NCBI RefSeq assembly: GCF_020966775.1
Contig: NZ_JAJKFV010000029.1
Location: 2,245,372-2,309,371, forward strand
Length of the DNA: 64,000 nucleotides
Reading direction: 5' to 3'
Source of the DNA: Rhodopirellula halodulae
Lineage (GTDB): Bacteria > Planctomycetota > Planctomycetia > Pirellulales > Pirellulaceae
In this document: piece by piece, positions 1 through 64,000 of the stretch
Position numbering within the stretch: position 1 is the first letter of the stretch
Layout: every line of letters starts with the position of its first letter
Made by a program: the position numbers and the translations under genes
Notes under the pieces: model-generated
Told to the model about the DNA's origin: nothing
Databases searched by the model: none
What the model saw: only the letters and a program-made list of their open reading frames with translations

Positions 1-900
1 TTCCTTGATCCGATTCTGAAGCTGGGGAGCCATCATCAAGTTGCCGTTGCGAACCAGGATCGACGTGACTTCGCGTTCAGGGATCGTCAGCAACAACGGT
101 TCGTCTGGATCAGCGTTGGTCGCGGATTCTGGCAACACGATGACGGCGTCATCCGGAATCGGTTTCGCGTGGCCTTCGAGCAAGTAGAAACCTTCCATGT
201 TCACAAAGGCCGCACGGTCGTTGGGCGTGCCGGTGGAATCCAAAACGCCAACGATCTGGAACCCCTGCCCGTGACCTTTGCCGTCGGGGTCTCCGTGCGT
301 TGGATTCATCACATCGCCCACGCCGACTCCCATCTCGTCAGCAACCCGAGCACCCAGAACACATTCGTAGTAGCTGTTTTCTTCGTTGTGATATTCGAAG
401 TTGCGACCTTCGCGAAACGTGAAGTCTTGATCCACGTCCGGTCCGTGTTTCAGCAGTTCAAAGAAGTCCGGCGTGGTCCCGACGACTCGGAATTCGCCGA
501 AGTAGTCACCCAATGCCAGTGGAATCGCGTAGCCACCTTTCATGTAACCTGCGTACACGCCATCTCGCTCGCCCAAGGCGGGATCGCCGCCGAAGGTGCG
601 GACCATCTCGGCGCGTTCTTCTTTGGTGAAGAACTCCATGTACTCGGTGTAGGGCAGATTCTCGATGGGTTGGCTGAGGTAATAAACCGCGTTCAGCGTC
701 AACTGCAACGTGCTGCCTTTGGGACCGACCACCAAGTTGTAGCCCACTGATGCGTTGCGAACGAAAGCTTCGCTGATGATGCCGTAGATGGACATGACCA
801 ACACCACCAAGGCAACGCCGAGTGTCAATGAGAGCGTGGTGAGGAAACTGGACAGTGCACGGTAGCGAAAGTTTCGCCAAGCGATGAATAGAAGGCTCAT
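1..900 (-). CDS. ABC transporter permease, FtsX/MacB type (partial, C-terminus outside window)
   Basis: Not closed by a stop: the reading frame runs from an ATG at 898-900 through the left edge, giving 300 residues. One membrane helix follows a short cytoplasmic start (about residues 18-42, SFLTTLSLTLGVALVVLVM), then a long extracytoplasmic domain of MacB periplasmic-core type; the three C-terminal helices of the FtsX domain must lie beyond the edge. The ATG overlaps the stop of the upstream ATPase gene (ATGA), so the two are translationally coupled and form one exporter or lipoprotein-release type ABC system. The substrate cannot be told from the sequence. Confidence 0.88.
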   Translation of the reverse strand, partial: MSLLFIAWRNFRYRALSSFLTTLSLTLGVALVVLVMSIYGIISEAFVRNASVGYNLVVGPKGSTLQLTLNAVYYLSQPIENLPYTEYMEFFTKEERAEMVRTFGGDPALGERDGVYAGYMKGGYAIPLALGDYFGEFRVVGTTPDFFELLKHGPDVDQDFTFREGRNFEYHNEENSYYECVLGARVADEMGVGVGDVMNPTHGDPDGKGHGQGFQIVGVLDSTGTPNDRAAFVNMEGFYLLEGHAKPIPDDAVIVLPESATNADPDEPLLLTIPEREVTSILVRNGNLMMAPQLQNRIKE

Positions 901-1580
901 GATCCGGCTCCCATGGGTGAGAATGCACGGTTGATGTCTTCCAACTTGTCGCAACGCTGGAAACGTTGCGCCACATCCATGCTGTGTGTGACCATCAAAA
1001 GAGCGATGCCTTCGTCGCGGCAGGAGTCCATGATCAGATCCAAAACGGTTTCGGAACTGGCGGGGTCCACGTTGGCGGTTGGCTCATCCGCCAAGAGCAA
1101 CTTGGGCCGTCCGGCGAGAGCTCGTGCGATGGCAACACGCTGTTGTTGTCCCACCGACAACTGGCTGGGCCGATAGCCGGCTCGGTCCGCCAGTCCAACG
1201 CGGTCCAGCAAGTCCGAGGCACGAATTGGATCCACATGCCCGCTGCCGAAAGTCATCCCCAGCTTGACGTTTTCCAACGCGGTGAAGGCGGGCAACAAGT
1301 TGAACGTTTGGAAAACGTAGCCGATCGTTCCCGCACGGAATCGATCGCGACCTTGTTCGCTCAGTCGAGTCAGTTCCAGGTTGTTGATGCGAATCGAACC
1401 GGACGTGGCGGTCAGCATTCCCGCGATCAAATGCAGCAGGGTCGTTTTGCCGCCGCCACTTTGCCCGATCAAGGCGACTTGTTCGCCCGCCGCGATTTGA
1501 AAGGACGGGATGTCCAGCACCGTCAATTCGCCTCCGTTGGGTTGGTCGAATCGTTTGATCAGATTTTCAATCTCAAGCAT
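897..1580 (-). CDS. ABC transporter ATP-binding protein, LolD/MacB type
   Basis: A 227-residue ATPase, the usual length for LolD-like subunits. Walker A is GQSGGGKTT, the signature is LSVGQQQR and Walker B is LLLADEP followed by the switch His in MVTHS. It powers the FtsX-type permease encoded immediately downstream, whose start overlaps its stop by 4 bp. The family moves lipoproteins, peptides or lipids across or out of the inner membrane; the cargo here is unknown. Confidence 0.95.
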   Translation of the reverse strand: MLEIENLIKRFDQPNGGELTVLDIPSFQIAAGEQVALIGQSGGGKTTLLHLIAGMLTATSGSIRINNLELTRLSEQGRDRFRAGTIGYVFQTFNLLPAFTALENVKLGMTFGSGHVDPIRASDLLDRVGLADRAGYRPSQLSVGQQQRVAIARALAGRPKLLLADEPTANVDPASSETVLDLIMDSCRDEGIALLMVTHSMDVAQRFQRCDKLEDINRAFSPMGAGS

Positions 1581-1640
1581 GTCGCAGTCTGAGTTGGGTG
1601 GGGGAACCGGCGTGGTTCGGGGGCAGGTGTCGGGCCGTGG

Positions 1641-2204
1641 CTATTTGCGACGCATCGCCCGTTGCAAACCTCGGTCGGCGTCTCGTTTCTTCAGCGTTTC
1701 GCGTTTGTCGTGCAGCTTCTTACCTTTGACCAATCCCATCACGCATTTGGCCAATCCTCGGTCATTGAAGTAAACGCGCAGGGGGATCAGAGTCAGCCCG
1801 CGTTCGTGGGCTCGGCCCGCGAATTTGTCAAACTCCTTGGCGTGCACCAGCAATTTTCGGGGGCGGCGTGGATCGTGGTTCCACATGCCCGCGTTGTTGT
1901 AATGAGCAATGTCCGAACCCACCAACCACAGTTCGCCATTGGTGACGCGAATGTGGGCTTCATCCAACGACAGTTTGCCTTCGCGCATGGATTTGACTTC
2001 GCTGCCCATCAGCATCATGCCGCACTCGATGCTGTCTAAAATCTCGTAGCGGAACTTGGCTTTGCGATTTTCCGCGACCGGGGTGATGTTCGGCTGATTC
2101 TTTTTTGCGTTTTTGGCTTTGCCCTTGCCCGACTTTTTACCGGCCGCTTTTTTGGCGCCAGCTTCGGTCAAGGTCGGTTTCTTTTTGCTTTTGTTCTTGG
2201 ACAT
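1641..2204 (-). CDS. smpB: SsrA-binding protein SmpB
   Basis: SmpB binds tmRNA and is required for trans-translation, which rescues stalled ribosomes. The 187-residue protein has the typical core (NRKAKFRYEI, GSEVKSMREGK, and a basic C-terminal tail ending KRDADRGLQRAMRRK). An N-terminal Lys/Ala-rich extension of about 35 residues precedes the core, longer than in E. coli SmpB. The ATG at 2202-2204 is chosen because an upstream in-frame start at 2273 would add residues with no family resemblance. It is divergent from lipA. Confidence 0.95.
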   Translation of the reverse strand: MSKNKSKKKPTLTEAGAKKAAGKKSGKGKAKNAKKNQPNITPVAENRKAKFRYEILDSIECGMMLMGSEVKSMREGKLSLDEAHIRVTNGELWLVGSDIAHYNNAGMWNHDPRRPRKLLVHAKEFDKFAGRAHERGLTLIPLRVYFNDRGLAKCVMGLVKGKKLHDKRETLKKRDADRGLQRAMRRK

Positions 2205-2381
2205 GGTCGTGATTGTATCGGGATCCCGCGAAAGCAGGATGGGGCGACCATTTTCGTATCGCTTGTGGCCCATTACACTGGGTAGGTCGGCATGGGTTAC
2301 GAATCTTCAAATCGAACGGTTCAGCTACCCGACGCCCGCAACTGATTTTTGATTTTTTGCCTATCACCCGGATGGACGCAC

Positions 2382-3299
2382 ATGGCTTTTCGTTTGCCAG
2401 TTGTCGCCGAACCAGAAATGCCCGTGGGGACCGATGTCAGTTCGACCGGTCGATTGCCGCGATGGCTCAAACGGCCGATCCCCAAATCCAATTCGAATCA
2501 CCTGACCGATTCGTTGATGGAAGAATATGGGCTGGAGACCGTCTGCGACAACGCGAAGTGTCCGAACCGGATGGAGTGTTACAGTCAGCAGACTGCGACC
2601 TTCATGATCTTGGGCAATGTCTGCACGCGGCCATGTGGTTTTTGTGCCGTCAGTCGCGGACGTCCACCGGCCGCTCCCGCCGTGGATGAACCCGAACGCA
2701 TCGCGAAAGCGGCGGAACGTTTGGGATTGAAACACGTGGTCATCACCAGTGTCACGCGAGACGACTTGCCCGACGGCGGTGCGGATCACTTTTATCAATG
2801 CGTGGTCGCGGTTCGCGAGCGGACCGGTGCAACAACCGAGGTGTTGACGCCGGACTTCGTGCATTGCAAGGACGCTTTGGCTCGCGTCATCGAAGCCAAG
2901 CCCACGGTGTTCAATCACAACATGGAAACGGTCCCACGTTTGTATCGACGCGTGCGTGGCCCCAAAAGCGACTACGCCTGGACGTTGGGCATGATGAAAG
3001 ACGTCAAACAATACGACGCCGACGTCAAAACCAAGAGCGGTTTGATGTTGGGATTGGGGGAAGAACGTGGCGAGCTGCTGGATGCTCTGTCCGATCTTCG
3101 CGAACACGACGTCGACTTCTTGACGCTCGGGCAATACCTCCAACCAGGCGACAAGTACTTGCCCGTGGTTCGCTATGTGCCACCCGAGGAATTCGACGAG
3201 TTGGCTGACATCGCCAAGTCGATGGGATTCAAGAAGGTCGCCAGTGGCCCGTTTGTTCGCAGCAGCTACCACGCTCGCGACATGGCGGAAACCGAATAG
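2382..3299 (+). CDS. lipA: Lipoyl synthase LipA
   Basis: Radical-SAM enzyme that inserts two sulfur atoms into protein-bound octanoyl groups to make lipoyl cofactors for 2-oxoacid dehydrogenases and the glycine cleavage system. Both iron-sulfur clusters are visible: the auxiliary-cluster motif CDNAKCPNRMEC and the radical-SAM motif CTRPCGFC. 305 residues, ending with the usual ASGPFVRSSYHA region. The ATG at 2382 is preferred over an in-frame TTG at 2349. It stands alone, with a stem-loop shortly after the stop. Confidence 0.97.
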   Translation: MAFRLPVVAEPEMPVGTDVSSTGRLPRWLKRPIPKSNSNHLTDSLMEEYGLETVCDNAKCPNRMECYSQQTATFMILGNVCTRPCGFCAVSRGRPPAAPAVDEPERIAKAAERLGLKHVVITSVTRDDLPDGGADHFYQCVVAVRERTGATTEVLTPDFVHCKDALARVIEAKPTVFNHNMETVPRLYRRVRGPKSDYAWTLGMMKDVKQYDADVKTKSGLMLGLGEERGELLDALSDLREHDVDFLTLGQYLQPGDKYLPVVRYVPPEEFDELADIAKSMGFKKVASGPFVRSSYHARDMAETE

Positions 3300-3315
3300 T
3301 CAACAACGTGGGCAT

Positions 3316-3349
3316 CTCATCCGTTGACGTTGTGTTGCCGACGGATGAG
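3316..3349 (+). terminator. Stem-loop after lipA
   Basis: Nine-base arms CTCATCCGT and ACGGATGAG separated by 16 bases, followed by a T-rich but interrupted stretch. It lies 17 bases after the lipA stop. The weak T tract makes it a possible rather than a strong intrinsic terminator. Confidence 0.4.
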
Positions 3350-3444
3350 TTCGTTTGTTTGGACGATGTCCAAATCGCTTCGTCCGTGAGTGGTTTGGCC
3401 CGAGAGCGACACAAGCCGTGAGCGAATCAGGCAGGGAGCGGGCT

Positions 3445-4620
3445 TTAACGCTTCAGTGCCGCGTCAACCTGTTCGTCTGACAAGCGACGCGCCGCAGGAA
3501 ACAACTCGCTCAGTGGCAGGGCTTTGTCTTCGGTGATTCCAAAGGACTCGGCGACACCAGTCGCCTCTTTCGTTCCGAGCCGAGCGTTCAACTCAGTCGA
3601 CTGAATTTTCTGATCGCCGTTGGTGTCGATGGCGTGCCAAGCGGAGCAAACCGCAATGGCTTTGACCAGCATCTGCGTGCGTCGCTCCAGGCCTCGTTGT
3701 TGCCGATCCATGTTGGCCGGGGCTGCGGATGTTGGCGACTCGCCGGAGGTCTCCGTTTCTTCAACCGGTGCAGGCGTCAAAGCTGCGATCAGAGCGGGAA
3801 TCAGTTCGTCGCGAGTGATCTTGCGGTCGCGGTTGGAATCCAGGGAGACCACAAATTCGGCGTTGGTATTGATGTTGGACTCGGGTGTTGCAGCCGCGCC
3901 TCGCCCACGTCCCTGTCCGCCGCCGCGTCCCTGACCACCACCATGACTGTGCCCGCCAGGACCATGCCCACCGGCGCCTCGTCCGCCAGCGCCGCGTCCG
4001 CCAGCGCCGCGTCCGCCACCGCCGGCACCCTGGCCACCTCGATTTCCACCACGGTTACCACCGGCACCTCCGCCGCCATGGTTGTGGCCTCCGCCACCGG
4101 AGTCCATTCGTGAACGCAGCTCGGCCCAGGCTTCGCTGTATTCTTCGAAGGTGACCTTGTTGTCAGAGCTTGCTGGTTGGCCGCTCATGTACGCGTTGAT
4201 CTCGTCGCCTTCCCAAACACCGTTGCGATCGCGATCCATGGAGTCGAATTTGGCCCGGATCTCTTCTGGTGAATTGGGGGCAACATGGCCGCCGCCGCTT
4301 TGTCCGCCGCCTCGAGCGCTTGCACCCGCGCCGCGTCCTCCTCGTCCGCCTCGACTTCCACCCACCGCATCGGGCGAATCGATTCCTGAGGCCCGCAACA
4401 CCTTGACCAAACCCAACAGCGAAACCGAGTCCGCGTTGGGTTCGCGGGCGGTTTGTTGGATACCGGCCCACAAGGTTTCCGCCATCGCATCGGCTTTGTC
4501 TTCGATGGTGGGTGTGGGCTGATCGTCGGCGAATGATTGAACGCCGCTCAGCATGACTGTGCCGAGGAACGTTGCGGTACAGGCGAATTTGCGACCGCGA
4601 TTGGTGGATGGCTTCTTCAT
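3445..4620 (-). CDS. Secreted EF-hand protein with long Gly/His/Arg-rich low-complexity region
   Basis: 391 residues with an N-terminal signal peptide (hydrophobic stretch about residues 12-32). At least three EF-hand-like calcium loops are visible: DRDRNGVWEGDE, DSNRDRKITRDE and DTNGDQKIQSTE. Between the first and second lies a region of roughly 75 residues made of Gly, Arg and His with GGRGAGG-type repeats and several His (HNHGG, HSHGG), which could bind metal or nucleic acid. It is last in an operon with a PepSY membrane protein (1-base gap) and a DUF1559 pseudopilin. The same Gly/Arg-rich style occurs at the C-terminus of the PepSY protein. Function unknown; a calcium- or metal-binding extracellular partner is inference. 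Confidence 0.8.
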   Translation of the reverse strand: MKKPSTNRGRKFACTATFLGTVMLSGVQSFADDQPTPTIEDKADAMAETLWAGIQQTAREPNADSVSLLGLVKVLRASGIDSPDAVGGSRGGRGGRGAGASARGGGQSGGGHVAPNSPEEIRAKFDSMDRDRNGVWEGDEINAYMSGQPASSDNKVTFEEYSEAWAELRSRMDSGGGGHNHGGGGAGGNRGGNRGGQGAGGGGRGAGGRGAGGRGAGGHGPGGHSHGGGQGRGGGQGRGRGAAATPESNINTNAEFVVSLDSNRDRKITRDELIPALIAALTPAPVEETETSGESPTSAAPANMDRQQRGLERRTQMLVKAIAVCSAWHAIDTNGDQKIQSTELNARLGTKEATGVAESFGITEDKALPLSELFPAARRLSDEQVDAALKR

Positions 4621-4621
4621 G

Positions 4622-5803
4622 TCAAGATCCTTGTGCGTTGGTGTCGATCGTTGTTTGCTGAACGGACTTCATCGTCAAAGCGTCACTGGGGGCTGCCGTT
4701 GCGATTGACGCACCGCGGTTGCCGCCTCCTCCTCCGCCACCGCGACCACCGCGTCCGGCACCGGTGGTCATGGAGTCATGCATGTTCATCGCAAGCATGG
4801 CGGTGAAAACAAAGCTAGCGATCAACACGCCGGCCCCCAGCATTCGCGTGCGTTTGACTTGCCACCACATCATCAATCCGGAGACACCCCAGAACACCAT
4901 CGACACAAACATCACATCGACGATCAACGCCCACACCCAGCGGACATCCCAACCGGGCGAGTAGTGGCGAGCCAGGTGAAGCCGTTGAAGAAACGATTTG
5001 GTTTCCATCTGTGGTCTTGAATCTTCACGGATCGAGGTGATGCCTCCGTTGCCCATGTTCCAAGTCACGATGCACGGGACTCCGTCGGCGATGGCCGCGA
5101 ATTCCAGCGATGGCGAACGTCGACCTGTAAACGCTTCGCCGCTTTCCAAACCGAGCTCGTCGAGCACCTTGGGCACCGAGTTTTTCGCAACATCGAGTGG
5201 ACCGCCGGGGACGGACGCTTGGAAGATGCCCGCGAGTGGATTGAGTTTGGGTTCGTCGTCCGCTGCCTCATCTTCCTTCACCACGTGCGTGGTGCGGATT
5301 TCACCGTCGCCAGTGTGTGGGTTGACCGTCACCTGATGCGACGCGGATTCGGTGTTCACGGTGTAGCTCAAGAAGCCGGTGAAACGCGGCGAGCGCGCGT
5401 CTGACAACTCGATGTTCGGGCCACCAATCAGAAACGATTCCAAGTTCATCTCTTCCACAACAGATGCCGCCAAAGCATCGGGCGTCGGTAAATCGCGGAG
5501 CGATCCATCGGACAGGTCCGCTGCGGCGAACGAGCGAACTTCATCGCCGGTGAACAAACGCGGATGATTGAAGAACCAACCGGTGAAACCATACAGCAGC
5601 ACGAACGGGAACATGAAGATCCCCGAGTACAGGTGCGTGCGACGGACCAGCATCAGCGAAGATCGTCCAAGCTTTCCGTACCAAGTTTTCTTCTTGGGTT
5701 TGCGTTTGGGCTTCGTGGAAGTCGTTTGCGCTGGCTTGTCCGCGAGCCCACTGTTCAAAGTGGTTTCCGACTGGGACTCAGGGCTTTCGATGGTGGCTGA
5801 CAT
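4622..5803 (-). CDS. PepSY-associated transmembrane protein
   Basis: 393 residues. A basic N-terminal segment (TKPKRKPKKKTWYGKL) precedes helix 1 (GIFMFPFVLLYGFTGWFFNH), typical of PepSY_TM proteins; a large extracytoplasmic region follows, then two or three helices near residues 285-350 and a Gly/Arg-rich tail. Proteins of this family often sit with iron or siderophore uptake and ferric-reductase functions. The ATG at 5801-5803 begins 5 bases after the stop of the pseudopilin gene; a TTG at 5812 would overlap that stop. Co-transcribed with the EF-hand gene. Confidence 0.82.
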   Translation of the reverse strand: MSATIESPESQSETTLNSGLADKPAQTTSTKPKRKPKKKTWYGKLGRSSLMLVRRTHLYSGIFMFPFVLLYGFTGWFFNHPRLFTGDEVRSFAAADLSDGSLRDLPTPDALAASVVEEMNLESFLIGGPNIELSDARSPRFTGFLSYTVNTESASHQVTVNPHTGDGEIRTTHVVKEDEAADDEPKLNPLAGIFQASVPGGPLDVAKNSVPKVLDELGLESGEAFTGRRSPSLEFAAIADGVPCIVTWNMGNGGITSIREDSRPQMETKSFLQRLHLARHYSPGWDVRWVWALIVDVMFVSMVFWGVSGLMMWWQVKRTRMLGAGVLIASFVFTAMLAMNMHDSMTTGAGRGGRGGGGGGGNRGASIATAAPSDALTMKSVQQTTIDTNAQGS

Positions 5804-5808
5804 GACGT

Positions 5809-6843
5809 TCAAAATTCCGTGGTGATTTCACGACCGCGAACGGTCCACAAGCCTCGGTACAGTTCCAGTTCGATGCTGTCGGTGATGAAGCGAACGCTGC
5901 CGTCCGCCAAACCGATCATGACGCCGCCTTCGTGTTGGCTGCGTGGTCCAGCGGCCATGTAAGCGCGGATGGAAAGGTCAGGCAGCGCATTGTTGGGTGT
6001 GTACCAACCGTTAATCGATCCGCCACCGCTGCCGAAGCCCGAGATCCAAGCGGTGTTGCGAGTGCCGGACCAGTTGGTATGAGATTCAATGAACGTTCGC
6101 GGATCAGTGTTCCAGGTGGTGTCACGAAAGGTTTGCATGTCAGAAACATCGCGTCCCGATCCTGTCGCGATGTACTTGCCGCCTAAATGAAATGGGATCT
6201 CGGTCAAATCCGATCCCGGACCCATCAGGGTTTCCGCGACCAAGATGGTGTTGGAGGTCCCGTCCAAGATGTCTCGGAAACGAGTTTCGGAATCGACCCA
6301 AAACAGACCGTCGGTGGCGCTGCCCATGTCGACGTTCTCGTCAGTGCCGGTTCCAACGTTCATCGAGTAGTTGAGACCGGCATGTTCCCAACTGTAAGAG
6401 TTGCGACCTCGCGTGTAGGTCACCATCTTTTTGGGCGGAACATCGTCACTCGGGCAGTTGTAAAACGGAACCACCGTCGCGGCGGCGACATCATTCGGCG
6501 GGTTGAATCCTGCGGTGGAAGCAGCCCGACCCAAACCGGCTTCGAAGTCGATCACGTCATAGAGTCCGGCCTGCTCCGCATAAGGAAGCAATTGTGCTTG
6601 GACGCTCCATCCGTTTGAAATCGAATCGCCGATTCCGGGGAATCGTTTGAAGGTTGAGTGGTAGTTGTGAGCGGCGAGCGAAACTTGTTTGACGTTGTTG
6701 CTGCAGCTCATGCGGCGGGCTGCCGCACGGGCGGATTGGACCGCGGGAAGCAGCAGGCCCACGAGCACGCCGATGATGGCGATGACCACCAACAGTTCGA
6801 CCAGGGTAAAACCGGATTGGGATTTGCGCAAAGCTCCGCGCAT
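5809..6843 (-). CDS. DUF1559 type II pseudopilin (H-X9-DG family)
   Basis: 344 residues. The N-terminus is a type IV prepilin/pseudopilin signal: GFTLVELLVVIAIIGVLVG, with the conserved Glu at position 5 of the mature form. The C-terminus has the family's H-X9-DG signature (His in SQHEGG, then LADGS). This family is massively expanded in planctomycetes and lentisphaerae; its members are thought to be surface or secretion-system components. First gene of a leftward operon with the PepSY and EF-hand genes. Confidence 0.92.
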   Translation of the reverse strand: MRGALRKSQSGFTLVELLVVIAIIGVLVGLLLPAVQSARAAARRMSCSNNVKQVSLAAHNYHSTFKRFPGIGDSISNGWSVQAQLLPYAEQAGLYDVIDFEAGLGRAASTAGFNPPNDVAAATVVPFYNCPSDDVPPKKMVTYTRGRNSYSWEHAGLNYSMNVGTGTDENVDMGSATDGLFWVDSETRFRDILDGTSNTILVAETLMGPGSDLTEIPFHLGGKYIATGSGRDVSDMQTFRDTTWNTDPRTFIESHTNWSGTRNTAWISGFGSGGGSINGWYTPNNALPDLSIRAYMAAGPRSQHEGGVMIGLADGSVRFITDSIELELYRGLWTVRGREITTEF

Positions 6844-7158
6844 GAATTCTTCCTTTTGCTAACGTTTGAATCGTTCGATCGAACTTCACAGAACGATCGT
6901 GGCGGTCCGACGTTGGCTGGCGAGGGAAGGCTCGTCTGATCCAAAGGCGGGAGGCAAATGAAATTGCCTGGAATCGGATCAGGACACCGGGAGGTGACGC
7001 TTCGTTGGCTTGCTACGTGATCGGTAGATGAATTTTGATATTGAGACCGAATCTCAATAGCCGGCATTTTCCACAAGTCACTGGATGTTGCAAGCTTCAC
7101 TCTGCAAACATTTCGCGAAAGGTTGTAATTTTCCTGTCGAAATCGACCGTTCGCGTCG
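6844..7158. other. Intergenic region upstream of the pseudopilin operon
   Basis: 315 bases with no convincing gene. It should hold the promoter of the leftward DUF1559 operon. It contains the 12-bp palindrome GTTCGATCGAAC (6873-6884) and the 21-bp palindrome listed separately at 7039-7059. Confidence 0.6.
7039..7059. promoter_or_regulatory. 21-bp perfect palindrome, candidate operator
   Basis: TATTGAGA-CCGAA-TCTCAATA has perfect 8-base arms. It lies about 196 bases upstream of the DUF1559 pseudopilin start. The TTGAGA/TCTCAA arms resemble some Fur-type iron boxes, and PepSY proteins are often iron-related, but the regulator is inference. Confidence 0.5.
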
Positions 7159-8745
7159 CTAGGAAAGCAAGCCGACCAGCCAAGGTGCCGCGACGGTGAT
7201 GAGGACCAAGGCAACCGGGTAGGCCGCGACGTAGCTGGTCGCCGGTTGGCTGGAGTCCGTCGCACCGGTCAAAACCGCCAGCCCGGGAGTCGACGTCATT
7301 CCGCCGCAGGTTGCCCCCAGTGATTGCCAAAGTGTTCGTTTGCCCAGGAACCGTGAGCCGCAGAAGCCGACCAGCAACGGGATGATCGCGACCGCCGCCG
7401 CAGCAACACACAGCAGCAAACCGCGTTCGCGAAGGACCTGCATGACGTTCGCCCCCGCGTTCAATCCGGCATCCGCTAAGAACAATGCCAATCCGCCCTC
7501 CGTCATCAACAACATTGCGGCGGGTGGATAGGAGCCTCGGATGGGACCCAGACGTCGAAAGTGCCCCAAGACCAGCCCAATCATCAGCGGGCCGCCGGCG
7601 ACTCCCAACGACATCGACACACTGCCGAACTGCAACGACAGTTTTCCCAGCAAGATTCCCGCGACGATACCCGCCACCAACGAGAGCAAATCCGTTTCAT
7701 TGACGGTTCGAGGCCGGTGCCCCACCGCCGTCGCGATGGACGCGAGCGCATCAGGTTCGCCCACCGCGGTCAAGGTGTCGCCAAACTCCAATCGTGTTCG
7801 TGCGGAAGGAACGAATTCGACGTCGTGTCGTTTCACGCGAACGATCGTCACGCCGTACTTGGATCGAAGCCGGAGTTCTTTCAACGTGCGGCCATAAATT
7901 TCAGGCGAAGTCACCACCACGTAGCGACGTTCACGATCAGCGTCGACGACCGGATCGGCGACGTTCATCCATTCGCCCAAAGTCTCCGAAACTCGATGCA
8001 GATCCGCTTGCTCACCGACCAGCATGACTTCGTCGCCCATCTCGAATTGGTAGTCGGGCGGTGTTGGACGCCAGCGGCCTTCCCGTTGGACGCGAGACAT
8101 CTGACAAGGTGAATCGGCGAAGGCGACGATTTCGCTGGGACGTTTTCCCGCGACGATCGGGTTGGCAATGCGGACGACGCCTCGACCAATGTCGTGATCG
8201 CTCGTCTCCGGCAAGTTCATCTTGGAATCCGACGAGTCCTCGGTTTCCTTTTGGCCAAACGCTTTGATCGCGACTTGCACGAACAGCACCACCGCGATAA
8301 TGCCAATGGGATAGGCGACCCCAAAGCCAACGGCAACCGACGACGGATCATTCGCGGATTCGGTGATGGCGCCGAGTGCGGGTGTGCTGGTCATCGCCCC
8401 GGCCATCAAACCGCCCGCGAGCTCGGCCGGTAAATCCAACAACCGCGCGCAAATGTAGGTCACGATCACTCCGGTCAGGACAATGCTCGATCCGGTGATC
8501 GCCATCGCACGGCCGTGAGATGCCAGGCCTCGAAAGAAAGTGGGGCCGGCGGAGATTCCCACGCAGTAAACGAACAGTGCCAAACCCAACGTTCCGAAAC
8601 CGCTGGGGATCGTCCATCCAAAATGCCCCGCGAGAAGCGCGACAAACAAAATGGCAGAGGTGCCGAGCGAGATCCCTCGAAAGGATACGCGGCCCACCAG
8701 CAATCCCAGTGCGATGACGCCGAGTAATACGAGAATGGAATTCAT
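7159..8745 (-). CDS. AspT/YidE/YbjL-type transporter with two RCK-C domains
   Basis: 528 residues. An N-terminal Asp-Al_Ex membrane half (about 1-165), two TrkA-C/RCK-C ligand-binding domains (about 190-350; ADSPCQMSRVQREG and SPEIYGRTLKELRLR regions) and a second Asp-Al_Ex half (about 355-525) give the duplicated architecture of aspartate:alanine exchangers and E. coli YidE/YbjL. Substrate is not deducible. The ATG at 8743-8745 (MNSILVLLG) places the first helix at the N-terminus; an in-frame start at 8823 would add an unrelated leader. Confidence 0.9.
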   Translation of the reverse strand: MNSILVLLGVIALGLLVGRVSFRGISLGTSAILFVALLAGHFGWTIPSGFGTLGLALFVYCVGISAGPTFFRGLASHGRAMAITGSSIVLTGVIVTYICARLLDLPAELAGGLMAGAMTSTPALGAITESANDPSSVAVGFGVAYPIGIIAVVLFVQVAIKAFGQKETEDSSDSKMNLPETSDHDIGRGVVRIANPIVAGKRPSEIVAFADSPCQMSRVQREGRWRPTPPDYQFEMGDEVMLVGEQADLHRVSETLGEWMNVADPVVDADRERRYVVVTSPEIYGRTLKELRLRSKYGVTIVRVKRHDVEFVPSARTRLEFGDTLTAVGEPDALASIATAVGHRPRTVNETDLLSLVAGIVAGILLGKLSLQFGSVSMSLGVAGGPLMIGLVLGHFRRLGPIRGSYPPAAMLLMTEGGLALFLADAGLNAGANVMQVLRERGLLLCVAAAAVAIIPLLVGFCGSRFLGKRTLWQSLGATCGGMTSTPGLAVLTGATDSSQPATSYVAAYPVALVLITVAAPWLVGLLS

Positions 8746-8885
8746 AATCTCCGTGACCCCAGGACTTGGAATTTGGTCGGACGATAAGAGTGATCGACCA
8801 AATTCACAACCTGTTGCAAACAAATCTCTGGCGAAGATTTGGCTAGGTCATGATCGTGACCCATAGCCGCGAGTGACGGCGGGCC

Positions 8886-11800
8886 TCAAGAGAACTGCAG
8901 CAGTCGCCGATGCAGTGTCGGCACCAAAACCAAGGCCAAGAGCGTCGCCCCGGCGACACCCCCGGCGATGGATACCGCCATCGGAGGCCAGAACCCGCCG
9001 CCATCCAAAATCAACGGGGTGAAACCAGCCATGGTGGTCAGCGTCGTCGCGACGACGTGTCGAGACGTATGCATGGTTTCCTGGACGGTTGCTTCGACGT
9101 CACCTTCGCGAGCGGCCGGGTTGGCTCGGATGCCGGCCAGCACAACGATGGAATCATTGATGGCGACACCGATCAATCCCATGGTGCCAATGATCGCCAT
9201 GAAACCAAACGAATAACCGCTGATGGAAAGAGCCGCCAAAGCCAAGCCGATCGATAGCATGGCGACGACCGAGATGATGCTGGCCATGCGAAAGGAACCG
9301 AATGAGAGCACCAACGTTGCCAGCATCAACACCGCCAACACGCCAACGGTCGAAAACAAATTGCCAACCGCATCGTCACGTTTGGATGCTTCGCCGCCGA
9401 ATTCGACGGAGTAACCCGCGGGCAGTTGCAATGGGTTCAAAAGCAAATCTTCTTCCAGTTGCGACTGAACCGAACTGGGCAGAACTCCCGCATCCAAAAA
9501 CGCAGCCACTTCATTCATTCGTCGACGGTTCAACCTTGGAATGGCGGCCGATTCCGGTTGCAGGGTGGTCTCCGCGAATGCGGACACGGGCGTGCGTTCA
9601 GGCTGGATTGAGTTTCGACCGGTGCCCGTCGATGTCAGCATCAGGTCCATGCTTTCCAGTCGCCCCAGGTCGCCTCGGTGGGAAGCGTCGACGCGAACGA
9701 TGATGGGGAGTTCTTCGTTTCCTTGAAGCACGCTGCCGCCGCGTTGCCCATCCAAAGCGGTCGCCAATTGTCTGGACAACTCGCCGGGCGTCACGCCGGC
9801 TTGTGCGGTCAAGGCGTCGTCGACGTCCAACGTCAGTTGCGGCAACACTTCGGACAGATCTGTTCGCACCGCCACCACATCAGGAATGCGACTCAGCCGA
9901 GCGCGAACGTCTTCGCCGATCTCTCGCAAGACCGTCAAATCGGGACCAAACAAACGCACCTCGATCGGGGCGGCAAACGGAGGCCCTTGTTCCAGTTGTC
10001 GAACGAGTACTCGTGAGGACAGCACTTCCTGATCGAGTTTCCGTTGCAATTGCCGAATGACGGGCGTTGGGTCACGCCCCTCCGCGATCCGCACCAACCC
10101 TTGCGCGAAGTTGGCGGTCCCCTGCCGATTCGCGATCACGTTGTAATAAAACTGCGGGGCACTTTCGCCGTAGAACCAATCGATCCGTTCCGCACCCATC
10201 TCTCGCGTCAGTTCGTCGACGACCTGGACCGTCTCTCGAGTTTTCGCAAGCGACGAGGTGGCGTCGCCTTCGACGGTGATATGAAATTGATTGCGTGAGC
10301 TTGGCGGAAAGAATTGTTCTTCCAAAGTGGCTGACAATGCAAATCCGAGAATCGGTAACGCAAATGCTAACGCCAGTCCAAACAGTGGGCGTTTCACCGC
10401 GGTGCGGACGACTGATTGGAACAGGCCGGCCACTCGCGGAAGGCGAAGGCCATGGTTCCACCAGTGCAATTGTTTGCCGTCGTTGGCACCGGTTGTTTCT
10501 GTTTCCTTTGACTCTGCTCGCGGAAGCACTCGTGCGGCGATTGTGGGAATAACGGTCAGCGCCAGGAACAGTGACGATGAGATCGCCAAGATCACACTGA
10601 TCGCGATGGAGCCAACGAACTCGCCCGCGGGACCAGGCATCAAAGCGATGGGGGCGAACGCCAGAGCCGTGGTCAACGTCGAACCCAGTAGTGGGACGGC
10701 CAAATGGGAAACGCTTTGCGTCATTGCGTCGCGAGGGGAGGTTCCTTTTCTTAATCGAGCCTGCACTTCATCGACCACGACGATCGCATTGTCGATCAGC
10801 AATCCCAAGGCGATGATCAAACCGGTGATCGACATTTGATGAATGGGAATCCCGGCGATTCGCAAACCGAACAAGACCATCAAACTGGCCAGCGGCAACG
10901 TGAGTGTGACGATCAAGGCGGAACGCCAACCCATCAACAACCAGATCACAGCGGCCACCGCCAACGCACCCAACAAGAGGTTTTGGGTCAGCGATTGCAG
11001 ACGATCATTCACGTAGTCGCTTTGTCGCAGGATCGTGTCCAGCTCAATGCCGTCGGGCAGCGTTTGAGCGACTTCGGCCAGCACGGTTTCCGCTCGATTG
11101 GTCCAGGTATCAATGCGATAGGAGGGCCGCACCATCATGCCCAATACAACGGCTTCGCGACCGTCGATCCGCGCGGCCGTGGCGGGCGGGTCCGGCAGCG
11201 ACAATTCGATGGTTGCGAAGTCACCGAGCCGCACGTCCGTTCCATCGCCCGCGCGAATTGGAATCTCGGCGATCTGTTCCGTGGCGTCGAGTTGATTGCC
11301 AATTTCAATCAACATCTGCATCGGCGCGTTTCGAAGTTGGCCTGCGGTCCCCTTAGCATCGTACGAAGCCAACCGTGTGGCGACGTCAGAGGGAGTCAAT
11401 CCAAGTGACGCCAATCGCCGCGGATCCAATCGCACGTCAATCTCTTCGCCCGGATCGCCGAAACGATCAATCGAATCCGTGCCTGGAAGGTTCTGCATGC
11501 GGTCTTGCAGGTCCACGGCCAATCGCCGCATCAACCGGGTGTCGGCGGGGCCGTTTCCGGTCCACGTCAGCCCAATGATCAACGCGTAGGCTCGCACCTC
11601 CAATTCGTCAAATTCAGGACGACTGGCGTCCGGTGGCAACGTCGGCAGCGAGTCTTCGATGCGACTGCGGACGCGAGACCACACCGTGTCGGTTTCGTAC
11701 ACCTCGTCGCGTAGTTCAATCGACAGGGTGCTGATGCCGACGCGGCTGACGGACCGGATCTCTTTGATTTCCTCGATGTCACGCAGTCGGTCCTCGATCT

Positions 11801-12059
11801 TCTCGGTGACCAATGCTTCGACGCGTTCCGCGGCGGCTCCGGGCAAGCGTGTGTTGACCAACGCCACACGCCGCGCCAGCACCGGATCCTCCATTCGAGG
11901 CAAAATGGCAAGGCTGCTCAGTCCCGCGACCAGAACCAATGCCAGAATCAGAACGAGCAGTCGACGATCATCAAAGAAACGTTCGGCCGTCGAGGTGATC
12001 CAGTCCTTTCTCGTCTGAGTCGAGGCCGCTGCGTTGTTGGTCGAGGGCGAGTCGGTCAT
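8886..12059 (-). CDS. RND efflux transporter permease (AcrB family)
   Basis: 1057 residues, full length for a hydrophobe/amphiphile RND pump: one N-terminal helix, large porter loop, helices 2-6, helix 7, second loop and helices 8-12. The TM4 proton-relay region reads GLLIDNAIVVVDEV, so the second Asp of the AcrB Asp-Asp pair is Asn here. The ATG at 12057-12059 overlaps the stop of the adaptor gene (ATGA). Together with the HlyD-type adaptor and TetR regulator it forms a multidrug or envelope-stress efflux operon; no outer-membrane TolC gene is adjacent. Confidence 0.95.
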   Translation of the reverse strand: MTDSPSTNNAAASTQTRKDWITSTAERFFDDRRLLVLILALVLVAGLSSLAILPRMEDPVLARRVALVNTRLPGAAAERVEALVTEKIEDRLRDIEEIKEIRSVSRVGISTLSIELRDEVYETDTVWSRVRSRIEDSLPTLPPDASRPEFDELEVRAYALIIGLTWTGNGPADTRLMRRLAVDLQDRMQNLPGTDSIDRFGDPGEEIDVRLDPRRLASLGLTPSDVATRLASYDAKGTAGQLRNAPMQMLIEIGNQLDATEQIAEIPIRAGDGTDVRLGDFATIELSLPDPPATAARIDGREAVVLGMMVRPSYRIDTWTNRAETVLAEVAQTLPDGIELDTILRQSDYVNDRLQSLTQNLLLGALAVAAVIWLLMGWRSALIVTLTLPLASLMVLFGLRIAGIPIHQMSITGLIIALGLLIDNAIVVVDEVQARLRKGTSPRDAMTQSVSHLAVPLLGSTLTTALAFAPIALMPGPAGEFVGSIAISVILAISSSLFLALTVIPTIAARVLPRAESKETETTGANDGKQLHWWNHGLRLPRVAGLFQSVVRTAVKRPLFGLALAFALPILGFALSATLEEQFFPPSSRNQFHITVEGDATSSLAKTRETVQVVDELTREMGAERIDWFYGESAPQFYYNVIANRQGTANFAQGLVRIAEGRDPTPVIRQLQRKLDQEVLSSRVLVRQLEQGPPFAAPIEVRLFGPDLTVLREIGEDVRARLSRIPDVVAVRTDLSEVLPQLTLDVDDALTAQAGVTPGELSRQLATALDGQRGGSVLQGNEELPIIVRVDASHRGDLGRLESMDLMLTSTGTGRNSIQPERTPVSAFAETTLQPESAAIPRLNRRRMNEVAAFLDAGVLPSSVQSQLEEDLLLNPLQLPAGYSVEFGGEASKRDDAVGNLFSTVGVLAVLMLATLVLSFGSFRMASIISVVAMLSIGLALAALSISGYSFGFMAIIGTMGLIGVAINDSIVVLAGIRANPAAREGDVEATVQETMHTSRHVVATTLTTMAGFTPLILDGGGFWPPMAVSIAGGVAGATLLALVLVPTLHRRLLQFS

Positions 12060-13543
12060 CGAGCCTTCCGTTCTTCTTCGGAGGAACTCGAGGGGGCGGT
12101 TCTCCAAACAGCGACGGCGCGAACGCCCGGACCGACCCGCTGGGTTCCTTCGATCACCAAAGCGTCCGTGGTGGCGACTGGACCGGAGACAAGCGACATC
12201 TGCCCCGCGGTACGCAGAACTTTTACGTCACGTCGTTGGATCGAAACGACCGCCGAAGCGTCGGGTGGTATTTGCGGGAAATCCATGTTTGATTGGCTGG
12301 TCCGTTGCGTTGCATCCGCATCGATCTGCGGTTCGGCGACGTAAACCGACCATAGCCCGCGAACACCTCGGACCAACGCCGCTGTCGGCATCCAGAAAGA
12401 TTGCATTGCGTCGCTGTCTTGATTCACAATCCAGTTGTCACGTTGAGTCTCTGTTTGCGACCAAGGAATCCAAAGCGTTGCTGTGTTGCCGATCAAAGCG
12501 ATGGAGTCTCGTTCGGATGCCTTTTCCGTGGAGACTTGGGCGGCATGAAGTCGCAACTCGATCCGGCGTGTCCTTGTGATCGGATCAATCTGAGGCTGCA
12601 TGCGAATGATCGAGCCCGGAATGGATTCCTTGATGCCTCGTTTCCCGATTGAAACTTTGAGTGAATCGTTCAATCGAAGACGGTCTGCCACGTCGACTGG
12701 AACGCCAAAGGTCGCGTGAACCGGTGGAGCCTCTAGGATTCGCAGCACGGGTTGGTTGGGCCCGATGATCGCTCCTTCGTCAAACAAACGTTCCGCGATG
12801 ACACCGTCAAATGGCGCAATGATTTGGCTATCGGCCCGGTCGACTTCAATCTTTTTTCGCGTCGCCTTGGCAGCTTCCAATCGGGCCGCCGCAGCGGCAA
12901 TTTGTTCTTGTCGTGTGCCCTCACGAAGTTCGCTCAGCGTCGCCATCGCCGCGGCTTGATCGGCTTTGAGTGCGTCCACGGCGTATTTCGCATCATCGAA
13001 TTCTTGTTGGGTTCCGGCGCCGCGCCTGCGCAGGGATTCCTGACGCAGGAACCGATTTTCAGCGGCCGAGATCTGCGCCGAAAGCTGATCGACGCGTGCG
13101 GCGGCCGCATCAATGGTTTGCTGGCGAGGGCCCGCGAACGCTTCGTCCAAAACCGCTTTGGCGGAGGCAACGTCCGCGTCGGCGGTGGCGGCTGCTGCGT
13201 CCAGGTCGGAGATGTCGATGCGGGCGAGCACGTCACCTGCTTTGACTGTGTCGCCTTCGTGCACCGCGACTACCACGAGTCGTCCGCCTCGTCGCATCGC
13301 CAGGGAACTGTCGCGACGGGCGATGATCTCACCGCGGTATTGATGGAACAATTCCGGGCCTTCGATGGAACCTGCTTCGGCAACTCGAACGTGCAAGCGT
13401 GGAGCGGTTTCCTTGGACGCTTGCTGTTCCGCCGCCGGGTCCAACGCGATGACACCGGTGCCCAAGACAATCGACAGAACCGTCGCCAGAACAAGGAAGG
13501 TCATCACTAGCGTGATTGATCGGGTGGGCCATCCACGATTCAT
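12056..13543 (-). CDS. RND periplasmic adaptor (HlyD/MFP family)
   Basis: 495 residues. A membrane anchor or signal segment lies at residues 9-32, then a barrel-sandwich half with LRV.VAEAGSIEG, a long alpha-helical hairpin rich in Ala/Gln (about 130-250), the second lipoyl half (QIIAPFDGVIAERLFDEGA) and beta-barrel domains. It links the inner-membrane pump to an outer-membrane channel. Start and stop overlap the regulator and pump genes by 4 bp each. AAGGAG lies 7 bases before the ATG. Confidence 0.94.
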   Translation of the reverse strand: MNRGWPTRSITLVMTFLVLATVLSIVLGTGVIALDPAAEQQASKETAPRLHVRVAEAGSIEGPELFHQYRGEIIARRDSSLAMRRGGRLVVVAVHEGDTVKAGDVLARIDISDLDAAAATADADVASAKAVLDEAFAGPRQQTIDAAAARVDQLSAQISAAENRFLRQESLRRRGAGTQQEFDDAKYAVDALKADQAAAMATLSELREGTRQEQIAAAAARLEAAKATRKKIEVDRADSQIIAPFDGVIAERLFDEGAIIGPNQPVLRILEAPPVHATFGVPVDVADRLRLNDSLKVSIGKRGIKESIPGSIIRMQPQIDPITRTRRIELRLHAAQVSTEKASERDSIALIGNTATLWIPWSQTETQRDNWIVNQDSDAMQSFWMPTAALVRGVRGLWSVYVAEPQIDADATQRTSQSNMDFPQIPPDASAVVSIQRRDVKVLRTAGQMSLVSGPVATTDALVIEGTQRVGPGVRAVAVWRTAPSSSSEEERKAR

Positions 13544-14355
13544 GAGGAGGCTCCTTGGGTATCAGGTGCAAGCCACCGCATGCAGTCGGGGGATTGCCGG
13601 ATCTTCTCCGCACAGCTCTCAAGATGTGGGCGAAGTTTTTTGACAAAGGCGTTGTACCGGCGGGGTTCAAACAGTGGTTCCCATCCCACGCTGTCCAGCA
13701 ATCGATTGCCGTTGCGACGAATGGTTTGTCGTGGATCCTCGATGCCGACGGCGTTGAGCGATGGGCTTGTTGCCTCCAACACCAATCCACCGTAGCTGAG
13801 CGACCACAATCCAAAGACCAAGTCTTGAATCAACTGCGATGCGGCTCGGCCTCGCTCCGGTTTCAAGTGTCCTTGGTCGATTGCCCGCTGAATCACGCCA
13901 CCGAGGGCTCCAATGCATTTCTGTTCGCAATCCGATAGCAAGTCACGACGTCCCGGCGAAGTCTTTTGCCAAACCACGTCGTGGCGAATGATTTGTTCAA
14001 TCGCGAATTCGTCCGGCATGTGATCGGCGTAAACCTCGACAGCGATGCCAACCGCCGCACATTGGTCACGGGGGACGGTTTGGCTTTGAATCGCACATTG
14101 GAACAACGCGATTCGACGCTGAACGGCACGGGTCGCGAGGGCGAGTTGGATTTCTTCTTTGTTGGCAAAGTGGTTGTAGATTGTGCCGCGAGTGCAACCC
14201 ATTTCTTTCGCGATGGCGTTCATGTTGATCGCGCCCGTGCCACCGCTGCGGAGCATCGGAAACGCTTTGTCCAGAATCCGAGATTCACGTTGCTGAATCT
14301 CGAATTGCTTGGGCGTCAGTTGAGGCGGCGTCGATTCGGTGGCGGATGCGTGCAT
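13540..14355 (-). CDS. TetR family transcriptional regulator of the RND operon
   Basis: 271 residues from the ATG at 14353-14355. The N-terminal helix-turn-helix is MNAIAKEMGCTRGTIYNHFANK; the rest is a TetR-type ligand-binding domain. It is first in the operon and its stop overlaps the adaptor start, the usual arrangement of a local repressor. In-frame ATG (14406) and TTG (14439) starts exist upstream but would run through a palindrome at 14400-14414 that is better explained as its operator. Confidence 0.9.
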   Translation of the reverse strand: MHASATESTPPQLTPKQFEIQQRESRILDKAFPMLRSGGTGAINMNAIAKEMGCTRGTIYNHFANKEEIQLALATRAVQRRIALFQCAIQSQTVPRDQCAAVGIAVEVYADHMPDEFAIEQIIRHDVVWQKTSPGRRDLLSDCEQKCIGALGGVIQRAIDQGHLKPERGRAASQLIQDLVFGLWSLSYGGLVLEATSPSLNAVGIEDPRQTIRRNGNRLLDSVGWEPLFEPRRYNAFVKKLRPHLESCAEKIRQSPDCMRWLAPDTQGASS

Positions 14356-14399
14356 ACCGACATCATGGTTGCGACCTGGAATTTGACAAGGCGCCAAAA

Positions 14400-14414
14400 T
14401 TGACATTTTGTCAA
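14400..14414. promoter_or_regulatory. Candidate TetR operator palindrome
   Basis: TTGACA-TTT-TGTCAA has perfect 6-base arms and lies about 45 bases upstream of the preferred TetR start. Another TTGACA half-site occurs at 14383-14388. Position suggests autoregulation of the efflux operon. Confidence 0.5.
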
Positions 14415-14453
14415 AAAGTGGGAGCTGGTCATTCGACAATTGGTCCGCGCATG

Positions 14454-14487
14454 AAAAAAGCCGTGCCTCGGAGGAAGCACGGCTTTT
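14454..14487 (-). terminator. Intrinsic terminator of the desaturase gene
   Basis: Eleven-base perfect stem (AAAAGCCGTGC / GCACGGCTTTT) with a 10-base loop; on the minus strand it ends in six T. It lies 27 bases downstream of the desaturase stop. Confidence 0.85.
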
Positions 14488-14514
14488 CGATAAAACGTTT
14501 GTGAAGGTTGGGAA

Positions 14515-15636
14515 TCAGGCGGCGGTTGCCTTGTCGCCCGCACCTTCTTTCTCGGCCAAACGAGCTTTCTTTTCAGCAACGGTTCGATAGTCGACCACGT
14601 CCCAAACCAGTCCAGTCGCACGAAGCAACTTGATGGCTTGCCAGGTGATGTCGAACTCCCACCACTTGTGACCGTGTTTGGCCATGCGTGGGTAAGCGTG
14701 GTGATTGTTGTGCCAGCCTTCGCCGTAAGCCACGATGGCGACCAACCAGTTGTTGCGGCTGTCGTCGGTGGTTTCGTAGTTCTTGTAGCCCCACATGTGC
14801 GAAGCACTGTTGACCATCCAAGTTGCGTGAAGCACGGCAACCAAACGGACGAACATGCCCCAAACCAGCATCGAGATCCCCAGTTCCCAACCGCCGAAGG
14901 CATAGCCGATGCCGAGCAGTGCGAACGAAGCCACGATGTGAATGGGCAGGAAGAGCACGTCAAAGGCACGCATCACGGGATCTTTGTACAGATCCGGCAC
15001 CCAACGTTTCAGGTAAGCGTCGCGATCGCCGTTGTGCGTGTGGAACGCCAACCAGAACACGTGGCTCCAGACGCTGCCGTCGTGTGGTGAGTGCGGGTCG
15101 CCTTCGAGGTCACTGTGGGCGTGGTGTTTGCGGTGATCAGCGACCCAATCCAGTGGAGAACCTTCGCCGGCGAAACAACCGATGGCGGCGAAGGTGTATC
15201 GCACCCAGTTGTAAGTCTTCATGCCGGTGTGAGTCAGCAGGCGGTGATAACCCAAGCAAATGCCGAGACTTCCGGCGACCCAGTGAAGCACCAGGGCGGT
15301 GATCAAACCGGTCCAGGTGAACGTGAATGGGGCGGCGAGGCAAACGAGGTGAGCCATCGCTAACCAGCCGACTGCCCACCAACTGATGTTGTCCATGCGG
15401 ACGCGATCGGCCTTGGTCGGTTTGGCTTGATCGCGTTTTTTGGCCTCTTTCTGAGCGACCAGCGACGAAAAACCGTCGGCGTCTTCTTTGCCAGGTTGAT
15501 CCAAACGCAGGTTCTTGCCCGCATCTGGCGTATCCAAAGTGGCGGGTGCCGATTGGATTTCAGGTGATTGTTTATCCTCGTTGCCCTGCTTTTTGACGGG
15601 GCCCCGGTTTTTGGTGGGTTCAACAACGGTCGACAT
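14515..15636 (-). CDS. Acyl-CoA/acyl-lipid delta-9-type fatty acid desaturase
   Basis: Membrane di-iron desaturase introducing a double bond into acyl chains, for membrane fluidity. The three His boxes are HRLLTH, HRKHHAHSD and HNNHH. 373 residues, with a hydrophilic Lys/Asp-rich extension of about 75 residues before the first helix. Four hydrophobic segments flank the boxes as in the family. Monocistronic, with a strong terminator downstream. Regiospecificity is inferred from family resemblance only. Confidence 0.93.
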   Translation of the reverse strand: MSTVVEPTKNRGPVKKQGNEDKQSPEIQSAPATLDTPDAGKNLRLDQPGKEDADGFSSLVAQKEAKKRDQAKPTKADRVRMDNISWWAVGWLAMAHLVCLAAPFTFTWTGLITALVLHWVAGSLGICLGYHRLLTHTGMKTYNWVRYTFAAIGCFAGEGSPLDWVADHRKHHAHSDLEGDPHSPHDGSVWSHVFWLAFHTHNGDRDAYLKRWVPDLYKDPVMRAFDVLFLPIHIVASFALLGIGYAFGGWELGISMLVWGMFVRLVAVLHATWMVNSASHMWGYKNYETTDDSRNNWLVAIVAYGEGWHNNHHAYPRMAKHGHKWWEFDITWQAIKLLRATGLVWDVVDYRTVAEKKARLAEKEGAGDKATAA

Positions 15637-15995
15637 CAGAGAACGATCCTGGTCTCGTGTTCACTACTGGTCCAGTCAAAACGCGGCCAGGGTTGGCGTG
15701 CGTCTCGATTCCGCGGGAAGAATAGCAACCCGATGCCGTTTCGAGGTCTCGCTCAATGTAAATCCGTGTAACGGTTGTGTAATTGTTGGCTGGGCCCGCC
15801 GATTCCAGAGGGGGCAGGTTGCAGCCGAGGGGGCGATCTGGTTCTTTTGAGGGCGCAGATCGAGCGGTCAATGGGCGGACACCGTCAATCCATGACCCGG
15901 TTTGCTTCCCCACCCCACCCATTCGCCCAGCTTCTAGCTATCCGAATCAACCGTCCGAAGTTGCAAGGACGAGTTGAATCGAGGCTCTCGCACAC
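15637..15995. other. Intergenic region between divergent desaturase and epmA-like genes
   Basis: 359 bases; open frames here show no family resemblance. It must carry the promoters of both divergent genes, but no confident box is recognised. Confidence 0.5.
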
Positions 15996-17015
15996 GTGAA
16001 CACTCCCTCCAACGATTCGGCTGCGGTGAACTCGTCGCACGGCCAAGGTGACGCCGTTCCGTTGGCGATACGTTTGCAACAGCGTGCCGAGATGCTCCGC
16101 GAAGTGCGCTGGTTTTTTGACTCACGTGGTTTTATCGAAGTCCAGCCACCGTGTTTGAGTCGCGATTGCGTCGTGGACGCTTTTCTGGATCCGATCGAAG
16201 TCGACGCGTCCCAGGTCGGCTGCACCGAATCGGATGCTCCCGAGCGGTTTTATCTGCAAACTTCGCCCGAGTCCGCAATGAAACGGTTGCTGGCCGAAGG
16301 TGCCCCGTCCATCTACGCGATCACACCTGTGTTCCGTAAAGGTGAGATCGGGGATCGGCACAACGTCGAATTCACCATGTTGGAATGGTACGAGGTCGCG
16401 GGTGACGGGCGATCCGCCATCGCATTGATGGGCGACCTGGCCACGGAAATTTTGCGAGTCCCTTCCTATCAAGTCGTGACTTACCGCGAGGTGTTCCAAT
16501 CGCATCTTGGTTTCGATCCGATTGATGTGCCGGTGAATGAGTTGTTTCGGCATGTCAATGATTTCGACGCGGTACTGGCTGAGTCAATCGGTCCGGATCG
16601 TGATGCGTTGTTGGATGTGCTACTGAGCGAACGGATTGAACCAGTGTTTGCCAGTGAACAGCCCACCATTCTGACTCGCTATCCGCTGACGCAAGCCGCT
16701 TTGGCAAAGCCATGCGAAGCAGATCCGCAGTGTGCTGAGCGGTTTGAGTTGTTCTATCGAGGCATCGAGCTGGCCAATGGCTACGACGAACTACTCGACG
16801 CAGACGAGTTGGTCCTGCGATACAAGCAAAACAACGAAACGCGAATACGACACGGGCGTCCAGCGTTGCCGGTGCAGACGACTCTCGTGGACGCCATGCG
16901 TCGTGGGTTGCCGGAGTGCAGTGGCGTTGCACTCGGCATCGACCGATTGTTGATGCTCCGTGTGAACGCTGACTGCATTGAAGATGTGATTCCTTTCCCC
17001 ACCCATCGAGCCTGA
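15996..17015 (+). CDS. epmA: EF-P lysine ligase-like protein (EpmA/GenX, truncated LysRS paralogue)
   Basis: 339 residues, matching the short LysRS-like ligases that lack the anticodon-binding domain and attach beta-lysine (or another amino acid) to elongation factor P. Class II aminoacyl-tRNA synthetase motif 2 is seen as FRKGEIGDRHNVEFTMLEWY and motif 3 as GVALGIDRLLML. GTG start at 15996. Partner genes for beta-lysine synthesis (epmB) and efp are not in this window. The aquaporin fusion gene follows almost directly. Confidence 0.88.
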   Translation: MNTPSNDSAAVNSSHGQGDAVPLAIRLQQRAEMLREVRWFFDSRGFIEVQPPCLSRDCVVDAFLDPIEVDASQVGCTESDAPERFYLQTSPESAMKRLLAEGAPSIYAITPVFRKGEIGDRHNVEFTMLEWYEVAGDGRSAIALMGDLATEILRVPSYQVVTYREVFQSHLGFDPIDVPVNELFRHVNDFDAVLAESIGPDRDALLDVLLSERIEPVFASEQPTILTRYPLTQAALAKPCEADPQCAERFELFYRGIELANGYDELLDADELVLRYKQNNETRIRHGRPALPVQTTLVDAMRRGLPECSGVALGIDRLLMLRVNADCIEDVIPFPTHRA

Positions 17016-17024
17016 TTGAAGACC

Positions 17025-18632
17025 ATGCAACTTTCCTTGTTCCGTCGATGTGTGTGCGAGGTGATCGGGACTTACTGCTTGGTGCTGCTGGGGTGCGGCG
17101 CGATGGTGGTGGAGTCGCAAACGGGGCTGTTGACACATGTGGGTGTCGCCACCGTTTGGGGATTGATCGTTTTGACAATGATCTATTCGATTGGTGACCT
17201 GTCGGGAGCTCACATGAATCCGGCGGTTTCGTTGTCGTTTGCTATCGTCAAACGTTTGCCTTTCCCGGATGCCATCGCTTACATCGTTGCGCAGTGCATC
17301 GGTGCGACATTGGGTGCGGCATCGCTGTTGATCGTGTTGGGGAACGACGAGATGAAACTCGGGGCCACCATGGCAACGTTGCCGGACGGGTCGGCTTGGG
17401 CTGTGGAGTTCATGATGACGGCGATCCTGATGTGGATTGTCATGGGGGTTTCAACGGGTGCGAAAGAGAAGTCCATCACCGCTGGTTTGGCCGTGGGGGC
17501 CACCATTGCTATGGAAGCCTTCGTCGCGGGGCCGTTGACCAAAGCGTCGATGAATCCGGCTCGCAGCCTGGGACCCGCGGTCATGTCGAACCACTATGAT
17601 TTGTTATGGCTGTATCTGACCGCACCGTTTGTGGGAGCCATCGCGGGCGCGTTGCTGTATCAGTTCGTGCGGGTTGAAAGTGATTCCGAGACCGAGGAAA
17701 CCAAGGTGAATGAAAAACTAGCGACCGTCGTGGTGCTGGCCATCGGTTTGGCGTGGGGAGGCTCGGTCGCCACGGCTGACGATTCGAAAGCTTTGTTGCG
17801 TCCCAACGACCGGATCGCCGTCATCGGGGGAACGTTCGTGGAACGCATGCAGCCTCGTGATGAATTGGAAGCCGCGTTGCAAACACGACGACCGGATTGG
17901 AAGTTGTCGTTGCGAAACTTGGGGTGGTCCGGAGACACGGTTTCCGCGATCGCACGCAAGCGTTTTGAAACCATCGAAGCCGGGCGAGCTCGCAGAATCG
18001 CGGACATCGAGGCCGCTGATCCGACCGTTGCATTGGTCTGGTACGGCCAATCCGAAGCGGGTGACTTTCAAGAGAACGCTGATGCCTACCAAGCGGAACT
18101 GATGCGGTTGGTGGACGATTTGCAGGAACGTTCCATTCGAGTGGTACTGCTAACCCCGGTGTCGGTGCCTGGTGATCGCCGACCGGATTACAAGGCCGGT
18201 TTGGAGGCTTTCACAACGATGCTTCGTGACGTGGCTCGAGCGAAGTCATTGGCGTTGGTGGAGCTGAATTGGCATCCGACGGAGGAGCAACTTGTGGAGG
18301 ACCGCTTGCTACCCAGCGATCTCGGCTATCGCCAATTGGCCGCCCAGCTTTCGCAAGCCTTGCTGGCTTCGCCGGAGCACCCAGCAACAGCGGATCATGA
18401 CGACATATTGGAGGCTGGCGAAGATTCCAGCCGCAATGCTTTGTTGGACGCGATTGCTCGAAAGAACGCTTTCTTTTTTCATCACTACCGGCCGCAAAAC
18501 GAGACGTACCTGTTTTTGTTCCGCAAGCACGAACAGGGCAACAACGCGGTGGAAGTCGAGCAATTCAAGCCCATCATTCAGGCCGCGGACGAAGCGATTT
18601 GGAAGGCGGCTGGCCGGGCTTCGTCTTCGTGA
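17025..18632 (+). CDS. In-frame fusion: aquaporin (MIP) + signal-peptide-bearing SGNH/GDSL hydrolase
   Basis: 535 residues. Residues 1-220 are a complete aquaporin/glycerol facilitator with six helices and both half-helix signatures, HMNPAVS (NPA at 65-67) and SMNPARS (NPA at 177-179). A 10-residue acidic linker leads without a stop into a segment that looks exactly like a secretory signal peptide (residues 228-250, starting at a GTG codon at 17706), then an SGNH-type domain of the kind found in planctomycete cytochrome-linked proteins (AVIGGTFVERM, RNLGWSGDTV, WYGQSEAGDF). The nucleophile block reads GGT rather than GDS. Topologically a seventh helix would place the hydrolase in the periplasm. 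Either a true fusion, two proteins from one frame by internal initiation, or loss of a stop codon. Confidence 0.8.
   Translation: MQLSLFRRCVCEVIGTYCLVLLGCGAMVVESQTGLLTHVGVATVWGLIVLTMIYSIGDLSGAHMNPAVSLSFAIVKRLPFPDAIAYIVAQCIGATLGAASLLIVLGNDEMKLGATMATLPDGSAWAVEFMMTAILMWIVMGVSTGAKEKSITAGLAVGATIAMEAFVAGPLTKASMNPARSLGPAVMSNHYDLLWLYLTAPFVGAIAGALLYQFVRVESDSETEETKVNEKLATVVVLAIGLAWGGSVATADDSKALLRPNDRIAVIGGTFVERMQPRDELEAALQTRRPDWKLSLRNLGWSGDTVSAIARKRFETIEAGRARRIADIEAADPTVALVWYGQSEAGDFQENADAYQAELMRLVDDLQERSIRVVLLTPVSVPGDRRPDYKAGLEAFTTMLRDVARAKSLALVELNWHPTEEQLVEDRLLPSDLGYRQLAAQLSQALLASPEHPATADHDDILEAGEDSSRNALLDAIARKNAFFFHHYRPQNETYLFLFRKHEQGNNAVEVEQFKPIIQAADEAIWKAAGRASSS
17694..17700 (+). promoter_or_regulatory. 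Internal ribosome binding site before the SGNH half
   Basis: GAGGAAA lies 5 bases before an in-frame GTG (17706) that would start a free secreted SGNH protein of 308 residues with its own signal peptide. Confidence 0.45.
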
Positions 18633-18708
18633 TCTCGCCCCATCGCTGAGTGCATGATTCGACTACAATGGCGGCCTCCCCACATCCCGCCTCTCTTTAC
18701 GGTTGAAT

Positions 18709-20271
18709 ATGCGCCCCATCGTTTCAAACCTTCGTTCGTTTCTATTGATCTTGGTTGGTGCCGTTGCCGTCCAGCACGGTGCCAATGCCGCCGACCAACT
18801 GCCGCCGACCCCCGAACGTGATGGCGTCCAGCCTCGCAATGTGGTTTTCATCCTGACCGATGATCACCGTTTTGATGCGATGGGCTGCGCCGGGCACCCG
18901 TTCTTGGAAACGCCGAACCTGGATTCCATTGCGGCCAACGGAACGCACATCAAGAACGCGTTTGTCACGACCAGCCTTTGTTCACCCAGTCGTGCATCGA
19001 TCCTGACCGGTTTGTACACGCACAAACACCGTGTGATCGATAACAACCGTTTGGTCCCCGATGGCACGTTGTTCTTTCCCCAGTACTTGCAACGTGCCGG
19101 GTACGACACCGCGTTCGTGGGCAAGTGGCACATGGGCGGCCACCACGACGACCCACGTCCCGGGTTCGATCATTGGGTCAGCTTCCGTGGTCAAGGAAAT
19201 TACTTGCCACCGGGACCGAAGTACACGCTGAATGTGAACGGCGATCGTGTGAAGCAGAAGGGATACATCACGGACGAGTTGACGGACTACGCCGTTGATT
19301 GGTTGAAACAACGCAGTGACGACAAGCCGTTCTTTTTGTATCTGTCGCACAAAGCCGTCCACTCCAACTTCACTCCCGCCGAGCGGCACCAAGGTCGCTA
19401 CGCCGAAGAAGACCTGAGCTTCTTGCCCACGGGGAAAGAGTTATCGGCGGAGAAGAACACGCCTCGCTGGGTCCGTGACCAAAAAAATAGCTGGCACGGA
19501 ATCGATTTCTCTTATCACAGCGACAAAGGTTTGGATTACCTCTATCGTCGTTACTGCGAGTCAGTTTTGGCTGTGGACGACAGCGTCGGACGAGTGTTAC
19601 AGCAGCTCAAGGATATGGGAATCCACGACGACACGTTGGTCATCTACATGGGCGACAATGGCTTCATGTGGGGCGAACATGGTTTGATCGACAAACGTGT
19701 TTCCTACGAAGCCTCCATTCGGGTGCCGATGTTGATGCAGTGCCCCAATTTGTTCGAAGGCGGAAAGCCGATCGAAAACGTGATCGGCAACATTGATGTC
19801 GGCCCAACGATTCTGCACGCGGCCGGCCTTCAAACACCGGAGTACATGGATGGTCAAAGCTTCCTCGATCTGCCCAATGACCGCGATGCGGATTGGCGAA
19901 AGTATTTCTTGTACGTGTACTACTGGGAAAAAAACTTTCCTCAAACGCCCACGCAGTTCGCCCTTCGTGGCGACCGGTTCAAGTACATCACGTACTACGG
20001 GTTGTGGGACACCGACGAGCTTTATGACTTGCAGACGGATCCGGATGAACTGAACAATCTGATCCACGATCCAAACTACAAATCCGTCGCGAAGGAAATG
20101 GAAAACCAACTCTATTCGATGCTTGGTGACGAAGGCGGAATGGACATCCCGATGAACCAGCCGCGTGGTGGTTCGAACAACAAGCGTTGGGCGGAACAAG
20201 GTGGTGAGGATGCCGCTGACTTTCCAAAGGCATTCGTGGTGGAACAGCCTTTGAATCGCAACGCCAACTGA
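18709..20271 (+). CDS. Secreted type I sulfatase
   Basis: 520 residues with a signal peptide ending near AxANAA (residues 20-26). The alkaline-phosphatase-fold sulfatase signature is LCSPSRASILTG with Cys91 the residue expected to be converted to formylglycine; metal-binding residues appear in FILTDDH and YMGDNGFMWGEHG. It should hydrolyse sulfate esters, probably of marine polysaccharides; substrate not deducible. ATG at 18709 is preferred over TTG 18703. A second sulfatase follows on the same strand. Confidence 0.95.
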   Translation: MRPIVSNLRSFLLILVGAVAVQHGANAADQLPPTPERDGVQPRNVVFILTDDHRFDAMGCAGHPFLETPNLDSIAANGTHIKNAFVTTSLCSPSRASILTGLYTHKHRVIDNNRLVPDGTLFFPQYLQRAGYDTAFVGKWHMGGHHDDPRPGFDHWVSFRGQGNYLPPGPKYTLNVNGDRVKQKGYITDELTDYAVDWLKQRSDDKPFFLYLSHKAVHSNFTPAERHQGRYAEEDLSFLPTGKELSAEKNTPRWVRDQKNSWHGIDFSYHSDKGLDYLYRRYCESVLAVDDSVGRVLQQLKDMGIHDDTLVIYMGDNGFMWGEHGLIDKRVSYEASIRVPMLMQCPNLFEGGKPIENVIGNIDVGPTILHAAGLQTPEYMDGQSFLDLPNDRDADWRKYFLYVYYWEKNFPQTPTQFALRGDRFKYITYYGLWDTDELYDLQTDPDELNNLIHDPNYKSVAKEMENQLYSMLGDEGGMDIPMNQPRGGSNNKRWAEQGGEDAADFPKAFVVEQPLNRNAN

Positions 20272-20296
20272 TCTTTGTGGTCCAGATGACAATTTG

Positions 20297-20329
20297 TTTC
20301 AGCGGAGCGACCTTGCTCGCCCGCTGAAA
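20297..20329 (+). terminator. Stem-loop between the two sulfatase genes
   Basis: Arms TTTCAGCGG / CCGCTGAAA (9 bases) around a 15-base interior that itself can pair in part. No T tract follows, so it is a hairpin that may protect or end the first sulfatase mRNA rather than a classical terminator. Confidence 0.4.
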
Positions 20330-20450
20330 TTCAGCACCGTCGCCGTCCGGTTTCTTTAGTGTGTGTCGTAGCCTCGGTTAACACTCAGCGTGCGGCGATT
20401 GCCCTTTTCAACTCATGCACGCCCGTTTGGGCATCCCGAAAGCGTCTCTC

Positions 20451-22022
20451 ATGATGAATCGTTACGCTTGCATCACTTTGTTTTTGGCGGTCGTGGCATG
20501 GTCTTGCGAGTCTGCATCGGCTGACGTCGCTGGTTCGCGACCGAACATTGTGTTCGTCATGGCGGATGACATGGGATGGGGCCAGCCCGGGTTCAATGGC
20601 GGCGATCCCAAACTGACGCCGAACATGGATCGTTTGGCTTCGGAAGGAATGCGGCTGAACGAGTTTTACACCCACAGTGTGTGTGCTCCGACCCGTTCCG
20701 CTTTTTTGACGGGGCGTTACGCATTCCGAACGTGGAGCGATTGGCGGTCGGAAGACTTTGGCAAACCCAGTTACCTTGCCAAATTGGGTTTGGAGCTGGC
20801 TCACAATGAACGCGGTGAACCCACGCGACGCATTCACGCGTTGGACACGGACGAGCGAACCATTGCCGAAGCACTGCGAGATGCGGGGTACTTCACTTCA
20901 CTGATTGGAAAGTGGCACCTGGGCGAATGGCTGCCGGAGCACTTGCCGATGGGGCAAGGTTTCCAACATCAATACGGGCACTACGCTTGGGGAATCGACT
21001 ACTTCACCAAGACCATTGTTCACAACGCGCCTGCCCGTTTCGCGGTCTACGACTGGCACCGCAATCAACGACCGGTCCAGGAAGACGGCTACGCCACGGA
21101 TTTGTTTGCGGCGGAAGCCGAACGGGTGATCGCGGAACGCAAGAACGATGACCGCCCGTTTTTTATGTATGTGGCCTTCAATGCGGTGCATGGGCCGTTG
21201 AACCCGCCGCCGGGATTTCAAGGTGCTGCGGACGATCCGATGGCAATTCGCGAGGCGATGCTGAAACGATTGGACACCGCACTGGGTCGAATTAGCGACG
21301 CCATTGATCAACATGGTTTTCGCGACAACACCGTGTTCATCTTCACCAATGACAATGGGCCGGTGCTGGAAGAACTCAGTCAGCCGTTCCGCGGAACTAA
21401 AAACACCACTTTCGAGGGTGGTGTGCGTCAGCCGGCGATCATCCGTTGGCCCGGCCATATCGAGCCGGGAACCAGCAAAGATGGTTTGATGTTCATCGCC
21501 GATTTCTTCCCGACCTTCGTGACATTGGCGGGTGGCAGCCACACACAACCACGCCCGGTCGACGGAATTGACATGACTTCCATGTTGTTTGAGGGCGGTC
21601 AAAGCAAGCGAGAAGAGATCGTCTTCGATGTTTCGGGCAGCGTGCGGATGCCTACCATTCGGCGAGGTGATTTCAAGTTGATGGGCGATGCGCTCTACGA
21701 CATCGCAAACGATCCGTTCGAGAGATCCGACGTCGCGTCTGAGCATCCTTTGTTGGTCGCGGAGTTGAAGACTCGATTGTCGGAGATCGGCGAGGAGCGA
21801 CCACCGCTGGGAGACAAACCGCTACTGATGGATCCTCCCCTGCCTTATGTCTACGGATTGGAGGAACAGCAAGACGTCCCAGCGTGGCTGATCCAGGCCG
21901 TCGAGAAGGTCCGTGCCACGCAACCCAAGGAGTGGGCGGAAGGAGAGACGCCTTGGCCCAAAGCTCCCATCGGCCCCGACGCCAGCAAAATGACTGGCCT
22001 CAAAGACGAGGCCGTGAAGTGA
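20451..22022 (+). CDS. Secreted type I sulfatase (arylsulfatase-like)
   Basis: 523 residues from ATG 20451, signal peptide ending near CESASA. Catalytic signature VCAPTRSAFLTGRY with Cys78 as the formylglycine site; FVMADDMGWG and FTNDNGP supply metal ligands. The second half has GVRQPAIIRWPG and the usual C-terminal subdomain. An in-frame ATG at 20415 would add 12 residues before the signal peptide. It is not closely similar to the preceding sulfatase, so this is not a recent tandem duplicate. Confidence 0.95.
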   Translation: MMNRYACITLFLAVVAWSCESASADVAGSRPNIVFVMADDMGWGQPGFNGGDPKLTPNMDRLASEGMRLNEFYTHSVCAPTRSAFLTGRYAFRTWSDWRSEDFGKPSYLAKLGLELAHNERGEPTRRIHALDTDERTIAEALRDAGYFTSLIGKWHLGEWLPEHLPMGQGFQHQYGHYAWGIDYFTKTIVHNAPARFAVYDWHRNQRPVQEDGYATDLFAAEAERVIAERKNDDRPFFMYVAFNAVHGPLNPPPGFQGAADDPMAIREAMLKRLDTALGRISDAIDQHGFRDNTVFIFTNDNGPVLEELSQPFRGTKNTTFEGGVRQPAIIRWPGHIEPGTSKDGLMFIADFFPTFVTLAGGSHTQPRPVDGIDMTSMLFEGGQSKREEIVFDVSGSVRMPTIRRGDFKLMGDALYDIANDPFERSDVASEHPLLVAELKTRLSEIGEERPPLGDKPLLMDPPLPYVYGLEEQQDVPAWLIQAVEKVRATQPKEWAEGETPWPKAPIGPDASKMTGLKDEAVK

Positions 22023-22153
22023 TGCGAATTTGGTTTGATTGTCGCTGACGAGCTCGCTTTCGGTGGATCCTGTCGATGGCATTGGAAGTCGCGAAGAGCG
22101 ACGCGTGTTGGTTCTTTTTTGTAACTTAAATCCTGCGTCCGGAAGGGGCTTTC

Positions 22154-22675
22154 ATGTCACGGATTCTTTATCTGGCAGTCACCTTGTCGACTTGCGTCTT
22201 TGCCGTTTCGGCTGCCGCGGAGAACACCGTCAAAATTGACGGGACCTCACACATGGCAGAATTCAGCAGGGCGGTCATTGAATCGGCCGAACGAGCCAAC
22301 TTCCTTTTGCATTGCGAGAATCAAGAATCTGGCGCGGGGGCCGGGCTCAAGCACTTCGTCATGAAATACACCGACATCAACAAAATGACGAGAGAGCTGA
22401 AGGAGCGAGAGCGGAAACAGTGTGAGAACAGCGACTTTCATTTCTTGGAAATTCTTTTGGCGCACAGTCGCGATGAGGCGGAAACATTCAGGCTGTTGGT
22501 GAACCGCGAGTCATTGACGAAAGAAAGCGTGAGGATCTTTCTGGGGCACTGTCTATCGGATAGCGTCCAGGCTTTGGCGGACCAGCATGCAAAACGACTG
22601 GATGCCGCGGAATTGAGAGAAGCAAGAAATCGATTTCGAGAGGCGATTTTCAGCACGGTGGCAAACGTCAAGTAA
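22154..22675 (+). CDS. Secreted protein of unknown function
   Basis: 173 residues with a signal peptide (residues 1-21, cleavage near SAAA/EN). GGAAGGGG lies 5 bases before the ATG. The mature part is mostly helical and charged (ELKERERKQCENS, AELREARNRFREA) with two Cys pairs possible (LHCEN, KQCEN, GHCLS). Not recognised as a named family. Followed by a small membrane protein gene 32 bases later, probably co-transcribed. Confidence 0.7.
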   Translation: MSRILYLAVTLSTCVFAVSAAAENTVKIDGTSHMAEFSRAVIESAERANFLLHCENQESGAGAGLKHFVMKYTDINKMTRELKERERKQCENSDFHFLEILLAHSRDEAETFRLLVNRESLTKESVRIFLGHCLSDSVQALADQHAKRLDAAELREARNRFREAIFSTVANVK

Positions 22676-22707
22676 CGAACGTTCAAACTCGTTGAGGAAA
22701 TGAATCC

Positions 22708-23133
22708 GTGTCTTCGTTGTTGAAAAATGCCTTGGCTTTCGTTGCTGGCGTGGTTTCGGGAAGCGTCGTCAACATGTCGATCATTCTCGTTGGCACGGCA
22801 TTGATTCCGGTTCCGGACGGAGTCGATATGTCCGATATGGAGCGTTTCTCAGAAAACCTCAGGCTTCTCAAACCGGTCAACTTTTTGACGCCTTTTTTAG
22901 CGCATGCGATCGGAACTCTGACGGGTGCCTGGGTGGCTGCAAAACTAGCGGTCAGTGCAAACATGAAGATCGCCTTGGGTATCGGAGCGTTCTTCCTGCT
23001 GGGCGGGATCATGATGGTGGCAACGTACGGAGGACCTCTTTGGTTTGCGATCTTGGATCTGCTGGTTGCGTATGTTCCGATGGGATACCTGGGCGGAAAG
23101 TTGGCTGGAGCGAAGAAGGTCAGAACCGCCTGA
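22708..23133 (+). CDS. Small four-helix membrane protein, unknown function
   Basis: 141 residues, GTG start at 22708 preceded by GAGGAAA. About four hydrophobic segments: 8-30, 58-80, 87-105 and 109-130; a short polar loop (PDGVDMSDMERFSENLRLL) follows the first. Looks like an integral membrane protein of unknown function. Confidence 0.7.
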   Translation: MSSLLKNALAFVAGVVSGSVVNMSIILVGTALIPVPDGVDMSDMERFSENLRLLKPVNFLTPFLAHAIGTLTGAWVAAKLAVSANMKIALGIGAFFLLGGIMMVATYGGPLWFAILDLLVAYVPMGYLGGKLAGAKKVRTA

Positions 23134-23597
23134 GTCAGCACGCTGTCCACCGGTCCTCGCCGAGTTCTGCGGTTTCGATCGTCCAGCCAGTACAGGAGCA
23201 CTCAGCTTCGTGGGAGTTCGCAAAGTTCTCCGCCTGTGGGAATTGAGACGTTTTACGATCGAAGGCAACTCGACGCATAACGATGCGGTGTTTACGTCAG
23301 CTCTACATCGCACGCACTGACATCAGCGGCGAGGGCTTTGCAGAGCTGCAATCAACATTGTCTAGTTGCAAGGTGGTCGACCAGGTTTGAGTCGATTTCG
23401 CTCGAAATGCTTTGTCCGATTGCTGGCCGGTGGTGGGGGGGCGCGTTGTGGCAACCAAGTTTCGAGCTGATCATCAGCAAGCCGATGCATTTGATCTCGA
23501 ATGCGATTGAGCCCGTTTGTGTTTTCGATATCCATTTTTTCCTTGCCGACTTCGTCGCTATGCTATTGGTTTCTGGATCCACCAACCGAGAGAAAGC
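23134..23597. other. Intergenic region, no gene recognised
   Basis: 464 bases. Open frames overlap the next gene in another phase and show no domain or good ribosome binding site. Nothing else is recognised apart from space for the promoter of the DUF6398 gene. Confidence 0.5.
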
Positions 23598-24128
23598 ATG
23601 AGCGGCGCCTCAACCCTCAACGATATTCCGATGCCCTTCCGTGAGCGATACACAGACATCGTTGAAATCGTGGAAGCGTTTTGCCGGGACCACTTGAACG
23701 ATGAATACTTCGCTGTTTCTCGGGAATTAGCAGCTCACGTTTGCCAAGAAGGCTCGCCGGTGCGTTCGGGGAAAGCTTCTAGCTGGGCGGCAGGAATTTT
23801 GTGGGCTGTTGGTCGCGTGAATTTTCTCTCCGACCCGGCTTCTGAGCCTTGCATGACCCAATCGCAATTTGCGAAAGCGATCGGTGTTTCCGTCGCGACC
23901 ATCAGCGCCAAGTGTCGGGTAATCTGGGACGGGATGGAGCTGATGCAATTGGACCCCAGGTTTTCGATCGCCAGTCAACAAGACTCGAACCCATTGGTTT
24001 GGATGGCGGAAGTGAATGGTTTTTTGATGGACCTTCGAACCGCCCCGCGAGAGATACAGGAAGCTGCTTTCGAGCAGGGAGTCATTCCCTACGTTCCCGA
24101 CGCCCGATCAGACGAGGCATCGGACTGA
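23598..24128 (+). CDS. DUF6398-like protein
   Basis: 176 residues from ATG 23598 (GAGAGAAAG before it). The pattern of an N-terminal VEAFCRDHLNDEY block, SWAAGILWAVGRVNFL, an embedded helix-turn-helix-like segment MTQSQFAKAIGVSVATISAKCR and NPLVWMAEVNGFLMDLR matches the DUF6398 module that often accompanies plasmid pRiA4b ORF-3 or SEC-C proteins. The helix-turn-helix suggests nucleic-acid binding. Function unknown. Confidence 0.75.
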   Translation: MSGASTLNDIPMPFRERYTDIVEIVEAFCRDHLNDEYFAVSRELAAHVCQEGSPVRSGKASSWAAGILWAVGRVNFLSDPASEPCMTQSQFAKAIGVSVATISAKCRVIWDGMELMQLDPRFSIASQQDSNPLVWMAEVNGFLMDLRTAPREIQEAAFEQGVIPYVPDARSDEASD

Positions 24129-24285
24129 TTGTTGGATGGAGGGCACCAATTTCCGCTTTCAAGCTCCGAGGACGAGCGATCGTGCGATACGATGAAACGC
24201 CGATCCAGGAATTGCCTGGAGTCAAAGCTCATGCATTCGTGGATCGGTCGAGGATTGCAGGGAACCCTCAAAGAAAGCAACTTCA

Positions 24286-24927
24286 ATGTCTGTGTGGAAG
24301 AATTTACAAGCGTTGTTCGTAGTCACATTTGTGCTTGGATGCACTTCGCGGGAGATGCCTCCTCATCCATTGACACGTCCATTGGTTGAAACGCTTGCTT
24401 GCCGGATCGTGGCAAGCGGTGCATACGATGCTGCCTTGGTTGCGGCTGCCCGAGCGGAATCAAGCCGCGTCGTCAGTCAAGCTGGAAAGACCGTTGGTGA
24501 ATGGGTACCTGTAGCCGACCCGAGCTTGGCTGCTTCCGACATTGACGCACTGCCGGATGCGGTGTTGCGTCAAACTGAGTCAGGTGCAGAAATCCTTGTC
24601 GTGTTTTCTGAAGGTGACGTCACCGATGCGGATGTTGCCGCGGTCCACTCTGGTGGTTCCGACCTCGATGGGCAACCGACCATCACGCTCACCCTGACCG
24701 ATGAGGGCTAAAAAAAGTTTTTCGACTTTTCCGTCAAAAACGCCAGTCGTCATGTGGCGATTATTGTCGGTGACGCGGTCCAGTCGGTGCCTCAGATACA
24801 AACGCCGATCAGCGATCAGTTCGTCATCGTTTCTCCGACGCAAGCCGCATCTGACAAACTTGTACTCGCACTGACTTCGCCGCCAACAACGACGGAGTCA
24901 TCCGATGCGCTCGAGTCACGCAACTGA
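24286..24927 (+). pseudogene. SecD-P1-like lipoprotein gene interrupted by one in-frame TAA
   Basis: The reading frame opens at ATG 24286 with a lipoprotein signal (lipobox VLGC), runs 141 codons to a TAA at 24709-24711, and then continues in the same frame for 71 more codons to TGA 24925-24927. Both parts together match the SecD P1 head pattern: EGDVTDADVAAVHSG, TITLTLTDEG, stop, KKFFDFSVKNASRHVAIIVG, VQSVPQIQTPI, SPTQAASDKLVLALT. In SecD the equivalent stretch reads DEGxKKF with no break. So the gene is either a recent nonsense pseudogene, is read through, or makes a shortened lipoprotein. It is not full-length SecD: no six-helix RND membrane domain follows. Confidence 0.75.
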
Positions 24928-25114
24928 TCGTTTCCAAAGCAGCCGGGGCACCGCAACGAAGTGTGTTCACAAAACGTCGCTTACGGCGCTGAGCAAGCCG
25001 CCGACGGTTGCTGAAATCTGCGAGAACCACAGATTCCTTAGGTGGCTTCGATCATCCCCGGCCGATAAGCCATGAGCAAAAGCGAGGATCGATTGCCACT
25101 CAAGCAAAGAAGAG

Positions 25115-25188
25115 CACACCCGGCAGGATTCGAACCTGCAACCCTCGGTTCCGAAGACCGATGCGCTATCCAATTGTGCCACGGGTGC
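25115..25188 (-). tRNA. tRNA-Arg (anticodon TCG)
   Basis: 74 bases. Acceptor stem GCACCCG / CGGGTGT (one G-U), anticodon stem TCGGT / ACCGA with loop CTTCGGA giving anticodon TCG, and T-arm GCAGG-TTCGAAT-CCTGC. The D stem has one mismatch as read. The 3' CCA is not encoded. Confidence 0.93.
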
Positions 25189-25400
25189 GTTTGAAAGATG
25201 GGTGGCTCGCTGGAGAGCTTGCCACGACCTGCGACAGTATGCCGAACATCGCCGGGTGTGACAAGCCGGACAGGATGACTTTCATTTGCTATTCTCTGCC
25301 GTCCTGCAGTGAATTGCATCGCTGCGAAACAAGTGATTTGGATGGATCTTCGGTGGCGTTGAATTTGAGGCAAGATGTGAGTCGATCGAGACGCGAAAAG

Positions 25401-27443
25401 ATGGGCTGGACACTGGGATCGCTCTTGCTGGGGTGGATGTTCGCTTGGTCTCCACTGTCGGCTTCCGCAGCAGGGTCGACGAAGTACGCACGTAGCGATA
25501 GCGACAAGCCGTTTTTGCATCACATCGATTTGTATGATCGCAACAACCGAAAGATCACCGCGGATTCGACGGAGCCCTATTCGGTTGAGAAGACCTGCGG
25601 ACGTTGCCACGATCTGGAGACGATCGCCCACGGATGGCACTTCAACGCTTTTGCGAGCGAGCTGGAACGCCAGCGATTGAAGGCGGAAGCGGGGAACGAA
25701 GCGGAGTCGTCCGAGGTTGCCAAGCAGTCCGGGGAAAATCCTGACTCAGCGAAAGAATCAATCGCATCTGATCACGCAGTCGAGCACGACGCATCGCTGT
25801 ATGACGGGCGGCCTGGCGAGCCTTGGATTTGGACGGACGCACGCACTGGGACTCAATTGCCGCTTTCTTATCGAGATTGGAAGGGACGATTCAATCCATC
25901 CGAAATTGGAATCAGCACGCATGAGATGACTCAGCAATTTGGCGCTCGGATTCCAGGTGGCGGTGTGGCGGCGGATTGGGATGCAAAGGCTGAGTCGGAA
26001 CTGCAGGATAGCGAGCCGACTCGTTGGCCGATCACCGGAACGCTCGAAATCGACTGCATGGCGTGTCATGCGAAGTCGGGCGTTTACGATTTCGAACGGC
26101 GGCGTGAAATCATCGAGGATCAAAATTTCGCGTGGGCTCCCACCGCGGCGTTGCGATTGGGGGAGGTGTCCGGTTCCGTTGCGCGGTTGAAAACGGGGAC
26201 AGATCTCAGCGACGAAAAAGTCCAGGCGAGGTTGCCGAAAGTTGAGTATGACAGCCGCCGATTCTCATTGGACGGCACCGTGTTCTTTGACCTCGTGCGA
26301 AAGCCTGAAAACGGCGCGTGTTACCAGTGTCACAGTCAGCGAACCGTTTCCGATTCCGGGATCGACGAGCGTTGGAATCACGATCAAGACGTTCACCTCC
26401 GCGCGGGCATGGCGTGCGTGGATTGCCATCGCAATGGAATCGATCACCAAACAGTGCGAGGATTTGAAGGCGAACAACACCCGGCCGGGGCAGCCGTCGC
26501 GACGCTCAGTTGCCGAGGTTGTCACATGGGCAATGCCAACGAAGCGGACGATCATGGGGGCTCGCTCTCGTTGACCGAAATCGCTTTCCGAGCCGGTCGT
26601 TTGGGTTCGCCGTACCCAAATCACGAAGGATTGCCACCAGTACACTTCGAAAAGTTGAGCTGTACGGCTTGTCACAGTGGTCCCATTCCTGGGGACCAGG
26701 CCGTTGGCTTGATGACCTCGCTTTCGCATGGGCTGGGCGAAAAAGGCCATCGCACGGGAGCGGAGCTACCCAGCATTCAAGGGCCCGTGTTCGCGAAGGC
26801 GGAAAGCAACGGATTGGTGACACCACACCGCGCGATGTGGCCGGCGTATTGGGGCAAGGTCGTCGATGGGCGAGTGTCACCGTTGCCACCGGAAGAGGTT
26901 TACGCCAAAACCCGTCGTGCACTACGTGTCCGAAAGGACTTCATCGAAGAGGTTTCGGCCGAAGGGAAGGAGACGTTTGACGAGAAGGTTTCCGCCGCAC
27001 TGGAGGCCATCGAGAAAACGATGGAGGTGGAGCAAGCGGTTTACGTTTCAACGGGCGTCGTGTTCGCTCGTGGAGAGCAAGACGGCACGCTTCAGGAAGT
27101 TACCGTCGCCAACCCGGAGGCAGTCGAAATGGTTCGTTGGCCGATGGCTCACAATGTTCGCCCGGCGGGTTGGGCTTTGGGAGCCACAGGGTGTTTGGAA
27201 TGTCATTCCGACGATGGGCTGGTGTTCACTTCGACTGTAGCAGCGAAAGGACCGGCGCCGATCGAGGTTGAGCCTGTGAGCATGGCCGCAATTCAAGGAC
27301 TGGATGAGGCGACTCGATTGGAATGGAACCAATTGTTCGGTGGACGGAAAATGTTCAAGGTCCTCACAGCGACTTCGCTGATCGTGTTGTTGTTGGCTTT
27401 GGTGGGGAGTTGTTTGCCAAGCATGAAGTCGCGGATGGATTAG
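25401..27443 (+). CDS. Secreted multiheme c-type cytochrome (seven CXXCH sites)
   Basis: 680 residues from ATG 25401. A signal peptide (GWTLGSLLLGWMFAWSPLSASA) precedes the mature protein; seven haem-binding motifs are visible: CGRCH, CMACH, CYQCH, CVDCH, CRGCH, CTACH and CLECH. A C-terminal helix (about residues 652-670) anchors it in the membrane. GTG 25377 is an alternative start that would give a longer basic n-region. The frame is open back to 25008 but that part covers the tRNA and is not coding. It probably passes electrons with the small membrane protein encoded next. The redox partner or substrate is unknown. Confidence 0.88.
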   Translation: MGWTLGSLLLGWMFAWSPLSASAAGSTKYARSDSDKPFLHHIDLYDRNNRKITADSTEPYSVEKTCGRCHDLETIAHGWHFNAFASELERQRLKAEAGNEAESSEVAKQSGENPDSAKESIASDHAVEHDASLYDGRPGEPWIWTDARTGTQLPLSYRDWKGRFNPSEIGISTHEMTQQFGARIPGGGVAADWDAKAESELQDSEPTRWPITGTLEIDCMACHAKSGVYDFERRREIIEDQNFAWAPTAALRLGEVSGSVARLKTGTDLSDEKVQARLPKVEYDSRRFSLDGTVFFDLVRKPENGACYQCHSQRTVSDSGIDERWNHDQDVHLRAGMACVDCHRNGIDHQTVRGFEGEQHPAGAAVATLSCRGCHMGNANEADDHGGSLSLTEIAFRAGRLGSPYPNHEGLPPVHFEKLSCTACHSGPIPGDQAVGLMTSLSHGLGEKGHRTGAELPSIQGPVFAKAESNGLVTPHRAMWPAYWGKVVDGRVSPLPPEEVYAKTRRALRVRKDFIEEVSAEGKETFDEKVSAALEAIEKTMEVEQAVYVSTGVVFARGEQDGTLQEVTVANPEAVEMVRWPMAHNVRPAGWALGATGCLECHSDDGLVFTSTVAAKGPAPIEVEPVSMAAIQGLDEATRLEWNQLFGGRKMFKVLTATSLIVLLLALVGSCLPSMKSRMD

Positions 27444-27472
27444 ACGGCGACTCAATGAATGAGTTGTTGCTG

Positions 27473-27479
27473 AGAAGGA
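27473..27479 (+). promoter_or_regulatory. Ribosome binding site deciding a TTG start
   Basis: AGAAGGA lies 6 bases before TTG 27486, supporting that unusual start for the following membrane protein. Confidence 0.5.
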
Positions 27480-27485
27480 ATCTGG

Positions 27486-27950
27486 TTGGTTGATTGGTTT
27501 AATCGGAGTCGTGTTTTGTTGTCTTTGATTCGAAACGTTTCGTTGTTGGTTCTCGCGTTCGCGACGGGAGTGTCTTTCGCGACGGCGTTGCCCACGTTGT
27601 GGGGCGGGCACTTGGGAGGCGCGACGTTGCGTTTTCACATGATGGCCAGCGGCGCCGTGGTGACGATGTTGCCAGTCTACGCGGTGGTTCAATTGCTGCA
27701 GCGAAACCGGGACGCACAAGGTTCGATGCTGGAGATCAGCGTGTTTCGGGCGCTGCTGGTGATGGGAGTGGCAACGATCGCGACCATGTTCGTTTGTATG
27801 TTGCCGATTGCGTCCACGGACACCATGCATGAGTTGGTCGAGCTGCATGGATGGTTCGGTTTTGTGCTGGCGGCGCTGGTAGCTCTCAGCGTTTGGATCG
27901 CGGTGAAGATGCGGGCGGAACGGAGTTCCAGCGGCCACGCGGCAACATAA
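27486..27950 (+). CDS. Four-helix membrane protein, possible b-type cytochrome partner
   Basis: 154 residues with four hydrophobic helices (about 16-36, 48-70, 86-107, 120-141). Several His lie at helix ends (GGHLGG, RFHMM, TMHEL, ELHGW), which would suit haem b ligation, as in small quinol-linked cytochromes. It starts 42 bases after the multiheme cytochrome gene and is probably in its operon. Family not recognised; the haem assignment is inference. Confidence 0.65.
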   Translation: MVDWFNRSRVLLSLIRNVSLLVLAFATGVSFATALPTLWGGHLGGATLRFHMMASGAVVTMLPVYAVVQLLQRNRDAQGSMLEISVFRALLVMGVATIATMFVCMLPIASTDTMHELVELHGWFGFVLAALVALSVWIAVKMRAERSSSGHAAT

Positions 27951-28005
27951 GGAACGGTCTAACAGAATTGTCGGCCGCCACGGCGTGCTGAGACCGAGTC
28001 AGTAT

Positions 28006-28080
28006 GTAGGCCGGACCGCAGCGAAGCGAAGTTCCGGCAATCCCCAACGTTGTAGCGGAATGGGCGCGAGCCCTCCGGTG
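28006..28080. repeat. REP-like intergenic element
   Basis: Contains an inverted repeat GCCGGA (28010-28015) / TCCGGC (28033-28038) and a segment TGTAGCGGAATGGGCGCGAG that resembles, from memory, a recurrent intergenic sequence of Rhodopirellula genomes. Only one copy is seen in this window. It sits between convergent genes. Confidence 0.35.
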
Positions 28081-28189
28081 TTGCGTCATCGGCAACTGGT
28101 TGCCGGCGCGGCCGTTTTGGATGGGAGTCCCGTGCTTGAACCACGGGCAGGTAGCACCGTTGGCCGGCATCGCTTTGCCTGACAGCAAC

Positions 28190-29524
28190 TCAGCGAGGTT
28201 TGGAAATCCAAACGGCCGAGGCTTGGCCTTGAGGCGTGATGTTCAGGTTGATGAAGCTGTCGCCGGCGGGGCGATCGTTGCTGGTCACCGCCGCGATCGG
28301 GCAACTTGCATCCAGTTCATTCAGGTTGCGAATCGGGAACAGCTCACTTCCGAGGCATTGCAGGCTGGCAATCATTTCCACCATCCCGCTGCCGGCTCCG
28401 ATGTTGCCCAAATGGCCTTTGGCTGTGGTCACCGGAGGTTGGGCTTCTGGGAATCCGAACACATCCGCGATGGCGGCGGCTTCGCAGGTGTCGGTGTCAA
28501 CGTCGGACAAACCGTGTGCATGGATGTGCCCAACGTTCACGGGACCATTGCTTTCGACCGAGCCATTTTCGCGTGCGGATCGAATGACGCCTCGCAGGAC
28601 GTTTGCAAAGCCGGTGCGAGCGGGTTGGTCACCGGCAGCCGGGCCAACGGCACTGCTACTGCAAGCGATGATTTCGCCGTAGATCGTCGCGCCGCGTTTT
28701 TCGGCGTGTTCCAATGATTCGCAAAGCAACGCTCCGGCGCCTTCGCCCACCACGCTGCCATCTCGCGTTGCATCAAACGGGCGAGACATCTGCGTTGGGT
28801 CTTCTGTGTCCGATGCCAGGTTCTCTTGCATGGAAGCGTGAAGCGTCCGCAATGTGTGCACGCGTGAACCGGTGGAGCCAACGACCAGGGCATCCGCGTG
28901 ACCGCGGGAGATGGTCGACACGGCTTCCGACAATGCCGCGCCGGCGGAGGCTTCTCGCAGAGTGATCGAGTTGTTGGGACCGCGGAGGTCGTTGTAAATC
29001 GCAATGTGCGAAGCGGGCATGTTGGGCAAGTACTTCAGCAACCACAGTGGATTGACTTTGGGCAACCCGAGATCGCCCCACTTGGTGAAATCAAATTCGC
29101 CGTCGGTCGTGCAGGCCGCGATGCCTTCGGCGTATTCTTCCGGCAGCGACATGATGTAGTCACATCCGTACACGACACCGGTTCGGTCGCGATCAAAGTC
29201 GTCTGGGTTGTGACCGCCGTGATGCAACGCCAGTTGAGCGGCCGCGACACCCATCTCAATTTCGCGGCACATGACCTTGCTGCCTTTGCGGATGGTCCGC
29301 TGCAAGGTTTTCTCAAGCGGTCCGTAGTCGCTGATGTGGCCAGTGAATTGGTTGGCCTCGGCTCCATTGCTGATCGGCAATGCATCCGTTGGGATTTGGG
29401 TGAACGGAGCGATGCCGCTCTTGTTTTCACGCAATCCGGTGAGAAGTTCGTCCGGGGTGTTACCGAGCGGGCTGATCACGCCGATGCCGGTGATGACAAC
29501 GCGTTGGGCGGAAGAAGCTGGCAT
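28190..29524 (-). CDS. Beta-ketoacyl-ACP synthase-like protein lacking the catalytic Cys
   Basis: 444 residues with the full FabF-type thiolase fold: start RVVITGIGVISPLG, the nucleophile-elbow region and the C-terminal His/Lys/His region. At the elbow it reads REASAGAAL, so the active Cys is Ser193. The first catalytic His is kept (HAHG, His337) and so is the Lys (Lys369), but the second His position (GHLLGAAG in FabF) reads GNIGAG, with Asn374. Condensation by the normal mechanism therefore seems unlikely. It may be a chain-length-factor-like partner, a decarboxylase or an inactive scaffold. No ACP or other fab gene is adjacent. Confidence 0.88.
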   Translation of the reverse strand: MPASSAQRVVITGIGVISPLGNTPDELLTGLRENKSGIAPFTQIPTDALPISNGAEANQFTGHISDYGPLEKTLQRTIRKGSKVMCREIEMGVAAAQLALHHGGHNPDDFDRDRTGVVYGCDYIMSLPEEYAEGIAACTTDGEFDFTKWGDLGLPKVNPLWLLKYLPNMPASHIAIYNDLRGPNNSITLREASAGAALSEAVSTISRGHADALVVGSTGSRVHTLRTLHASMQENLASDTEDPTQMSRPFDATRDGSVVGEGAGALLCESLEHAEKRGATIYGEIIACSSSAVGPAAGDQPARTGFANVLRGVIRSARENGSVESNGPVNVGHIHAHGLSDVDTDTCEAAAIADVFGFPEAQPPVTTAKGHLGNIGAGSGMVEMIASLQCLGSELFPIRNLNELDASCPIAAVTSNDRPAGDSFINLNITPQGQASAVWISKPR

Positions 29525-29795
29525 AGACGAAAATGGATCTGAATGGTTTCACCCGAGCCACGCGGGGCCGGATGCAAATGGAGCGGGTTCGGGGGACTTT
29601 GCGGGCCGGCGAAGATAGCAAATCCGGCTCCGGTGCGGGAGTCGGATGTTGCTGGGCCAATCGCGGTCGGACGTGGGTTGGCCTCGTTCGAGGGGGCGAT
29701 TGCCCGTCGAGCGGTTCAAGACACGGGGATTTCATTCGCTCATGAAATTCACTTCCCTGCCGGTGGTCGCGGAGTAAACGACCGGCGAAGGGCGA

Positions 29796-31175
29796 TCAAT
29801 AGCGGCCGCGATTGGGGGCGGAAACGCGAGTTCCGATTTGCGGAACCAACGGAGTCGTCGTCAGGTTGTCCGACGCTCGGCCACGAAATTCGACGAACAT
29901 CAGTGCGTCGGAACGTCCCGCGGTGGTTCCGGTGATCGAGCTGAGATTCAACAGCGGAACCATCGATTGATTCCGTTCGGGGCTGGCAACCACGCCGCAA
30001 GAGAGCAGTAGGACCATATCCGATGGCCAGCGAAAACGTTCGTGCAAACGCCAGCTGACAAGTTGTGGGACTTCGATCTTGGTGCGGTGGACTTGGTTGT
30101 TTGGCAGCGGCAGGTCCAGTTCGACGGGCACAAATTTGTCGACTTGGTCGATGTCGGCTTTGATCACGCAGTCCAGGGTTCGACCGTCGACGCTGAGCAG
30201 CGGGCTGACTTCGATTTGAAAGCCTTCTTGGATTTCGCCGGTTTCCGGTTCGTACGGCGGCCAGTGTGCGGGTGACGGTTTGACGTTCAGGACGTAGTTG
30301 CGACCGCGGGTGCTGGCGAGTTTTTCCGTTTGGCCGTTGTTCATGATCAGGTCGACGGCTTGAACTTCACGAACGTCGGTACGCGAACGCAGAGTGTTCA
30401 TGACCAAAGCGGCGTTTTCTTTCGTCAGCAACCAAGCCTGCAGGCCCGGTGACTGAACGTTGACGTGCTGCATCAACATGTGAGCGTTGCTGCGCCAATT
30501 TGGATTGCTGACGGTCATCAAACGCAAATTCATGACTTGGGGTTCTTTGTCACCCGCGACGAAACGTTCGACAATGCCCGCGATGACTTGGTGCATTTCG
30601 TTGGTGTGATAAACCTTCAGCTCGTCACGGTCGGCACTCATGAAACCGAATGGTTCCGTGTGCCAAACGTCCGTGCCGGTCTCGCGAACGATCCAGTCCA
30701 CGACGGCTTGGTGCGGGCGATCGTGTTTGGTCAGGTAACCGGTGTAGGGGCTGAGGTTGTAAACGCGGTGTTCTTGTCCAGCTTCGCGAGGCAGTTGACC
30801 GCCGGCGGACAGTTGACCCGATGCGGCACCGCTGGACGGCAACGCGTTGTTGGCCGAGCCTCGATTTCCGGACGAGGGTGGCGTTTGCAAGCTTGGCGGT
30901 GTGTTGGCAGCGTTCGGTGCCGGCGTTCGCGGCGCGAAGCCTTGCGAATTGTTGTCTGGTGTGTTGCCGGGGGAGGTCGATGGCCCGCGTGCCACCGAGT
31001 TGGATGGCAGGCTGAACGATTGGGCGGCGAGCGGCTCGCACGCGATCGCAACGCCAGCGGTCAGCAAGCATGCGGAGGCGATTCCACGAAAAATGCGTGA
31101 GCGAACGGATTTTGGGAAGGATCCCAGAAGGTTTGCTTGGGCCATGGTGGGTTGCGATTGAAAAGAGTCGGGCAT
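29796..31175 (-). CDS. Secreted planctomycete protein with possible secretin-like C-terminal domain
   Basis: 459 residues from ATG 31173-31175 (ATG 31143-31145 is also possible). A signal-type hydrophobic segment (GIASACLLTAGVAIACEPLAA) is followed by a Pro/Ser/Asn-rich linker of about 90 residues. The remaining part contains GFQIEVSPLLSVDGRTLDCVIKADID-like alternating strands, reminiscent of the secretin or type II/III secretion domain (quoted segments are separated here by family-like conserved turns). No clear catalytic motif. Function unknown. Confidence 0.65.
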   Translation of the reverse strand: MPDSFQSQPTMAQANLLGSFPKSVRSRIFRGIASACLLTAGVAIACEPLAAQSFSLPSNSVARGPSTSPGNTPDNNSQGFAPRTPAPNAANTPPSLQTPPSSGNRGSANNALPSSGAASGQLSAGGQLPREAGQEHRVYNLSPYTGYLTKHDRPHQAVVDWIVRETGTDVWHTEPFGFMSADRDELKVYHTNEMHQVIAGIVERFVAGDKEPQVMNLRLMTVSNPNWRSNAHMLMQHVNVQSPGLQAWLLTKENAALVMNTLRSRTDVREVQAVDLIMNNGQTEKLASTRGRNYVLNVKPSPAHWPPYEPETGEIQEGFQIEVSPLLSVDGRTLDCVIKADIDQVDKFVPVELDLPLPNNQVHRTKIEVPQLVSWRLHERFRWPSDMVLLLSCGVVASPERNQSMVPLLNLSSITGTTAGRSDALMFVEFRGRASDNLTTTPLVPQIGTRVSAPNRGRY

Positions 31176-31283
31176 GAGAAGCCAGCAAAACACGGAAACG
31201 GGACCGTGGATCACTCGCACCGACGCCTATACCGAAACCCGCAAACTCGCAGCAAGTCCGAAAGAAACGCGGGAAACTGCGAT

Positions 31284-31312
31284 CCAACTACGATCAGCCC
31301 AACTACGATCAG
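31284..31312. repeat. Short tandem duplication
   Basis: CCAACTACGATCAG occurs twice in tandem, separated by one base, in the gap upstream of the leftward secreted-protein gene. Possibly slippage, possibly two regulator half-sites. Confidence 0.5.
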
Positions 31313-31391
31313 CACGCGAAGCGGCGAAAAAGCGAGCGGCGACCCGTCGAAATGAACGTCCGCGATCCCGCAAGGCCAGCCGGCGTGCGGT

Positions 31392-31733
31392 TCAATCTTC
31401 GAAAACCGCTTCTTTAATGTTGCGAACCAGAGCCTGTCGTGTGAACGAGATCGCTTGGATCGAATCCACGTCGACGCCCAGTTGGCGGCCGAGCTTCAGT
31501 GCCAAGTCGACATCGCGGACACCGTGATATTGATTGACGACGCGGCGGCCGAGGTTTGGATCCGGCACCGAGATCGTTTGGTCGCGGTATCGATAGCTGC
31601 TTTCGAAGGCGTCGGCCAATTCCTCGATCCAATCTTCGGGAACTCGGCGGAGCCGACAATGTTCCACGCTCCACAGGTCATCCCCATGGCATTCGTCGAG
31701 AAGGCTCAACGCCACGTCGAATGGCAGACTCAT
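31392..31733 (-). CDS. Conserved hypothetical protein
   Basis: 113 residues, soluble and acidic, no signal peptide. It contains WIEELADAFESSYRYRDQ and VVNQYHGVRDVDLALKLGRQ. The ATG overlaps the stop of the pterin dehydratase gene (ATGA), so it is translationally coupled to it. Not recognised. Confidence 0.7.
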   Translation of the reverse strand: MSLPFDVALSLLDECHGDDLWSVEHCRLRRVPEDWIEELADAFESSYRYRDQTISVPDPNLGRRVVNQYHGVRDVDLALKLGRQLGVDVDSIQAISFTRQALVRNIKEAVFED

Positions 31734-32083
31734 TGGACGACCGTGTCGATCTTGGCGGCCAAGATAAAATCGTTCTCGCTCAACCCGCCAATGGCGTGCG
31801 TGGTCAAGACGACTTCGAGATGCCGATAACCGGTGAGATGCAGATCAGGATGGTGCTGCTCTGCCTCCGCGAGATCCGCGATGGATTGGATCAGGCTCAC
31901 CGCTTTTACAAAGTTGCCCGTGTTCAACCGTCGACGAATCGTGGTGCCGTTGTCATTGAGTTCCCAATTTGGCAACGCCTTCAAATGGAACGTGGCGGTG
32001 TCCGCGCTGATCTGGTCAACGCCACCCTCGCAGGGAACGCAGCGTTTTAATTTCCAGTCGATGTGGGTTGGTTCTGATTTCAT
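31730..32083 (-). CDS. phhB: 4a-hydroxytetrahydrobiopterin dehydratase (PCD/DCoH family)
   Basis: 117 residues. The family signature is clear: EAEQHHPDLHL (the HHPD active-site block), then LTTHAIGGLSENDFILAAKID. It dehydrates pterin-4a-carbinolamine, recycling the cofactor of aromatic amino acid hydroxylases; in bacteria lacking such hydroxylases it may have other pterin or molybdopterin roles. First gene of a two-gene operon. Confidence 0.92.
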   Translation of the reverse strand: MKSEPTHIDWKLKRCVPCEGGVDQISADTATFHLKALPNWELNDNGTTIRRRLNTGNFVKAVSLIQSIADLAEAEQHHPDLHLTGYRHLEVVLTTHAIGGLSENDFILAAKIDTVVQ

Positions 32084-32274
32084 TCCTAAATTTTAACATG
32101 TCGACGGTGAATTGATCGAGACTTGCATCATCGGTTGTGTCCGGATGTTTCGATCCGTGTCGCTTCTTCGTGAGGTTGTCGATCGATCGGGGAAGGCGAC
32201 CTCGTTTGTGAAAAATCCACGACGCGAAAAACGCTTGATCGACGAGGTCGGCGTTTGTCGTTAATCTGAAACGC

Positions 32275-32970
32275 ATGAATGCTCCCGGTCCCGACTCCGC
32301 CTCTTCCGATCGCGAATTTGAAATTCGTTTGGTGGAGCAGATCCGCGCGGGAGACTCGGATGCTTGGCAACAGTTGATCGATCGCTTCGAAGGTCGTTTG
32401 TTGGCCTTTGCCAAACGACGTTTGAACGACACGTCGACCAGCGAGGACATTGTTCAGGAAACCTTTGTGGGGTTCCTGGTTTCGCTTCCCAATTTCGATT
32501 CGCGTCGACGGTTGGAGAGCTATCTGTTTTCGATCTGCAGCTACAAGTTGACGGACCATCTGCGGCATGTCGGGCGACGTCCCGAGTTACCGTTGCTCAG
32601 TCGCAGCACCCCGTCGGGAACCGGCAGTGGCGAAGTCTTGCAGGCCGATGGAATGCGGTTGCCAAGTTCCATCTGTCGAAGTGCGGAACGACGCGCGTTG
32701 GAACAAGATTTGGTGGTGGAGGTCATTCGTGAACAAGTCGCGAATTGGCAATCACGCGGGAACTTTTCCAAGCTGAAGGCGATCGAGATGTTGTTCGTCT
32801 TGGGCCGTGGCAATCGAGAAGTCGCCGAACGGCTGGATCTGACCCAGCAGCAAGTCGCGAATTTGAAGAGCGATTTTCTGACCCGAATCGCCGCGGTGAT
32901 CAAGCGACGCGATCTGAATTTGGACGTGTTTCCGGAATTGCGAGACGAACCCACGTCGTCTGGCGGTTGA
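32275..32970 (+). CDS. ECF-type RNA polymerase sigma factor
   Basis: 231 residues. Region 2 is visible as LVEQIRAGDSDAWQQLID and TSEDIVQETFVGFL; region 4 ends with the helix-turn-helix GNREVAERLDLTQQQVANLK. A longer linker (about residues 105-160) separates the two. No anti-sigma gene is adjacent. Divergent from the phhB operon. Confidence 0.88.
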   Translation: MNAPGPDSASSDREFEIRLVEQIRAGDSDAWQQLIDRFEGRLLAFAKRRLNDTSTSEDIVQETFVGFLVSLPNFDSRRRLESYLFSICSYKLTDHLRHVGRRPELPLLSRSTPSGTGSGEVLQADGMRLPSSICRSAERRALEQDLVVEVIREQVANWQSRGNFSKLKAIEMLFVLGRGNREVAERLDLTQQQVANLKSDFLTRIAAVIKRRDLNLDVFPELRDEPTSSGG

Positions 32971-33086
32971 ACGCTCGGTCCCAAAATGGTGGCCTCACCG
33001 CCGTTGCGACACCCCGCAGCAACTTCGGCACGATGGTTGCGTTTGAAGGTTGATGGATCCGTTTCCTTCAAGCATTTGGTGAAGTC

Positions 33087-34016
33087 GTGGGTTTTCTCAA
33101 GCAAACCTTTTCTGAGTTTTCAAAAGACCGCTGCAGCACGTTGGCCGCTGCCCTCGCTTACTACACGGCGTTCGCCCTGCCGCCGCTGTTGTATCTGATG
33201 TTGACCGTTTTGACATTCAGTTTGTCGGTGATGTACGACAGTGAACAAGCAACGGAAAAGGCGCAAACCATTCTGCAGAGCCAAGCATCGCAAATGATCG
33301 GCAATCCCGCGGCGGTGGATCAGATCGAAACGATCATGAATAACAACGAGGCGGCCTCGGGGAAGTGGTGGAAAACGCTGCTGAGTTTTGTTGGCATTTT
33401 GGTCGGGGCCACAGGAGTCGTCGCGGCGCTCCAAGCGGCGTTGAACCAAGTGTGGGAGGTCAAACCGGATCCGGAAACCAGCGGTGTCAAAACAATGATT
33501 GGCAAACGATTGCTGTCGTTTGGAATGATCTTAGGGCTTGGTTTTCTGATGCTCGTGTCGTTGGTGGTCTCGTCCGTGCTGTCGGCACTCGGGGATCAAG
33601 TCGGCCAATGGGTGGGAATGTCTCAGGTTGGTGCCGAAGCGGCCAATTTTGGCGTGCAGGCACTGGTCGTGTTTGTGATCTTCGCAGCCATTTTCAAATT
33701 CATGCCCGATGCGGTCACGCGATGGCGTGACGTTTGTGTCGGAGCCGCGATCACCACGGTGTTGTTTCTGATCGGACGCTACGCGATGCAGTGGTATTTT
33801 TCGATCAGTGATCCTGGCGCACAGCTCGGAACCGCGGCGGCTTCGCTGGCCGTCTTGCTGGTCTGGGTTTATTACAACGCGATGATTGTTCTTTTGGGGG
33901 CGGAAGCCACTCAGGTTTACGCGGTGCGATACGGAGAAGGCATTCGTCCCGAACCCGATGCCGTTCGCGTGGTCGAGCAGATCAAGCATGGTCGCAATGC
34001 ACCCAGTGCAGGATAA
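33087..34016 (+). CDS. YihY/BrkB family membrane protein
   Basis: 309 residues, GTG start at 33087. The N-terminal block CSTLAAALAYYTAFALPPLL is characteristic of the UPF0761/YihY family; six hydrophobic segments follow, with VYYNAMIVLLGAEATQVYA near the end. Integral inner-membrane protein of poorly defined role. Starts 116 bases after the sigma factor gene. Confidence 0.9.
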   Translation: MGFLKQTFSEFSKDRCSTLAAALAYYTAFALPPLLYLMLTVLTFSLSVMYDSEQATEKAQTILQSQASQMIGNPAAVDQIETIMNNNEAASGKWWKTLLSFVGILVGATGVVAALQAALNQVWEVKPDPETSGVKTMIGKRLLSFGMILGLGFLMLVSLVVSSVLSALGDQVGQWVGMSQVGAEAANFGVQALVVFVIFAAIFKFMPDAVTRWRDVCVGAAITTVLFLIGRYAMQWYFSISDPGAQLGTAAASLAVLLVWVYYNAMIVLLGAEATQVYAVRYGEGIRPEPDAVRVVEQIKHGRNAPSAG

Positions 34017-34031
34017 GCTTCGCTGACTCAA

Positions 34032-34064
34032 TTCGCCGACGTTGTCTGTAGCAACGTCGGCGAA
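34032..34064 (+). terminator. Strong stem-loop after the YihY gene
   Basis: Perfect 13-base arms TTCGCCGACGTTG / CAACGTCGGCGAA with a 7-base loop, 15 bases after the stop. There is no T tract; it may end or stabilise the transcript. Confidence 0.5.
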
Positions 34065-34160
34065 CGCTTGATTGATGACGCCGTTCGCGACCCCGTTAGT
34101 TTTGTTGGACGGGAGATGTTGTCGGGGAGTGATTGCATCCTTGCTGATTAAGTTTGCTGA

Positions 34161-35333
34161 TCAACCTCGCTGATGATCACGATCGGTGGCCTCTCGAATG
34201 GTCGCTAGCGTTTCCGGTTGCAGCAATTCCAATTGCACCGCGATCTCAGCAGCTTCCGTGCTGTCTTTGACCAAATGCATTGGCACACCAGCCCGATAGC
34301 TTTTTTCTTGCCACTGAGTGACGCGTTCGTCATGTTTGCTGTTGGAAAGAGGGTTCACGTCGCGAATGAAGATGGCTCGAATACGATCGCCCATCTTTTC
34401 TGCTGCGGTGGCATACAGTCGAGCATCTTGTTGACCGGAATCACCCACCAGCACAAACGGTAAGTGCGGGAGGTCATTCATGATTTCCAACGCGCGATGC
34501 AGTTTGTGATCATGACCGGCCGCGATGAACTTGTCCGGATCGACTCCAAGGTCTCGCAGGAACAGTGGACCGCTGGGGATCGAATTGTGTTGCAGAAACT
34601 CGTCCAGCAGATCGTAAAGGTTCCAAGGTGATGAGGAGACATAAAAAATCGGGTTGCAGTTGGGGCCGTGCAACGTTCCTCGGCGTTGCATGCACTGGTA
34701 AAGCTCGGCTGCACCCTCCAGCGGTGCGCGCGAACGTGCGTTGCTGAGCAGAGTGAGCTTTGCCATGGTCAAGAAGTCGGTGGCGGACGAGTGCAAAATC
34801 GTGTCATCGACGTCACTGATCACGCCATAAGTCGCCGTTTCCGGGATGTTGAGAATAGGGCACGTCGTGATTGATTCCAACGACGAAACGGCATCATGTT
34901 CGGCGATGCAGACGCGTGCTTCCGTCCACAGCTGCGAAGCGGGCTCCGTGCGGCGGTCCGGAATCTGGAAGTGGAAGTAACCTTCGCGGTCGCTTTGGGA
35001 AGGGTAGGTTTCGCCGTCCCACTCGGCTTCCAGTAGTACGCCCGGTACTTCATCGCTGGCGAAACGGCGGTACGAGTTGGATAGATTCTGCCACCATCGA
35101 TCTTGTCGACCGCGAATTTCTCGAGGTGGGTTGGTTAGCACCCGGCCTCGCAAATGAATGTGCTCTGGCGTGGCGTACCCGCGGTAGCTTTGGATTTGTG
35201 GAACGCCCACCCATTGTCTGCTCCGACGCAATTTTCGAATGGCATCGTCGGCAATATCATCGACGGAAGAGGCGGCTCGTGTGAGCCACCGACGGACTTG
35301 TTGATTGAGGCTGGATGGATCGGAGGTTTGCAT
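34161..35333 (-). CDS. APP1-like phosphatase domain protein (DUF2183)
   Basis: 390 residues from ATG 35331-35333. The C-terminal half is an HAD-like phosphatase of the APP1 family: ISDVDDTILHSSATD (nucleophile block), YVSSSPWNLYDLL, and VLVGDSGQQDARLY. The N-terminal part has an RGRVLTNPP/VLLEAEWDGE region typical of the family. Family members are linked to phosphatidate phosphatase activity. An in-frame ATG at 35385-35387 would add 18 residues. Confidence 0.88.
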   Translation of the reverse strand: MQTSDPSSLNQQVRRWLTRAASSVDDIADDAIRKLRRSRQWVGVPQIQSYRGYATPEHIHLRGRVLTNPPREIRGRQDRWWQNLSNSYRRFASDEVPGVLLEAEWDGETYPSQSDREGYFHFQIPDRRTEPASQLWTEARVCIAEHDAVSSLESITTCPILNIPETATYGVISDVDDTILHSSATDFLTMAKLTLLSNARSRAPLEGAAELYQCMQRRGTLHGPNCNPIFYVSSSPWNLYDLLDEFLQHNSIPSGPLFLRDLGVDPDKFIAAGHDHKLHRALEIMNDLPHLPFVLVGDSGQQDARLYATAAEKMGDRIRAIFIRDVNPLSNSKHDERVTQWQEKSYRAGVPMHLVKDSTEAAEIAVQLELLQPETLATIREATDRDHQRG

Positions 35334-35402
35334 GACAATGTGTTTTCGCGAAGTGGGTGAACACTGCTTCGCGAATGCAAACCGCACGCCAGAAGTGTCT
35401 GA

Positions 35403-38400
35403 TCAGGCGTCCAGAAGCGACTTGGCGATTCGAAGCAAACGATTGACTTTCAATGGTTTACTCAGGTACTCGTCAAACCCTTCGCTGATCAGTCGCCGCC
35501 GCGTGCCTTTCATTGCATCGGCGGTGAGCGCGATGATCGGCAATTCGATGCCTTGCGCGCGAATTTCGTGAACCGCGCCGAGACCGTCCAGTTCCGGCAT
35601 TTGCATGTCCATCAAACAGAGATCAAACGGAGAATCGGTTTCGATGGAACGCAGGATCATGTCGACGGCTTGGCGACCGTTCTCGGCAACTTCGACTTCG
35701 CACCCGGCCTTCTTCAAGAAGTGTTGGGCCACGAATCGCACATCACGCATGTCATCCGCGATCAAAACCTTTGCGTTCAAGTGAACGTCTTGGTCCACTG
35801 AATTCTTGTTGCCGTCGTTGTCGTTTTCGTCGTCCGTTTTGATGGTCAGCCGACCCATTTCGCCGATCGGGTCAACCGGCAAACGCACGGTGAATTCGCT
35901 GCCCTGCCCTTCGCTGCTCTGAACATCAATCGTGCCGCCGAGTGCGTTGACCAGACGCTTGGTGATGCTGAGTCCTAATCCGGTTCCGCCAAAGCGATTC
36001 GAGATCGTCGAGTCCGCCTGCACAAAGGGTTCGAATAGGGTGCGTAACTTTTGTTCGGCGATCCCGATCCCGTTGTCGATGACTTTCAAAATCAAAAACG
36101 TTTGATCGTTTTCGCGTTCGGCTCTGGCGACCAAATCAACGCGTCCCTTGGGAGCAAACTTGATCGCGTTGGCGACAAGATTGATCATGATTTGTCGCAG
36201 TCGCGCCGGGTCGGTCGTGATGCTGCGAGGAAGCGGTTCGCTGATGTCCAGGTGCAAGGTGTTCTGGTAGTCGAGCGTCCGCATCTGCATCGTTTCGTAG
36301 ATGTCGCCTAAGACTTCGCTGAGGGAAACGCTGTTGTTCGCAGTCGTGAACTTGTTGGCCTCGATTCGCGATAGATCCAGCACATCGCCGAGCAATCGCA
36401 ACAAGTAGTCCCCGTTTCGCTGAATGGTTCCGAGATATTCCTGGGTCGTGTTCGGATCCGGATCCTCTTGCAGAATTTTGGTGAACCCGAGCATCGCCGA
36501 AAGTGGCGTCCGCAGTTCGTGGCTCATGTTCGCGAGGAATTGGCTCTTGGCTTCATTCGCCGCATCCGCCGCGAGTTTTGCTTCGCGTAATTCGTTTTCC
36601 GTTTGCAATCGTTGTTGAATGTTGACGAATGTGACCACGGCGCCGATGAAGTTGCCGTCTTCGCGGATGGGGTGGCACCAATATTCGACGGGGAACGTTT
36701 GACCGTCTTTTCGGCAGAACTGTTCATCGAATCGATTGATCGCATCACCGCTGCGGATAGCGGAAAACATGCTGAAGTCTTCACGCTCGATGGACGAGCC
36801 ATCGGCTTTGCACGGTCGTGCCAGGTCGACCAAGTCCAGCCCCACCAACTCGCTGCCGTTTTCGTAGCCCAGCATTTGAGCCGCTTTTTCGTTGCTGAAC
36901 GTGCAGCGACCGTCGATGTCCAACCCAAAGATGCCTTCGGCGGTGGAGTCGAGCAACAGACGGATGGTTCGTTCGTTGGTTTCCGTCTGTCTCGCAATTT
37001 CAATGCGTTCGGTCACGTCGTTTTGGACACCGATGAAGTGGGTCAGCGTCCCCGTTTCGTCTTGCACCGGCGTGATGAACAAATCATTCCAAAACGGCGT
37101 TGAGTCCTTCCGGTAGTTCTTGATCAACGCACGAATCGAGTCGCCTCGATCCAAAGCAACATGGATGTTCCGCACGGTTTGCGGATCGGTGTCTTCGCCT
37201 TGAAGGAAACGACAGTTGCGACCGATGACATCCTTCTCGGCGAAGCCGGTCATTTCCAGGAAGCCGCGATTGACGAAGGTGATGGGGTGGTCGGGCTGAG
37301 AGCAGTCGGTAATGACCACGCCGTTGGCTGCGGATTGAATCGCTTTGCTGAGCAATCTCATTTGCGATTCATGCGACTTCCGTAACGTGATGTCGCGGAT
37401 CGAAGCAAATGTGAATTGTTCGTTTTGATTCTCGACCGGCGTCAGAGCAATTTCGACGGGCACATCGAGCCCGCCACGGTTTTTCAAAATGGATTCAAAC
37501 AGCACCCCGCCGTTTTCGTGAGCCTCTTTCAATCGGTCCGGGAACGATTCCGTTGATTGGGGCGATTTGTAGCGTGACAAGGGATTCGATAGCAATTCAT
37601 CCCGCGGCATATCGAGGATTTCGCACGCCTTGTGATTGGCGTAGCTGATCTTGCCGTCTTCGTCCAGCAAAGCCAACGCATCGATATTCGCGTCGGCCAT
37701 GAATTTGAACTTCAAAACGTCTTGTTCGGCTTGGCGAAGTACATCGACGTCCACGAACGCGATCACCACACCGCACATTTCGTGGTTGCGAAGGTACGGT
37801 AGGGCGCGAACGAGATAGGCGGTTTGGTGAACAGTGACTTCCCACTCGAGTTCTTTTCGTTCATCTCGAACTTGTTCCAGACGTTCAATGAACGAATCAT
37901 CAATGACGGGCTGCAGGAAAGTCGAAAAGGCGCGGCCGACGTCGTCTTGTTCAATCAGTAGCAGACGCGAAATTTCGGGTGTGATCCGCCGAATGCGGAG
38001 GTCTTCGTCCAGGAAGATCACGCCGGCCCGTGTGGTGCTGAGCAAGTTCACCATGTCGGCGTTGGCTTCGTTCAGTTCATTGACTCGAAGCTGAAGCTCA
38101 GCGTTGACGGTGTAGAGCTCTTCGTTGACGCTTTGAAGTTCTTCGTTGGTACTTTGCAGTTCCTCGTTACTGGCCACCATCTCTTCATTTGTGGCCTGCA
38201 ACTCCTCGTTGGAGGTTTCGAGTTCCTCGATCGTCGCCTGCAAATTTTGGCGATTGAAGTTGAGTTCCTGTTCCAGGTTCTCGATTCGCGAATGCGCGGC
38301 GACGCTGAAGTCGTGAGTTTCCTGGGCGGACGAGTCGCTCGCCGATTCCGCCTGCAATTCTGCCAACGTTGATACGATCTCGGTGGGTTTGAACTGGATC

Positions 38401-40313
38401 AGTGCGAACTTACCGGCGGCGTGAGGCACGTCGTAAGGCTCCACCACCAGTTCCAAGTGCCAATTGGGGCCATCACTTGGCGAGGGGATGCCGTGATAGT
38501 GAACTGGTTTTTGTTGCTTCATTGCTTGGGTGACAGCCGCACCAATCGACGCCCGAAGCTCTTTGGTCACCATGTGAAGGATGTTGTCCGTGGGGACACC
38601 ATTGGGAACCCGCAGGTATTGGTTGACTCCCGGAAAAATATGCAGCACCCGAAAATCGCTGTCGATCAACACGCTGGGTGGCATCTTTTCAGCCAGCAAC
38701 GCGTTGTAGACCTCGACCATGTTGTCTTGACGGCGGGGTGCTGGCGATGACCCGAGGGAAGCCGAACGCGGTGCCCGATCCGAGATTCGTTGGTCCGTCA
38801 GTGGCATCCTGAGTTCGATCGGCAGGCGAACGTCTCGACGTTTGCGAAAGATTTTCCACTGTGCGTTGATCGAGTCGAATTCGTCGCCGATATCGCCAAC
38901 GCTCTCGCTGGGGCCGAGAAACAACACGCCGTTGGTTTTGAGCGCGAAGTGAAACAGCGAAAGTGTTTTGCGTTGAGCCGGGGATTGCAGATAGATCAAC
39001 ATGTTCCGGCAGGAGACCATGTCCATCTGCGTGAACGGCGGGTCGTTGATGACATTCTGTGCCGCGAAAACGACATTGCGACGCAGCGTGTCTTTGACCA
39101 CGTAGTCGTTCTCGCGTTGCGTGAAAAAACGCTCGCGACGTTCTTCGGAAACCTCGGCCAGTTGGGCTTCGTTGTAGCAGCCCGCAGCGGCGTATTGCAG
39201 TGAGCCTCGGTGAGGGTCCGTGGCGAACATTTTGAAATCAATGTCGCGGCCTGATTTCTCAATCCCCTCGCGCAAGAGCATGGCGATCGAATAGGCTTCT
39301 TCGCCCGTGGCGCAACCACAGCACCACACGCGAATGGTTTCGTCGGCGCGTTCGATCAGATCAGGAATGACCACGTCTTGGAGTGCGTCGAAGGCTTCGC
39401 GGTCTCGGAAAAATTTGGTCACTCCAATCAACAAGTCTCGGTAGAGCTCGTTGACTTCTTCCAGATGCTCTTCGACGTAGTGCACGTAGTCCGCGAGGCG
39501 GTCCAGGTGCAACAAGTCCATCCGACGTTGAATGCGTCGATGGACCGTGCCGGTCTTGTAGTGATTGAAGTCAATGCCGTGGTTCTTCTTCAGCAATTGA
39601 AAGACCCGGTCCAAGCCGGTTCTTTGAATGGATTCCAACGTTGAAGTTGTCGTTTGATCGGAGCGCTGCCCATCAAACAGGTATTGCTGGATGGCTTCGC
39701 CAATGTGTTCTGGCGGCAATTGCAAGTCGACGACGCCGGTGTTGCGAGCATTCATCGGCATGGAATCAAACTTGCAAGTCGATGGTTCTTGGACGATCAC
39801 CAAACCGTCGTTGTTGCTGATCTCGACGACGCCGCGCGATCCATCGCTCCCCGTGCCTGACAAGATGATTCCGATCGCATGCTTCCCTTGGTCTTGTGCC
39901 AGTGAACGCAAGAATTGGTCGATCGGGTGCGTCAGAATTTTTTCGCTTCCGCGATCGGTCAGCAGCAACTTGCCATTGCTGATCACCATCTCTTTCTTCG
40001 CGGGGATCAAATAGATCGTGTCGGGTTGAACCTCAACGCCGTTGTTGACGACTTCCACCGGAATGTTGGTGACTCGCCGTAGCAAATCATCCATGTGGCT
40101 TTTGAAGTCGGGGGACAGGTGTTGAACCACGACAAACGATGTGCCCGTCGCCACAGGCATCTTGCTGAATAACTTTTCAAGTGCCTCCAGCCCTCCAGCG
40201 GACGCACCGATCCCGACAACGAAGTGTTTTGGTCGAGACGGCGAGGAGGTCTCCGGTTCCGATGCTGATTCGGCGGAGTCGGATTCTTCAGAGTGAACGT
40301 TCGGGTCGGCCAT
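35403..40313 (-). CDS. Giant CheB-CheR-PAS-histidine kinase-REC hybrid signalling protein
   Basis: 1636 residues. Order of domains: CheB methylesterase (about 28-215, [15 protein letters not shown]), CheR methyltransferase (about 235-495, [16 protein letters not shown]), a coiled coil with [19 protein letters not shown] repeats (about 680-760), four PAS/PAC domains (about 760-1245), HisKA with phospho-His about 1266 ([14 protein letters not shown]), HATPase_c ([16 protein letters not shown]) and a receiver domain with phospho-Asp about 1567 ([12 protein letters not shown]). Cytoplasmic: no membrane helix is seen. No chemoreceptor or CheA is nearby, so it likely serves a non-flagellar pathway. 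A receiver protein gene lies upstream and an Hpt gene about 6 kb away. Confidence 0.95.
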
Positions 40314-40787
40314 GGAGAAGGGTCAAGAAGGACGGGTGGTCATCTTCGGGGCCCTCGGACGCGATGGCGTTTGCGACGCCGGGCTGTGAGCCAGAAGCAA
40401 ATGGATCGATGGCAATCAGCTCGCATTCATCGCTCATGAATGTACCGGAAAGCGATCGGGGATCGTTTCGACTAAGACTCGAGGGAAGCCGGTGCGTAGC
40501 AACAATTGTACCGGACGAAAGCCGATTCCGAGCCAGTTTAGGACCGTGATAAGCGTTGTCAATCAAGCCGAAGATCAACGCACGTTGCCGGGACGAGAAC
40601 GCGTTTACGTGGGCTGGTTTGGGTGACTTTTCCGCCTGTTTCGAGTCCCATCGACTGATGCATCCATGGGGGCGCACTGAAGGGGCGACTTGGAAGCGTT
40701 TTGCTTGGTTCCCCGCAGGTCAGCTTGGTCATTTGGCGACCATCGTCGGTTAAAGACTCAAACGCAGTCGGCAAGCATGGTCCACCA
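40314..40787. other. Intergenic region upstream of the hybrid kinase
   Basis: 474 bases. A minus-strand frame starting at ATG 40435-40437 could encode 49 residues and overlaps the kinase start by 26 bases, but has no clear ribosome binding site and no family. Otherwise nothing recognised. Confidence 0.4.
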
Positions 40788-41282
40788 TTAGAACTCACGG
40801 AATTCCGACGCGATCCGGCGAAATTTCGCGGACACAGCGTGAGCAGGCGACGAGTTGTCGTCAAACCGGATGGCAGGATCGCCTTCGGTGAGTTGTCGAA
40901 CGCAGGCCGTCAGTTGCTCTTTTGCCACCGGCTTTCTCAGGTAGGCGCTTCCACCCAGTGTTTCAACCATTCGGTGGATTTCGCCGTCCTCCAGACTGCT
41001 GGAAACGATGACCGGGGTGGACGCAACTGCTGGATCCGCATCGGTGCGGATGGTTTGTAATAAATGCAAACCACTGAGGTGCGGCATATCGATGTCAGCG
41101 ATGATCAAATCCGCCGCATCACGCCGCAACGCGGTCAGTGCAGTCGCACCACAGGATGCGTGCACGACCATGTATCCAAGCTCTTTCATCCACTTCCCAA
41201 GCTGTTCACGAATGACGCGGACGTCGTCTGCTATCACGCACCGAAGCGAATGTTCGGCCGGAGATGTGGGGTTCAATGGCAT
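40788..41282 (-). CDS. Single-domain response regulator
   Basis: 164 residues. Receiver domain with the acidic pair in CVIADDVRV, phospho-acceptor in LIIADIDMPHLSG and the conserved Lys in YLRKPVAK. About 35 extra residues follow the domain with no recognised output module. The ATG at 41280-41282 fits the domain boundary; an upstream start at 41387 is in frame but adds unlike sequence. Upstream of, and on the same strand as, the hybrid kinase. Confidence 0.9.
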   Translation of the reverse strand: MPLNPTSPAEHSLRCVIADDVRVIREQLGKWMKELGYMVVHASCGATALTALRRDAADLIIADIDMPHLSGLHLLQTIRTDADPAVASTPVIVSSSLEDGEIHRMVETLGGSAYLRKPVAKEQLTACVRQLTEGDPAIRFDDNSSPAHAVSAKFRRIASEFREF

Positions 41283-41383
41283 AATGTCTCGTGTGGGGAA
41301 TCGTGGTTCCGCGTCGGAATGCGAAACGTGTGCCAATCGAACGAGTCGCGTGCGTTCTGAGATGAATTGGCGTGGAAGAAGCC

Positions 41384-42199
41384 TCATGGTTCGCGAAACG
41401 GGGATTCATTTGCCCGCAACTGAATCTTGGGTGCTGTTTTGAAAGAGGTGTTGTGAACGCTTCGCGACAAAACGCAAGAGGCAATCGCGTAACAAACCGG
41501 ATAGATCAACGAGATCCCAAGCAGCCACGGTGGCGGAAGCGGATAGTCCCAAGTCATGCCGAGCAAGGTCAATGACCACAAGGCAGCACCGATGAGGACC
41601 CACCCTCGATGACGCTGCGGAGCCAGGTTGGGATAGATCATGCGAATCGGTGAGACCGTCAGCACGGTCAAGCAACCCAGCAAGCATGCGACGGACCAAG
41701 GTCCCGCCCACTGAAACAGGATGCCGGCGTAGAACACCGCGATGTTCCAATAGGATGGAAAGCCACGAAAGAAGCCGTTTGCTTCATCCTTGGCGTCGCG
41801 GTGAGCGAATCCAAGCAAACTGGCGCCCATCGCCAAGGTGGTTGTCCATCCCAAACCCGCGGGCAACCAATCCATCCGCCAAACCAACAACAGAGGGATG
41901 AAAGCAAACGTCAAATAGTCCAGCAGATCATCGATCGTCCGGCCGTCGATGGATGCCGCGAATCGTTTGACATGGAAGCGGCGAGCCAGAGGACCATCGA
42001 TCGCATCAATGACGGTCGTCACCAGTAAGTAGAGAAACACCACACGAGGATCACAATCTGGTTGCATGATCTCGTGCATCGCTAAAGCGGCGGGCACGAT
42101 GCCCGACGCGGTTAGCAAATGGACGCAGTACGCCAGAGCCTGCTGGCGAGGCCTCGGTGTGCCGACGACGTCGACATCATCAGATGCGTTGTCGATCAC
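41384..42199 (-). CDS. pcs: CDP-alcohol phosphatidyltransferase, phosphatidylcholine synthase-like
   Basis: 271 residues, about eight membrane helices. The CDP-alcohol signature has the variant spacing of phosphatidylcholine synthase: DAIDGPLARRFHVKRF, then SIDGRTIDDLLDYLTF with the metal-binding Asp residues. Pcs condenses CDP-diacylglycerol with choline. The GTG start at 42197-42199 overlaps the stop of the upstream gene (GTGA). Choline specificity is inferred from the motif only. Confidence 0.82.
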   Translation of the reverse strand: MIDNASDDVDVVGTPRPRQQALAYCVHLLTASGIVPAALAMHEIMQPDCDPRVVFLYLLVTTVIDAIDGPLARRFHVKRFAASIDGRTIDDLLDYLTFAFIPLLLVWRMDWLPAGLGWTTTLAMGASLLGFAHRDAKDEANGFFRGFPSYWNIAVFYAGILFQWAGPWSVACLLGCLTVLTVSPIRMIYPNLAPQRHRGWVLIGAALWSLTLLGMTWDYPLPPPWLLGISLIYPVCYAIASCVLSRSVHNTSFKTAPKIQLRANESPFREP

Positions 42200-43347
42200 G
42201 GCTGCACGGCCGGACTTCGATGGGGAGTCGGTTCCGAAGCCTGCTCTACCAATTCGGCTTCCGCGGCTCGTTCTAGTTTCTCCTTCGCGTCTTCTTCATC
42301 CGTCGACTTTTGTTCCAACGGTTCGTGCTCCCTTTGCATGGACGGTTGCAGTTGCAGGTCAATTAATATCGGAAAGTGGTCCGATCCAACGTGCTCGAGT
42401 CGTCGAATTTCACGAATTGCGAAATGGTCGGAATGAAAGACGTGGTCCAATGGGAATCGCATCCACCAGCGATCGGCATGGAACGAATTGAAGAAGCCTC
42501 GTCCACGGCGAGGATCCAGCAGGCGACTCAAACGTAAAAACAATCGCGTCGATGGTGACCAAGCGACATCGTTCAGATCACCGCCGATGACGATCGGACG
42601 GTGGTCTTCGGCAAGCTCCTTGCCCCACAGCACCAACTCGGCGTCTCGTGCGGTCGAGTCATTGTCACGAATGGGTTCCGGTGGGCGTGGGTGAACACCG
42701 ATGACACGAATGAGTTCACCACTTTCCAGCTCGATCATGGCATCGATCGATGGGATGTCATCCTGGACGCGAAAACGAATCGCGTGTTTCTCGATCGGCA
42801 ATCGAGACAGCATCGCCATGCCGTACCAGTTGTCTTGCGGGTAAACGATTTGGTTCGGTAGGTCGGCTTTTAAACTTTCAATCGCTGGAAGCCAGTCTTC
42901 GCTGATCTCCGCCGCGATGACCATATCGGCATCGGCTTCCTTCACGACTCGCGTCCATGTTTCGTATTTGTCGTTCTCCATCTCAACGTTGGTGACCAGC
43001 AAGCGAAGTCGGCGCTGGGACGCATGGTTGGACGTCGCCTGAGTCGATTTCCAGGCGGCCACTTGAGGCTTCGTCAGTGGCGTGTAAGGGATGATTCGAA
43101 AGAGATGCCAAAGCGAAATGGTCACGCCAAGTGCCGCGATCACCCACAAGTTCCAACGCATTGCCGCATCGGAATGATTCATCCAGACGAAGATGGCAGT
43201 GGCCGCGACGGTGACCAGCACCAATTGGAACCGAGGAAAGTCCCAGCCTCGAATGAACCAGTGTGGGTGCGAGCTGAGCGGAGCAAGCGAACCAAAGATG
43301 AGCACCGCAAACAACAGGTAGATCGCAACATTCAACGCGGTCTGCAT
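42196..43347 (-). CDS. Membrane-anchored endonuclease/exonuclease/phosphatase-fold protein
   Basis: 383 residues. Three N-terminal helices (about 4-24, 31-52, 62-82) are followed by an EEP domain: NVEMENDKYETW, GDLNDVAWSPSTR and GSDHFPILIDLQL supply the metal and catalytic residues. The C-terminal tail is very acidic (KSTDEEDAKEKLERAAEAE). Coupled to the Pcs-like gene by overlap, which suggests a phospholipid or other envelope substrate rather than DNA (inference). Confidence 0.87.
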   Translation of the reverse strand: MQTALNVAIYLLFAVLIFGSLAPLSSHPHWFIRGWDFPRFQLVLVTVAATAIFVWMNHSDAAMRWNLWVIAALGVTISLWHLFRIIPYTPLTKPQVAAWKSTQATSNHASQRRLRLLVTNVEMENDKYETWTRVVKEADADMVIAAEISEDWLPAIESLKADLPNQIVYPQDNWYGMAMLSRLPIEKHAIRFRVQDDIPSIDAMIELESGELIRVIGVHPRPPEPIRDNDSTARDAELVLWGKELAEDHRPIVIGGDLNDVAWSPSTRLFLRLSRLLDPRRGRGFFNSFHADRWWMRFPLDHVFHSDHFAIREIRRLEHVGSDHFPILIDLQLQPSMQREHEPLEQKSTDEEDAKEKLERAAEAELVEQASEPTPHRSPAVQP

Positions 43348-43412
43348 CGGATCATCCTAGGTGTTTGTGGCATCGAAAAAGAGAGGATTGGGGCACTACG
43401 AGCCCGAGTTGG

Positions 43413-43964
43413 TCAGTTGTTATCCGTCCGGAAACGATCGGCTCCGAAAACATTGGATAGCAGTGTCGGGTCGATTCCTTCGTCATCACAGGCGTGAATC
43501 ACGCTGACATCTCCCGTCGTTTCAAAAACCACAGCTTTGACGTCGCTAAGACGCCTAGTGTTGGCTTCCCGGAGTTTGCCCATCAGGTCGCTGACCGTCA
43601 GATTAGATTTCTTCAGATTGTCGTGGAGGATCTCGCTGCCGTGCATCAACAAAACCGGTTGGTTGTCGATGCAGCGACTGACTTGGGAAGATTTTCGGCG
43701 GGCGAATGCGATGGCCCACTGAATAACGAACAATGCGAGCAACGCCAAGCCACCCGCGAAAAGTGTTGGCGACGGTTGAGAGATGGTCGCACCCAAGATC
43801 GAACCTGTCGCAATGGTCATTGCGAAATCAGGGGCGGACATTTTCGAAAAGCTCCGCAGTCCGGTGATGCGTGTGTAAAGAAGAACGGCAGCGTAGGCAC
43901 CAAATGCCGTTATCAAGATGCCGACGACTTCTTTCGTGGAAATGTCAATCCATTTCTCGAACAT
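43413..43964 (-). CDS. DUF421 (YetF-like) membrane protein
   Basis: 183 residues. Three helices (about 12-32, 44-62, 65-85) with the family blocks TRITGLRSFSKMSAPDFAMTIA and ATGSILG, then the cytoplasmic DUF421 domain (QPVLLMHGSEILHDNLKKSN). Function of the family is poorly known; often envelope or stress associated. Confidence 0.9.
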   Translation of the reverse strand: MFEKWIDISTKEVVGILITAFGAYAAVLLYTRITGLRSFSKMSAPDFAMTIATGSILGATISQPSPTLFAGGLALLALFVIQWAIAFARRKSSQVSRCIDNQPVLLMHGSEILHDNLKKSNLTVSDLMGKLREANTRRLSDVKAVVFETTGDVSVIHACDDEGIDPTLLSNVFGADRFRTDNN

Positions 43965-44088
43965 TAGTTAACAGTTGCTGGAGTGTTCATGTTAGTGGAT
44001 GGAATGAGCAAAACCTAAAAAGAGAGGCGACGGGTCGGAGTTAACTTCCGGCCATGTCGCCTTCTCAAGTCAGAACGTTCGATGTCGA

Positions 44089-44268
44089 TCAGAGAACGAC
44101 AATCAAAGCGTGAATGATTCCGACGATCCAGAATCCAACCAAGGTCAAGACGACGTTGAGTAGAAACTGTCCGCCCATGCCTTTGTCCATGAAGACAGCC
44201 AGTGGTGGCAATAAGATCGCCAGAACGACTTTCAGAATCGTGTTTTCGTTGCGAATTGCGGTGGTCAT
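44089..44268 (-). CDS. YqaE/Pmp3 family small membrane protein
   Basis: 59 residues. Two helices with the family pattern KVVLAILLPPLAVFMDKG and LLNVVLTLVGFWIVGIIHAL. GAGGA lies 6 bases before the ATG. Pmp3-like proteins respond to membrane and salt stress. Confidence 0.93.
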   Translation of the reverse strand: MTTAIRNENTILKVVLAILLPPLAVFMDKGMGGQFLLNVVLTLVGFWIVGIIHALIVVL

Positions 44269-44322
44269 TTCATTTCCTCAATGGTTTGCAGGTGGTGATC
44301 AGAAAAACGCGTCAGCGTGAGA

Positions 44323-44598
44323 TCACTCGTCGGCTGGAAGGTCGACGTCAATGTCTGGCGTCTTGATGGTTTTCTCTTCGGTGGTGACATCCACATCCGG
44401 AACTTCAACCTGGGTCTCTTCCATCTTCATGTCGACTTCTGGTGCATCGACGTCGTAGCCAGGAAGTTGGCCAGGATCGCCTTCAACATTGACGTCCACA
44501 TCGGGCAGCTCGCCTTCGCGAGTTTGTTCCACGTCACAACCAACGGTTGCGAAGGCAAGTGACAGCGACAGCACGGTCATTGAGAATGTCTTATTCAT
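44323..44598 (-). CDS. Small lipoprotein with DVDV-type acidic repeats
   Basis: 91 residues from ATG 44596-44598. Signal ends in a lipobox (ATVGC). The mature part repeats Pro-Asp-Val-Asp-Val (PDVDVNVEG, YDVDAPEVDMK, PDVDVTTEE, PDIDVDLPADE), strongly acidic, so it may bind cations. The upstream in-frame extension to 44757 lacks support. Confidence 0.75.
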   Translation of the reverse strand: MNKTFSMTVLSLSLAFATVGCDVEQTREGELPDVDVNVEGDPGQLPGYDVDAPEVDMKMEETQVEVPDVDVTTEEKTIKTPDIDVDLPADE

Positions 44599-45182
44599 CG
44601 TTCTTTCTTTGTAAGTTTCGTCAGTGACGTGCGGCGGTCGCTGACGTCGTTGTTGTTTGATGGCCGCGGTAGAACAAGCTGGCAAACCCCGTGCCAGAGC
44701 ATTTGGACGCGGAAGAAAGAACGCTATGTCAGAGCGTTTGTAGATTGAATCTGCCAAGAAAACTCGCGGATCGGGACATGGTTGCCCTTCGCGTTCTGTT
44801 TTGCGGTCAGCGAGATGCTGTTGGAGCGATCGAGGCGAATGTGGATCGCCCGGCGACTCTATGAAAGAGGGGCGAGGCTAAGAAAGGAGCTCGACGGCAT
44901 CGGCAAATGCGATTGCGGGCTGAACGCTGGGCTTCGATTGATCCGCGTGGACGAGAAGCGTCCTTGCATGAAGACCAAGTTGAAAGAGTTTGCGTTGCGG
45001 GTCACCGCGAATGCTGAGTGGTTGACTGTTGATCGGTCAGGACGCGCGGACACCGACCAGTCCGTAGGAAGCGTGCTTCTGCTCAGCGGAGTGAATGGGA
45101 CGATACAGCGTCAGTGGGGTTCGCTTCCGATGCATGTGCTCAGTTGCGAATTCGGCCGTCGTGTTCGTGTGCTAGAGGTCGT
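44599..45182. other. Intergenic region with one doubtful frame
   Basis: 584 bases. A plus-strand frame 44782-45186 (134 residues, no recognised domain, overlaps the csrA stop) is possible but unsupported by a ribosome binding site. Nothing else recognised. Confidence 0.35.
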
Positions 45183-45422
45183 CTAGCAATCTGGTTTGGC
45201 AGCGACATGAACCGAAGCAGCGGCACCGCGACCTTGCCGCGCGGGGGCTTCTGAGCTCGCTTGGGTGAGTTCGCGTTCGATCAACTCGCCCCGAGTGATC
45301 TTCACGTCGTTGGGAGCATCGATTGCAATGGAGACTCGATTGCCGCTGATCTTGGTGACTCGTACGACAATGTTGTCGCCAATGACCAGTTGCTCATCCA
45401 CTTTTCGGCTCAAAACCAACAT
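45183..45422 (-). CDS. csrA: Carbon storage regulator CsrA
   Basis: 79 residues. The RNA-binding core MLVLSRKVDEQLVIGDNI and RVSIAIDAP is intact, followed by the usual KITRGELIERE region and then an Ala/Arg-rich tail of about 20 residues beyond the E. coli length. CsrA binds GGA-containing mRNA leaders and represses translation. ATG at 45420-45422. Confidence 0.94.
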   Translation of the reverse strand: MLVLSRKVDEQLVIGDNIVVRVTKISGNRVSIAIDAPNDVKITRGELIERELTQASSEAPARQGRGAAASVHVAAKPDC

Positions 45423-45806
45423 CGTTTTCTTCCTTGCAACGAGAATGACTGTTCGGACGGGTTCCAACCAGGCAAATTGCGTTCCCAATTGCGATCGTTT
45501 TGATACCGCAATGGCGGACTTGAGCGAAAGTACGCTGAATCTTCAAGTTAATTCCACTTTGAGGGATACCGAGAGTGGGCAGGTGTTCACAGGTCTCTGT
45601 GGTCGGAAATGATTCAGTTGGTGCGCGATCGACCGCTTTAGTGGTGCGGTACTGCTCAGTTGCCGTCCATTAACGGTCCATCATGTTCCCCAGCGGAATC
45701 GCAGATTTTTGCGAGCTTGTTCAGTTTCGAATGTCTGGCACGAAGGTTGCGTCTCCTTCAGTTGAGCCTCGCAGATTGGGGCGTACTCACACGAAGGATA
45801 AACGAA
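45423..45806. other. Intergenic region between csrA and a small membrane protein
   Basis: 384 bases; no gene or clear signal recognised. It should hold the csrA promoter. Confidence 0.4.
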
Positions 45807-45980
45807 ATGTCGAATGAGACAGGTATTGTCGAAGAAACGAAGAAGGCTGTCGCAGATAACGAACGTCCGTTGGGCGAACACGCTCCTGGCACACCGTTCA
45901 TGTTGGTCGCGTTGAGCTACCTCGCGGTGCTGGCCGCCGTCGCTGGCGTTGTGGCACTGATCATGTGGGCCGGCAACTGA
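45807..45980 (+). CDS. Small single-helix membrane protein
   Basis: 57 residues, ATG at 45807 preceded by AAGGA. Polar N-terminus (ETKKAVADNERPLGEHAPG) and one helix at about 31-54. Unknown function; the layout resembles small respiratory-complex or stress peptides. Confidence 0.65.
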   Translation: MSNETGIVEETKKAVADNERPLGEHAPGTPFMLVALSYLAVLAAVAGVVALIMWAGN

Positions 45981-46087
45981 CCGGCCCGCTTCGGGGCGGT
46001 GTGGCAGCAGTTCGCGCGGTCCCTGCCGTCTAGGTTCGTTTAGTTCGCTTCTGTCGAGCGAAAGCAGTCACGCGGTTCATGGGTGAT

Positions 46088-46438
46088 TCACGGACTGGCG
46101 GCGAGTGCCTGGATCTCCACCATCAATTGTTCCAGCTTCGGTGATACCGAACGATGGGCAACCTTTGCCGTGTCCGTGTCTTCATTGCGGGCCGCGTCAA
46201 TGAACGGTTGGAGTTCGTTGACGGGGGCGCCACTTTCAAAGGTGCTCAGCAGTCCTTTCAGTGCGTGGCCTGTTCTCGCCGCCTCGGTCAAGTTTCCGTT
46301 TTCGACGGAGCTTTGAACCTGCTTCAGCATTGGTGGGCCGTCTTCAGCCGCGATATTCGCGAGCATCACGAGCATTTCTTCGTCACCAGCGACACGTTGG
46401 AGAGCTTCTGCGAAACGTTGGCGTTGATCTTCTGTCAT
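46088..46438 (-). CDS. Histidine phosphotransfer (Hpt) protein
   Basis: 116 residues. The Hpt site is GHALKGLLSTF (His in HALKG). All-helical single-domain protein that could relay phosphate between a hybrid kinase receiver and a response regulator. Next gene upstream on the same strand is a sigma-54 activator with a receiver domain. Confidence 0.88.
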   Translation of the reverse strand: MTEDQRQRFAEALQRVAGDEEMLVMLANIAAEDGPPMLKQVQSSVENGNLTEAARTGHALKGLLSTFESGAPVNELQPFIDAARNEDTDTAKVAHRSVSPKLEQLMVEIQALAASP

Positions 46439-46579
46439 GGGAGTTCATGCGGGAAGAAAGCGATTCTTCCCGCGAGAGTTGTGAGATGGGATGAGGTGGG
46501 AAATCCGCCGACATGTTTTATTGACGTGAGGCAAATGACGATCGGCGGTGCATCGAGAAGAAATCTTGGTCCAGACGAC

Positions 46580-48127
46580 TCAAGATTTCACAGCGACATC
46601 GCTCTTCAACACAATGTTGTATGTGTTGATCCGGTCACGAAGTTTGCCGCGTGTGATGCCAAGGATTTCGGCGGCTTGGCTTTGATTGCCATCCGTCGCT
46701 TGCAGCACTTGCAGGATCACGAAACGCTCCATGTACTCCATGGCTTCCCCATAAACGTCGGTCGACTTTTCGTCGAGCAAACGTTGCACCAACTGAGGCA
46801 GTTGACTGCCGGGTGCGTTCGCTTCGGCTTCTTGTGATGCGGAACCTCCATCACTGGAATCCGTCTTTCCCTTGCCGCCGACAATCGCGTCAGGAAGCAC
46901 ATCGGGTGTGATGACGGGCATCACCGTGTCCAATACACAGCGACGAATCACTGCGCGCAATTGACGAACGTTGCCAGGCCAATCGTAGGAGGTCAGTAAT
47001 TCGACCGCCTCTGGCGACAGGCCTTCCAAATCCGGTTTGTTGAATTCCTGTTTGGCTTGCGCCAAGAAGAATCGAATTAACGCTGGCACGTCACTCAGAC
47101 GATCGCGAAGAGGCGGAAGCTCAATCGTCACGCCGTTCAGGCGATAGAGCAAATCCTCGCGGTAGTCACCGTCTTCGACCATTTGTTCCAAAGGTCGGTT
47201 CGTTGCGGCGATGATCCGCACGTCAGTCTTCAGTTCCTTGTTGCCGCCGACACGTTCGAAGCGTTGCTCCTGCAACACCCGCAAGACTTTGGCTTGGACG
47301 GTTGGTGCCATGTCACCGATTTCGTCGAGGAACAACGTGCCGCCGTTGCACTGTTCGAACTTACCGATGCGACGTGATTCGGCACCGGTGAAGGCACCTT
47401 TCTCGTGACCGAACAGTTCGCTCTCCAGCAAATTGTCTGGTAACGCCGCGCAGTTAACCGCCAGGAAGGTCTCGTCGCTGCGATGACTGTATTGGAACAA
47501 CGCACGAGCCACTAATTCTTTGCCCGTTCCGCTTTCGCCGCGAACGAGAATAGGCACGTCTTGCTTCGCAACTTTGCCGACTGCTTTGAAAACGTCCAGC
47601 ATGACTGGCGATCGACCGATGAAAAGCTCGGCGGAATTGCCGTCGCCTTCCGCGTCGGCTGAGATCGCAACTGGAACGCTGCTAATTTGGCGTTGCTCAA
47701 TCGCCTTTTCGACCAAATCACGAAGCGATTCGACGTTCAGCGGTTTGGCGATGTAATCGAACGCTCCCAGCTGCATCGCTTCGATTGCAGTCTTGCTGGC
47801 GGCTTCCACCGTCATGAAGATGACCGGGATTCGTCGATCGTGCTCACGGATTTCGCAGTAAACCGCCAATCCGTTCTGATCGGGAAGCTGAATGTCGAGC
47901 AGAACCGCGTCGAATTCTTGGCTGCGAAGCAACTCCAAGCCGTCCGCCGCATTCGCCGCGACCGAGATATCCGCGATGGGAGCCAAGGCTTTCTCGGCGA
48001 GGGCCAAAATCGTTCGGTCGTCATCAATGACGAGAAGATTAGGCATGGATTTGGACCATTTCGAACGAGGTGCGGGTTGGCTGCCCGTATCGTGCGGGGA
48101 AGCTTCGGTTGCGGTGCCTGCTGGCAT
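46580..48127 (-). CDS. Sigma-54-dependent response regulator (NtrC family)
   Basis: 515 residues. N-terminal receiver (LLVIDDDRT, AVLLDIQLPDQNG, YIAKPLN), central AAA+ domain with Walker A GESGTGKE, sigma-54 contact loop GAFTGAE and Walker B GGTLFLDEIGD, and a C-terminal Fis-type HTH (NQSQAAEILGITRGKLRDRI). Activates sigma-54 promoters when phosphorylated. An alternative ATG at 48046 would start exactly at the receiver domain. Confidence 0.96.
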   Translation of the reverse strand: MPAGTATEASPHDTGSQPAPRSKWSKSMPNLLVIDDDRTILALAEKALAPIADISVAANAADGLELLRSQEFDAVLLDIQLPDQNGLAVYCEIREHDRRIPVIFMTVEAASKTAIEAMQLGAFDYIAKPLNVESLRDLVEKAIEQRQISSVPVAISADAEGDGNSAELFIGRSPVMLDVFKAVGKVAKQDVPILVRGESGTGKELVARALFQYSHRSDETFLAVNCAALPDNLLESELFGHEKGAFTGAESRRIGKFEQCNGGTLFLDEIGDMAPTVQAKVLRVLQEQRFERVGGNKELKTDVRIIAATNRPLEQMVEDGDYREDLLYRLNGVTIELPPLRDRLSDVPALIRFFLAQAKQEFNKPDLEGLSPEAVELLTSYDWPGNVRQLRAVIRRCVLDTVMPVITPDVLPDAIVGGKGKTDSSDGGSASQEAEANAPGSQLPQLVQRLLDEKSTDVYGEAMEYMERFVILQVLQATDGNQSQAAEILGITRGKLRDRINTYNIVLKSDVAVKS

Positions 48128-48217
48128 AAGAGATCACCTGGGCGGTTGTAGATTATCGTGTTCAAAATCGTTTGTCGATCAGTTTGGTTGATCGCCGAGC
48201 AATTTCTGGGCCAACTT

Positions 48218-49336
48218 TCACGCCGGAATCACGTTGGGCACGGTTTCCGCGACGACCTGCGTCACGATGTTGGACAAATCAGAACCACGTCGCTGACGAT
48301 CGGCACCCGTTCCATCGCTCAAAAGGCGGTTGGCAAAGTGCTCCACCGGCCCGGCTTCCCCGGTGGCTTTGAGTGCGGGAGCCAGCACGTCCATGGTTCG
48401 ATCCAGCAGTTCACCGGCCGGGACTTTCTCACACGATTCCGCGTCGACCAGATCCTCTGTCATTCCATATCGAGCCGAATGCCAGATGGCGTAGGAGAGG
48501 ACCGACGGCCGAATCGGTTGGAAATCGATCGCTTGTCGTTCCGCGTCCATCGCGTGCATGACGATGGCGCGAATCAGGCCGACATAACCGACGGTCTCTT
48601 CGACCTTGGTCATGACATCGGCGGCTCGAAATTCGATCGTGGGAACGCGGGTCGGCAGTCGAATGTCCCAGTACAGAAAGCTCTCGTCCTTGATCGCACC
48701 GCTGCGAATCAGTTGATCGACGCAGTCTTGGTAATCGCTGAGCGAATCAAAGTGCGCCGGCGGGCCCGCCATCGGCCACTGCGCCCACAACTCGCGACGA
48801 TAGCTCGCGTAACCGGTGTCGACGCCATTCCAGAAAGGCGAGTTCGCGGTGATGGCTTGCAGGATGGGCAGCCAACGACGGCAACGATTCATCACCCGTA
48901 TCCCGAGGTCTTGATCATCCATTGCAACATGAACATGACAGCCGAAGATAAACAGGTCACGAGCGATCTGTTGATACCGATCCGTCATCGCTTGGTAGCG
49001 GTCTTTGGGTGTCAACGCGTCGTCTTCTGGAACGGGGAGCGGGTTGGTGCCGGCGGCCGCCAGTTCAGACTCGTTGGTGCGTGCCGCGTCGACCAGCATC
49101 AGCCTGGTTTGGTTCAGCGTGTCTCGGACTTGTTCCAACGATTCGCAAACCTCCGAAGCCATCTCGATTTGATTCAAATGCAACTCGTGTTGAATCTCTG
49201 AGTGAGCCTTCTCCTCACCGCCGCTGCGACGAATGGTTTGCATCACCTGTTTGCAATTGGGAATCAAGGATCCGTCTTTCGGATCGACCAATTGATACTC
49301 TTCTTCGACGCCGACCGTGGGAATGACGTAGTTCAT
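48218..49336 (-). CDS. YbdK-type carboxylate-amine ligase (GCS2 family)
   Basis: 372 residues, the family's usual length. The start TVGVEEEYQLVDP and the blocks FGCHVHVAMDD and RLPTRVPTIEFRAADVM are typical of glutamate-cysteine ligase 2 enzymes, which couple glutamate to an amine with ATP. True substrate unknown. Confidence 0.93.
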   Translation of the reverse strand: MNYVIPTVGVEEEYQLVDPKDGSLIPNCKQVMQTIRRSGGEEKAHSEIQHELHLNQIEMASEVCESLEQVRDTLNQTRLMLVDAARTNESELAAAGTNPLPVPEDDALTPKDRYQAMTDRYQQIARDLFIFGCHVHVAMDDQDLGIRVMNRCRRWLPILQAITANSPFWNGVDTGYASYRRELWAQWPMAGPPAHFDSLSDYQDCVDQLIRSGAIKDESFLYWDIRLPTRVPTIEFRAADVMTKVEETVGYVGLIRAIVMHAMDAERQAIDFQPIRPSVLSYAIWHSARYGMTEDLVDAESCEKVPAGELLDRTMDVLAPALKATGEAGPVEHFANRLLSDGTGADRQRRGSDLSNIVTQVVAETVPNVIPA

Positions 49337-49434
49337 CGGATCTCCAATCAGGAAGCTCGCCGCCGATTGGAAACCGGACGCGGCATGGGCAAGGGGAAAA
49401 AAATAGAAGCGAAGTCGAAAACAACCATTCGCGG

Positions 49435-50643
49435 TTATTGGTCTTGGCAGTCACCGCTGGTCCGACGGATGGCCGCGAGAGCAAGCACGCTGGCGCCGAT
49501 CGGCAGTGACGATTCGTCGATGTCGAACTTAGGCGTGTGGAGTGGTTCGCTCCCCAAGTCGATGCCGGCGACTCCCAGTCGAAACATCGCGGCGGGAACT
49601 TGTTGAGCGATGAAAGAAAAGTCTTCGGCGCCCATGCTGGGTTGAGCGATGTCGCGAACGTTGCTTTCGCCGAGGAGTTCTTGTCCAGCGTTCCGCAAGC
49701 AACGGGAGATTTGCGGGTCGTTGATCACGGGCGGTGTGTGTTGACCGAAGTCCAAATCGATCCGGCAATGATGCATCGTGGCGATGGAACGCGAAATTTC
49801 GGCCATCATGTCTTTGGCTTGTTGAGCACTCTCGTTGGAAAGCGTTCGCAGAGTTCCGTGCATGGTTGCGGTGGAGGGCACCACGTTCGCCGCGTTGCCT
49901 GAATGGATGCTGCCGACGTTCAAGACAACCGCATCGCGGGCGTCTGTCGAGCGAGGCACGCGTCGGTACACATCCATGACCCATTGCGCGGCGGCTCCGA
50001 CCAGATCGCCGGTGAGGTGAGGGCGAGCCCCGTGTCCGCCCTGCCCTGACATCTCCACCTGAAACACATCGCAACCCGCCGTGAAAGCACCTTCGCGCAC
50101 GCCGATCGTGCCGACGGGACGAGTCGGATCAACGTGCAAGGCGATGGCGGAGTGGACGCCTTGAAGAGCACCGGAGCGGATCATGTGCAAACCGCCGCGG
50201 CTAGTTTCCTCCTCCGGTTGGAAGATGATCCGCGCGTTGACCGGGACGCCTTCGTTTGCCATCTCATTCAAGATGACCGCGGCACCATAAGCCATCGCGG
50301 CGTGGGCGTCGTGACCACAGGCGTGCATGACTTGGTCGGTACCGCTTGCATATTCGTGCTGCACCGAAGTCTGAATCGGCAAAGCATCCACGTCGGCGCG
50401 AATCGCGGTGCGTCCCAAGTCCTTTTCTGGACCAATGTCAACGAAGAGTCCTCGGGAATCTTCGGCGATGGTTGGTTCCAACCCGAGGTCGCGAATGATC
50501 TCTCCCAGAAACTCCGTCGTTCGGTACTCGTAGCCGGACAATTCGGGATAGCGGTGCAGGTAACGACGTACCTCCCGCATCTTGATTGCCCCCGACCGAG
50601 CGAGCTTGGAAACGCGATCGGAGATTGCTTCGCCGGTGATCAT
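49435..50643 (-). CDS. M20D amidohydrolase (IAA-amino acid/hippurate hydrolase type)
   Basis: 402 residues from ATG 50641-50643. Metal-binding motifs MHACGHDAHAAMAYG and FQPEEETSRGG; ends with PSMGAEDFSFIAQQVPAA and HTPKFDIDE. Hydrolyses N-acyl amino acids. The start overlaps the stop of the DUF4235 gene (ATGA), so it is the last gene of that group. Confidence 0.94.
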   Translation of the reverse strand: MITGEAISDRVSKLARSGAIKMREVRRYLHRYPELSGYEYRTTEFLGEIIRDLGLEPTIAEDSRGLFVDIGPEKDLGRTAIRADVDALPIQTSVQHEYASGTDQVMHACGHDAHAAMAYGAAVILNEMANEGVPVNARIIFQPEEETSRGGLHMIRSGALQGVHSAIALHVDPTRPVGTIGVREGAFTAGCDVFQVEMSGQGGHGARPHLTGDLVGAAAQWVMDVYRRVPRSTDARDAVVLNVGSIHSGNAANVVPSTATMHGTLRTLSNESAQQAKDMMAEISRSIATMHHCRIDLDFGQHTPPVINDPQISRCLRNAGQELLGESNVRDIAQPSMGAEDFSFIAQQVPAAMFRLGVAGIDLGSEPLHTPKFDIDESSLPIGASVLALAAIRRTSGDCQDQ

Positions 50644-50990
50644 GGGGTCGACCGAAACGAGCGGTAAGCACTGGACGATGCTCGTCGCGATGCGATGCGA
50701 GCGGCGCCAACGATGGCTCCGGAGACGGCACCCCACAACAACGCCTCCCGCCAAGCCACTTCGTGTGAAGTTGGGTTCTTCGGCGGGTCACGTTTGAGCG
50801 CGGCTCGCCAACCATATTGCAAACCTTGTCGGACCAGAAAGGTGCAGCCAATCGCGGTGGCAAATGCCAGCATGTTTTCACCTTGGCCGATGCCAGCGTT
50901 ACGGCCGTCGGCTTCGGCACTTCCGCCGTCATGATCCGAGTCTAAGAAGTCGGTTGCACGGTCCTTAAGTTGTTCGAGTTGTTCTTGCAT
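50640..50990 (-). CDS. DUF4235-like small membrane protein
   Basis: 116 residues from ATG 50988-50990. Helices near 40-58 and 86-104; the VAWREALLWGAVSGAIVGAARI block matches DUF4235. Acidic N-terminus. Part of the small envelope protein cluster. Confidence 0.78.
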   Translation of the reverse strand: MQEQLEQLKDRATDFLDSDHDGGSAEADGRNAGIGQGENMLAFATAIGCTFLVRQGLQYGWRAALKRDPPKNPTSHEVAWREALLWGAVSGAIVGAARIASRRASSSAYRSFRSTP

Positions 50991-51102
50991 CAGTTCGTTC
51001 CTTTGCGAAAAAGGGAGCAACCGTCACCGATTGCTCCCGTGTGGAAGGCTCCTGCGATAGAGCGTTTAAAAGTGCGGATGTTCTCCGCGTCTGACGTCGG
51101 GA

Positions 51103-51384
51103 TCAGGGCTTGAGTTTCCAACCCACCAAAACGCCAATTCCAAACGCCCAACATGCAGCGACGTCTGGGTTGTCCTTGGCGTACGACTTCATCAGTCCGA
51201 AGATGTCTTGCGCGGGTTCACGCACGTAGTGCTGAGCCGCGTCACGGCTGAACTCGACCGCACTGTGGCTGACTCGGTCGGCAGCCTCGCGAGCATGTTG
51301 TGACATGCCGTTGGCTTCACTGTTACTCGACGAGGTGCCGGTTGGATTGCTTTGCGATGTTTGCTTTGTCGATGTATCTGTCAT
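51103..51384 (-). CDS. Small DUF883/ElaB-like membrane-tail protein
   Basis: 93 residues. Ser/Thr-rich start, an amphipathic middle (HAREAADRVSHSAVEFSRDA) and a C-terminal anchor (CWAFGIGVLVGWKLKP), the layout of YqjD/ElaB ribosome-tethering proteins. Identity is by layout. Confidence 0.65.
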   Translation of the reverse strand: MTDTSTKQTSQSNPTGTSSSNSEANGMSQHAREAADRVSHSAVEFSRDAAQHYVREPAQDIFGLMKSYAKDNPDVAACWAFGIGVLVGWKLKP

Positions 51385-51390
51385 GGGTCA

Positions 51391-51876
51391 TTACCTTTGA
51401 GAGAGAGGGGAAACAGGATCTGGCGTGTAGTACCGTTGCGACGATCCGTGCGTTTGGAACGATTCGCGACGAAGTTGATTGCGAGCCGACGTGGACGGCG
51501 ACAACATGGTTGCTTTCAGCCATCGGACGTTCTCGGCAAGCTCCGATTTGGTCTCGCTCATCGCTTGTGCCGCGGCCTGCACTGCCTTGGCGGCAATGAA
51601 CAGGAACACGCCAACGACGGCGAAGAACACGACGGCAACGATCGATAACGAGGCCCCGGTGGAGAGCTCAGAAAACTCGCCCAAAACGAATCCGAGGCCG
51701 ATCATCAAAACGGTCAACGCCGATCCCGCCAGGGCCATCGAAACCACAGAAAAGATCACCGCGGTTGTCAGCTTTCGCTTGGCGGCTTGAGCGTCGACCG
51801 ACAGCAACTGCATTTGCAGTTCGCAAAGATCGAGCACGTCACGCAGAACGTTTTGGATACTGGAATTGGAAGACAT
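51391..51876 (-). CDS. YqjE-like phage-holin-family membrane protein (DUF1469)
   Basis: 161 residues from ATG 51874-51876. Amphipathic N-terminus (VLRDVLDLCELQMQLLSVDA) followed by two helices (about 40-65, 75-97), as in E. coli YqjE. Lies between two DUF883-like genes, as yqjE lies beside yqjD. Confidence 0.8.
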   Translation of the reverse strand: MSSNSSIQNVLRDVLDLCELQMQLLSVDAQAAKRKLTTAVIFSVVSMALAGSALTVLMIGLGFVLGEFSELSTGASLSIVAVVFFAVVGVFLFIAAKAVQAAAQAMSETKSELAENVRWLKATMLSPSTSARNQLRRESFQTHGSSQRYYTPDPVSPLSQR

Positions 51877-51884
51877 GGGATTCT

Positions 51885-52088
51885 CTATGGGCGGCGTTTC
51901 ACCAACCAACCCAAAGCGATGCCCACGGCTCCGGCGGCGACCAACGATGCGGCTGGATACTTAGCAACGGAGCAGCGAACCACGTCGAGTTTGGTCGATG
52001 ATGGATCGTCGGACTCTTGTTCCGGGATGGAGTGCACCGAGACCATCTGAATGCGTCGCGGTGGTTGTGAATGAGCGGGAGCAATCAT
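51885..52088 (-). CDS. Small membrane-tail protein
   Basis: 67 residues with a C-terminal helix (PAASLVAAGAVGIALGWLVKR) like the anchor of DUF883 proteins but without the long amphipathic part. The ATG overlaps the stop of the next gene upstream (ATGA). Confidence 0.65.
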   Translation of the reverse strand: MIAPAHSQPPRRIQMVSVHSIPEQESDDPSSTKLDVVRCSVAKYPAASLVAAGAVGIALGWLVKRRP

Positions 52089-52471
52089 GAGTTTCGTTGG
52101 GTCAAAAGGCGGCTGAGTTGATTGGCCGCGACGGATCCGGCCTGACGCAGTGCAAGTGTCATCACGGTTCCCGCGATACCAGCCACCAACCCCTTCTTGG
52201 CTGGCTCGGGAGTGGATTGACCGGACTGCGAAGGCGTTTCACGAATGATGATTCGCTCGGGCGTTCGTTTGTGAGGAACGACCAAGTAACCCAAGATCGC
52301 GGCGCCGGCCAGCAACGGCAGTGGATGCCGCTTCATGTGGTACTTCCAATCCGTCAACTGTTTCACTCGCACGCGAGCGTCGTCGACTTCGTAAGGAAGT
52401 TCGGTGCGGATCTCGGCCATTCGCTGTTTGATCGCGGCGGCCTGTTTTTCGGTAGCAAGTGTCGTTGCCAT
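52085..52471 (-). CDS. DUF3618/YqjK-like small membrane protein
   Basis: 128 residues from ATG 52469-52471 (GTG 52477 possible). Starts with a helical KQRMAEIRTELPYEVDDARV segment, then a hydrophobic stretch (HPLPLLAGAAILGYLVVPHKR) and a second weaker one (KKGLVAGIAGTVMTLALRQAG). Overlapping neighbours on both sides show it is in an operon. Confidence 0.65.
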   Translation of the reverse strand: MATTLATEKQAAAIKQRMAEIRTELPYEVDDARVRVKQLTDWKYHMKRHPLPLLAGAAILGYLVVPHKRTPERIIIRETPSQSGQSTPEPAKKGLVAGIAGTVMTLALRQAGSVAANQLSRLLTQRNS

Positions 52472-52473
52472 GA

Positions 52474-52905
52474 TCACTTCTTGTTGCCGAAGAACAGCAA
52501 TGCACCTGCGGCGATTCCCAGCCCAAATGCGATGGCCAGAGATTCGCCAGGTCGCGTGCGGACCGTGTCAGCCAACTTTTGACCGTACTCGCCCGATCGC
52601 GATGCGAAGCGTTCGTAGTTCTGACGTGCGTAGGCTGCAGCATCCGCAGCGGCTGCCTGTGCGGCGTCCGAATATTGCTGAACGGTCTCCGAGGCTTGAT
52701 CGCCGAAGTTGCGATTCAACACCCCGTCGAGGAACTTCTCGATTTCGTTTTGTGTTGCACCGGTCTTTTGTTGAACGACGCCTACCAACTGCTCGGCGGA
52801 TCCGCGAGCTTGTTGGAGGTCATCTTCGGTCAACTGTCCCCAGTGCTCTTTCAGGCGACCTTTGACTTCGTTCCAGTGTCCCTGCAATTCTTGTCGGTTA
52901 ACCAT
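52474..52905 (-). CDS. CsbD-DUF883 fusion stress protein
   Basis: 143 residues. Residues 1-60 match CsbD ([20 protein letters not shown]), then an Ala/Gln-rich amphipathic stretch and a YqjD-like C-terminal anchor ([22 protein letters not shown]). ATG 52905 is chosen because GGGAGAG lies 6 bases before it; an in-frame upstream start exists. First gene of the leftward stress cluster. Confidence 0.87.
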
Positions 52906-53427
52906 CGTTGGCTCTCCCATTGATTGAGTGTTCGGTGTTGTGACGCCGATTCGCCAAGCAAGCTTTGGAAGCTGCATCGAAAGGATGTTGTCGCGGTCGG
53001 CGGAGGCTTTCGTTCTGAAAGCGTTGGAACAACAGACGCACATGGCGGGCCAATTCCGAAACGTGGTCCGCAAAATTTCTCGCACGAACAAAGTTCTGTC
53101 GAAAACCGTCAGCGGCGGCGTTTGATTCTCATCAGTTATTCACGACAGGGCCGTCGATCCGCGTTTCGGGGGTGCAAATGGCTGCGTCTGCGTGTGAGTT
53201 GCGACCAGCTTGGTTGATCGTCGATCAAATGCTTCGGAAATGCACATTGAATGACCATCGCGAACTTTCAAACTCAGCTCGCGCGTCATCAGCGGTATGG
53301 CGATTGCGTTCCAGCAGAGTGAACGAATAGCCGGTTAGCACTGTGAACGCACAGCCGTCCGCCAAGTGTCCGGCAGTCAATTCTGATGATCAATCAAAGC
53401 ACAGGGTCAAACCCCAAGGAAAGAATG
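52906..53427. other. Intergenic region between divergent stress genes
   Basis: 522 bases between the CsbD-DUF883 gene and the TIGR03067-like gene. It should hold both promoters; no gene or clear operator recognised. Confidence 0.5.
52912..52918 (-). promoter_or_regulatory. Ribosome binding site deciding the CsbD start
   Basis: GGGAGAG on the minus strand, 6 bases before ATG 52905. Confidence 0.5.
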
Positions 53428-53913
53428 ATGAAACGCAAATTCTCGATCGCCACTGTTCCAGCCATCGCCGCATTGTGTCTGGCTCTGTTCGGCCTGACGC
53501 CGTTCGGCCTGGCTTCGCTATCCGCTGAGGAGCACACCGGATCTCTCAAGCAACGTTTGATGGGAGTGTGGGAGGTGGAGGAAGGTGTGAATCAAGGCGA
53601 AGAAATTCCGGAGAAGGAATTGGAAGGCACGGTCATGAAAATCGAAAAGAACGTGATCATCACCTACGACAAAGACCAACGTGAGGTGTATCGAGCCATG
53701 TTCACGCTGGACGAGACCAAGAAGCCTGTTCACATCGACATGATGACTGAGATGAAGGGCATGCCGCCGATGAAGTCCTTGGGCATCATCAAGATCGAAG
53801 ACGGCGACGAGTTCGAGTTGTGCTACGCCCTTCCCGGTGCGGAACGTCCCACCAAATTCAAGTCCACCAAGGAAAACAAGACGATGCTGTTCGAAGCTGA
53901 ACGTGAAGACTGA
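53428..53913 (+). CDS. TIGR03067-like secreted protein
   Basis: 161 residues. A signal peptide (residues 1-30) is followed by the planctomycete TIGR03067-type lipocalin-like pattern: GVWEVEEGVNQGEEIPE, a repeated beta pattern and KKPVHIDMM. AAGGA lies 7 bases before the ATG; ATG 53425 is equally possible. Function unknown. Confidence 0.85.
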   Translation: MKRKFSIATVPAIAALCLALFGLTPFGLASLSAEEHTGSLKQRLMGVWEVEEGVNQGEEIPEKELEGTVMKIEKNVIITYDKDQREVYRAMFTLDETKKPVHIDMMTEMKGMPPMKSLGIIKIEDGDEFELCYALPGAERPTKFKSTKENKTMLFEAERED

Positions 53914-53970
53914 TTCGAGTCGGATCGCAAACGAGCACATCAGCAGACGATCAACGAAAGGAACGAGAAG

Positions 53971-54453
53971 ATGAAACAGCAATGTTTAGTCGCGGAATTC
54001 GCGAATCGTGAAAAGCTCGCCATTGCACTTGAGGCACTCGGCAAAGACGGCTATTCACCGCAAGACTACAGCGTTGTCACCGCGTCCGATTCAGCCAATG
54101 AACTGAACGGAGGCGACGGCGGCATCGCGGACTCGCCGCCCAGCGAGAAAACAACCGGAGCGGCGACGCTCGCTGGTGGTGCCATCGGAGCGTTGCTGGC
54201 TGCACCCACGATGATTGGACCGTTCTTAGTCGCGGGGCCCATCGCGGGAATGGCCGCGGGCGCTGTGGGCGGTGGCCTGCTGGCTTCTGTGAAGAGCTGG
54301 GGTTTAGACGACAAAGCTTCCGCCAGCTACGAAAAGAACCTGCAAGCAGGATCGTCGTTGGTCGTCATCGAGGGAGACAATCCCAAGCTGAATGCCGCGG
54401 CACAAACCCTGCAAACCTGCGACCCAGTCTCCGTCGATCGCTACCAGGCCTAG
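53971..54453 (+). CDS. Gly-rich hydrophobic stress-type protein (DUF1269/YflT-like)
   Basis: 160 residues, with AAGGAACGAGAAG before the ATG. N-terminal ferredoxin-like part (LVAEFANREKLAIALEAL), a central Gly/Ala-rich hydrophobic stretch (about 65-108, GAIGALLAAPTMIGPFLVAG) and a C-terminal soluble part. Fits proteins with a glycine-zipper insertion associated with stress. Terminator follows. Confidence 0.72.
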   Translation: MKQQCLVAEFANREKLAIALEALGKDGYSPQDYSVVTASDSANELNGGDGGIADSPPSEKTTGAATLAGGAIGALLAAPTMIGPFLVAGPIAGMAAGAVGGGLLASVKSWGLDDKASASYEKNLQAGSSLVVIEGDNPKLNAAAQTLQTCDPVSVDRYQA

Positions 54454-54482
54454 TTGCCGATTCGATATTTGCCGACGTGAAA

Positions 54483-54534
54483 CGTCAGCGAGTGGAGGGC
54501 CCAAATGCTTGGGGTTCACTCGCTGGCGTTTTTT
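54483..54534 (+). terminator. Intrinsic terminator
   Basis: Stem CGTCAGCGAGTG / CACTCGCTGGCG (one G-T pair) with a 22-base loop, followed by six T. Confidence 0.85.
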
Positions 54535-54546
54535 GCTGTCTGGCCA

Positions 54547-54642
54547 TCATTGCTTCGGCAAATTCTCGATTTGGTTCAGGAACGTGATGGCGGCTTTTTC
54601 GTGCCAGCGTTCTCGGTGTTGATCGAAGACGCCGGTGTGGCC
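54547..54642 (-). pseudogene. 3' fragment of alpha/beta hydrolase gene (left repeat copy)
   Basis: On the minus strand this encodes GHTGVFDQHRERWHEKAAIT and 11 more residues ending LPKQ-stop, nearly identical to the last 31 codons of the intact hydrolase at 57316-58392. It is a bare 3' end with no gene body, left next to the GIY-YIG gene. Confidence 0.85.
54552..54642. repeat. 91-bp direct repeat, left copy (island boundary)
   Basis: Matches 57324-57414 at 85 of 91 positions by eye, same orientation. The stop of the GIY-YIG gene lies 7 bases beyond it. Boundary of the restriction-modification remnant. Confidence 0.88.
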
Positions 54643-54648
54643 ACGTCG

Positions 54649-55530
54649 CTAAGCGTCGGCTGATACGCTATCGATCTCGTTCGTATCTCGGTGAATTTCG
54701 CTCAGCGTGGTACCGTTTTGGTCTTTCCATTCAACCCAACCGTTTGCGCTCGCCCCCAACACAACACCGGCAGCAGCGCTTGGTGACGAAAATAAAAAGT
54801 CTTGCAAGTAGTGATAGACGCCACCACGTTCCTCCAAGACCCCTGACTCAACCATTCGTTGGCGTTGCGATCGAACAGATTCGGGAGCTGTCGGCGTTTG
54901 TCCGGTGCGGGAACGGCTTCCCTCCATCACGACGAACCCATCCTCAACCAATTCGCCAGATGCATCGCATCCACGGGACCGAATAAAGAACAGAGGTGTT
55001 TGGCCGACTGTCTTCGATACGGGTTCGAAAACCGGGTAGCCGAGCGTTGAAACTAAAGTGTTGATGGTTTCAAACACGTCCAGCAGTTCCGCTTCCATGG
55101 GTTCGGGAACGTAAGTCGAGTCGTCAGGTACTTGGCCATTGTCGAGCGCATAACGATTGACCTCTTTTGCTCTCTGCATGCAGTACCATTCCAAATATCG
55201 AATATGGGCTTGCGTGAAGTTTTGAGTCTTGGACACACAGAAAACCGCCGTCTTCCAAAAGGTCTTGGTCTTGTTGTGACTATCGAATCGCTTGCGGGCG
55301 TCTTCTGTTTGGCCGATATAGACGATCGGTTTCGCGCCCTCTTCGTCTTCTCCGAACAAGAAGTAGATTCCCGGTAGATCGAGTTCCTTGCGCTGCTTGC
55401 CTTGAGCAAGATCGCTGCGAGGAATTAAAACGGCCTGAACAATACGCGTCGTAATTTCCGCAATGCGGATTCCACGTGGCTCGCCCGTGGGCAAATAGAT
55501 TTGAATGGTCTTGGCGGTCGGCGTCGTCAT
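54649..55530 (-). CDS. GIY-YIG nuclease with DUF4357
   Basis: 293 residues from ATG 55528-55530. GIY-YIG core: GIYFLFG (54-60) and VYIGQTEDARKRF (70-82). The C-terminal part carries the DUF4357 pattern FLFSSPSAAAGVVLGASANG and VEWKDQNGTTL. Such proteins accompany type I restriction systems in many islands. It begins the island on the left. Confidence 0.9.
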   Translation of the reverse strand: MTTPTAKTIQIYLPTGEPRGIRIAEITTRIVQAVLIPRSDLAQGKQRKELDLPGIYFLFGEDEEGAKPIVYIGQTEDARKRFDSHNKTKTFWKTAVFCVSKTQNFTQAHIRYLEWYCMQRAKEVNRYALDNGQVPDDSTYVPEPMEAELLDVFETINTLVSTLGYPVFEPVSKTVGQTPLFFIRSRGCDASGELVEDGFVVMEGSRSRTGQTPTAPESVRSQRQRMVESGVLEERGGVYHYLQDFLFSSPSAAAGVVLGASANGWVEWKDQNGTTLSEIHRDTNEIDSVSADA

Positions 55531-55639
55531 TGCATTCTCTCTACTGCGATACGAAGGCCTGGAGCATATCGCAGTCGTGCAGACTTTGGTAGACTTGGAG
55601 ATGCGAGGTTGATCCGAACAACACAACGGGAGTCGCTAG

Positions 55640-55846
55640 ATGCCAAAGCTAAGTGAGTACGTGAAAACGGCCGAAGCAGCAGAGATCCTCGGCGTAGCGC
55701 AAAACACGCTTCGCAAGTGGGCTGAGAGCGGTGACATTCCCATGCGACGCAACCCAGCAAACGGATACCGGTTGTTCAAGAAATCGGACCTGGAGCAGTT
55801 CTTAAAACAGCTCGACCAACCAACAACTATCAAGCGTCCTAAGTAG
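55640..55846 (+). CDS. Excisionase/MerR-type helix-turn-helix protein
   Basis: 68 residues: KTAEAAEILGVAQNTLRKWA is the HTH and RNPANGYRLFKKSDLEQFL the wing typical of excisionase-like or MerR-like domains. Divergent from the GIY-YIG gene. Probably a regulator of the restriction genes that once lay downstream. Confidence 0.85.
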   Translation: MPKLSEYVKTAEAAEILGVAQNTLRKWAESGDIPMRRNPANGYRLFKKSDLEQFLKQLDQPTTIKRPK

Positions 55847-55861
55847 CAGAAAATCACTTGA

Positions 55862-56077
55862 GAGGTGTCCTACACAACGTGCGTCCTTGCAAACGGCCGG
55901 TTCTTGTTAGACGTGACGCTGAAAATTCCGCGTCCAAACGAACTAACGGCGATCGCCAAAGTTCTCTCCGACATGGACGCCGAGATAGTCGCCTTGAAGC
56001 GACTCCGCGAAAAGACGGTCATGCTCAAGCAGGGGATGATGCAGGAGCTGCTCACCGCAAAAACGAGGTTGATATGA
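55862..56077 (+). pseudogene. hsdS: HsdS (type I specificity subunit) C-terminal fragment
   Basis: About 70 codons match only the C-terminus of HsdS: KIPRPNELTAIAKVLSDMDA, then LKQGMMQELLTAKTRLI. A TGA stop (55859-55861) precedes it in frame, and both target-recognition domains are missing. The stop overlaps the DUF1016 start (ATGA), the original operon junction. Confidence 0.88.
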
Positions 56078-57132
56078 GTGACAAGCAAGAACTGATGCTC
56101 ATCGAATCAACGCTGCTGCCTGAAATCCGGCAGCTCATTGACCAGTCACGGCAGCGTGCAGCAGTTGCCGTCAACGCGGAGCTGACCATGCTTTACTGGG
56201 ACGTCGGGAGTGCGATCAGCGAGATGCTTGGTGGTCAGCGAGCTGAGTATGGCCGTGAAATTGTCACTCAGCTCGCCAACGTTCTGACCGCTGAATACGG
56301 TCGCAAATGGGGCGTGTCTACCCTTCGACATTGTCTTCGCGCCGTCGAGGCTTTTCCGGACCGTGAGATTGTGTACGCACTGCGTACACAGTTGAGCTGG
56401 ACCCATTTGAGAAAGATCATTTTCATCGAGGATCCGCTCAAACGCGAGTTTTACACGGAAATGTGCCGTTTGGAAGGCTGGTCGACGCGGCAGCTCAACG
56501 AGCGGATCCAGTCGATGCTCTATGAACGGACGGCAATCTCGAAGAAGCCGGAAAAGACAATCCAGAGCGATCTGGAGATCCTTCGTGCTGACGGAAAAGT
56601 GTCTGCTGATCTTGCGTTTCGTGATCCCTACGTGCTGGACTTCTTGGGGCTCGCCGACACCTACAGCGAAAACGACCTGGAATCGTCCATACTGGCCGAA
56701 TTGCAATGCTTCATTACCGAGCTGGGCACCGATTTCGCCTTCATCGCTCGACAGAAACGAATTGTGATCGATGATCGGGATTACTACATCGACCTGCTGT
56801 TCTTTCACCGCAGACTCAAGTGTTTGGTCGCCATCGACCTGAAGATCGGTGAATTCGAAGCCGGGTTCAAAGGCCAGATGGAGCTGTATCTCCGCTACTT
56901 GGAGAAACACGAGCGTGTGGAGGGAGAGAATCTGCCGGTCGGACTGATTCTATGCAGTGGGAAAAACGAAGAACACGTCGAACTTTTACGACTGGATGAA
57001 GCGAATATCCGCGTGGCCGAATACATGACCCAGCTACCAAGTCCAGAATTGTTGCGGCAAAAGCTACACGAATCGATCGAACGCGCCCGAGCCAAGGCCC
57101 TCATGGATCAGGAAGACGCCAGCGATGCCTGA
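56074..57132 (+). CDS. DUF1016 (YhcG-like) PD-(D/E)XK nuclease-fold protein
   Basis: 352 residues, intact. N-terminal DUF1016 domain (AELTMLYWDVGSAISEML, WGVSTLRHCLRAVEAFPD) and C-terminal nuclease-like domain with DRDYYIDLLFFHRRL and AIDLKIGEFE around residues 230-260. Commonly found between hsdS and hsdR. Probably the only intact gene of the former operon. Confidence 0.92.
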   Translation: MSDKQELMLIESTLLPEIRQLIDQSRQRAAVAVNAELTMLYWDVGSAISEMLGGQRAEYGREIVTQLANVLTAEYGRKWGVSTLRHCLRAVEAFPDREIVYALRTQLSWTHLRKIIFIEDPLKREFYTEMCRLEGWSTRQLNERIQSMLYERTAISKKPEKTIQSDLEILRADGKVSADLAFRDPYVLDFLGLADTYSENDLESSILAELQCFITELGTDFAFIARQKRIVIDDRDYYIDLLFFHRRLKCLVAIDLKIGEFEAGFKGQMELYLRYLEKHERVEGENLPVGLILCSGKNEEHVELLRLDEANIRVAEYMTQLPSPELLRQKLHESIERARAKALMDQEDASDA

Positions 57133-57319
57133 ACAGTCGCAATCAGAACGACAAACCTAAATTGGGGTGGCCAAACGCTTCACGGACAAATCACACCACA
57201 AGTACCTGGGCTATCGGCATCTCTGAGACTGGAGCAAGCGAGAAAACAATTGCCCCATCGAGACGAAGTACTTGAAGGAAAACTTGGTCGAGCGTGGTAA
57301 ATCCGACGTTCAGATCTAG
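57125..57319 (+). pseudogene. hsdR: HsdR (type I restriction subunit) N-terminal fragment with two nonsense codons
   Basis: The frame from ATG 57125 (overlapping the DUF1016 stop) reads MPEQSQSERQT, TAA at 57158-57160, IGVAKRFTDKSHHKYLGYRHL, a TGA, DWSKRENNCPIETKYLKENL, VERGKSDVQI, then TAG at 57317-57319. This matches the start of HsdR (LGYRYLGDWS-type block). The gene is cut off 4 bases before the right repeat copy. Confidence 0.82.
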
Positions 57320-58392
57320 GTCGGCTTCGGCGAATTCTCTATTTGGTCTAGGAACGTGATGGCGGCTTTTTCGTGCCAGCGTTCTCGGTGTTGATCGAGG
57401 AAGCCGGTGTGGCCGCCGGATTCGCACAGCAGCGGGTATAGGTTGTCGTTTTGCGACCACTCGACATCGCGGAAAACATTCGCATCCACGACCGGATCGT
57501 CGTTGGCATGAAGCAACAACGTGGGCGTTCGGATTTGATCCAACGTGTCGATGGCCGAATTCTCGGCGTAGTATTCCTCCGCTCCTGAGTATCCGAATCG
57601 CGGTGCGGTGAAACGATCGTCCAGTTCCCAAACGCTTGTGACGTGATTCAGGATGTCTCGTTCGGCGTCAGTTAGCTTTGCGTTGCTGCGCAGCAATTCA
57701 TCGCGTTGCTTGTGAAGCAGGTATTGGTCGAACGGACGATTCGCACCGGTTTGCAGATTTCGAGACGTGATTTCCATGTCGATCGGTGCCGAAACACTGA
57801 TGGCTGCTTTGAGATCACTCTGCTCGCCTTCTTCGGCCAGATACTTCAGTAGAAGGTTGGCTCCCAGTGAGAACGCGACGCTGGCCAGGCCGTTTCGAGT
57901 CCACTCTGGTCGTTCAGCTTTCAGGTGTTCAATCAGATGGCAAACATCGGCGGTCAAACCTGGATGGTGATAGCGTCTGCACTTGGATGCTGACTGCCCC
58001 GCACCGCGGTGGTTCCACAGCAGAGCGTCGTATCCGTTGTGGTTGAGTCGTTCAGCCATCGATCGCATGTAACGACTGAGAGCGTGACCACCCATGCCAT
58101 GGAACACCAGAACCAATGGTCGCGAACTTGATTGGGCGTCCGAGTCGTTGCGGTCTGTGGCGGGAAAGTAGTGGCCGCTCATCTCATCCGGCGGCGTGTG
58201 ATCGTCGGGAACGGAAATCGAAACCGCGTCGTCTCGGGTGTCCAGCGAGAGTTCAGGCTTCATCCATTTGACGCTGATTGTTTGCAACCAACCGCCTCGG
58301 CAAAGTGGATGTGGTTGAAATGGATCGATGCCATCAATGCGTTCAGCAGCGTCGCTCTTGATCGAAAGGGATTCGGTCGTGAGATCGGACAT
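57316..58392 (-). CDS. YheT-like alpha/beta hydrolase
   Basis: 358 residues from ATG 58390-58392. Hydrolase motifs: oxyanion region VFHGMGGHALSRYMR, WNHRGAGQS, nucleophile elbow VAFSLGANLLLKYL, acid in LLHANDDPVVD and His in SGGHTGFLD. Family acts as carboxylesterase or lipase. Its last codons form the right repeat copy, and its final residues and stop come from the island side. Confidence 0.93.
   Translation of the reverse strand: MSDLTTESLSIKSDAAERIDGIDPFQPHPLCRGGWLQTISVKWMKPELSLDTRDDAVSISVPDDHTPPDEMSGHYFPATDRNDSDAQSSSRPLVLVFHGMGGHALSRYMRSMAERLNHNGYDALLWNHRGAGQSASKCRRYHHPGLTADVCHLIEHLKAERPEWTRNGLASVAFSLGANLLLKYLAEEGEQSDLKAAISVSAPIDMEITSRNLQTGANRPFDQYLLHKQRDELLRSNAKLTDAERDILNHVTSVWELDDRFTAPRFGYSGAEEYYAENSAIDTLDQIRTPTLLLHANDDPVVDANVFRDVEWSQNDNLYPLLCESGGHTGFLDQHRERWHEKAAITFLDQIENSPKPT
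57324..57414. repeat. 91-bp direct repeat, right copy (island boundary)
   Basis: Lies within the 3' end of the intact hydrolase gene; six differences from the left copy at 54552-54642. Confidence 0.88.
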
Positions 58393-58539
58393 GGCGATGT
58401 TTCCGCGTGCGATGAAGAGGATTGGCCGTCGCGATAACAAGAAGCGAATTGCACGCCAAACGGGATTGGCGCGGAGTTTGCGAGGATCCCCTCAGGTCTC
58501 CAAACCCTCGAAAAATTCCGTCTCAACTGGAACACAATC

Positions 58540-59193
58540 ATGAAACGTTTTCTGGCATTCACGTTCGTTGCGATCAGTGTCGCAACTTGGACCTCGCTCC
58601 CAATCACCGCCGATGACGGTTTGTTCGATACCGACGGAGCCGCCACGGCGACCGGCGACATTTTAGAATCGCAGGGCGACCTTGCCGAAGGTTTGGGACG
58701 CGGCGCCGCATTGCGTTCGTTGTCTGCCGTTCGATTGCAGGAAGCCATCGACAAACAACTGGAAAACCGACGCGAATCAGTGGAGCTGTATTACGACCTG
58801 AAGCAACTTCGCGAAGAGCAATTGGAAAAGGACCGTCTGTCAGCATCAGAACGAATGAAGATTGCCAACTCGAAGAAGCCCGATCGCTTGAGTGACAATC
58901 AGATCCAACGTGACTCGGGCAAGATCTACTGGCCCGAGCCCTTGGACAGCCCCGTGTTGGAGCCGTACCGTCGTCCGATCGAAAAGACTCTGGCAAAACG
59001 CAGCAACCCAGAAGCCGACTACAGCGAATTCGACTTCATCAAGGTTCACCGCATGGTCAAGCGAATCGAAGAAGCAATCGAGTCGATTCGTGATGAATTG
59101 GACACGCGTGAATTGGTGGCTTTGAAGGACTACCTGGTCCAGATTGATTACGAAGCCCGGTTCGACAGCAAGAACAACCGAGTCGATTTCTAA
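58540..59193 (+). CDS. Secreted helical protein of unknown function
   Basis: 217 residues with a signal peptide (residues 1-24). Mature part highly charged and helical (LQEAIDKQLENRRESVELYY, DLKQLREEQLEKDRL), then IYWPEPLDSPVLEPYR and a second helical part. No named family recognised. Confidence 0.78.
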   Translation: MKRFLAFTFVAISVATWTSLPITADDGLFDTDGAATATGDILESQGDLAEGLGRGAALRSLSAVRLQEAIDKQLENRRESVELYYDLKQLREEQLEKDRLSASERMKIANSKKPDRLSDNQIQRDSGKIYWPEPLDSPVLEPYRRPIEKTLAKRSNPEADYSEFDFIKVHRMVKRIEEAIESIRDELDTRELVALKDYLVQIDYEARFDSKNNRVDF

Positions 59194-59364
59194 TCACCGG
59201 TTGTTCTGTTCGTTGTTTGCCCCTCGTGCTCTGCAGTTCGCGGGTCACGTCTGAATCAACAGTGGGACCTTTGAACGAGTTCCCTGTTGTCTTTCCGTGG
59301 CATGCATTCTTTGCTTTGTTCTGCCACTCTCTACTCGCTCCGCATCTCTTCTTTCGCACTGCCC

Positions 59365-60843
59365 ATGTTGTTTGAGCAATCACGTCCGACCATTCGCACT
59401 CATCTTGTGTTCTGCGTTTGGGTGTTGGTTTGCCTGTTGTGCTCCGTCGGAGTGCTATCGGCACAGGACGAAACGCCCACCGCGGAAGAAGTGGCAGCGG
59501 AGGTCACCGGTGCCGAGGCAGGCGATTCGGCGAAGGATGTCCAAATCGCGGATGAAGTCCAAGTCGAACCGGTCAATAGCGACGAGAAGATAGAAAATCG
59601 ATTGACAGAAATCATGCGCGCGACGGGTTGGTTCACGGACCCAGAAGTCAAAGTGGATCGCGGTGTGGCCTTCCTATCGGGAACCGTCGACACCAAAGCA
59701 CATCGAGAATGGGCAGAAGCAACCGCGATCAAAACATCGGACGTGGTGGCCGTGGTCAATCGTCTGTCGGTCGCTGAACCACCGCTTTGGAACTTCGCAC
59801 CGGCGATCGCTTCGCTGAAACAGCTCGGCCGAGAAACGACGGGCGTCTTGCCGTTGGTGATCGTTGGTATCGCCGTGACGGTGCTGTTCTACATGCTGGC
59901 AATCGCCGGCGCTCGAATGACTCGCTGGCTTTCGCGAAACCGGATCGACAGTGCCTTGTTGCGTCAGGTCGTTGGCAACGTCGTTGGCGTGTTGATCTTT
60001 ATCATTGGGATCTACATCGCGCTGCGTGTGTCGGGGCTGACGCGATTGGCCGTGACCGTGCTGGGCGGTACCGGGTTGGTGGGTCTGGCTCTCGGTTTCG
60101 CGTTCCGAGACATTGCGGAAAACTATCTTGCTAGCATTTTGCTATCGCTGAACCATCCGTTCCGCGTGGGTGACCTGATCGAGGTGGAAGGTGCAAAAGG
60201 GTTTGTCCGCAAGGTGACGACTCGCGGGACGGTTCTGAACACGCTGGAGGGCAACCAGATCCAGATGCCCAACAGCACGGTCTACAAAGGCAAAATCATC
60301 AACTACACCGCAACGCCGCTGAGCCGGCAGGACTTCGCGATTGGAATTGGTTTTGAAGACTCGATCGCGGAAGCGCAAGAAATTGTCATGGAGGTTTTGA
60401 CGGAGCACGTCGGCGTGGTTTCTGATCCCGCACCTATCGCAATTGTTGAATCGCTCGGGTCGGCGACCGTGAATCTTCGCGTTTACTACTGGTTCGATCA
60501 AACCAGTCACTCGCCGTTGAAAGTCAGCAGCAGTGTCATTCGTTTGGTCAAACAACGATTGACCGACGCGGAAATCACGATGCCGGATGAGGCTCGCGAA
60601 TTGGTATTCCCGCAGGGCGTCCCCGTGCAATTGATGGAGCGTTCATCGAATGAGAACGAGGGCAGCCTAGCCGGCATGGGTGGTGTTAACGAGACCTTGA
60701 ATGGACGAGTGAAAAACAAACAAAAGACCAAGCCGGCTCGCGAACCGGAAACGTCCGTCGGAGAAGGCGACTTGAAGCCGGAACAGGACGACGTGCTGCG
60801 AGCGACGGAAGACGTCGATGACGAGGCGAATCTGATCGCATGA
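59365..60843 (+). CDS. MscS mechanosensitive channel with N-terminal BON domain
   Basis: 492 residues from ATG 59365; ATG 59302 and TTG 59287 are also in frame. Signal peptide, then a BON domain (about 60-125, GRVxxVxx-type AFLSGTVDTKAHREWAEATA), three helices (about 150-260) and the MscS core (GGTGLVGLALGFAFRDIAEN, VGDLIEVEGAKGFV, QMPNSTVYKGKIINY). Opens on membrane tension. Stop overlaps the DUF2254 start (ATGA). Confidence 0.9.
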   Translation: MLFEQSRPTIRTHLVFCVWVLVCLLCSVGVLSAQDETPTAEEVAAEVTGAEAGDSAKDVQIADEVQVEPVNSDEKIENRLTEIMRATGWFTDPEVKVDRGVAFLSGTVDTKAHREWAEATAIKTSDVVAVVNRLSVAEPPLWNFAPAIASLKQLGRETTGVLPLVIVGIAVTVLFYMLAIAGARMTRWLSRNRIDSALLRQVVGNVVGVLIFIIGIYIALRVSGLTRLAVTVLGGTGLVGLALGFAFRDIAENYLASILLSLNHPFRVGDLIEVEGAKGFVRKVTTRGTVLNTLEGNQIQMPNSTVYKGKIINYTATPLSRQDFAIGIGFEDSIAEAQEIVMEVLTEHVGVVSDPAPIAIVESLGSATVNLRVYYWFDQTSHSPLKVSSSVIRLVKQRLTDAEITMPDEARELVFPQGVPVQLMERSSNENEGSLAGMGGVNETLNGRVKNKQKTKPAREPETSVGEGDLKPEQDDVLRATEDVDDEANLIA

Positions 60844-62114
60844 GAGCGTCTCTTCAACAATGGATTTATCGCATTCAAGGCAGCTACTGGTTCATCCCGT
60901 CTTTGATGGTGCTGACCGCGATCATGTTGTCGCAATTCACCATTTGGTTGGACCGGACGGTCGGGAGCGAGTGGTTGCAAGACTTCTGGTTTAGTTCGAT
61001 GAACCAGCCGGACGGTGCTCGAGCGTTGTTGGCAACCGTGGCGGGATCGATGATCACCGTTGCCGGCGTGACGTTTTCGCTGACTATTTTGGCGGTGTCC
61101 CACGCGACCTCGCATTTTGGACCGCGGTTGCTTGACAATTTCATGCGGGATCGAGGCAACCAGGTCACGTTGGGGACATTTGTCGCGACCTTTTTGTATT
61201 GCTTGTTGGTGTTGAAAGTCGTTCGGGGCGGTTCCGTTCCTGAGGACGCAAGTGACGCCGTGGAGGCATTCGTGCCGCAGTTGTCGCTGCTGATTGGTTT
61301 GGTACTGACCATTCTCAGCGTGGCGGAACTGATCTACTTCATTCACCACGTTCCCGACAGCATTCACATCTCGACGGTGCTGCGACGATTGGCGACCGAT
61401 ATGTCGGCCAAGTTCGACGAGTTGTATCCGGAGACTTTGGGCGAAGGCATGTCCGACGTCGACAGCGTCCCGACGCTGATCGATGATTTCCTGCACACGG
61501 TTCGATCGGACGTCGCCGGGTATTTGCAGGGTGTCGATGAGGACGAATTGATGAGCTTCGCAAAGAAGCACGACGTGGTGGTCCGGCTGAAGAAACGCCC
61601 TGGTGACTTTGTGCGTCGAGACGAATTGATCGCCGAAGTTTCGCGGTGTGAGACTTGGAGCGACGAACGTGCCGACGAAGTGCGACACGGTTTCGCTTTT
61701 GGTTACACGCGAACGCCAACTCAAGATGTGTTTTTCATTCTAGACGAGTTCGTCGAGGTTGCTACCAGGGCGTTGTCACCGGGAGTGAATGACCCATTCA
61801 CCGCGATGCAATGCATGGATTGGTTGTCGGACGGTTTGGTGCAACTTTCGAAACGAAAGATCCCGACTCGCTTTCGCATTGATGAGCAAGACGAATTGCG
61901 GATCATCACCACCAACGTGACTCGCGAGGACTTCGTTGAAGCAATGCTTCGGCAGTTGTTGCCTTATGTCAAAGAAGACCGAAACGCGAGCCAGTACTTC
62001 GTTCAGTCGATGCAGCAAGTTTTGGAAATCTCCAAAAGCCAGACACTGAACTCGTTGATCGAAGACGCCGTCGCCGAACTAGAAAACGCACGCAATGGCG
62101 AGTGTGAACGCTGA
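60840..62114 (+). CDS. DUF2254 membrane protein
   Basis: 424 residues. N-terminal helices (about 15-35, 60-85, 115-135, 140-165) with the family blocks LLATVAGSMITVAGVTFSLT and QVTLGTFVATFLYCLLVL, and a soluble C-terminal domain containing LSPGVNDPFTAMQCMDWL. Function unknown. Sits between two MscS genes, each junction overlapping or close. Confidence 0.92.
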   Translation: MRASLQQWIYRIQGSYWFIPSLMVLTAIMLSQFTIWLDRTVGSEWLQDFWFSSMNQPDGARALLATVAGSMITVAGVTFSLTILAVSHATSHFGPRLLDNFMRDRGNQVTLGTFVATFLYCLLVLKVVRGGSVPEDASDAVEAFVPQLSLLIGLVLTILSVAELIYFIHHVPDSIHISTVLRRLATDMSAKFDELYPETLGEGMSDVDSVPTLIDDFLHTVRSDVAGYLQGVDEDELMSFAKKHDVVVRLKKRPGDFVRRDELIAEVSRCETWSDERADEVRHGFAFGYTRTPTQDVFFILDEFVEVATRALSPGVNDPFTAMQCMDWLSDGLVQLSKRKIPTRFRIDEQDELRIITTNVTREDFVEAMLRQLLPYVKEDRNASQYFVQSMQQVLEISKSQTLNSLIEDAVAELENARNGECER

Positions 62115-62171
62115 TGGACGTGCGTTTGCAACGCATCGTCGGTCCGGCATTCGTTTGCCGATACAATCTTT

Positions 62172-62178
62172 GGAAGGA
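62172..62178 (+). promoter_or_regulatory. Ribosome binding site deciding a TTG start
   Basis: GGAAGGA lies 7 bases before TTG 62186, which starts a clean signal peptide. Confidence 0.5.
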
Positions 62179-62185
62179 TAGATCG

Positions 62186-63457
62186 TTGAAGAATCGTTGT
62201 TTCGTGCTGGTGGCTGCTTGGCTGCTGATGACCTCTGTCTCGTTGGGACAAGAAGCGGCGGAGGAAGAGCCGGTTCTCGAATCCAACGCACCCGTGGACA
62301 CGGTTGCGGTCACCGATATCGTTGACGATGAGGCCATCCGAAAGCGTTTAAGTCGCATTTATTCGTCGGCGACCGAGGCGGGGTGGTTACAAGGTGCCGA
62401 GGTGCAAATCAGCAACGGCATCGTGACGCTGCAGGGCCAAGCCGACACGGAAGAACATCGACAATGGGCCGAAAACGTCGCCAGGAAGACGGAGGACGTG
62501 GTCGCCGTGATCAACGAATTGTCGGTCGATAGTGCGGTGGATTTGGAATCAACCCGCGATGTGGTGTCGAACTCCCTGGGCTCACTCTGGACCGACTTTT
62601 TGAAACGATCGCCGTTGCTGCTGGCGGCATTGCTGATCGTGGTGATCACCAGCCTGCTTTCCAAGGGCGTCAGTTGGGCGACGCATCGCGTCTTGGATCG
62701 ACGTGGGATGCGTGTGAGTTTGAAGGACTTGATCAACCAAATGGCGTCCATCGCGATTTGGATCGTGGGATTGCTGGTGGCGACCGTGGTCGCGTTTCCG
62801 GGGATGACGCCATCCAAAGCCTTGACCGTGCTCGGTTTGGGATCCGTTGCCATCGGTTTTGCCTTCAAGGACATCTTTGAAAACTTCTTCGCCGGAGTGT
62901 TGATCCTGTGGAACTATCCTTTCGACCGAGGCGATTTCATCACTTGCGAGGAGGTCACCGGCGAAGTGAAGCAAGTCACGATTCGCAACACGATCATTCG
63001 CAGATTGGATGGTGAATTGGCGGTCGTTCCCAATGCGACATTGTTCAAGAACAATGTGGATGTTTTGACCAGTCAACCACAACGCCGAGTTCGAATCATC
63101 TGCGGCGTGGCGTACGACGAAGACGTGGATGCATCGCGAGAAGTGATTTTGAAAGCGGTGCAGAGTTGCGATTCGGTGCAGGGCAAACGAACGGTCGAAG
63201 TGTTCGCACAAGAATTCGCCAGCTCGAGCATCAACTTTGAGGTCGCGTGGTGGACGGGATCCAAACCGGTGGATCTTCGTCGGAGCCGCGATGAAGTGGT
63301 TGCGGCGATCAAACGCGAATTGGATGCGGCTGGAATTGAAATCCCGTTCCCGTATCGAACGTTGACATTCAAGAACCCGGAACACTTGGGCTTTCGTTGT
63401 GACACGAGCGGCCAAGCGGATTCCGCAAACATGGACAACGAAGGAGACGATGTTTGA
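62186..63457 (+). CDS. MscS mechanosensitive channel with N-terminal BON domain (second)
   Basis: 423 residues from TTG 62186; ATG 62114 overlapping the DUF2254 stop is the alternative. Signal peptide (residues 1-20), BON domain (about 60-120, GIVTLQGQADTEEHRQWAEN), helices about 145-230 and MscS core (LGLGSVAIGFAFKDIFENFF, YPFDRGDFITCEEVTGEV, VVPNATLFKNN). Different enough from the first MscS to be an old paralogue. Stop overlaps the AI-2E gene start (TGATG). Confidence 0.9.
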   Translation: MKNRCFVLVAAWLLMTSVSLGQEAAEEEPVLESNAPVDTVAVTDIVDDEAIRKRLSRIYSSATEAGWLQGAEVQISNGIVTLQGQADTEEHRQWAENVARKTEDVVAVINELSVDSAVDLESTRDVVSNSLGSLWTDFLKRSPLLLAALLIVVITSLLSKGVSWATHRVLDRRGMRVSLKDLINQMASIAIWIVGLLVATVVAFPGMTPSKALTVLGLGSVAIGFAFKDIFENFFAGVLILWNYPFDRGDFITCEEVTGEVKQVTIRNTIIRRLDGELAVVPNATLFKNNVDVLTSQPQRRVRIICGVAYDEDVDASREVILKAVQSCDSVQGKRTVEVFAQEFASSSINFEVAWWTGSKPVDLRRSRDEVVAAIKRELDAAGIEIPFPYRTLTFKNPEHLGFRCDTSGQADSANMDNEGDDV

Positions 63458-64000
63458 TGGAAGGCTCAAGTTTTGTTCGGCGGGTGTTGCTCGCGTGTGC
63501 CGTGGTGTTGGTTTTTGTCGCTTTGAGCGCGTTGATGGTCGCGGCTCGGGATCTGCTGCCGCTGATCTTCGGTGCGGTTTTGATCGCCGTGGTCTTGAAC
63601 GCTATGGCGAAAAAGCTCGCGAGGTGGCTACCTGGTTTCTTAGGACAAACCGGACGGGTGAGTTTGGTGATCGCCAGCTTGCTTTTGTTGGCCGGCCTGA
63701 CGACCTACTCATTCGCGAATTCGGCGGCGCAGAAAACCATGCAGTTTCGCGATCGAATTCAAGAGTCATTTCAAGAAAGCGTCGAAACACTTCGTGATCA
63801 ACCGGTGATCGGCGAGCAACTGCCCGAGAAAGAAGAGTTGCCTTCGATGATGCCGTCTTCCGGCAAGTCGCTCGGTCTGCTGAAGAATTTCTTCACCTCG
63901 ACGTTCGGCGGCTTGGTGGATGTGCTGATCCTGTTTTTCTTGGCGTTGTACTTCGCCGTCAGTCCGGAAAAGTATCGAGTCGGGGTGATTCGATTGCTAC
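63457..64000 (+). CDS. AI-2E/PerM family transporter (partial)
   Basis: 181 residues before the right edge. Helices near 8-32, 34-52, 66-84 and 147-166 with LLPLIFGAVLIAVVLN and LVDVLILFFLALYFAVSPEKYR, as in the AI-2E transporter (TqsA/PerM) superfamily. ATG at 63457 shares bases with the previous stop. Substrate unknown. Confidence 0.85.
   Translation, partial: MEGSSFVRRVLLACAVVLVFVALSALMVAARDLLPLIFGAVLIAVVLNAMAKKLARWLPGFLGQTGRVSLVIASLLLLAGLTTYSFANSAAQKTMQFRDRIQESFQESVETLRDQPVIGEQLPEKEELPSMMPSSGKSLGLLKNFFTSTFGGLVDVLILFFLALYFAVSPEKYRVGVIRLL

Follow-up and report, generated by a model that had tools for sequence, protein, structure and literature searches.

The 64,000-nt stretch of Rhodopirellula halodulae DNA analysed here (the window; GCF_020966775.1, NZ_JAJKFV010000029.1 positions 2,245,372-2,309,371, forward strand) carries a 2,681-bp insert of restriction-associated genes between two 91-bp direct repeats, which are separated by 2772 bp from start to start. 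Both repeat copies correspond to the 3′ end of an alpha/beta-hydrolase gene, which lies intact at the right side of the insert (Table 1).

Table 1 Features of the insert and its flanks. The start codon of the hydrolase ORF was chosen by us.
Feature	Coordinates	Strand	Evidence or remark
DUF1269 host gene, left flank	53971..54453	(+)	adjoins the hydrolase 3′ end directly in congeners
Left copy, 91-bp direct repeat	54552..54642	(-)	displaced orphan 3′ end of hydrolase; TGA follows, 54547-54549
GIY-YIG / DUF4357 gene, PADLOC candidate PDC-S14	54649..55530	(-)	DUF4357 E 2e-22; PDC-S14 E 3e-108
Small HTH_17 protein, divergent from GIY-YIG gene	55640..55846	(+)	HTH_17 E 2e-13; PADLOC mad1 E 3e-13
hsdS remnant, C-terminal ~55 residues, type I specificity subunit	55865..56077	(+)	PADLOC Specificity_I, profile 383-438 of 443, E 4e-21
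DUF1016/YhcG PDDEXK nuclease gene, reading frame intact	56074..57132	(+)	YhcG_C E 6e-50, DUF1016_N E 3e-40; PDC-S02 E 8e-126
hsdR remnant, first ~60 codons	57131..57316	(+)	53% identity, 62 columns, E 5e-16, to HsdR start of G003 L088
Right copy, 91-bp direct repeat	57324..57414	(-)	last ~30 codons of intact hydrolase, without its stop
Alpha/beta-hydrolase gene, insertion target	57316..58392	(-)	Hydrolase_4 E 2e-19, Abhydrolase_1 E 1e-15 (Pfam); orthologs in 5 syntenic congeners

The genes between the repeats had been described as restriction-associated or remnants of such genes, and the Pfam and PADLOC matches agree; the recognizable start of hsdR had not been named. The GIY-YIG/DUF4357 gene, whose stop lies 6 bp from the left repeat, matched the GIY-YIG profile of Pfam at E 2e-4 (21.9 bits versus a cut-off of 22.6). 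The hsdS remnant had no Pfam match, and it is 67% identical over 55 columns to the HsdS C-terminus encoded at locus L088 of a congener, G003. The hsdR remnant is interrupted by two in-frame stops, with another at the junction, and its homology to HsdR, which at the G003 locus is of the HSDR_N/SWI2_SNF2 type (Pfam), ends 7 bp before the right repeat. A complete type I system is not present, as hsdS and hsdR are fragments here and the genome has no match to the hsdM-type methylase (PF02384) at E 1e-3. The cargo is a gutted type I restriction-modification locus. Its GC content (0.51-0.55, versus 0.52-0.61 around it) is not diagnostic.

Type I loci of three congeners (G004 L072/L073, G003 L088, and G010 L115), with GIY-YIG or DUF1016 genes as accessories, have gene families in common with the insert, in partly the same order. 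In G004, a protein 84-85% identical to the GIY-YIG/DUF4357 protein is encoded beside hsdM and divergently from it, and another locus of this genome, L074, has a similar divergent HTH/GIY pair in which GIY is broken off. In G010, a DUF1016 end lies beside hsdS. Compared with these loci, the copy in the window has no hsdM, little of hsdS, and almost nothing of hsdR; the HsdR of G004 is of another type than our remnant, with a different N-terminus.

The repeat pair was recovered as originally described, with 85/91 identical positions (93%) and six differences. A self-BLAST of window positions 45000-64000 scored it at E 8e-34 and, at E 1e-8, returned no further direct repeat with a length of 40 bp or more and copies over 800 bp apart. 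Within its own genome the repeat has two copies, the next matches being of ~20 bp (14 of 52 candidates scored), and neither a third copy nor a second copy of the island was found there. Both copies are homologous to the single hydrolase end of congeners. The left one is, as had been proposed, an orphan 3′ end with its own stop: it reads in frame through KQ to a TGA and keeps the native position, adjoining the DUF1269 gene on the (+) strand. Among the 60 genomes listed, no match other than this orphan was limited to the hydrolase C-terminus. Derivation by local duplication from a second complete hydrolase was rejected, since the genome has just one further match of full-length type, which is 28% identical and lies ~2 Mb away on the contig. 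The right copy had been taken as the end of an intact hydrolase gene. The ORF is indeed intact, but its stop, TAG at 57316-57318, lies outside the repeat, on the island side and 6-8 bp past its edge, so that the native stop is absent from the repeat copy of the intact hydrolase. The hydrolase now ends in KPT followed by a stop made of island-edge bases.

An empty site, which the original prediction had proposed to look for in relatives, was found in all five syntenic Rhodopirellula congeners; the seven other congeners, without ortholog or without synteny, stand outside this count. The insertion therefore took place in the lineage of the window. We infer the pre-insertion sequence, because one lineage has the insertion and the empty sites come from congeners rather than from the same species. 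The original prediction also held that the island had integrated into the 3′ end of a gene and rebuilt that end from incoming DNA. A restriction-associated insertion at this place is borne out. The rebuilding, taken strictly, is not: the repeat stops before the stop codon, the stop of the gene comes from island-edge bases, and the insert ends on the right in a truncated hsdR.

The two copies differ at positions 9, 17, 25, 26, 76, and 79 of 91, and the changed codons comprise 2 synonymous and 4 nonsynonymous ones (n = 6). At two of the nonsynonymous sites, the base of the orphan is present in none of the five congeners. The differences had been read as suggesting an end from another strain; because 4/6 codons are nonsynonymous and the bases of the orphan at two of them are absent from congeners, no other strain is required, although, with no more than six sites, a donor origin is possible as well. 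Both observations are as expected if a dead copy drifted. All differences lie towards the edges, around a 49-bp identical core (P 0.055 under random placement), which is compatible with an att core or with a donor-borne end as well.

We looked for signs of a mobile element. Consistent with the earlier statement that no integrase is visible, none was found among the scanned genes of the insert, and the nearest match to the tyrosine integrase profile (PF00589) on the contig is 0.48 Mb away. The target is, as had been stated, the 3′ end of a protein gene and not a tRNA; the sole tRNA of the window lies at 25114-25188. A transposon was rejected, as the insert ends have no inverted repeat of at least 20 nt (the longest inverted word common to the terminal 40 nt is 6 nt, off register) and the insert's genes include no transposase. 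A phage attachment site was likewise rejected, on the weak test of one exact 24-base core pattern, which had 0 matches in viral contigs. A contig scan with alignment found one relative, Rhodopirellula europaea 6C.

In a survey for further cases, direct repeats that met the same limits of length and distance (40 bp, 800 bp) were present at 14 of the 48 restriction/DUF1016 loci of relatives and in 10 of 43 control regions, which is no enrichment, and at 1/7 hydrolase loci. The surveyed loci partly overlap (L075/L095, L103/L115, and L072/L073), and nine weak PF02384 places (E 6e-7 and weaker) and several DUF1016 places were left out. An automatic filter for a gene 3′ end plus orphan retained three of 48 restriction loci (L091 and L111, both tRNA ends, and L115) and four of 40 controls (L137, L157, L158, and L162), again no excess at restriction loci. 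The four controls were judged, by coordinates only, to be arrays of repeats within spurious ORFs (111-182 aa).

The layout of the insert and its repeats also occurs at two congener loci. In G002, a PtuA/PtuB (Septu) pair lies between two hsdS ends of 90 bp that are 2871 bp apart from start to start, a case that fails the filter because the ORF continues past the repeat. In G010, genes for an Mrr-type nuclease and a ParA-like protein lie between two DUF1016 ends of 107 bp (2844 bp from start to start). The first hsdS end of G002 is identical to the single G004 copy at 88/90 positions and the second at 78/90, with 5 synonymous and 7 nonsynonymous codons; the DUF1016 ends show 13 synonymous and 5 nonsynonymous codons, and the orphan is 93.5% identical to the G002 allele. 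Simple target duplication was rejected for both loci, their two copies being of different allelic origin, and the duplicated ends are better explained as foreign alleles.

For the window itself, we think it rather more probable than otherwise that a fragment of a type I locus was inserted into the last codons of the hydrolase gene and that 91 bp of the target were duplicated in the process, the pattern described as insertion with long target duplication. The fragment, reaching from the GIY-YIG gene to the start of hsdR, would have entered the resident gene, and the two copies, identical at birth, would have acquired their six differences later by drift. The loss of hsdM and of the greater part of hsdS and hsdR would have preceded, accompanied, or followed the insertion. 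The hydrolase presumably stays usable, because a new stop lies within 8 bp of the repeat edge. As a mechanism this is a proposed and unproven fit.

An account that we consider possible but distinctly less probable is a single-crossover (Campbell-type) or otherwise homology-assisted integration of donor DNA that carried the restriction genes together with the hydrolase 3′ end of a related strain. The copies would then differ because they came from two strains, which suits the position of the differences on both sides of the identical core and finds a parallel in the allelic origins of the duplicated ends in G010 and G002. Such an event would, however, require that hsdR and the hydrolase end were already joined in the donor, a second match restricted to the C-terminus occurs in the own genome alone among the 60 listed, and the predominance of nonsynonymous changes also speaks against it.

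It appears unlikely that the insert is a decayed site-specific element of the CIME kind, which kept attL and attR, lost its integrase, and had the hydrolase 3′ end as its attachment site. According to PMC5704250, tyrosine-recombinase elements normally target gene 3′ ends, and CIMEs retain their repeats when they decay; a CIME or decayed IME is an integrase-less insert between direct repeats, with one readable gene copy and an orphan end on the far side. The insert in the window resembles this in having direct repeats at both ends, one of them at the end of the target gene. Furthermore, the GIY-YIG relative in G004 has complete copies of hsdM, hsdS, and hsdR as well as a tyrosine recombinase as neighbours, and a type I locus of G006 lies between 47-bp repeats of a tRNA-Arg end. 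The insert differs in that its genes include no trace of a recombinase and its repeat exceeds the 8-60 bp given in PMC5704250. Also, the native stop is missing from the right-hand repeat, though one repeat of such elements carries the gene end, and hsdR is truncated at the right edge; both features could result from a deletion that took place there later. A staggered double-strand break that captured foreign DNA and was then filled in and ligated by end joining would give a target duplication around an arbitrary fragment, as seen, but no specific result favours this account and we hold it to be very improbable, since Ku (PF02735) is absent from all 13 genomes of the genus, the own genome included, which makes Ku end joining unlikely, and a Ku-independent route is possible but unsupported.

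It is a doubtful conjecture, to which we attach little weight, that Rhodopirellula possesses a route of its own, so far without a name and independent of an integrase, by which small defence cargo reaches the 3′ ends of protein genes and gene-end repeats of ~90-110 bp are left behind. Given the different allelic origins of the copies in G002 and G010, such a route must at least sometimes import a foreign gene end.

It has long been asked how restriction genes spread when no mobile element is visible. The insertion described here offers two clean junctions, five relatives with an empty site, and an orphan gene end that is free to drift. It also shows that a gutted type I locus without its methylase can persist with its DUF1016 nuclease gene and GIY-YIG gene kept, the DUF1016 frame being intact. 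Insertions of restriction-modification genes with long target duplication were reportedly described in Nobusato et al. 2000 and Furuta et al. 2010. They are cited here after PMC3874152, PMC3031569, and PMC1643837, with a duplication "in the order of 100 bp" (PMC3874152), and among the titles and abstract beginnings listed there was no report of such an insertion for Rhodopirellula. The known cases and ours are alike in that restriction genes are inserted relative to close relatives, resident sequence of ~100 bp is directly duplicated, and no mobile element is visible; here, the syntenic relatives are empty, the cargo consists of restriction-modification remnants, and the target duplication is 91 bp. 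Our case differs in that the locus, in Rhodopirellula, is a type I system now degraded and cut inside hsdR, and that the duplicated stretch is a protein-gene 3′ end, with copies differing at 6/91 positions. The insertion in the window adds a new case to a known, though unexplained, mode by which restriction genes enter genomes.

The island lies on a 2.5-Mb contig (C29), one of 33 that make up a 6.6-Mb genome whose relatives are Rhodopirellula. A repeat search of the window returned two 91-bp direct repeats, 93% identical, 2772 bp from start to start and with 2,681 bp between them; a chance origin of the pair was excluded (E 8e-34). No third copy occurred among the matches listed for the own genome. 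The right copy comprises the last ~30 codons of the alpha/beta-hydrolase gene, which is intact and runs on the minus strand, and the left copy, the orphan, reads in the same frame through to its own TGA. The original prediction of a repeat pair with six differences, one an intact gene end and the other an orphan with its own stop, was thus borne out.

Coordinates of the features (window positions, inserted genes in left-to-right order, followed by loci of relatives)
Feature	Position	Description
DUF1269 gene	53971..54453 (+)	host gene
Orphan stop	54547-54549	TGA
Left repeat	54552-54642	orphan
GIY-YIG/DUF4357 gene		stop 6 bp from left repeat
Small HTH gene	55640-55846	protein matches PADLOC mad1 model, E 3e-13
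hsdS remnant		C-terminal part
DUF1016/YhcG gene		intact
hsdR remnant		start of gene, with in-frame stops
Hydrolase gene	57316..58392 (-)	present stop 57316-57318
Right repeat	57324-57414	end of intact hydrolase
L072/L073	G004:C1:6262359-6281626	two type I loci
L075	4549-7509 (G002:C1:573548-576508)	Septu pair
L115	6752-9702 (G010:C17:458351-461301)	Mrr-type nuclease, ParA-like genes
L091	8018-17230 (G006:C2)	type I locus

Five congeners (G002, G004, G005, G007 and G010) carry a syntenic hydrolase ortholog of 66-75% identity, and flanking gene order is kept on both sides in all of them; G004 is a single contig of 7,145,576 bases, and contig C246 of G007 has 113,301 bases. The hydrolase match lies 0.1-0.2 kb from the DUF1269 gene in 5/5, as against 2.86 kb in the window, which is the empty site that the original prediction had proposed to seek in relatives. 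A 57-59% relative without synteny (G009, same genus; G025, same family) or distant relatives only (six other congeners) make these genomes uninformative on this point. The orphan is the sole C-terminus-only hydrolase match among those listed for 60 genomes. Judged from sequence comparison, the window arrangement is an insertion.

The hsdR remnant matches the HsdR of a G003 locus, L088 (53% over 62 columns; HSDR_N and SWI2_SNF2 domains in Pfam), and the homology stops 7 bp short of the right repeat. With no N6-methylase (PF02384) match at E 1e-3 in the own genome, the search yielded no type I system there whose methylase could be recognised; some matches exist in 12/12 congeners. In G004, a GIY-YIG gene of 84-85% identity is flanked by hsdM, hsdS and hsdR on one side and by a tyrosine recombinase on the other; a second locus of that genome has an HTH/GIY pair resembling that of the window. 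The window remnant and the HsdR of G004 belong to different types, so the insert combines pieces that are known from separate loci. The G004 loci L072/L073, 14.8 kb apart, have in common a 3-kb stretch (99% identical) with GIY-YIG and hsdM genes and possess differing hsdS genes; hsdR similarity in the second copy stops after ~83 codons, and at that point an opposing ORF enters, much as in the window.

The right repeat ends before the native hydrolase stop, and the present stop and last codons consist of island-edge bases; the orphan adjoins the native neighbour, DUF1269, and retains its own stop. These stop-codon positions argue against the original proposal that the hydrolase end was rebuilt from incoming DNA. 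Had the target been duplicated, one copy would remain with the upstream gene and the other with the downstream flank, and the stop codons would lie as they do. At its right edge the insert has a cut hsdR and no recognisable element end. The insertion is real and clear, and ordinary in kind; on balance, we lean towards an insertion of restriction genes with a long target duplication, followed by degradation.

It is possible, though rather doubtful, that the hydrolase end was instead brought by the donor. The six differences alter four codons nonsynonymously and two synonymously, and 0/5 congeners have the base of the orphan at two of the nonsynonymous codons (V for F, N for D), which fits drift of a dead copy. 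The original attribution of these differences to another strain draws some support from the 49-bp identical core they leave (P 0.055) and is countered by this codon pattern, with six sites too few to settle origin; the synonymous/nonsynonymous test is low in power because congener ratios for the same region are mixed. A scan of relatives for direct repeats was positive at 14/48 loci with restriction or DUF1016 genes and at 10/43 controls (40 regions of G002 and G004, three of the window), which is no enrichment, and a gene-end-plus-orphan filter retained 3/48 loci and 4/40 controls. Two loci have a layout like that of the window. In G002 (L075), PtuA/PtuB lie between two 90-bp hsdS ends (78/90 identical); a G004 locus, L094, is colinear with it (94% over 4.7 kb) until just beyond the first hsdS-end copy, and its single copy matches the first G002 end at 88/90 and the other at 78/90. 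In G010 (L115), the Mrr-type nuclease and ParA-like genes lie between an intact DUF1016 end and an orphan one that abuts an hsdS fragment; the ends differ by 13 synonymous and 5 nonsynonymous codon changes, and with the G002 allele the orphan shares 93.5% identity. By these matches, one gene-end copy is foreign at both loci.

Less probable still is a decayed site-specific element with att-like repeats. In its favour, a type I locus of G006 that includes a GNAT gene (L091) is flanked by identical 47-bp copies of a tRNA-Arg 3′ end, and a scan of the five larger genes inside (all but one 112-aa ORF and smaller ones) turned up no integrase. Against it, the search along C29 covered tyrosine integrases (PF00589), whose nearest match is 0.48 Mb away. 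The G002, G010 and G006 loci keep both explanations alive. Ku end joining is an unlikely route, because Ku occurs in 0/13 genomes.

The favoured target duplication has precedent: according to a review, PMC3874152 (also PMC3031569 and PMC1643837), some restriction systems insert with long, variable target duplications. The known duplications are of the order of 100 bp (PMC3874152), and that in the window is 91 bp.
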